From: a virus
Reading direction: 5' to 3' (one strand)
Length of the DNA stretch: 26,166 bases
IMG/VR virus record: IMGVR_UViG_3300044638_000214
Location: 1-26,166 of that record
Shown: piece by piece, positions 1-26,166 of the stretch
How positions within the stretch are numbered: the stretch's first letter is position 1
Layout: each line of letters begins with the position of its first letter
Translations under genes and position numbers: made by a program
The notes under the pieces: model-generated
Seen by the model: the letters and a program-made list of their open reading frames with translations, nothing else
What the model was told of the DNA's origin: nothing
Database searches by the model: none

Positions 1-2
1 CT

Positions 3-3000
3 GGTAGAAGAACTAGTGGAACACGACCACTTAATGTTGAAATATATGATCCAATAACTAAAAAAACTATAGGACAATATGATGTTGACCCTAACAACGC
101 TTTAGAAAAAAGAAGTCTTCTTAACACCTTACAAGTAGAACAATCAAAAGGTTTTAAAGAGGCATACATAAGAGGAATTGGAGAAGGATTTAATAAGGGT
201 GGCATGATTCCTGGAGTTCAATATGCAAATAAAGGAAAACAAATACAAGAAGCCATGAGTAAAGTTTTCGGAATAAATGCAGATGAAATTGCACCAATGT
301 TTGGTGCCTTACCACAATTAAAAACTCAATTTCAAAATAGACCAAAACCTTTTAAGAAAATGTCAGAATATGTTAAAGATAAAAGTTTTGTTGACAATGA
401 CGTATACTTTATTTACCCAAGGGGTGGAGAGCCTCATGAAGCAAGAATTTTTATGGGAAGAGATGGACAATTAAGAAAACAAAGAATTGGATATGAACCT
501 TATTCAGTTTCAAAATTAGATCCTAATTTTAGACATGGAGATGATCCTAGAAAATACAAAGAAGAAATTATTGATTCAAACTTTGAAGCAGCAATTTATA
601 ATCAAGATGAATATCTAAATCATGGAGCAAAAACTTATAGACCTAAAAAATTTAATAGAGGCAATATAGTTCCAGGAATGGGAAACACAGACACCGTTCC
701 AGCGATGCTAACTCCTGGAGAATTTGTAGTCAATAAAGAAGCCACTCAAAAAAACTTAGGATTGTTACACGCTATAAATGCTCAAAAATTAAACGTTGGT
801 GGCAAAGTTAAAAATGGAATTCAATATTTAAATGATGGAGATGTAGTCGCTCAAGCAGAAGCAGTTCGTGATTATAAAACAAAAAACCCTGGAGCAACAA
901 CGCCACAAGCAGTTAAAGCATTAGGAATTCAAACTGGAAGTACAGCAAAAGCAGTAAGGCCAAGAGGTGCTGGTACTGCTGGAGCAATTGTTGGTACGGC
1001 GGCAATGATGCCATTTATGGGAGAGGGATCTCAAGAACAATTTGGTGGCATGGGATCAATTGTTGCAAGTATGGTTGCATTTTCAGCAGCACAAAAATTA
1101 ACAATAAAGGCATTTACCTTAATAACAAAAAACGCTCAGGCTGGAGCAAAAGGCTTGGGAATTATTGGAAAAGGTGGTGCAGCAATGCAAAAAGAATTTT
1201 TAAATACAATACAATTTTTAAGAAAGTTTGCAAAGAGTCCTATAACGGCGGCAATATCACTTGCAGTAGTAGCAGTTGTAGGATTTACAAAACTTCATGA
1301 CAATATGAAACAAGCAGTTTCTAAATATAACAATGCTTTGTATGGAACTTCTGAGTCATTAGAAAATATAGCAAAAGCAATGGGAAGAACTACTCCTGGC
1401 CAAAGAGAAGCACAAAGAACTTCAGAATTAATATCTGGTCAAAGAGCAACAGAAGAAGAAAAGGCAATGTCTTCTCAATTAATGAATTCAGCAGAAGGTA
1501 AGTCAATGCTTCAAGATTTACAAACTGTTAAAAAAATGGGTGGAGATCAAGCAGAAGCATTAAGAAATCAGTTAACACAGTCAATTATGGCTGGAGTATT
1601 AACACCTGCTGAAGCAAGACAAGTTGCTACAGATATAGGAATTGCTTTAAAAAATGAAAAAGTTGGAATAGATGCCGTTGCACAAATTACACAATTAGTT
1701 GGTCCTGAAGGTGAGTTAATTAAGGGTAATAGAATAGAGATTCTTTCTCAAATTATGGCACCTACAAATCCTGAAGATATTAAAGAACAAGTAGATAAAG
1801 AAATGAAAAGAATAGACGATGCCCCATTCTGGAATATATTTAGTAAATCTTATGACTTTGGTCTTGCTATGCAACAAATAGTAAAAGTTATGGTTCCAGA
1901 TGATGTATTAGCATCACAAATGTCAATTGAAACTTTACAAAACAATATTATTCAGAATATATTAAAAGAAAAAGAAGTAAGGGCAGCATTAAATGAAGAG
2001 CGTATAAAAGGAGATATAACATTCTTAGAATACGAAAAAGAAATAGCAAAATTAAATACCGCTGGTGGATCACTAGGTATTAAGCAACAACTTGATGCAT
2101 TGAATGCAGGAGACTTACAATTTAATGCAGCAGCAGGTGCGTTTGGAAGTGGAAAAAATCCTTTTAGAAATTTAGGTGCCCAACTAACTAATGCGGGAAG
2201 TATGGCAAATAATGCTCCAGGATTTTTGCAAGACCCACTTGGAATGTTTTATAGAACTGAAAGAGAAAAAAAGACTATAGCAGCAGAAGATTTAGCAAAC
2301 AGAGTAACTAAACAATTTGATACAGAAATGTCAAATATGGGAATGGACGATGCTCAAAGACAAGACCTAATGAAGTTTGTTACAGATGAGTTCGGTGGCA
2401 ATTTAGCAGATCAAGCAATATTTTTTGGAGACATACTGTCTGGAAAAATGAATATTGCTGCAGTAACGTTTGTTCAACAACTTGCAAAAGCAGATCCAGA
2501 GTTTCAAAAAATAATAGACAAGTATGGATTAGCAGATACAGCAGCAGCATTTTCTCCATTGGCAAGTAGTGAGACCTTGATGACAGAGGCATCACAAGGT
2601 TTGAGCAAAAAAACAGGGGAAAAGGGTGCAATGAATCTTGCTCAAGTTGAGCAACTAGGAACAAATTATGAAAAACTACAAGCCCTTCCTCCAGAGATAG
2701 TTAAATCATTAGAATTAAACATTGAGTCAAGTATAGATGTTAATAAGTTCGGTCCAATAACAGAAGACTTAAGAAGAAATTGGAATATGTTAGATGCCTT
2801 AAATCCACAATTAGATAAAGAGTTTGTGTTTTCTTTAATCGCAGTTGATTCAGATAAGAATCCTAAAACTGCTGAGGAAATAGAAAAAGATGCTATAAGA
2901 CTTAATAAGGCAATGGCAGATTTAGCAGGTGGAACAAAACAAGAAAAAGCAAAAGCACAGTTAGAGTTGGTTGCTTTGTATAATGGAAAAGACATAAGTG

Positions 3001-4742
3001 ATCCAGCAGTACAAGAAAATCTAAACCAACTTAAAAAAGATATTAAAGGATTTGATGATTTTGATGCAGGAACACAGGCTAAGTTAATTGAAATAGACAC
3101 CCAGATAGATAATAAGGGTGTAGAGATTGCTGCACTTGAAGCACTTAGATACATGAATAAGGCAACTCCAGAAGAGTTAAGAAAACTTGCACAACTTGTT
3201 AGTGAAAAGGCGGCTTTAGAAAAAGACCTAGCATCAACAGCATCATCTGCCCTAATTGCTAATGCTGGAGAAACAGAAAAAGGTGAAGAGTCTGCTTTTC
3301 AAAAAACTAAAAAGAGTTTTGAAGAAACTAAAAAATATCAAAAGGCAATAGTACAACTTACAAAACAAGGGGTATCTGGAGAAAATATTGCATTAGTAGA
3401 TCAAGCAAGTCTTCTAGAAATGTCTACTTCTGAAAGAAAGAAAGCAATAGACATGATGAAACAACAACAAGATATTCAAAAAACACTTTCAGTAATGCTT
3501 TTGAGCGATGAAGAACAAAGAATTAGATTACAACAAAATGCAGTAAAGATTAAAGATAAAGAAATATCTAACTTAAATCGTCAAATTGAAGATGTTGAAA
3601 GATTGAATAGAGCAGAAAATCAAAGAATAGATAAACTTCAAAGACAAAATGAATTAGATAATAGACAGACTGAGATAAGAAATAGAGCACTACAAGGACT
3701 TGCTGAAAAAGAAAAGACTGTAAACTCAGCGTATGACCTAAGAGCAAAGGCTCTTGACAAGGTTGCTCAAATTAATGATAGGTTGGCACAACAACAACAA
3801 GACAGAATTGCTCTTGCTGGTGCACTAACAAGTGGTGATTTTGGTGCCGCCGCATCTGCAGCAGCAACCATGTCTTCAAACTTTGGTGCTAATCAGTTAC
3901 AAGATGCTAAGTCTGCATTAGAAACTCAAAGAGAAAAAGAACTTTCATCATTAACAGCAGAAGTTAATGGTCAACTGTTTACTAGAGCAGAAATTGAACA
4001 ACAGATAGATGATATTAATGAAAGAGTTTATCAAAGAAATCTATCAATTCAAAGTCTACAAGATACAATATTTAATAGAGAACAAGAGTTGCAGCCAATA
4101 AGAGATGCTATTTTTATTCAAGAAGGACAAAGACTACAGTTGGCAAGAGACTTAGAAGATGCAGAATATAATAAATGGAAAACAGAAATAGATGGAATCA
4201 ATGCTTCAATATTAGCATGGAAACAATACTGGGATGCTAAACGTGGAAAGGGTGGAACTGTATTAAAAAACGAATACGTAAAAGCAAGTGCTGCTAAAAA
4301 ACAACCAAAAGCAAAATCTTTTGGCGGATTTATTAGAGCAGCAAATGGAGGAATGATTAATTATCGTGGATCAAACGAGGCTCCTCCAGCACTGTTAGCA
4401 AATCTTGGTATGGAAGTTCCAGGAATTGGAATGACAGATAAGGTTCCAGCATTACTAACTCCAGGAGAGTTTGTAGTTAGAAAATCTGTTGCTCAAGCAA
4501 ATCTTCCATTGCTTAAGTCTTTGAATAGTAACGTATTTCCTGAGTCACAAGATCTAACTGCTTCTCCTCAAATATCAGCAATAGATAATTCAGTTTCTAC
4601 AGTTAGTGCTCCAGTGTATAATAATTATAGCGTTAACGTTAACGTAGCAGATACAGATGCTTCTGCTAATGACATTGCTTCAGCCGTAATGTCAAGAATT
4701 AAAATGGCTAAAGGCAGATCAATTAGGGGAAATAGAGTTTAA
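3..4742 (+). CDS. Tape measure protein, 5'-truncated by window edge
   Basis: The frame is open from the first codon in the window (position 3), so the true start lies upstream; the visible part is 1579 residues. Tape measure proteins set tail length and sit inside the tail tube. Support: very large size, an alanine/glycine-rich hydrophobic stretch with probable membrane-spanning segments (about 960-1030 and 1240-1290), a long coiled-coil region rich in Gln, Arg, Glu and Lys (about 3510-3800), and two copies of the DTVPALLTPGEFVV-type motif (669-731 and 4416-4478) that recurs in many phage tape measures. It is followed directly by distal-tail and minor-tail type genes in the usual order. Its TAA overlaps the next ATG by one base (TAATG). 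Family assignment is secure; no lytic transglycosylase or peptidase motif was recognised in the visible part. Confidence 0.9.
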   Translation, partial: GRRTSGTRPLNVEIYDPITKKTIGQYDVDPNNALEKRSLLNTLQVEQSKGFKEAYIRGIGEGFNKGGMIPGVQYANKGKQIQEAMSKVFGINADEIAPMFGALPQLKTQFQNRPKPFKKMSEYVKDKSFVDNDVYFIYPRGGEPHEARIFMGRDGQLRKQRIGYEPYSVSKLDPNFRHGDDPRKYKEEIIDSNFEAAIYNQDEYLNHGAKTYRPKKFNRGNIVPGMGNTDTVPAMLTPGEFVVNKEATQKNLGLLHAINAQKLNVGGKVKNGIQYLNDGDVVAQAEAVRDYKTKNPGATTPQAVKALGIQTGSTAKAVRPRGAGTAGAIVGTAAMMPFMGEGSQEQFGGMGSIVASMVAFSAAQKLTIKAFTLITKNAQAGAKGLGIIGKGGAAMQKEFLNTIQFLRKFAKSPITAAISLAVVAVVGFTKLHDNMKQAVSKYNNALYGTSESLENIAKAMGRTTPGQREAQRTSELISGQRATEEEKAMSSQLMNSAEGKSMLQDLQTVKKMGGDQAEALRNQLTQSIMAGVLTPAEARQVATDIGIALKNEKVGIDAVAQITQLVGPEGELIKGNRIEILSQIMAPTNPEDIKEQVDKEMKRIDDAPFWNIFSKSYDFGLAMQQIVKVMVPDDVLASQMSIETLQNNIIQNILKEKEVRAALNEERIKGDITFLEYEKEIAKLNTAGGSLGIKQQLDALNAGDLQFNAAAGAFGSGKNPFRNLGAQLTNAGSMANNAPGFLQDPLGMFYRTEREKKTIAAEDLANRVTKQFDTEMSNMGMDDAQRQDLMKFVTDEFGGNLADQAIFFGDILSGKMNIAAVTFVQQLAKADPEFQKIIDKYGLADTAAAFSPLASSETLMTEASQGLSKKTGEKGAMNLAQVEQLGTNYEKLQALPPEIVKSLELNIESSIDVNKFGPITEDLRRNWNMLDALNPQLDKEFVFSLIAVDSDKNPKTAEEIEKDAIRLNKAMADLAGGTKQEKAKAQLELVALYNGKDISDPAVQENLNQLKKDIKGFDDFDAGTQAKLIEIDTQIDNKGVEIAALEALRYMNKATPEELRKLAQLVSEKAALEKDLASTASSALIANAGETEKGEESAFQKTKKSFEETKKYQKAIVQLTKQGVSGENIALVDQASLLEMSTSERKKAIDMMKQQQDIQKTLSVMLLSDEEQRIRLQQNAVKIKDKEISNLNRQIEDVERLNRAENQRIDKLQRQNELDNRQTEIRNRALQGLAEKEKTVNSAYDLRAKALDKVAQINDRLAQQQQDRIALAGALTSGDFGAAASAAATMSSNFGANQLQDAKSALETQREKELSSLTAEVNGQLFTRAEIEQQIDDINERVYQRNLSIQSLQDTIFNREQELQPIRDAIFIQEGQRLQLARDLEDAEYNKWKTEIDGINASILAWKQYWDAKRGKGGTVLKNEYVKASAAKKQPKAKSFGGFIRAANGGMINYRGSNEAPPALLANLGMEVPGIGMTDKVPALLTPGEFVVRKSVAQANLPLLKSLNSNVFPESQDLTASPQISAIDNSVSTVSAPVYNNYSVNVNVADTDASANDIASAVMSRIKMAKGRSIRGNRV
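669..731 (+). repeat. Tape-measure motif copy 1 (VPG..xTDxVPAxLTPGEFVV)
   Basis: Encodes VPGMGNTDTVPAMLTPGEFV followed by V. The same 21-residue pattern returns near the C-terminus of the same protein at 4416-4478, with four or so substitutions. Both copies are preceded by a glycine-rich stretch. The repeat is seen at protein level; the DNA has diverged. Confidence 0.85.
4416..4478 (+). repeat. Tape-measure motif copy 2 (VPG..xTDxVPAxLTPGEFVV)
   Basis: Encodes VPGIGMTDKVPALLTPGEFV followed by V, matching the copy at 669-731. It is followed by a Leu/Lys/Asn-rich tail segment similar to what follows copy 1 (NLGLLHAINAQ versus NLPLLKSLNSN), so the repeat unit extends some 20 residues past the core motif. 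Confidence 0.85.
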
Positions 4743-5326
4743 TGGCAACTAAAGCATATATACAAAATAGATGGAAATATAATAGACCTCAAGCAATTGC
4801 ATTTGCAAATGATTATGGAATATTAGACGATGGGCTACTTGTTCCAAATGGTGATGAGTTTGAAGATTTTATAATTTTATCAGATGACAATAGAGGAGAA
4901 ATTGGTGTAACTCCAACAAGAATTGAAAATAGAAGAAGAATGATTAATGGAACCATGCGTTCATATCATATTGCAGATAAAAATACTTATTCGGTTAGTT
5001 GGGACATGCTACCATCTAGGTCACACAGTGGTGATCCAGACTACAGCGACCTTGGAATTGCTAACTCTGCTTTAACCAAGTATACTTCTGATGGTGGTGC
5101 GGGGGGTGTAGAAATATTAAAATGGTATGAAGATCATCCAGGACCATTTTATATGTTTTTAGCATATGATAGATATGACAAATTTACCTCTAGTCAATAT
5201 GACAATCTTAAAAAGTATAATGATGTAGTTCATGTATACTTTTCTTCATTTGATTTTAATGTAGTAAAAAGAGGCGGAACTAATTTTGATTTTTGGAATA
5301 TAAACTTTTCTCTTGAGGAAGTATAA
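4742..5326 (+). CDS. Distal tail-like / minor tail protein
   Basis: A 194-residue protein rich in aromatic residues and Asp, with no signal peptide or membrane segment. Its start overlaps the tape measure stop by one base and its own stop overlaps the next ATG the same way, so it is translationally coupled inside the tail operon. In siphovirus genomes the gene straight after the tape measure is usually the distal tail protein (Dit), which links tube and baseplate; the size (about 200 residues) and beta-rich look fit. I recognise no diagnostic motif, so the specific Dit call rests on position, whereas a tail structural role is fairly safe. Confidence 0.75.
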   Translation: MATKAYIQNRWKYNRPQAIAFANDYGILDDGLLVPNGDEFEDFIILSDDNRGEIGVTPTRIENRRRMINGTMRSYHIADKNTYSVSWDMLPSRSHSGDPDYSDLGIANSALTKYTSDGGAGGVEILKWYEDHPGPFYMFLAYDRYDKFTSSQYDNLKKYNDVVHVYFSSFDFNVVKRGGTNFDFWNINFSLEEV

Positions 5327-8300
5327 TGTTTACAGATTTAGATTTAAAGGAACATTTATATAAAAATAATACTATTAAAACAGAAGGCTTTGTAACAGCC
5401 GAATGGAATCTTAATGATTATGAAACTATAGAAAGATATGGAAACTATAGATATAGAAAAAACGATCAAGCATCCCCTTATTCATTATTAACTACAGTTT
5501 ATGATTCTTTTGATTTAGAAGATTTTTATACAGATGCCACCAAATCTTATGCACAGTCAGAAGCATATATAAATAATCAAAACCAAGTGCAGACATTTTC
5601 TACACCCGAAAAGAATAGAGATTTGTATTTTGATTTAAAGCAGTGCTTTGATCAATTTAGACCAAGGTCAGGAATCAACAAAGTTTTATTTTTAGAATCA
5701 GGTAAATACATTGATAACATTAGGTCAGCACGTAGACCAAGATACTACATGGCATCTAGAGATGACTCATTCAAATACTGGTGCTCATATAGAAAAGAGG
5801 TTGGGGTAGAAAGAGGAATATCAAAATCTATAGATTCTACTAACATAGGATATTCAATAGACGACACATCTCCTTTTGTAGTTTATAAAAACACAGTACC
5901 TACTAATAGAATCGTTGTTAAGATGCAAACAAACTTAGCAGAAGTAGCCCTATCCTCATTTAGAAACGGAGATGGCGGGGTAGTCAATGATTATCTTGGA
6001 GATAGAACTAAGTCCAGTATCCCTAAAAGATGGTCTATTCAATATCTTAATGAAACAAATAACTGGATAAATGCAATTAGTTTTGATGAAAATTCTACAA
6101 AGTCAGATGGTTCCAACATAGTTGCATGGGATGGATATGTTGAATTATACTATGGAGTAGTTGTTCCTCAAAAATTTAAAAGTTCTTTTAATTTTGTAGA
6201 TTACATACAATTAGAAAATCTACCTTCTTTTGGATTAAACGGAGAAGCATATATTGTTGACTCAGATAAAAGCAACCCTGGACTATTAAAAATTTGGAAT
6301 AGCGAAGATTTAGAGTGGGAAACATATAACGTTGATTATAAATTTCAATTACTAGAAACTGACGATACAAAGAGACTTGGAGTAGTAAGATCATTGACCG
6401 ATCCAGAATATTACACAAATGGAACAAGTATTGTTTTTAGAGATCTTGCAATGATAAAAGGACTAAGGGTAGTTGTTGAAACCATGAATGGTCCAAACAC
6501 AACTTTTGATTTAATCGAACTAAGCCCTAGATTAAAAGCAGATTTGACCGACTATATCGTAGGATTTAATTTTAACAAATCAATCAGCAATGACAAAGGT
6601 CTTCCTGTCGGTGGACTACTTGCTTCAAATGGAACTGTAGATTTGATGAATCACGACTTTGCTTTTGCAGAACAAAACATATTTGAGAATAACCAAGGAA
6701 GTTTAATTTATAACTTGTTAAAACCAAATGTTAAGTTTGACTTTTATGACATAACCTCTAACGTAAAAGGATACGATAAATTTATACCTATTAAAACTTT
6801 ATACGGAGAAAACTTTCCATCGATAACTAATGAGTTTGCAGAACTTAGCATATCCTTAAGAGATGCTTTCTTTAGACTAGAAACACAAAAGACCCCAAGT
6901 ATATTTTTACAAAACATAACATTGACATACGCAGTAGCAGTTCTTTTAGATAATGTAGGATTTAGTAATTATATTTTTAAAGGTATAACTAATGCAAACG
7001 ATCCAGTTATTCCATATTTTTTTGTTGAGCCAGATGTCAGCGTTGCAGAAATACTTCAAAGACTAGCAGTTGCAACTCAAACAGCAATGTTTTTTGATGA
7101 GTATAATAACTTTGTTGTGATGTCAAAAGAATACCTTTTGCCAGAGGCTAACACAAGATCAACAGATATAGTTCTGTATGGTCAAAATACAGGTCAAAAC
7201 TTATCAAACATAGTAGACATCCAAGATGGTGAAACTGTAGTATTTAACTCTGGAACAATAAACTATACAACTAGATATGTTCAAAGAGCCCCTTCTTCTT
7301 TACAGCAAGCACAATATATTGACGAAGATAGAACCTATAGATACCAACCAGTTCTTTTATGGGAAGTTGCTGGAGATACTGCAACTAAAACAATTAATGA
7401 AAGTGCAAAAAGTACATCTTATGCACTTGGTGCTGCTGGCTTAAACACATCTCTTACAGCAAGTGTTCCATCTGTTGTTAACAACTCAATCATAAATAAC
7501 ATTATTGATATAGGTGAAAACGTATATTGGTTACCAAGATTTCAAGGGTACCTATATGCAAATAGCGAAATAATTAAATACGATGCGGTAGAATATGCTA
7601 TATCTGGATCAACAAAACAATGGATATCAAGTAATCAAGAGTATCAAAAGTATTTTGCCAATCTTCCATTCAATGGAAAAATGTATCCTACTGGACTTTT
7701 AAGAATATACACAGAGCCATTCTATGAAGAAATAACTGTAAATACAAATAATGTAGAAGTTAGATTTAAAAATGGGTCAGTAAAATCACATGGCCGTGCT
7801 CAGTTTGGAACAGAGGCCGTAGAGCACGAGGCTGGGTTAAATTCATACTGGTCAGATAATACAAATGTTCGTGGCATTAACATGGACTCTAGTTACTTGT
7901 TTACAACTACTCCTACTAAGAATATTACTTTGCCAACTAAATTAACAGTAAATCCATCTACAAGTGCAAGCGTAAGTGTAAACCCAGTAACTGCTTCAGT
8001 TGCACAACAGTCAACTAGAAATGGTGTGCTAGTAAACTTTAATAGAGAAAGTCTTCCAACAGAAGACATAAGAAGAAAACTTCAAACAACCATTTCTGGA
8101 ACAGTTCAGTCATCTGCTTTAATATTTACTGGTCCAAACCCTATCCCAACTGGAATAGATGCCAAGAATTTTGTTAGTTATGTAAAGAAAGAACTAGACT
8201 CTGACTATAAACATTTTGGAACAAGGATGAGAATAATCGGCAAATATGAAACAAGTTCTAGAACTCAAACTCCAACAAACGCAACAGAGTATTACTCAGT

Positions 8301-9660
8301 TCAATCTCAAAGTTCTGAGCAGGTGGCAAGCCTAAGTGGTGGATCTGGGGGTATTGGAGTTATGATTAATAGCAATACTAACTATGGATACTACTTTGAA
8401 ATATGTTCATTAACATCCGACAACCTACAAAACTTTAATTTGAAAGATTCAGAAACAGGGGAAGATAGTTCAGTTCTTCACAATATCTTGTTTTATAAAG
8501 TAGTTCCAGCAACTAAGGATGGAAAGACTATAGAGTTGCCTCAAAAACTTTGGGGTGGGCTATCAAAGATATTAGTAGACGAAGGAAGATTTGTTGGACA
8601 AGATAGACTTATGAGTACAGACAACCCAACTGTATATGACCTATCAGTAGAGTACGAAGATATTGGAAACTCAAGAAGGTTTTATCTATATCTTAATGGC
8701 ACAAACATTGCTATAGTAGACGATGCAGAACCTTTACCTAAATATAATAACACTGCACTTTTTGTAAGAGGATCATCAAAGTGTATGTTTGAAAATGTAT
8801 ACGCTTTAGAAAACTTAATGAGTAAACAAAAAAATGTACCTATTGTAAAAGATATTGCAGCAACATTTTTTGAAAATGAGATTATTTCTTCAGAAGCATT
8901 AAATAAATATGCACTATCTGGATTTATAAAAGGTTCTTATCTGTCAGGAATTAGTGGCCAAACCTCTCCTAAATATGACATCTATTACGATGAGTTTGGA
9001 ACTATCATGAGAGAGTGTGCCTACTTCAACATTAAGTATGATAAGGCATTTCCAGCATTTTATGCTATGTTATCTCCAACATTTAATAATGAAAAGACTT
9101 ATACAACCTCTGGATTTTACGCAGGATCATATGGTGCAGAATTTTTAGTATTCAATTCAACAGATAAAACAATAGTTTTGGATGAAACATCTGGAACATT
9201 TTTAAGAATAGTAGGACTATCATTTACTCAAAATACTACTCATACTCTTACAGTAGACGATTACTATAAAGAAAAATCAAACTTTGCTGACCCATTAATT
9301 ATAAATAATGTTATTACAAATCCAGAAAGACAAGAAAAAATATACGATAGCATACTTGGCAGTAGATCAAAATACGGCAAAAGAGAGTTTACTTTGGAAT
9401 CAGCATATATTCAAGATCAAGATTTGGCAAACTCATTGATGGGCTGGATAACTTCAAAAACAATAAAGCCAAGAAAAAATATTCAACTAGAAGTATTTGC
9501 AATGCCTCATTTACAACTTGGAGACATTGTTACAATAGATTATGAGATGCCAACAGGAGATAAGTTCCTTGATACTACAAAACAGTTTGTTGTTTCAGAA
9601 ATGCAATATGCAAGAAATGAAAGCGGCCCTTCTCAAGTTATTAGGGTGGTGGAAGTATAA
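5326..9660 (+). CDS. Large minor tail / baseplate hub protein with jelly-roll-like insert
   Basis: A 1444-residue structural protein. The N-terminal part (about 1-400) is beta-rich; residues about 410-640 resemble the hub region of minor tail proteins of actinobacterial phages; residues about 950-1165 look like a concanavalin/laminin-G-type jelly roll (an FYLYLNGTNIAIVDD strand pair and a closing FENVYAL strand), which in tail proteins often binds surface glycans. The C-terminus (about 1395-1405) has the LQLGDIVTIDY segment common at the end of such tail proteins. The start is coupled to the gene before it (GGAAG then TAATG) and its end to the gene after it. No endopeptidase active site was recognised. 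Domain borders are estimates by eye; the tail role is firmer than the carbohydrate-binding idea. Confidence 0.82.
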   Translation: MFTDLDLKEHLYKNNTIKTEGFVTAEWNLNDYETIERYGNYRYRKNDQASPYSLLTTVYDSFDLEDFYTDATKSYAQSEAYINNQNQVQTFSTPEKNRDLYFDLKQCFDQFRPRSGINKVLFLESGKYIDNIRSARRPRYYMASRDDSFKYWCSYRKEVGVERGISKSIDSTNIGYSIDDTSPFVVYKNTVPTNRIVVKMQTNLAEVALSSFRNGDGGVVNDYLGDRTKSSIPKRWSIQYLNETNNWINAISFDENSTKSDGSNIVAWDGYVELYYGVVVPQKFKSSFNFVDYIQLENLPSFGLNGEAYIVDSDKSNPGLLKIWNSEDLEWETYNVDYKFQLLETDDTKRLGVVRSLTDPEYYTNGTSIVFRDLAMIKGLRVVVETMNGPNTTFDLIELSPRLKADLTDYIVGFNFNKSISNDKGLPVGGLLASNGTVDLMNHDFAFAEQNIFENNQGSLIYNLLKPNVKFDFYDITSNVKGYDKFIPIKTLYGENFPSITNEFAELSISLRDAFFRLETQKTPSIFLQNITLTYAVAVLLDNVGFSNYIFKGITNANDPVIPYFFVEPDVSVAEILQRLAVATQTAMFFDEYNNFVVMSKEYLLPEANTRSTDIVLYGQNTGQNLSNIVDIQDGETVVFNSGTINYTTRYVQRAPSSLQQAQYIDEDRTYRYQPVLLWEVAGDTATKTINESAKSTSYALGAAGLNTSLTASVPSVVNNSIINNIIDIGENVYWLPRFQGYLYANSEIIKYDAVEYAISGSTKQWISSNQEYQKYFANLPFNGKMYPTGLLRIYTEPFYEEITVNTNNVEVRFKNGSVKSHGRAQFGTEAVEHEAGLNSYWSDNTNVRGINMDSSYLFTTTPTKNITLPTKLTVNPSTSASVSVNPVTASVAQQSTRNGVLVNFNRESLPTEDIRRKLQTTISGTVQSSALIFTGPNPIPTGIDAKNFVSYVKKELDSDYKHFGTRMRIIGKYETSSRTQTPTNATEYYSVQSQSSEQVASLSGGSGGIGVMINSNTNYGYYFEICSLTSDNLQNFNLKDSETGEDSSVLHNILFYKVVPATKDGKTIELPQKLWGGLSKILVDEGRFVGQDRLMSTDNPTVYDLSVEYEDIGNSRRFYLYLNGTNIAIVDDAEPLPKYNNTALFVRGSSKCMFENVYALENLMSKQKNVPIVKDIAATFFENEIISSEALNKYALSGFIKGSYLSGISGQTSPKYDIYYDEFGTIMRECAYFNIKYDKAFPAFYAMLSPTFNNEKTYTTSGFYAGSYGAEFLVFNSTDKTIVLDETSGTFLRIVGLSFTQNTTHTLTVDDYYKEKSNFADPLIINNVITNPERQEKIYDSILGSRSKYGKREFTLESAYIQDQDLANSLMGWITSKTIKPRKNIQLEVFAMPHLQLGDIVTIDYEMPTGDKFLDTTKQFVVSEMQYARNESGPSQVIRVVEV

Positions 9661-10514
9661 TGGCTCCTAAAAAAGGTACAACTAGACCATCGGGAAATAT
9701 TGCTAAAGCACCCGCACCCGCAGCAAAGTCATCACCAGCACCAATAGTAAAAGATTCTAAAGGAAATATTGATCCTAGATATGGGAAAAAAATTCAACAA
9801 GAACAAGGTGTAGCCAAAGCAGTTAAACAATATTCAAGTCCTATTGGGCCAAAGGTACCATCTAATAAAACACAATTGTTGCAAAGATCGCAACAGATGC
9901 GAAAAGAAAATGAAAAAAAGAAAGGCAAAGGTAAAGGCAGTGGTTCGGGATCTGGTTCAAATGCCAATAAAGCCAACCTTCCATTAGACACTGGATTAGA
10001 TGATGATTTAGATTTAGGTGGCAGTGGCGGTGGAGGAGGAGACTATCAAGAATATAGTCCTGTAGCAAGATCAATAAAGATTCCAGATAGAGATGCAATC
10101 ATTGCATTACAAAGAGACGGTGCAGATCAAGCATTAATTACTGCAATATTGTTTGAACAAATAGGAGCAACAGAATTAGTTAAGTTTACAAGAAATGATA
10201 CTATAGATGGACTTAATGGGGTATACGATGTAATATCTAATATATCTGAATTAAAAACTAAACTAGACCCTTCATACTTAATATCAAAACAAAGACCAGA
10301 TGTTACAATTGATAATGGATTTTCTATTAGACTTCAAGACAAATTACCATCTATTGATTATTTGTTTGAAAATGAAATACCAAACTATGTTCATTTTGAT
10401 AGCACAATAGGAGACGGAGGATCTTTAGTTATAGAACTAGATAACTTGGATACCGATGAAATCATAGAGGTAGAAATAGACACCTCTGGTACAATTGAAG
10501 AGGTGAGACAATGA
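9660..10514 (+). CDS. Minor tail protein with long disordered N-terminus
   Basis: A 284-residue protein in two parts. Residues 1 to about 130 are low complexity: Lys/Pro/Ala-rich, then a KGKGKGSGSGSGS run, then an Asp/Leu stretch and a GGSGGGGG run. Residues 140-284 look folded and beta-rich, ending in repeated acidic strands (VIELDNLDTDEIIEVEID). This organisation is familiar from minor tail genes downstream of the hub in actinobacterial phages, but no biochemical role is known to me. It couples to the hub gene by TAATG and to the next gene by a 4-base ATGA overlap. Confidence 0.72.
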   Translation: MAPKKGTTRPSGNIAKAPAPAAKSSPAPIVKDSKGNIDPRYGKKIQQEQGVAKAVKQYSSPIGPKVPSNKTQLLQRSQQMRKENEKKKGKGKGSGSGSGSNANKANLPLDTGLDDDLDLGGSGGGGGDYQEYSPVARSIKIPDRDAIIALQRDGADQALITAILFEQIGATELVKFTRNDTIDGLNGVYDVISNISELKTKLDPSYLISKQRPDVTIDNGFSIRLQDKLPSIDYLFENEIPNYVHFDSTIGDGGSLVIELDNLDTDEIIEVEIDTSGTIEEVRQ

Positions 10515-11620
10515 TTACTAATCAAGGCAGACAAATCGTAGCAAAATATATATTGGGCCAAGCACCATCTTTTGCTTCTTACATAGCAGCAGGTTGTGGA
10601 CCTGAACCACTACTTAACTCAGCATCAGCAAGCATATCGCCAACTAAACAATCTTTAGACTTTGAAATGTTTCGTGTACCAATTATATCTAGAGGATTTA
10701 TAAAAGAAGGAAACGTAGAAAAATTAGTTTTTAAAGCAGAAATGCCAACAGACCAAAGATACCTAATAACAGAACTTGGAATCTTTCCATCAGAAGGAAA
10801 TAGCGTTGCTGGACAATATGATAGCAAACTTATGATAACCTTCACACCTACAGAGCCTTGGGTATATTCAGATGGAGTTAATGCTTCCGCTGTTCAATAT
10901 TCCAATGTTCCGATAGATTCATTAAACAACAGTGCAAGCATAGATGCCTCTACACCAGACGCTTTGTTTGTTAACTCAGACATGAACATATTCGCAAACA
11001 CAGACAGAGCAAATAGATATGAAGCACCAAGATTTTTGAATAGATCTCTTTTAATACACGGAAACTCAGCAAGTATAAATTCATCTTTTGCAATAGCCAA
11101 TAGTGCAAAGTTTTTAGAAAACAACAACGTACTGTTTAATTTTGGACAGAATCTTCCAGATGATGAAATTAAAATAGCATTTTCTGTAATTAGTAAAACT
11201 TATAACAATACAACAGATCCAGATGTTAGAATGGTAGTTCAATTTATAAATAACCTAACAGGATCAAATGTTGAACCACCAAAAGCAACTACAAGCATAT
11301 CTGTATCTGGAGCATCTATGAGTGGTAATAGATATCAGTTAGTAAGTAAAAAACTATCAGAATTTAACAAAGATGATAACTTTTCGTGGGCAAACGTAAA
11401 TCTTATTAGAATATATGTTTCAACATTAATATCTAATGCTATAAGTTCAGATTACTATATCGCTATGGACGGTATAAGATTTGATAACTTGACAAGTGCA
11501 AATCCTCTTTATTCATTAATTGGATACAATGTTGTAAAAAATACAGATGCAGATCCAATTGTAAAGTTAGAAAATACAAACAACTATGCTGAGTATAGAT
11601 TTGGAATTAGTGTTGTCTAA
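10511..11620 (+). CDS. Tail fibre/baseplate-like structural protein
   Basis: A 369-residue protein opening with ITNQGRQIVAKYILGQAPSF, an N-terminus like that of virion-associated fibre and baseplate proteins in which a short helix is followed by an Ala/Gly-rich beta segment. The next part contains the pattern ITELGIFPSEG, typical of phage fibre-attachment domains ("ITELGLF"). The rest is Ser/Asn-rich and beta-predicted with a possible second jelly-roll-like domain at the C-terminus. It begins in a 4-base overlap (ATGA) with the preceding tail gene. A tail-tip or fibre role is inferred from context and composition; receptor specificity cannot be read from the sequence. Confidence 0.75.
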   Translation: MITNQGRQIVAKYILGQAPSFASYIAAGCGPEPLLNSASASISPTKQSLDFEMFRVPIISRGFIKEGNVEKLVFKAEMPTDQRYLITELGIFPSEGNSVAGQYDSKLMITFTPTEPWVYSDGVNASAVQYSNVPIDSLNNSASIDASTPDALFVNSDMNIFANTDRANRYEAPRFLNRSLLIHGNSASINSSFAIANSAKFLENNNVLFNFGQNLPDDEIKIAFSVISKTYNNTTDPDVRMVVQFINNLTGSNVEPPKATTSISVSGASMSGNRYQLVSKKLSEFNKDDNFSWANVNLIRIYVSTLISNAISSDYYIAMDGIRFDNLTSANPLYSLIGYNVVKNTDADPIVKLENTNNYAEYRFGISVV

Positions 11621-12063
11621 TGGCTCAAAAGAATTTATCAAATAAAAAATTCTTTATTCCATTGCCTAAACTTCCATATCCAAATATAGATGGAAAGCAT
11701 AGGGTAAGATTTAGAGTAACGACTCAGGATCGTAATGAGATATCTGAATGGTCCCCCATATTTGTTATGGATAGCCCAAGCCAACAATCTTCGGCATCGG
11801 TATCATATCAATATCAAACCATAGGTCAAACAGCAGCACTTTCATGGCTGCCTAATTCTCAATACAAAGAGTACGACATTTTTATTTCATTTAATAGTCA
11901 GCCACTTTCTTATTTTACAAGAACAGTAAATAGTGGTATAAATGTAAACATTCCAGTAGGAGCAACAACGTTTAGGGCGTGGATACAACTACCTAGTTAT
12001 CCAATACCGCCATCAACTTCTAATTTATTTAAATTGTTTGATACAGGCACAATAAGCCTATAA
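11620..12063 (+). CDS. Fibronectin-type-III-like tail protein
   Basis: A 147-residue protein. Residues about 15-50 (KHRVRFRVTTQDRNEISEWSPIF) match the ending strands of an FN3-like repeat with the W-S-P pattern, and residues 60-125 (TAALSWLPNSQYKEYDIFIS) look like the start of a second FN3-like domain (sxsWxP...YdIfvs). Such Ig-like domains decorate tail fibres and baseplates of many phages and may give weak surface adhesion. It follows the fibre-like gene with a 1-base TAATG overlap. No catalytic residues were noticed. Confidence 0.7.
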   Translation: MAQKNLSNKKFFIPLPKLPYPNIDGKHRVRFRVTTQDRNEISEWSPIFVMDSPSQQSSASVSYQYQTIGQTAALSWLPNSQYKEYDIFISFNSQPLSYFTRTVNSGINVNIPVGATTFRAWIQLPSYPIPPSTSNLFKLFDTGTISL

Positions 12064-12064
12064 G

Positions 12065-12073
12065 TGATATAAT
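12065..12073 (+). promoter_or_regulatory. Extended -10 promoter-like site (TGATATAAT)
   Basis: A perfect TATAAT at 12068-12073 preceded by TGn. No good -35 at 17 bases. It ends nine bases before the ATG at 12083, so a transcript would start at or just before the codon. An SD-like GGAGAG lies between the hexamer and the ATG, so the site may be partly coincidental. Confidence 0.5.
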
Positions 12074-12082
12074 GGAGAGATT

Positions 12083-12511
12083 ATGGGACTAATATCATTA
12101 CCTGAGCGTGGACAACCACTAGACGTAAATTACATATATGAAATGGCCAATCAGATTTATGAATTGCAGAAGGCTACTACTAATACAAGTACAAACATAT
12201 CTAGAATTAATGGTGTAGGTACAACCAATAATAGAGTAATATTCTACGCCAACTCAGTATCAATGACCTATCCAAACGTAATTTCTGGAGAATCCAGAGA
12301 ATTTGAAGCAAGCCTGCAAGGATTTACAACACCACCACAAGTTACAGCAACAGTTTTAAATACAGCGGGTGCTACTTCATCAACCGCTGGTGACAACGTT
12401 AGTTTGGTTTTAACATTAGTTTCAAACGATATTGTAAAAGGCAAAGTTAGATTTGGAACACCAGGACCAATAAGCCTACTTATAAATATTATGGCAATCG
12501 GAATAGCCTAA
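12083..12511 (+). CDS. Small structural protein at end of tail module
   Basis: A 142-residue protein. Residues 1-40 (LPERGQPLDVNYIYEMANQIYELQ) look like a helical, possibly trimerising, N-terminus; the remainder is Thr/Ser/Asn/Val-rich and beta-predicted (VIFYANSVSMTYPNVISG, FGTPGPISLLINIMAIG), resembling small tail-fibre or tail-tip proteins. It is separated from the previous tail gene by 19 bases that carry a GGAGAG ribosome site and a promoter-like TGATATAAT. The family is not recognised; the structural role is inferred from composition and from its place as the last gene before the DNA-metabolism module. Confidence 0.65.
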   Translation: MGLISLPERGQPLDVNYIYEMANQIYELQKATTNTSTNISRINGVGTTNNRVIFYANSVSMTYPNVISGESREFEASLQGFTTPPQVTATVLNTAGATSSTAGDNVSLVLTLVSNDIVKGKVRFGTPGPISLLINIMAIGIA

Positions 12512-12515
12512 AATC

Positions 12516-12524
12516 TGGTATAAT
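12516..12524 (+). promoter_or_regulatory. Extended -10 promoter, probably leaderless (TGGTATAAT)
   Basis: TGG followed by a perfect TATAAT (12519-12524), eight bases before the ATG at 12533. No SD is present between the hexamer and the ATG (only TTTTTCACT), which fits a transcript beginning at or next to the start codon. It sits in the short gap between the tail and replication modules. Confidence 0.6.
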
Positions 12525-12532
12525 TTTTCACT

Positions 12533-12742
12533 ATGAATATAAACGAAGCCTTGACATGCAGTAAGTGTTCTGCTAAAATGTTGGTAGATAGAGTATTTTT
12601 AAGTCACGATCATCTTGAAATATATTGTTTAAGATGTGGGAAAAGAGAAATGTATCACAACCCACAAAAGTTTGGGGAAAGAATAAGATGGATAATGAGC
12701 ATGGAAATGAGAAGAGCAAGAGTTCTCGGGAATCCACTATAA
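12533..12742 (+). CDS. Small zinc-ribbon protein
   Basis: A 69-residue protein with two CxxC pairs, C9/C12 (CSKC) and C32/C35 (CLRC), spaced as in a zinc ribbon, followed by a basic helical tail rich in Arg and Met. It probably binds zinc and may contact nucleic acid or a polymerase, but no specific function is known to me. There is no Shine-Dalgarno sequence; a TGGTATAAT eight bases upstream suggests leaderless expression. The 3' 55 bases overlap the next gene in another frame, and a consensus-like promoter lies inside it at 12551-12579. It is the first gene of the DNA-metabolism module. Confidence 0.7.
   Translation: MNINEALTCSKCSAKMLVDRVFLSHDHLEIYCLRCGKREMYHNPQKFGERIRWIMSMEMRRARVLGNPL
12551..12579 (+). 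promoter_or_regulatory. Consensus sigma70-type promoter with extended -10
   Basis: TTGACA (12551-12556), a 17-base spacer whose last three bases are TGC, then TAAAAT (12574-12579). It lies within the zinc-ribbon gene and would start transcription near 12586, about 100 bases upstream of the HTH gene at 12688. It closely resembles the site at 23617-23645. Confidence 0.55.
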
Positions 12743-13233
12743 AGTCTAGTACCACTATATTTTTTATAAACAATGAGCCAGTAAGATTAATTCACAAAAA
12801 TAAAGCAAGTAATATTTGTAGTTTATATAATTACATTCATGATAAAGAACAAACCATGCTTTATTCTGATTTTAAAAAACATAGAAAAAAAGCCTATTCA
12901 GTTTCAACAACTATGAAAATATTTAAAAGATCCAGGAATCAATTTAGTAGATTAATAAATAGTAAAACAATACCTTCGCCAGTTGGGCTTTCCAAGGGTG
13001 GAGTAAGGGCATGGCAAGTTATGTCATATTATTCAGAAGACGATTTATATAAGATAAGAGAAGCCATGTCTTATATACACATTGGTAGACCAAGAGGAGA
13101 TGGAAGGATCACTCCAAGTAAGAATCTTCTTTCAGAAAGGGACTTGCGTTCTTTATTGGGAAGTGGTATAGTGTTATATACAAAGACAGAGGATGGGCGG
13201 TTCATCCCTGTATGGCAAGAGGAAACGTGGTGA
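12688..13233 (+). CDS. MerR/excisionase-like HTH DNA-binding protein
   Basis: 181 residues from the ATG at 12688; an in-frame ATG at 12625 would add 21 residues but lies deep in the preceding gene and lacks an obvious ribosome site, whereas GGGGAAAG lies a few bases before 12688. Residues about 70-127 have the look of a MerR-like winged helix: a helix-turn-helix with KIFKRSRNQFSRLINSKTIP, a basic wing (GGVRAWQ) and a closing YYSEDDLYKIREA helix. The N-terminus is Ser/Lys-rich. It may be a phage transcription regulator or a replication accessory protein; there is no direct evidence for its target. Its TGA overlaps a candidate GTG start of the next gene. Confidence 0.65.
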   Translation: MDNEHGNEKSKSSRESTIKSSTTIFFINNEPVRLIHKNKASNICSLYNYIHDKEQTMLYSDFKKHRKKAYSVSTTMKIFKRSRNQFSRLINSKTIPSPVGLSKGGVRAWQVMSYYSEDDLYKIREAMSYIHIGRPRGDGRITPSKNLLSERDLRSLLGSGIVLYTKTEDGRFIPVWQEETW

Positions 13234-13436
13234 TTATGTCAGATCAAACAAAAGTATCTGTAACATTGGGATACACACTAAATCTAGGTAATTTTCAAAG
13301 TTTAAGAGTAGATATTGGATGTACAGATTTTATTCGTCAAGAAGAGACTTTAGATTCAGCAATGGATCGTGTATATAAATTTGTTGAAGAACAAGTTATT
13401 GCAAAAGTAGATGAGGCTAAGAAAGAACTAGAGTAG
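13230..13436 (+). CDS. Small conserved phage protein, function unknown
   Basis: 68 residues from a GTG at 13230 or 66 from the ATG at 13236 in the same frame. The GTG overlaps the previous TGA (GTGA) and lies five to six bases after GAGGAAA, so I prefer it; the ATG would have an overlong spacing. The sequence reads VSVTLGYTLNLGNFQSLRVD followed by a helical half ending in FVEEQVIAKVDEAKKELE. It seems a compact beta-then-alpha fold that I have an impression of seeing in other phages, but I cannot name a function. Its TAG overlaps the next gene's GTG (TAGTG). Confidence 0.65.
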   Translation: MIMSDQTKVSVTLGYTLNLGNFQSLRVDIGCTDFIRQEETLDSAMDRVYKFVEEQVIAKVDEAKKELE

Positions 13437-13783
13437 TGTCAAAGCCTAGAAAAGAATTAAAAAATATTTTATCAGAAAAGCCAACATGGGATATAGATGA
13501 GATATTTAAACTATTTGACAAAAGACTAAAAGAAAAAAGCATCTACGATCAAAAGTATAATAAGGGTAAGGCAAAGTTTTTTGTCAAAGAGTTGTATGAG
13601 TCATACGGAGTAGAAGAGTCTAAAGAACTTGTTGAATATTATTTCAAAATATATGACTCCCCAAATTGGGAACATTTTGTAAGACGTTCTGATTCATTTT
13701 ATAAGGCTATGCAAATAAAAAAAGAAGATGATAGAATAAGAGAATTGCTTAGAAAACAAGCAAGGGATTGGTTAGGGAAATAG
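13436..13783 (+). CDS. Small basic helical protein upstream of helicase; possible helicase loader
   Basis: 115 residues beginning at GTG in a TAGTG overlap with the preceding stop. It is rich in Lys, Glu and aromatic residues and appears all helical (DEIFKLFDKRLKEKSIYDQK, ELVEYYFKIYDSPNWEHF). It ends in another TAGTG overlap with the DnaB-like gene, so the two are probably made in fixed ratio. A helicase-loader or helicase-cofactor role is plausible from this position alone. No ATPase motif is present, so it is not a DnaC-type AAA+ loader. No family recognised. Confidence 0.6.
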   Translation: MSKPRKELKNILSEKPTWDIDEIFKLFDKRLKEKSIYDQKYNKGKAKFFVKELYESYGVEESKELVEYYFKIYDSPNWEHFVRRSDSFYKAMQIKKEDDRIRELLRKQARDWLGK

Positions 13784-15009
13784 TGTCTGCAGAATTAGAA
13801 GCCAAGGTGCTTGCTGCCGTATTAAAAGATAAACAGATCCATGTTTTATTACAGGCTAACCCAGATCAATTATTCAGAACACACAGAGATGTTTGGAATT
13901 TCATAAGAGACTACTCTGAGCAAAATTCAGTTGTCCCCACAATTAGTTTGGTAACTGAAAAATTTAAAGACTTGACCCCAGTTGGTGAAGTTGGCAATAC
14001 AAAATATCATCTTGAAGAATTAAGAACTTCATATCTGCAGGATAGTTTAAGTAATGTTTTAATGTCAAGTGCCAATCAGTTGCAAAATAATCAGCCAACT
14101 GAAGCATTAAATACTTTGATATCAAAAACATCTGAATTAAAAAAGATAACTGCAAATATTAGAGACATTGATGCAACAGATATTGAAGATGCATTAGCAC
14201 ATTTTAAACACATTAAGGAGTTAAATGCAAAAGGTAATTATGGTATTAAGACAGGTCTTGCGGGGTTTGATAACTATCTTCCAGCAGGTATTACTCCTGG
14301 TCAGTTTGGCATTCTTCTTGCTTATCCTGCTATTGGTAAGTCTTGGCTTGCACTTTTTATGGCTGCTCAAGCATGGAAGAACGGAAGAAAGCCGTTAGTC
14401 ATATCTCTTGAAATGACTGAAACTGAAGTTAGAAATCGTATCTATACTATTATTGGCCAAGGATTCTTTTCACATAGAAAATTAAGTTCTGGAGAAATAG
14501 ATGAAGAGTCTTTTAATGTTTGGGGACATCAGCACTTAGACAACATGCCACCTCTACACATTGTGTCAAACGATGGGGTAGGAGAATTATCTACTTCCGT
14601 ATTAAGAGGAAAGATAGATCAGTATGCACCAGACATTGTTTTTGTAGACTATATTCAATTAATGCAATCAAATGTTCCAACTGAAAACGAAGTTGTAAAA
14701 ATAAAAAGTATTTCAAGAGAATTAAAAGTTTTGGCAATATCAGAGCAGGTTCCTATAGTAGCCATTGCTTCAGCAACGCCAGACGATGCTACCGACATGA
14801 ATAGTGTTCCAACATTGGGTCAGGTTGCATGGTCTAAGCAACTAGCCTATGATGCCGACTGGGTACTAGCACTTGGTCGTGCACAAGGATCAACAATTCT
14901 AGAGTGTGCATTTAGAAAAAATAGACATGGTTTTTGTGGAGACTTTATGATAGATGTTGATTTTGATTCTGGTAGATTTTTGTATAAAGATTTTGAGGGT
15001 AAATCATAA
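13783..15009 (+). CDS. dnaB: Replicative DNA helicase, DnaB type
   Basis: 408 residues from the GTG at 13783 in a TAGTG overlap; AGGGA lies five bases before. A TTG five codons upstream is possible but lies inside the previous gene and fits coupling less well. Residues 1-125 form the helical N-terminal domain; the RecA-like ATPase domain follows with Walker A AYPAIGKS (180-187), the SLEMT motif (208-212), Walker B IVFVDYIQ (D289), and the late SKQLAYDADWVLALGR and FRKNRHG segments, the latter carrying the arginine finger. It unwinds DNA ahead of the phage polymerase as a ring hexamer. Odd points: Ala replaces the usual first Gly of Walker A, and ASATPDD stands where DnaB normally has a SQL(N/S)R motif. 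Confidence 0.9.
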   Translation: MSAELEAKVLAAVLKDKQIHVLLQANPDQLFRTHRDVWNFIRDYSEQNSVVPTISLVTEKFKDLTPVGEVGNTKYHLEELRTSYLQDSLSNVLMSSANQLQNNQPTEALNTLISKTSELKKITANIRDIDATDIEDALAHFKHIKELNAKGNYGIKTGLAGFDNYLPAGITPGQFGILLAYPAIGKSWLALFMAAQAWKNGRKPLVISLEMTETEVRNRIYTIIGQGFFSHRKLSSGEIDEESFNVWGHQHLDNMPPLHIVSNDGVGELSTSVLRGKIDQYAPDIVFVDYIQLMQSNVPTENEVVKIKSISRELKVLAISEQVPIVAIASATPDDATDMNSVPTLGQVAWSKQLAYDADWVLALGRAQGSTILECAFRKNRHGFCGDFMIDVDFDSGRFLYKDFEGKS

Positions 15010-15017
15010 TTTAGATA

Positions 15018-15023
15018 TATAAT
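15018..15023 (+). promoter_or_regulatory. -10 promoter element, probably leaderless (TATAAT)
   Basis: A perfect TATAAT in the 20-base gap after the helicase gene, with six bases to the ATG at 15030, the spacing expected when the transcript starts at the A of ATG. No SD is present. A weak -35 (TTGAGG, 14993-14998) stands 19 bases upstream. Confidence 0.5.
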
Positions 15024-15029
15024 TATCGT

Positions 15030-15341
15030 ATGTATAGCCACAAGCCTATTAAAAGGTTTGGTCTAGAAGGCGAAATCTACGATGATTCACATATCGTAAG
15101 ACTTAAAGACCAATATGTATTTATGGTTGTGTCCGTGATGAGAAATCATGGATACGTTCCAAGGTACGATATTGACCCAGACTTTACAGTTGGGTATAAT
15201 GGTAAGACGTTTGAATTTCAGTTATCAGTATATGGAGTGTATGTTGGAAAAGAGAGAGCAAAATGTATACTAGGGATAGACAAAAACAAAATAATACAAT
15301 CACATACTACTCAGAAGACCAAGTCAAGCGAAGTCTCTTAG
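15030..15341 (+). CDS. Small phage protein, function unknown
   Basis: 103 residues, beta-rich in the middle (HIVRLKDQYVFMVVSVMRNHGYVPRYDIDPDFTVGY) with a basic C-terminus. No motif recognised. It starts only six bases after a TATAAT with no ribosome site, so it is probably translated from a leaderless transcript. Its last 79 bases overlap the primase gene in another frame, and a good promoter for the primase (15172-15200) is embedded in it. It sits between helicase and primase, so a replication-accessory role is possible, on position only. Confidence 0.6.
   Translation: MYSHKPIKRFGLEGEIYDDSHIVRLKDQYVFMVVSVMRNHGYVPRYDIDPDFTVGYNGKTFEFQLSVYGVYVGKERAKCILGIDKNKIIQSHTTQKTKSSEVS
15172..15200 (+). 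promoter_or_regulatory. Sigma70-type promoter inside the upstream gene, facing the primase
   Basis: TTGACC (15172-15177), a 17-base spacer and a perfect TATAAT (15195-15200). Transcription would begin near 15207, about 55 bases before the primase ATG at 15263. The site lies wholly within the preceding coding region. Confidence 0.55.
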
Positions 15342-16219
15342 CATCTGGCGTAGAAATTCAATATGAGTTAGACAATGATGTAATGATTTTTTGTCCATTT
15401 CACAATAACTACAGATCTCCCGCAGGCGAGGTATCAAAAGAAACAGGATTATTCTGGTGTTTCTCGTGTCAAGAATCTAAGACTTTAGAAGAAGTAATAA
15501 TGCAAATATCTAAGAAGTCATACTTTGAAGCAATAAGAGTTATAGATTCTAATAAAGATGATAGAAACTTGTTAGAAAGATTATCTAGCACATTAGAAAA
15601 GAAAAATGAATTAAAACAATTTGACGAAGAGTTAATAGAAAAATTGTATAAAAATGTATTTGTAAACCCTAGAGCCATAAAGTATTTTGAAGATAGGGGC
15701 ATAACCAAAGATAGTGTAGACAAATATAAACTAGGATATTCAACAACACAAGACATGGTTATAGTTCCAGTTCACTCCCCAGATGGATACTACTTAGGAT
15801 TTGTTGGTAGATCAATAGAAGGAAAAAGATTTAAAAACTCTACTGACTTGCCCAAGAGCAAAACTTTGTTTAATCTTTGGCGTAATAAAAGAGTAGATAA
15901 GATATTTGTAGTAGAGTCATCTTTTGATGCAATTATGATAGAGCAAGCAGGTGGTCATGCTGTTGCCACCCTAGGAGCAACCATATCAAAAGAACAAAGA
16001 AAACTTTTAAAGCAATATTTTAATCAGGTAATTGCTTTAGGAGATAACGATGAGGCTGGTAAGAATATGTCAAATAAACTAATGACAGATCTTGGACCAG
16101 GGAAGTGCATTATTGCAAATCTACCAACAATGGTTAAGGACGTTTCAGATCTTTCAAAGCAGGATTTGAAAAACTTTGTAAATGGATTTGACAATTTAGT
16201 AGTCACAATGCTACAATAG
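15263..16219 (+). CDS. dnaG: DNA primase, DnaG type (zinc-binding plus TOPRIM)
   Basis: 318 residues, about half the length of bacterial DnaG. The N-terminal zinc domain has C44, H47, C66 and C69 (FCPFH ... FWCFSC), the CHC2 pattern. The catalytic TOPRIM part has E218 (FVVESSFDAI) and the D261/D263 pair (ALGDNDEAGKNM). The C-terminal helicase-binding domain of cellular DnaG is missing or very short. It makes RNA primers for the phage polymerase. The ATG at 15263 overlaps the previous gene by 79 bases; the ribosome site is weak (GAGAGAG), but the ten or so residues before the conserved SEDQVKRSLLASGVEIQYEL could be dispensable. It is preceded by a good internal promoter. Confidence 0.88.
   Translation: MYTRDRQKQNNTITYYSEDQVKRSLLASGVEIQYELDNDVMIFCPFHNNYRSPAGEVSKETGLFWCFSCQESKTLEEVIMQISKKSYFEAIRVIDSNKDDRNLLERLSSTLEKKNELKQFDEELIEKLYKNVFVNPRAIKYFEDRGITKDSVDKYKLGYSTTQDMVIVPVHSPDGYYLGFVGRSIEGKRFKNSTDLPKSKTLFNLWRNKRVDKIFVVESSFDAIMIEQAGGHAVATLGATISKEQRKLLKQYFNQVIALGDNDEAGKNMSNKLMTDLGPGKCIIANLPTMVKDVSDLSKQDLKNFVNGFDNLVVTMLQ
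16188..16217 (+). promoter_or_regulatory. Strong sigma70-type promoter for the SSB gene
   Basis: A perfect TTGACA (16188-16193), an 18-base spacer ending in TGC, and TACAAT (16212-16217), an extended -10. It overlaps the end of the primase gene and would start transcription near 16224, giving a leader of about 36 bases to the SSB gene. A small GCTC/GAGC hairpin (16225-16239) lies in that leader. Confidence 0.65.
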
Positions 16220-16246
16220 AATAGGCTCATTTACAGAGCAAATATT

Positions 16247-16252
16247 AAGGAG
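16247..16252 (+). promoter_or_regulatory. Strong Shine-Dalgarno (AAGGAG) of the SSB gene
   Basis: AAGGAG with seven bases to the ATG at 16260. It is one of the two best ribosome sites in the window and fits a protein needed in large amounts. Confidence 0.75.
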
Positions 16253-16259
16253 AAAACAA

Positions 16260-16910
16260 ATGTCAGTAATTAAAGGATTAAAAAACATAGAGGCAGTACT
16301 AGATAAGGCAAAGATAGAAAACAGTGGTGCAAAAGTCAACTGGCTTAAACTGGATGACGGAGAAAGTGTACAAATTAGATTCGTAAGTGAATTAGATGCA
16401 GACTCACCAAATTATGAAGAAAAGCGTGGAGTTGCAATTGTAATTAGTGAACACACAAACCCAGAAGATTATAAAAGAAAAGCAGCCTGCACAGCAGATA
16501 GTCAGGGCAGATGTTTTGGTTGTGAAATGTTTCGCAAAGAACCAAAGAGTGGATGGAGAGCACGTTTACGCTTCTATTGCAACGTATTAGTTGACAATGG
16601 AACCGAACAGCCAAAGGTTGCTGTATGGAGCATGGGAGTAAGTAAGACTGCTACATTTAGTACAATCCGTGAATTTGCAGCAGACTCTCAAAGTATCAGT
16701 AATATGGTCTGGAAATTAAAACGTAATGGTAAAGGCACAGAAACAAACTATGTCTTACTTCCAGGAAAACAAGATTCAGAAACATTTGATTGGGGATCAA
16801 ACGAGGCCTTTAACTTAGAAAAGGTTGTTCGTGATCTTCCTTATGCTGAACAAGAATCATTCTATTTAGGATTCAGCAATCCAACCACAACTGCAGCAGC
16901 AGAGTGGTAA
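16260..16910 (+). CDS. gp32-like single-stranded DNA-binding protein
   Basis: 216 residues. H65, C77, C85 and C88 (SEHTN ... ACTADSQGRCFGCEM) form an H-x11-C-x7-C-x2-C set very like the zinc site of T4 gp32 (H64, C77, C87, C90), and the flanking strands (VQIRFVSE, ARLRFYCNVLVDNG, PKVAVWSMG) suit an OB-fold. The C-terminus (PTTTAAAEW) lacks the acidic tail typical of both bacterial SSB and gp32, which normally recruits partners. It lies between primase and polymerase, has its own strong promoter and ribosome site, and would coat single strands during replication and recombination. The DNA-binding role is inferred from the zinc pattern and position; a fold match has not been tested. Confidence 0.72.
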   Translation: MSVIKGLKNIEAVLDKAKIENSGAKVNWLKLDDGESVQIRFVSELDADSPNYEEKRGVAIVISEHTNPEDYKRKAACTADSQGRCFGCEMFRKEPKSGWRARLRFYCNVLVDNGTEQPKVAVWSMGVSKTATFSTIREFAADSQSISNMVWKLKRNGKGTETNYVLLPGKQDSETFDWGSNEAFNLEKVVRDLPYAEQESFYLGFSNPTTTAAAEW

Positions 16911-16937
16911 GAGATAATTAATCAGAAAGGCTATGGT

Positions 16938-19900
16938 TTGAATTACGTTCCATTACACGTTCATACACACTATTCTTTAATGGATGGTGTTGCAACTCCA
17001 GAAGAGTATTGCAAACGTGCAAAACAAAACGGTATGACTGCCATAGCCATTACTGATCATGGTGCACTATCTGGACATCGTCCAATGTATCGTGCAGCAA
17101 AAGCCGAGGGTATAAAGCCAATTCTTGGTATAGAAGGATATATTACTCATGATAGATTTGATAGAAGAGATAAGTCAGAAAGAAATGGACCATTAGATTT
17201 AACATATAACCATATTGTTATTCTTGCTAAAAACCAACAAGGATTAGAAAACTTAAATAGACTAAATGAAATAGCATGGACAGAAGGATTTTATAAAAAG
17301 CCTAGAATTGATTTTGAAGTATTAGAAAAGTATAAAGATGGTTTGATTGTTTTATCAGCATGTATGTCGGGATTGATTGCCAAAGCCTTGGAGTTCAAGG
17401 AGTATGCAGAAGCAAAAAGACTATTAACTTGGTTTAAAAATACATTTGGTGATGATTTTTATGTAGAGGTTATGCCTCATAATTCTAAAGAACTTAATAA
17501 AGAACTTTTGGAATTTGCAGACTCATTAGACATAAAGTCTGTTGTTACACCAGATTGTCATCACTCTACAGTCGATCAAAAGGTAGTTCAAGAAATAATG
17601 TTGTTGCTTAATACCCATGCAAAACTACAAAAGGATTCTTCATATGACAAGTCTGAAAAGATAGAGGACGTCATGAAACGTCTTGATTATTTGTATGGTG
17701 CAGATAGATCAATGTCTTTTAGATCTTTTGATATTCATTTGCTTTCATATGAAGAGATGAAACAGGCTATGAATATGCAGGGTATACAAAGAGAAGATAT
17801 TTATACTAACTCATTAGAGATAGCAGATAAAGTAGAAGATTATGATATTAAATCTGGATTAGACTTACTTCCTACCAAGGTTGACGACCCACAAAAAACA
17901 TTAGAAGATTTAGTTATTAAAGGATTAATAGATAAAAAACTAAATCATTTACCTGAATACGTTAATAGGTCATTGGAAGAATTAGAGATTATTAAACAAA
18001 AGAATTTTGCACCATATTTTTTGATTGTAAGCAATATGCTCAATTGGGCAAAAGAACAAGGAATCCTAGTTGGTCCAGGACGTGGATCAGCAGCAGGATC
18101 GTTAGTTTGCTACGCACTAGGCATTACAGATGTTGATCCAATTAAATATGGATTGTTGTTTTTTAGATTCGTAAACCCAGAACGTAATGACTTTCCAGAC
18201 ATCGACTCTGACATTGCAGATAATAGACGTGATGAACTAAAGGGATATCTTGAAGATGAATACAAAAATGTTGCATCTATTGCCACATTCTTAGAATTTA
18301 GAGGCAAGGGAATTGTCAGAGATGTTTCTAGGGCATTTAACATTCCTTTATCTGATGTTAATAAAGTTTTAAAAACAGTTGATGATTGGGATGATTTTTC
18401 AACTAGCAAGTCAGCACAATGGTTTAGATTAAAGTATCCAGAAGTAGTTAAGTACGGAGAGCAACTACGTGGAAGAATTCGTGGAACAGGGATCCATGCA
18501 GCAGGAGTTGTTACAGCAAAAGATTTTATTTTTAAATATGCTCCAATGGAAACTAGATTAGCACCAGGAACAAAGGATAGAATACCAGTAGTTGCAGTTG
18601 ACATGAATGAAGCCGCAGACATTGGACTTATCAAACTAGACGTACTTGGATTAAAAACTTTAACTGTAATTGACGAAACAATTAGAACTATAAAAGAAAG
18701 ACATAAGATTAATATAGTTTTAAATGACATACCTTTAGATGATAAACATGTTTACGAAATGCTTTCAGATGGAAAAACAAAAGGAGTATTTCAATGTGAA
18801 GCAACCCCCTATACCAACTTACTTGTTAAAATGGGGGTATCTAATTTAGATGAATTGGCTGCTTCGAATGCTTTAGTTAGACCAGGTGCTATGAATACAA
18901 TTGGAAAGACATATCTATCTAGAAAACATGGTAAGGCTATGATTGAATATATTCATCCAATTATGCAAGAATTTACAAAAGATACTTATGGATGTATTTT
19001 GTATCAGGAGCAAGTAATGCAAGCCTGCGTTCACCTTGGTGGAATGAGCATGTCAGAATCAGATAAGGTTAGAAAGATTATTGGTAAAAAGAAAGACGCA
19101 AAAGAATTTGATCAGTTTAAAGACAGATTTATTGTAGGTGCTCAAAAGCATATTACACCTTTTGCTGCAGAAGGATTGTGGCAAGATTTTGAAGCACACG
19201 CAGGGTACTCATTTAACAAGTCTCATGCTGTTGCATACTCAATGCTTTCATACTGGACGGCATGGTTAAAATATTACTATCCTATTGAATTTATGTATTG
19301 CTTATTAAAGAACGAACAAGACAAAGATGCAAGAACAGAATATCTAATTGAAGCAAAACGTATGGGAATTTCTGTTAAACTTCCACACGTTAATGAATCT
19401 GACTCAGACTTTTCAATTGAAGGCAAGGGTATACGTGTAGGACTATCTTCAATTAAATGGATATCAGACGGAGTATCTTCAAAAATTATGGCATATAGGC
19501 CGTACAAGTCTTATGCAGAGTTCTCAGCATTAGCCTCTAAAAAGGGCAGTGGGATCAATATTAGAGCCGTTCAAGCACTTGATGCAGTTGGAGCACTAGC
19601 ATTTCCAGACAACCCTAGAAAAGAAACTGTAGTTAAAGAAAACCTTTATGAATATTTAAATCTTCCAGAGTTTACTACAAGCGTTCCTCCACATTATTAT
19701 GCATACATTGATAACATAGAAGACTACGATGAGCAAGGTGCTTTTATTCTAATGGGTGTTGTAAAAAATATTAAGCGTGGAAAAGGATGGTCACGTGTTG
19801 AAATCATGGATGCAACAGGAATGGTCGGGGCATTTGATGATGAAGAAACTAGAATAGAGCAAGGTAAGACATATATATTCTTAATTGGATCAAACAGAAT

Positions 19901-20213
19901 TATGGAAGCAATAATTATAGATGAAATTAAAAACTTTACTACAAATAGTTTAATTAAATTTTTAAATTATAAATCGTTGCCGTATGGCGGAGAAGAGCAT
20001 TATGTGCTATCATTTAAGCCAAGAGTAACTAAGGCTGGAAAAAAGATGGCAAGCATGGTTGTTGTAGATAGCAATAGAGACATGAAGCCAGTAATAGTTT
20101 TCCCTAGACAATTTTCTGAGGGATACATGAAGTGCGAACCAGGGTCTGCCGTTAAGATAACATTTGGCAAGTCAGAAGATGGTTCTTTAATATTAAATGG
20201 GGTAAATAAATAA
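16938..20213 (+). CDS. dnaE: Replicative DNA polymerase, DnaE (PolIII alpha) type
   Basis: 1091 residues from a TTG start; AAAGG lies seven bases before it, and the only nearby ATG (16933) is out of frame and stops at once. Order: PHP domain (1-250), with H7, H9, D40, H41, E66, H92, C142, E177, H181, D206 and H208 in place; palm with GPGRGSAAGSLV, PDIDSD (D421, D423) and LIKLDVLGLKTL (D568); fingers with CILYQEQVMQ and GYSFNKSHAVAYS; then an OB-fold (about 930-1000). It is a family C polymerase that copies the phage genome. The intact PHP site suggests intrinsic 3'-5' proofreading, as in DnaE1 of mycobacteria. No clamp, clamp loader or epsilon gene is in the window, so host subunits or other phage genes may serve. 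The stop overlaps recA (TAATG). Confidence 0.93.
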   Translation: MNYVPLHVHTHYSLMDGVATPEEYCKRAKQNGMTAIAITDHGALSGHRPMYRAAKAEGIKPILGIEGYITHDRFDRRDKSERNGPLDLTYNHIVILAKNQQGLENLNRLNEIAWTEGFYKKPRIDFEVLEKYKDGLIVLSACMSGLIAKALEFKEYAEAKRLLTWFKNTFGDDFYVEVMPHNSKELNKELLEFADSLDIKSVVTPDCHHSTVDQKVVQEIMLLLNTHAKLQKDSSYDKSEKIEDVMKRLDYLYGADRSMSFRSFDIHLLSYEEMKQAMNMQGIQREDIYTNSLEIADKVEDYDIKSGLDLLPTKVDDPQKTLEDLVIKGLIDKKLNHLPEYVNRSLEELEIIKQKNFAPYFLIVSNMLNWAKEQGILVGPGRGSAAGSLVCYALGITDVDPIKYGLLFFRFVNPERNDFPDIDSDIADNRRDELKGYLEDEYKNVASIATFLEFRGKGIVRDVSRAFNIPLSDVNKVLKTVDDWDDFSTSKSAQWFRLKYPEVVKYGEQLRGRIRGTGIHAAGVVTAKDFIFKYAPMETRLAPGTKDRIPVVAVDMNEAADIGLIKLDVLGLKTLTVIDETIRTIKERHKINIVLNDIPLDDKHVYEMLSDGKTKGVFQCEATPYTNLLVKMGVSNLDELAASNALVRPGAMNTIGKTYLSRKHGKAMIEYIHPIMQEFTKDTYGCILYQEQVMQACVHLGGMSMSESDKVRKIIGKKKDAKEFDQFKDRFIVGAQKHITPFAAEGLWQDFEAHAGYSFNKSHAVAYSMLSYWTAWLKYYYPIEFMYCLLKNEQDKDARTEYLIEAKRMGISVKLPHVNESDSDFSIEGKGIRVGLSSIKWISDGVSSKIMAYRPYKSYAEFSALASKKGSGINIRAVQALDAVGALAFPDNPRKETVVKENLYEYLNLPEFTTSVPPHYYAYIDNIEDYDEQGAFILMGVVKNIKRGKGWSRVEIMDATGMVGAFDDEETRIEQGKTYIFLIGSNRIMEAIIIDEIKNFTTNSLIKFLNYKSLPYGGEEHYVLSFKPRVTKAGKKMASMVVVDSNRDMKPVIVFPRQFSEGYMKCEPGSAVKITFGKSEDGSLILNGVNK

Positions 20214-21220
20214 TGTCAATACAGATAGAAGAATTTTTATCACAACTAGATCCTAGTTTAAGAAAAAGATTAAGTAACGCAACAGATGTAGAATTACACA
20301 AGCAAAAAACACCAAGCATTAGTCTTAACAATGCACTCAAAGGTGGTTTTGCATACGGAAGACAAGTTTTAGTATGGGGCAATAAGTCTGCTGGTAAATC
20401 ATCATTCTGTTTACAGATGATTGGTGAAGCACAAAAAGAAGGCAAGTTATGTGCATGGATAGATGCAGAACAATCCTTTGATCCTGAGTGGGCTAAAAAA
20501 CTTGGGGTAGACACAGATAAACTAGTATACTCTGCTGCTAAGACTATTAATGATATGGTAGATGTTGCTACTCAATTAATGAAAGCAAAGATAGATATTA
20601 TAGTAGTAGATTCTATATCTGCATTACTACCCGCTATTTATTTTGAAAAAGACTCTAATGAACTAAAGGCTTTAGAAAACACAAAGCAAATTGGTGCAGA
20701 AGCCAAAGATATGACTAATGCTGTTAAGATGTTGAATTATGCCAATAATCAAGATGGTCAAACATTGCTGGTATTGATATCACAATTAAGAAATAATATT
20801 GGTGCCATGTATGCATCTCACATGCCAACAGGTGGATTGGCAGTCAAGTTTTTCTCAAGTACAGTAGTTAAGTTGTGGTCAAGTGATTCAGATAACAATG
20901 CTCTTAAATCAAAAATCACAGTAGGAGATAAACTTATAGAAGGAAAAATAGGAAGAAAAGTAAATTGGCATATTGACTTTAATAAGACTGGGCCAGGGTT
21001 CCTTGCTGGAGAATATGATTTTTATTTTGATGGAGATACCATTGGAGTAGATAAGGTAGCAGATCTTGTAGACACTGCAGAACTATTAGGTACCATCGAA
21101 AAGGGTGGGGCTTGGTATACAGTTCTTGGTGAAAGATTGCAGGGTAGAGCAAAAGTAATTGAATACCTAAAAGATAATCCAGAGAAACTAAAAGAACTTG
21201 AATCAACAATTAACACCTAA
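20213..21220 (+). CDS. recA: RecA recombinase
   Basis: 335 residues, close to cellular RecA in length. Walker A GNKSAGKS (56-63), the catalytic-Glu segment WIDAEQSFDPEWAKKLGVD, Walker B IDIIVVDSISAL, and the L2 region SQLRNNIGAMYASHMPTGGL followed by AVKFFSS align point by point with bacterial RecA. It forms filaments on single-stranded DNA and catalyses strand exchange; in phage it drives recombination-dependent replication and repair. The N-terminal oligomerisation helix is divergent and the C-terminus lacks the long acidic tail of E. coli RecA. It starts in a TAATG overlap with the polymerase gene and heads a group of recombination nucleases. Confidence 0.93.
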   Translation: MSIQIEEFLSQLDPSLRKRLSNATDVELHKQKTPSISLNNALKGGFAYGRQVLVWGNKSAGKSSFCLQMIGEAQKEGKLCAWIDAEQSFDPEWAKKLGVDTDKLVYSAAKTINDMVDVATQLMKAKIDIIVVDSISALLPAIYFEKDSNELKALENTKQIGAEAKDMTNAVKMLNYANNQDGQTLLVLISQLRNNIGAMYASHMPTGGLAVKFFSSTVVKLWSSDSDNNALKSKITVGDKLIEGKIGRKVNWHIDFNKTGPGFLAGEYDFYFDGDTIGVDKVADLVDTAELLGTIEKGGAWYTVLGERLQGRAKVIEYLKDNPEKLKELESTINT

Positions 21221-21368
21221 CTATACTGTATACCCTGGCAAATTTGTTTGTCACACGTGTAAAGACATAGTGCCAAAAGCAAGAATGTATGTAGAAAAAG
21301 GAGATCTTACTTGGATGTGTACTAAAAAGCATATATCTAAAGTAACTTTTCCACAGAAGGGATACTGA
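21198..21368 (+). CDS. Short zinc-ribbon protein with TTG start
   Basis: A 56-residue frame between recA and the next gene. It opens at TTG 21198, overlapping the recA end by 23 bases, and closes at a TGA that overlaps the next ATG (TGATG). The frame is closed by a stop at 21189, so TTG is the only usual start. It reads NYTVYPGKFVCHTC near the N-terminus and LTWMCTKKHISKV near the C-terminus; C18, C21, C41 and H45 make a CCCH zinc site. Without this gene the 150 bases between recA and 21368 would be empty in a genome that otherwise leaves no gaps. Function unknown; a nucleic-acid-binding or recombination-accessory role is guessed from its neighbours. Confidence 0.7.
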   Translation: MNQQLTPNYTVYPGKFVCHTCKDIVPKARMYVEKGDLTWMCTKKHISKVTFPQKGY

Positions 21369-21658
21369 TGAGCGAACGTGGAGAACTAAAGCGTATTGGT
21401 GCAAAACAACATCGCAATTCAGGCAGAGGACCAGTCAAGGCTGACGGATCATTGGATGACTTCGTGGTAGATGTCAAAGAATATTCTAAATCCTATTCCG
21501 TTAGCCAAGACTCTTGGGCTAAAATAGTGTCTGACACAATGAAGGTAGATAGAAAAAAGAATCCTGCCTTAATGATAGTTTTAGGATCTGGGCATAAAAA
21601 GGTAAGACTTGCTATAATTGAGTGGGAAGTATTTGAACAGTTAAGAGAAAAAGAGTAA
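21368..21658 (+). CDS. Probable small PD-(D/E)XK (Hjc-like) nuclease
   Basis: 96 residues. The layout RNSGRGPVKADG (residues 16-27), then DDFVVDVKEYSKSYSVS, then WAKI and PALMIVLGSG follows the phage/archaeal Hjc-type pattern: an SG-rich loop, an Asp (D26), a beta strand carrying the D-x-K pair (D35, K37), and a helix and strand after it. Such enzymes cleave branched DNA. Asp replaces the common Glu in the E-x-K pair, and D30/D31 could serve as the metal-binding acid instead. It lies in a coupled run with recA and the Cas4-like gene (TGATG before, TAATG after), which supports a recombination role. Assignment is by pattern only. Confidence 0.6.
   Translation: MSERGELKRIGAKQHRNSGRGPVKADGSLDDFVVDVKEYSKSYSVSQDSWAKIVSDTMKVDRKKNPALMIVLGSGHKKVRLAIIEWEVFEQLREKE
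21610..21618 (+). promoter_or_regulatory. Extended -10-like site (TGCTATAAT)
   Basis: TGC followed by a perfect TATAAT (21613-21618), about 40 bases before the ATG at 21658. No -35 match at the usual spacing. It sits within the nuclease gene and may be chance in AT-rich DNA. Confidence 0.3.
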
Positions 21659-21969
21659 TGGAAAACACAGTAGAATTATTGAACAAGTTGACATCTTTTA
21701 ATGAGATGTCCGAATACATGCAAGATGAAGAGTTTACAAAAACTCTTACTATTGTGGCTAAGTTAATTGCAAATCCAGATGTGCCCGCAGCAAAGGCAAC
21801 TTTATTAATAACTCAGTTACAAGCACAATCGGCAAAGTTTGCTATGCTAGCAGCATGGTATTCTCATGTTAAAAAAGATGATAGATCTAAAAAGAATATG
21901 TACTATGCAATAAGAGAAGCAACCGACAAACTTGTCGATGCCCTTAAATACAGCGTGAGGAATTTCTAA
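21658..21969 (+). CDS. Small helical protein, function unknown
   Basis: 103 residues, all-helical in appearance, with an Ala/Leu-rich central part (AAKATLLITQLQAQSAKFAM) and a basic Lys/Asp stretch (HVKKDDRSKKN). No catalytic motif. It is coupled by TAATG to both neighbours, a probable small nuclease upstream and the Cas4-like nuclease downstream. A structural or accessory role in recombination is plausible from position; a small DNA-binding or complex-bridging protein would fit. No family recognised. Confidence 0.6.
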   Translation: MENTVELLNKLTSFNEMSEYMQDEEFTKTLTIVAKLIANPDVPAAKATLLITQLQAQSAKFAMLAAWYSHVKKDDRSKKNMYYAIREATDKLVDALKYSVRNF

Positions 21970-22745
21970 TGGCTAAAACATTATTACAAAAAATAATTAA
22001 AAAGGTAGATACAGGAAGTGTAGATTTAAAAAAGATTACAGATGCAATCAATAATGGATACATATTAAATGCTTTAGATAAAGCATCTTTTCAAAAGAAA
22101 AAATCTTTTGCTCCATCTAAATTAGTGTGGAATGAAGGAACTTGTCCTAGGTATTGGTACTTAGCATTTGAAGGAAATGAAACTGAAATTAAAAATGATG
22201 GTCCAGGAATAGCAAATATGCTATCTGGAATAGATGGTCATAAAAGAATTGGGTTAGCATTACAAAAAACTGGTATTGTAAAATGGTTTGAAAACGAAGT
22301 AAGTTACAATGATCCACCGATTTTTGGATACTGTGATGGACTTTTTAGTATAGACGAACAAGATGTTTTGGTAGAAATTAAAACTACAAATGAAAGAGCG
22401 TTTGAATATAGAAAGCAAACTAACTCTGCTAGTGACAGCAATCGTATGCAGTTGTTAATCTATATGAAGATTTTAAATTATTCCATCGGTGCACTGGTTT
22501 ATGAAAACAAAAATACTCATGAGATATTAACAATTCCAGTTGTTCCAACTCAAGAAGATGTTGATGAAGTAAATAAAATGTTCGATTGGATGCGTAAAGT
22601 TAAAAAAGCATTTGACGATAAACAACTACCAGAAAGAATCTCCAGACAAGGCACCAAGATGTGTGGGGCATGTCCTGTAGAAAAGGTTTGCGACTCTAGA
22701 GAAAAGGGTGTAATCAAAATCGAAAAGAGGAAAGATTTTGAATGA
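21969..22745 (+). CDS. Cas4/RecB-like PD-(D/E)XK exonuclease with Fe-S cysteines
   Basis: 258 residues. Nuclease residues are in order: H91 (GHKRIG), D123 (GYCDG), E136-x-K138 (LVEIKTT) and Q161 followed by Y165 (QLLIYM). C59 (GTCPRYW) together with C232, C235 and C241 (CGACPVEKVC) form the one-plus-three cysteine set of Cas4 and AddB-type proteins that hold a 4Fe-4S cluster. The enzyme should degrade one strand of double-stranded DNA ends and so feed RecA. No CRISPR array or other cas gene is present, so it is a phage recombination exonuclease, not a CRISPR adaptation protein. It is coupled to the preceding gene (TAATG) and overlaps the next by four bases (ATGA). Confidence 0.85.
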   Translation: MAKTLLQKIIKKVDTGSVDLKKITDAINNGYILNALDKASFQKKKSFAPSKLVWNEGTCPRYWYLAFEGNETEIKNDGPGIANMLSGIDGHKRIGLALQKTGIVKWFENEVSYNDPPIFGYCDGLFSIDEQDVLVEIKTTNERAFEYRKQTNSASDSNRMQLLIYMKILNYSIGALVYENKNTHEILTIPVVPTQEDVDEVNKMFDWMRKVKKAFDDKQLPERISRQGTKMCGACPVEKVCDSREKGVIKIEKRKDFE

Positions 22746-23038
22746 CACTAAAACACTGTCAGTGGTGTGATAACTCTTTTGAAACAAAAAGCAAAAATCA
22801 AATTTATTGTAATCCAGAATGTAGATCTTTTGCAACAAAACAAAACATTGCTAAAAGATATAAGCAAAATAAAGCAAAAGAAAGAATTGGAAAAGATAGA
22901 AAGTGTGCTGGTGATTGTGGACAAATTCTTAGCATATATAACGAAAATGCTTTTTGTGACAACTGCCTTATTAACAACAAAAAGGTTGACAAAACCTTAA
23001 AAGAGATAAAGGAATTTTTTGATTATGAGCAAAAATAA
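22742..23038 (+). CDS. Double zinc-finger protein
   Basis: 98 residues with eight cysteines in two sets: C6, C9, C23, C27 (CQWC ... CNPEC) and C55, C59, C72, C75 (CAGDC ... CDNC), each a likely zinc site, joined by a basic helix (KQNIAKRYKQNKAKERIGKDRK). The first resembles zinc domains found in HNH-like and phage DNA-binding proteins. No nuclease motif is visible. It starts in an ATGA overlap with the Cas4-like gene and runs into the RuvC-like gene, so a role in DNA recombination or binding is suggested by context only. Confidence 0.65.
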   Translation: MTLKHCQWCDNSFETKSKNQIYCNPECRSFATKQNIAKRYKQNKAKERIGKDRKCAGDCGQILSIYNENAFCDNCLINNKKVDKTLKEIKEFFDYEQK

Positions 23039-23636
23039 ATTAAGGTACATAGGTAATCCTACAATAATACTTGCTATTGATGCATCAACTAACTCAATGG
23101 CATTTTCTCTATTCTCAGAAAGAAAGTTAATTCAATATGGAAAAGTTAATTTTCATGGTAACCATGTATATGAAAGAACTGGAGATGCTACTAAAAAAAT
23201 ATCAGCATTTCTTAAAGACTATAAGATTGATGCAATAGTTATAGAATCTGCAATATATACTAATTCTCAAAATACTGCAATTACACTTTCTCTTGTTCAA
23301 GGAGCAATATTAGGAGCAAGTCAAATGTACAACAAGGCACCAATTGTTTCATGTTCACCAGTATCATGGCAATCGTGGATTGGAAATGGAAGACTTAAAA
23401 AAGAAGAAAAGCAAGCAATTAAAGATTTATACGGAGAAGAAAAATCTTATTCGTTTTATAAAACTAAAGAAAGAGAAATGAGAAAAGCAAGAACTATAAG
23501 TAAAGTTAATATGCAGTTTGATTTAAGTGTTGATGATGATGATGTTGCTGACTCAATAGCAATAGGTTGGTACGCTTCAGAAAATTGGCATAAACTTGTT
23601 GATCAGCCACACAATCTTGACAAGGGCAAGGGGTAG
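23025..23636 (+). CDS. RuvC-fold Holliday junction resolvase-like protein
   Basis: 203 residues from the ATG at 23025, overlapping the preceding stop by 14 bases; TTG at 23019 is an alternative and has the better spacing from AAAGGA (five bases, against eleven). The RuvC/RNase H fold acids are in place: D19 in LAIDASTNSMAFS, E74 in DAIVIESAIYT, and the C-terminal acidic pair in SVDDDDVADSIAIG (D170-173, D176). Phage and bacterial RuvC-like enzymes cut four-way junctions. It closes the run of recombination genes begun by recA and precedes packaging genes, where resolved DNA is needed. A run of Lys/Arg-rich residues at about 140-160 may contact DNA. Confidence 0.85.
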   Translation: MSKNKLRYIGNPTIILAIDASTNSMAFSLFSERKLIQYGKVNFHGNHVYERTGDATKKISAFLKDYKIDAIVIESAIYTNSQNTAITLSLVQGAILGASQMYNKAPIVSCSPVSWQSWIGNGRLKKEEKQAIKDLYGEEKSYSFYKTKEREMRKARTISKVNMQFDLSVDDDDVADSIAIGWYASENWHKLVDQPHNLDKGKG

Positions 23637-23645
23637 TGATAAAAT
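23617..23645 (+). promoter_or_regulatory. Consensus sigma70-type promoter with extended -10
   Basis: A perfect TTGACA (23617-23622), a 17-base spacer ending in TGA, and TAAAAT (23640-23645). The -10 overlaps the ATG of the HTH gene (23644-23646), so the start near 23652 would lie within that gene; it would drive the packaging genes downstream or a shorter HTH product. Its layout, including TAAAATG, matches 12551-12579. Confidence 0.5.
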
Positions 23646-23793
23646 GAAGTTGTATACAAATGAGGCATGGCTTAGAAAGAGATACGTTGTGGATAAAAAA
23701 ACTCCTCAAGATATAGCAAAGGAATGCTCTACTTCGGTTGAAACAATATATGTTTACTTAGCAAAATTTAAACTAAGGAAATCTAAAAGATGA
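23644..23793 (+). CDS. Small helix-turn-helix protein
   Basis: 49 residues from the ATG at 23644. Residues about 18-45 (DKKTPQDIAKECSTSVETIY then VYLAKF) have a clear helix-turn-helix pattern with a T-P-x-D-I-A-x-x opening, and the tail is basic (KLRKSKR). It is a likely sequence-specific DNA-binding protein, perhaps a regulator of the next operon or of packaging, but the target is unknown. An in-frame TTG at 23596 would add 16 residues but lies inside the resolvase gene. A strong-looking promoter overlaps its start codon, and its TGA overlaps the next ATG (ATGA). Confidence 0.65.
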   Translation: MKLYTNEAWLRKRYVVDKKTPQDIAKECSTSVETIYVYLAKFKLRKSKR

Positions 23794-24479
23794 AATTTAA
23801 AAATAACAATATTGAATTGTGGACAACTGTAGAAGGATTGGCTGGAATAGAAGAGTGTAGGCCAAAGCCTGCTAGTAAATTTATTCCACAATGGTGGAAA
23901 GACATGCCTTATTTAAATGAGCCTAAAGTTGTAAGAAATGTAAAAGTATGCCCATCTTTTCCAGATATGTTTTCTCAAGGATTTATTATTCCAGCCTGGT
24001 GTGACATGATATTTGAAGGTGGAGAAAATCCAGGATTTACATTGCCACATGAAGATTTTAAAATGAGTTTTCATACTCATAAACAATTTTTAGATTATGT
24101 ACCAGATAACTACAGAAAGACTGTAAATGCTATTATAAAAGCACACATGCCGTGGAGAATAAAAACTCCCAAAGGATATTCGGTATATCAAATGCCATTG
24201 TTTTTTCATTACAACGAAGACTTTTCTATAATGCCTGGAATTATAGACACGGACAAGCATCATATTGCCAATCCTCAGATAGTTTTGCATACAGAAAAAA
24301 CAAAAGTTGTGGTTAAAAGAGGAGATCCATTTGTTTGGTACATACCATTTAAAAGAGAAAAATTATCTATAGAGGTAAGAGAAGAAACAGAAGAAGATAG
24401 ATACGTAGATGTAGTACATCATCTTAATATATTTTCAAAATTTACAGATGGATATAAGAAAGGAATGGGAAATGGCTGA
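23790..24479 (+). CDS. Conserved-looking 229-residue protein, function unknown
   Basis: 229 residues, rich in Pro, Trp, Phe and His. Striking segments are KPASKFIPQWWKDMPYL near residue 27, VCPSFPDMFSQGFIIPAWCD, and YQMPLFFHYNEDFSIMPGII. It seems beta-rich and globular, without a signal peptide. I have an impression of similar proteins in marine T4-like cyanophages but cannot name a family or activity. Its His/Trp/Cys content would suit a ligand- or metal-binding pocket, which is guesswork. It begins in an ATGA overlap and its end overlaps the next start by eight bases, in a run leading to the terminase. Confidence 0.65.
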   Translation: MKFKNNNIELWTTVEGLAGIEECRPKPASKFIPQWWKDMPYLNEPKVVRNVKVCPSFPDMFSQGFIIPAWCDMIFEGGENPGFTLPHEDFKMSFHTHKQFLDYVPDNYRKTVNAIIKAHMPWRIKTPKGYSVYQMPLFFHYNEDFSIMPGIIDTDKHHIANPQIVLHTEKTKVVVKRGDPFVWYIPFKREKLSIEVREETEEDRYVDVVHHLNIFSKFTDGYKKGMGNG

Positions 24480-24807
24480 CTATAAGTATCCAGATTTTGA
24501 AAAACAACTTGAAGATCGCATGAAGTTTATTCGTGATATATCAACCCAAGCACCTGCGGGTAGAAAGATATTAGATGAATGTCTTGATATAGCAGAACTA
24601 CTTATCAATAAGAATCAATCATATGGTAGTTCATATAGCCATCCTATTAATATATTTAGTAAATCTACCCCAAAAGAACAAATTTATATTCGCATTGATG
24701 ATAAACTTAATAGAATACATAAAGGTAAAGAATATGCATCAGAGGATACTATTTTAGATCTTATTGGATATCTAGTATTATTAAGGACATTAGATGAGCG
24801 ACAATGA
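24472..24807 (+). CDS. DUF1599/Nmad1-like protein
   Basis: 111 residues from the ATG at 24472, seven bases after AAGGA; an upstream in-frame ATG at 24448 lies inside the previous gene without a ribosome site. Three motifs match the nucleotide-modification-associated domain 1 (DUF1599): KNQSYGSS (47-54), RIDDKLNRI (74-82) and EDTILDLIGYLVL (91-103). That family is helical, related in style to MazG-like NTP pyrophosphatases, and is often found near nucleotide- or DNA-modification genes in phages. It may bind or hydrolyse a nucleotide; the substrate is unknown. It overlaps the small terminase gene by 14 bases. Confidence 0.65.
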   Translation: MADYKYPDFEKQLEDRMKFIRDISTQAPAGRKILDECLDIAELLINKNQSYGSSYSHPINIFSKSTPKEQIYIRIDDKLNRIHKGKEYASEDTILDLIGYLVLLRTLDERQ

Positions 24808-25315
24808 TTTAGTAAAACACCTTGACCTAGTCAACAGTGTTGCTACAGAGTATTTAAAGGGCTTAGACGCCTCAGAGATATCTAGACAGTTGGATATCCC
24901 AAGACCAAAAGTAATGACTCTCTTAAACGACTGGAGAGCGATGGCATCTAACAATCAAGCCATACATGCTCGTGCAAAAGAAGCACTTGCTGGAGCAGAT
25001 CAACACTATTCTTCTTTAATTAAAAAAGCATATGAGGTTATTGATGTTGCAGACACAAATACAAACCTTGGTGCAAAAACTCAGGCTATCAAATTGATAG
25101 CAGATATTGAAAGTAAAAGACTTGAGATGTTACAAAAAGCAGGGCTGTTAGACAACAAAGAAATAGCAGAACAAATTATTGAAATGGAAAGAAAACAAGA
25201 AGTGTTAATGAAGATATTAAAAGAAGTTGCTTCAAAACATCCAGATGTTCGTGAAGAGATTATGCGTAGACTTTCTGAAATTCAAACCGAGGTGATTGTA
25301 ATTGACAACAATTGA
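24794..25315 (+). CDS. terS: Putative terminase small subunit
   Basis: 173 residues. The N-terminus (about 15-50, EYLKGLDASEISRQLDIPRPKV) is a helix-turn-helix like those of small terminase subunits, which recognise the packaging site. The rest is a long helical, coiled-coil-like region (IESKRLEMLQKAGLLDNKEI then AEQIIEMERKQEVLMK) suited to ring assembly. It directly precedes and overlaps the large terminase gene, the usual order. The sequence has no catalytic motif, as expected. Function is inferred from domain order and position; homology was not tested. Confidence 0.75.
   Translation: MSDNDLVKHLDLVNSVATEYLKGLDASEISRQLDIPRPKVMTLLNDWRAMASNNQAIHARAKEALAGADQHYSSLIKKAYEVIDVADTNTNLGAKTQAIKLIADIESKRLEMLQKAGLLDNKEIAEQIIEMERKQEVLMKILKEVASKHPDVREEIMRRLSEIQTEVIVIDNN
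25289..25296 (+). promoter_or_regulatory. Perfect Shine-Dalgarno (GAGGTGAT) of the large terminase
   Basis: GAGGTGAT is complementary to the 3' end of bacterial 16S rRNA over eight bases. It ends five bases before a TTG at 25302, which decides the start of the terminase gene; it lies within the small terminase coding region. Confidence 0.8.
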
Positions 25316-26166
25316 TTTTAGTGAATTTATAGAAGCACTTGACGAAAGTCCATTTGAAGAAATGCCAGTAGATGTTAAAACATTTGTAAGAAGTAAAGAT
25401 TATTTAAATATGCCAGAATTATCTGAGTATCAATATACACTTGTAGAGTGCATGAGTCAGATATATAAGCAAGAAGATGTAGAAAGATGGCTAGGAAAAG
25501 AAAGTGGAAGAGAGCATTATAAAAAATATACCAAGTCTGAAGTTATTCTTATGTGTGGAAAGGGTAGTGGAAAAGATCACACCTCAACTATTGGTTGTGC
25601 TTATATTGTATACAAACTTCTTTGCCTTAAAGACCCTTCTAGATATTTTGGCAAGCCCTCAAACGATGCAATAGATTTAATTAACGTTGCGGTAAACGCA
25701 CAGCAAGCAAAGAACGTATTCTTTAAAGGTTTTAAATCTAAAATAGAGGGATCTCCATGGTTTGCTGGTAAATATTCTGATCCAAAAGTTGATAGTATTG
25801 AGTTTAACAAAGCAATTACAGTATATTCAGGACACTCCGAAAGAGAGTCAGCAGAAGGTTTAAACCTAATGTTGGCAGTACTTGATGAAATATCTGGATT
25901 TGCGATGGAAAATGCTGGAGGAAATGATCAAGGAAAAACAGCAGATAATTTATACAAAGCATTTAGAGGTTCTGTGGACTCTCGCTTTCCAGATTTTGGT
26001 AAAGTAATCCTTCTTTCTTTTCCTAGGTATAAGGGAGATTTTATATCACAAAGATATGAAGATGTGGTAGCAGAAAAAGAAACAGGAATTAGAAGTCATG
26101 AGTTTGTTATAAATCCAGCGTTATCTGAAGAAGATCCAACCAATAAGTTTACTATTGAGTGGGAAG
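25302..26166 (+). CDS. terL: Terminase large subunit, 3'-truncated by window edge
   Basis: Visible part 288 residues from a TTG at 25302, overlapping the small subunit gene by 14 bases; the frame is closed by a stop at 25299, and a perfect ribosome site fixes the start (the first ATG, 25362, has none). The ATPase domain shows Walker A CGKGSGKD (residues 85-92) and Walker B LMLAVLDEISG with D/E at about 194-195, followed by the SFP motif region (ILLSFPRYKGDFI) that couples hydrolysis to movement. The C-terminal nuclease domain lies beyond the window. It is the motor that packs DNA into proheads. It ends the + strand run and, with the tail genes at the other end, suggests that the map is circularly permuted or that heads and portals lie outside. 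Confidence 0.92.
   Translation, partial: MTTIDFSEFIEALDESPFEEMPVDVKTFVRSKDYLNMPELSEYQYTLVECMSQIYKQEDVERWLGKESGREHYKKYTKSEVILMCGKGSGKDHTSTIGCAYIVYKLLCLKDPSRYFGKPSNDAIDLINVAVNAQQAKNVFFKGFKSKIEGSPWFAGKYSDPKVDSIEFNKAITVYSGHSERESAEGLNLMLAVLDEISGFAMENAGGNDQGKTADNLYKAFRGSVDSRFPDFGKVILLSFPRYKGDFISQRYEDVVAEKETGIRSHEFVINPALSEEDPTNKFTIEWE

What the first reader, a model, noticed from the sequence alone, without database searches (positions are those of the whole stretch)
20213..23636. Seven-gene recombination cassette with three kinds of nuclease
RecA, a zinc ribbon, a probable Hjc-like nuclease, a helical unknown, a Cas4-like Fe-S nuclease, a double zinc finger and a RuvC-fold resolvase lie head to tail with 1- to 23-base overlaps. 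Two different candidate junction resolvases together with an end-resecting nuclease and RecA look like a self-contained strand-exchange system. The three unnamed genes between known enzymes are candidates for new accessory factors.
Basis: partly seen in the sequence, partly recalled or inferred. Interest (0 to 1): 0.6.

Follow-up and report, generated by a model that had tools for sequence, protein, structure and literature searches.

The report
Conserved actinophage replication-recombination gene cassette
A set of tightly packed phage genes for cutting, pairing and rejoining DNA is real and intact, but it is the standard, already annotated module of a known group of large phages of actinobacteria, in which three small unnamed proteins are also almost always present.

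Summary
The seven ORFs exist as described, with overlaps of 23, 1, 1, 1, 4 and 20 bases. Their identities hold: UvsX/RecA-like recombinase, C2CH zinc ribbon, PD-(D/E)XK Hjc-like nuclease, helical bundle, Cas4-type Fe-S nuclease, double Cys4 zinc finger and RuvC-fold resolvase. The same order occurs in cultured phages: Streptomyces Samisti12 and NootNoot, Sham with extra small genes, and Rhodococcus Weasels2 without the zinc proteins. In IMG/VR all seven stand in this order in 96 of 100 dereplicated loci showing both RecA and RuvC, so the unnamed genes do co-occur; they are under purifying selection. It is not self-contained: recA starts on the polymerase stop codon, downstream of helicase, primase and SSB, and an eighth gene (HTH, 23641-23793) is equally constant. 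New here: insertions are frequent between Hjc and the helical gene (25/108 loci) but never seen within helical-Cas4-zinc finger-RuvC. That points to the helical protein as a Cas4 partner, an inference only. Verdict: ordinary module, new member of a known kind, with named, testable unknowns.

The parts
13768..15009 (+). DnaB-like replicative helicase (context, upstream)
   Evidence: phrog_19, E 2.6e-69
15263..16219 (+). DNA primase (context)
   Evidence: phrog_47, E 4.8e-49
16260..16910 (+). single-strand DNA-binding protein (context)
   Evidence: phrog_9721, E 6.6e-45
16938..20213 (+). [quoted passage not shown] its stop codon overlaps the recA start by one base (context)
   Evidence: phrog_405; Pfam DNA_pol3_alpha, PHP, finger
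20213..21220 (+). RecA/UvsX-like recombinase, Walker A GNKSAGKSS
   Evidence: Pfam RecA 2.7e-40, RecA_C 1.2e-12, phrog_97 3.1e-60; K62, S63, D133, S134 conserved in at least 99%
21198..21368 (+). zinc ribbon, 56 aa, ligands C18 C21 C41 H45; TTG start uncertain
   Evidence: phrog_10952 (unknown function) 3.8e-6; ligands in at least 98% of 101 sequences; homologues gp180 of Samisti12, 79 of NootNoot, 62 of Sham
21368..21658 (+). Hjc-like PD-(D/E)XK nuclease, 96 aa: E6, NSGR 17-20, D26, D35-x-K37
   Evidence: phrog_2002 'Holliday junction resolvase' 4.3e-18; D26, D35, K37 invariant and E6 98% in 107 sequences; AlphaFold pLDDT 89, best PDB matches archaeal Hjc, Z 8.1
21658..21969 (+). helical-bundle protein of unknown function, 103 aa (phrog_9818)
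   Evidence: phrog_9818 5.2e-30; all 49 aligned members match it; four helices, pLDDT 88.5; K79, N80, Y82, L96, K97 invariant
21969..22745 (+). Cas4-type Fe-S PD-(D/E)XK exonuclease: C59, H91, D123, E136-x-K138, C232, C235, C241
   Evidence: phrog_1706 1.1e-34, phrog_1990 Cas4-domain 6e-11; NCBIfam cas4 1.5e-9, below its cut-off; these residues invariant in 112 sequences
22742..23038 (+). double Cys4 zinc finger, 98 aa (C6 C9 C23 C27 / C55 C59 C72 C75)
   Evidence: phrog_10853 (unknown function) 1e-11; all eight Cys in at least 99% of 112 sequences; some relatives match NinG/Rap (5 of 61) and HNH (38 of 61) PHROGs
23019..23636 (+). RuvC-fold resolvase: D21, E76, D175, D178 (numbered from TTG 23019); ATG 23025 is the alternative start
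   Evidence: phrog_159 3.5e-19; family profile hits solved RuvC 1hjr at 3.1e-6; D21, E76, D178 invariant and D175 97% in 114 sequences
23641..23793 (+). HTH DNA-binding protein, 50 aa: eighth constant gene, not in the finding
   Evidence: phrog_9759 9.6e-10 (longer ORF from 23596); 'DNA binding protein' gp172 of Samisti12 and gp110 of Weasels2; follows RuvC in 114 dereplicated loci
24448..24807 (+). MazG-like protein (context); the MazG gene lies between polymerase and recA in Samisti12, NootNoot, Sham and Weasels2
   Evidence: HMM built from annotated MazG genes plus this protein; phrog_1485 1.2e-12
24794..25315 (+). phrog_9507 protein directly before the large terminase (context)
   Evidence: phrog_9507 4.6e-49
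25302..26165 (+). large terminase, cut by the window end (context; exact start not determined)
   Evidence: terminase HMM E 8.4e-175

Best explanation
This is the recombination arm of the replication module of a large actinobacteriophage. Shown by sequence: a recombinase, two fold-distinct candidate junction or branch nucleases, a Cas4-type Fe-S nuclease, two small zinc proteins, a helical protein and an HTH protein in one tightly packed, long-conserved run directly behind PolIII alpha, SSB, primase and helicase and ahead of terminase. Inferred mechanism: the Cas4-type nuclease resects linear ends or breaks of replicating DNA; the RecA-like protein loads on the SSB-coated tails and invades homologous DNA (terminal repeats or sister genomes); strand exchange primes further replication into concatemers; the Hjc-like and RuvC-like enzymes cut the resulting junctions and branches so that terminase can package linear DNA. 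Weaker inference: the helical protein assists the Cas4-type nuclease or hands DNA over to RecA, the double zinc finger guides Cas4 or RuvC to branched DNA, and the zinc ribbon assists RecA or Hjc.
For: Families and active sites. Hjc-like fold, with archaeal Hjc/Hje filling the first seven VIA-align ranks at Z 7.3-8.1. RuvC profile matching solved RuvC. Synteny in cultured phages and in IMG/VR: 96 of 100 dereplicated loci with RecA and RuvC in view hold all seven in this order; Hjc 104/104, helical 107/107, Cas4 109/109, double zinc finger 111/112, zinc ribbon 100/102. Separate tblastn searches give near-equal record counts: Hjc 136, helical 134, Cas4 142 of which 136 are Streptomyces or Rhodococcus phages. 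Insertions: hjc|hel 25/108, but 0/110, 0/111 and 0/113 within hel-cas4-zf2-ruvc, with 14 state changes on a tree. Related cluster BE1 phages have direct terminal repeats of about 11 kb (PMC5764925), a natural substrate for this pathway.
Against: No activity, interaction or phenotype was found in the literature searched or tested here. Gene adjacency does not prove a complex, and absence of insertions can also reflect overlapping stops and starts. The module was not shown to be needed for replication or packaging. The fold match of the Hjc-like protein is moderate (Foldseek E 0.04 for Hjc, none below 0.001), and no credible PDB sequence match was found. The window's own genome ends, and so any terminal repeats, are unknown.
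Confidence: 0.72

Rival explanations
1. The cassette serves mainly DNA repair and genetic exchange, or repair of host- or defence-inflicted breaks, rather than recombination-primed replication; the two resolvases are redundant backups.
For: The same enzymes would act; RecA plus a Cas4-type nuclease is a minimal break-repair set. In other Streptomyces phages Cas4 and resolvase genes also occur apart (gene tables in PMC8782336).
Against: Fixed position between polymerase and terminase across about 100 divergent loci, and universal retention of both resolvases, fit a core role better than backup repair.
Confidence: 0.2
2. The two resolvase-like proteins do different jobs: one (probably RuvC-like) debranches DNA for packaging, while the Hjc-like protein is a structure-specific nuclease in replication or repair and not a true Holliday junction resolvase. 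This can hold together with the best explanation.
For: Both are retained in every locus where they could be scored; they lie in different halves of the cassette, separated by its most insertion-prone internal junction, with Hjc-like near recA and RuvC-like on the terminase side; Hjc resemblance is by fold and motif only.
Against: The archaeal Hjc/Hje structures are the best fold matches, and the database name for phrog_2002 is Holliday junction resolvase.
Confidence: 0.4
3. The helical, zinc-ribbon and double zinc-finger proteins are unrelated to recombination (for example inhibitors of host nucleases or defence, or regulators) and are merely carried in a stable operon.
For: No family with known function matches the helical or zinc-ribbon protein; Weasels2 lacks both zinc proteins yet keeps the enzymes.
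Against: Near-perfect co-occurrence, no insertion seen on either side of Cas4, purifying selection, and NinG/Rap and HNH matches of some double zinc-finger relatives.
Confidence: 0.25

Closest known systems
Replication-recombination module of Stanwilliamsviridae (Streptomyces phages Samisti12 NC_042012, NootNoot MF347636, Sham ON645339)
   Same: Same genes in the same order: primase, SSB, DnaE-like PolIII alpha, RecA/UvsX, zinc ribbon, HJ resolvase, helical protein, Cas4-type, double zinc finger, RuvC.
   Different: There MazG and a small ORF lie between polymerase and recA, and a gene with DprA or GTP-binding names follows RuvC. Samisti12 and NootNoot have one extra small gene between Hjc and the helical gene; Sham has extra small genes on both sides of its Hjc-like gene, which is annotated hypothetical. 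The window has none of these, and protein identity is about 28-51%.
Rhodococcus phage Weasels2 module (Weaselvirus, NC_041887)
   Same: RecA, HJ resolvase, helical protein, Cas4-type, RuvC and HTH in the same order.
   Different: Lacks the zinc ribbon and the double zinc finger; polymerase split into two ORFs.
Recombination-dependent replication of phage T4 (UvsX, gp46/47, gp49), from general knowledge
   Same: Same functional set: recombinase, end-resecting nuclease, junction-cutting enzyme feeding packaging.
   Different: Different protein families for nuclease and resolvases; no UvsY relative recognised, though none was searched for specifically.

Membership tests
Stanwilliamsviridae/Weaselvirus-type recombination cassette | RecA, Hjc-like, helical phrog_9818, Cas4-type and RuvC genes in this order behind PolIII alpha | tested here: met
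   Window, four cultured phages and 96 of 100 dereplicated loci that include the two zinc genes as well
Hjc-like PD-(D/E)XK resolvase | PD-(D/E)XK fold with E...D...(D/E)xK | tested here: met
   Model pLDDT 89; Hjc/Hje top ranks at Z 7.3-8.1; D26, D35, K37 invariant and E6 98%
Hjc-like PD-(D/E)XK resolvase | cuts four-way junctions as a dimer | not testable with these tools
   needs biochemistry
Cas4/AddB-type Fe-S nuclease | four Fe-S cysteines plus H, D, ExK active site | tested here: met
   C59, C232, C235, C241, H91, D123, E136, K138 invariant in 112 sequences
CRISPR Cas4 | NCBIfam cas4 cut-off | tested here: not met
   37.9 bits against a cut-off of 65; CRISPR genes were not looked for. 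Described as a phage Cas4-type exonuclease, not filed as a CRISPR Cas4
RuvC resolvase | sequence similarity to solved RuvC with D, E, D, D active site | tested here: met
   Profile hits 1hjr at 3.1e-6; D21, E76, D175, D178. The fold itself was not predicted here
RuvC resolvase | NCBIfam RuvC equivalog cut-off | tested here: not met
   35.3 against 163 bits: a phage RuvC-like family, not the bacterial equivalog
RecA/UvsX recombinase | RecA core with Walker A/B and C-terminal domain | tested here: met
   Pfam RecA and RecA_C above cut-off; below the bacterial RecA equivalog cut-off
NinG/Rap junction endonuclease | match of the double zinc finger to the NinG family | tested here: inconclusive
   Window protein E 0.2-0.5; 5 of 61 members below 0.01

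The most novel reading that the evidence does not exclude
The helical protein (phrog_9818) is a dedicated cofactor of the phage Cas4-type nuclease that couples end resection to RecA loading, and the double zinc finger directs Cas4 or RuvC to branched DNA, so that helical-Cas4-zinc finger-RuvC form one functional unit.
Probability: 0.3. Interest if true: 0.5.

Novelty: new member of a known kind. Interest (0 to 1): 0.27.

Why it matters
The insertion pattern predicts which proteins belong together, and cultured phages (Samisti12, NootNoot, Weasels2) offer the means to test it. Two unrelated resolvase folds kept side by side in every scored relative make a division of labour directly testable.

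Tried and rejected
Sequence profile of the Hjc-like family against the PDB: no credible hit. Helical family against the PDB by sequence: only weak, unconvincing matches, best E 0.009 to a designed helix bundle. By fold: only designed bundles and generic helical proteins, Z up to 10.5, within the range the tool calls common for bundles; in the viral structure library only phage homologues at E below 0.001. Double zinc finger against the PDB: best ZNF346 finger at 0.0016, then uS14 zinc domains, read as generic zinc fingers. Helical family in bacterial and archaeal genomes: pattern matches but no confirmed relative, so no host hint. Literature on two resolvases or a Cas4-UvsX recombination module in phages: no held paper. 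Considered and dropped: the cassette as a mobile unit, because order and position are the same throughout.
Full report
Observation. The RuvC ORF can start at ATG 23025 instead of TTG 23019, and the zinc-ribbon start codon is uncertain. The window is a 26,166-base virus record with 34% G+C. Upstream and head to tail are a DnaB-like helicase, primase, SSB and a DnaE-like PolIII alpha; downstream a 50-aa HTH protein, a phrog_7084 gene, a MazG-like gene, a phrog_9507 gene and the start of the large terminase. The polymerase stop overlaps the recA ATG by one base, so the cassette is part of a longer run.

Identities. RecA/UvsX (Pfam RecA 2.7e-40, phrog_97), Hjc-like (phrog_2002, 4.3e-18), helical (phrog_9818, unknown function), Cas4-type (phrog_1706, phrog_1990), double zinc finger (phrog_10853, unknown function), RuvC-like (phrog_159) and zinc ribbon (phrog_10952, weak, unknown function). 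Curated NCBIfam cut-offs for bacterial RecA, RuvC and CRISPR Cas4 are not reached, so these are phage families related to those enzymes. Active-site and metal-ligand residues are conserved in about 97-100% of 94-114 dereplicated sequences.

The 96-residue protein was predicted from 60 aligned sequences with pLDDT 89 and the element order alpha-beta-beta-alpha-beta-beta-alpha. In the second look by VIA-align 2 the first seven entries are archaeal Hjc/Hje structures (Z 7.3-8.1, rmsd 2.2-3.7, 76-90 residues aligned), followed by Cas4-type and alkaline exonucleases and tRNA splicing endonucleases. Foldseek alone gives E 0.02 for its top hit and 0.04 for Hjc, so the match is moderate. Together with E6, D26 and D35-x-K37 this supports a PD-(D/E)XK fold closest to Hjc; the activity is untested.

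Co-occurrence in cultured phages. Samisti12, NootNoot and Weasels2 have the Hjc-like gene annotated as a Holliday junction resolvase; in Sham the Hjc-like gene 65 is annotated as a hypothetical protein and was recognised here by alignment. RecA and RuvC are annotated in all four, and the Cas4-type gene under varying names. The helical gene is the next gene before the Cas4 gene in all four and is hypothetical in all. Separate tblastn searches of the phage collection found 136 records for Hjc, 134 for the helical protein, 142 for Cas4 (127 Streptomyces, 9 Rhodococcus, 6 Thermus) and 113 for the double zinc finger, a weaker query. [quoted passage not shown]

Co-occurrence in metagenomes. Three IMG/VR scans, anchored on the helical, RuvC and Hjc proteins, gave 80 loci each. 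With HMMs for each family and dereplication to 116 clusters, genes flanked on both sides by cassette members were present as follows: Hjc 104/104, helical 107/107, Cas4 109/109, double zinc finger 111/112, zinc ribbon 100/102. Of 100 clusters with both RecA and RuvC in view, 96 have all seven in this order; the four exceptions lack the zinc ribbon (L031), lack both zinc proteins (Weasels2, L004), have two zinc ribbons (L036) or have Hjc and zinc ribbon swapped (L079). Anchoring on three cassette members limits independence.

Sub-structure. Stop-to-stop distances show extra DNA between Hjc and the helical gene in 25 of 108 clusters, but in 0 of 110, 0 of 111 and 0 of 113 for helical-Cas4, Cas4-zinc finger and zinc finger-RuvC; recA-zinc ribbon has 1 of 100, zinc ribbon-Hjc 4 of 102 and RuvC-HTH 12 of 114. 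Fisher p is about 5e-9 for the first contrast, not corrected for relatedness. On a tree of concatenated helical, Cas4 and RuvC proteins the insertion state changes 14 times, so it is not one inherited event. Inserts include a DnaQ-like exonuclease (L131), a methyltransferase (L136) and phrog_2954 proteins labelled ferrochelatase. This suggests two blocks, RecA-zinc ribbon-Hjc and helical-Cas4-zinc finger-RuvC; it does not show that the proteins bind each other.

The unnamed proteins. The helical protein folds with confidence (pLDDT 88.5, helices 4-21, 24-38, 44-70, 76-101) but matches only generic bundles and its own phage homologues. The double zinc finger has two Cys4 sets conserved in at least 99% of sequences; some relatives match HNH (38 of 61) and NinG/Rap (5 of 61) families, but the window protein itself does so only at E 0.02-0.5. 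The zinc ribbon has C-C-C-H ligands in at least 98%. Median dN/dS values of 0.27, 0.08 and 0.14 for zinc ribbon, helical protein and double zinc finger show that they are real genes.

Mechanism and verdict. The best reading is the recombination arm of a replication module, as stated in Best explanation; enzyme identities are supported by sequence, the pathway is inferred from known families. The related BE1 phages have terminal repeats of about 11 kb (PMC5764925), but the window's own ends are unknown. The module is known and annotated in cultured relatives, so the finding is ordinary; what is added here is the measured constancy of the three unnamed genes and the insertion pattern.

Noticed in passing
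window 23790-24479: phrog_7084 gene (unknown function) sits between the HTH and MazG-like genes here, in L162 and in one near-identical contig (L006/L086/L161), but between SSB and polymerase in L056; no other searched locus has it, so it looks like a movable extra.
   Followed up: partly
L131 398-1003; L138 4651-6594; L053 5291-7217; L136 6095-6574; between hjc and hel: Insertion-prone junction: DnaQ-like 3'-5' exonuclease (phrog_403) in L131, phrog_2954 proteins labelled ferrochelatase in several loci, three in a row in L138, and a methyltransferase in L136.
   Followed up: partly
window 24448-24807: The MazG-like gene lies downstream of RuvC here but between polymerase and recA in Samisti12, NootNoot, Sham and Weasels2, i.e. 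it changes sides of the cassette.
   Followed up: partly
L002 13479-13937, L003 10070-10558, L005 11477-11938: A gene named GTP-binding domain, DprA-like DNA processing chain A or DprA-like ssDNA binding protein follows RuvC in Samisti12, Sham and NootNoot; its HMM found it in only four loci and not in the window.
   Followed up: no
window 204-4742 and 5326-9660: Two very large ORFs (1512 and 1444 aa); the second matches a minor tail protein family (phrog_10359), the first only an unknown family over short stretches.
   Followed up: no
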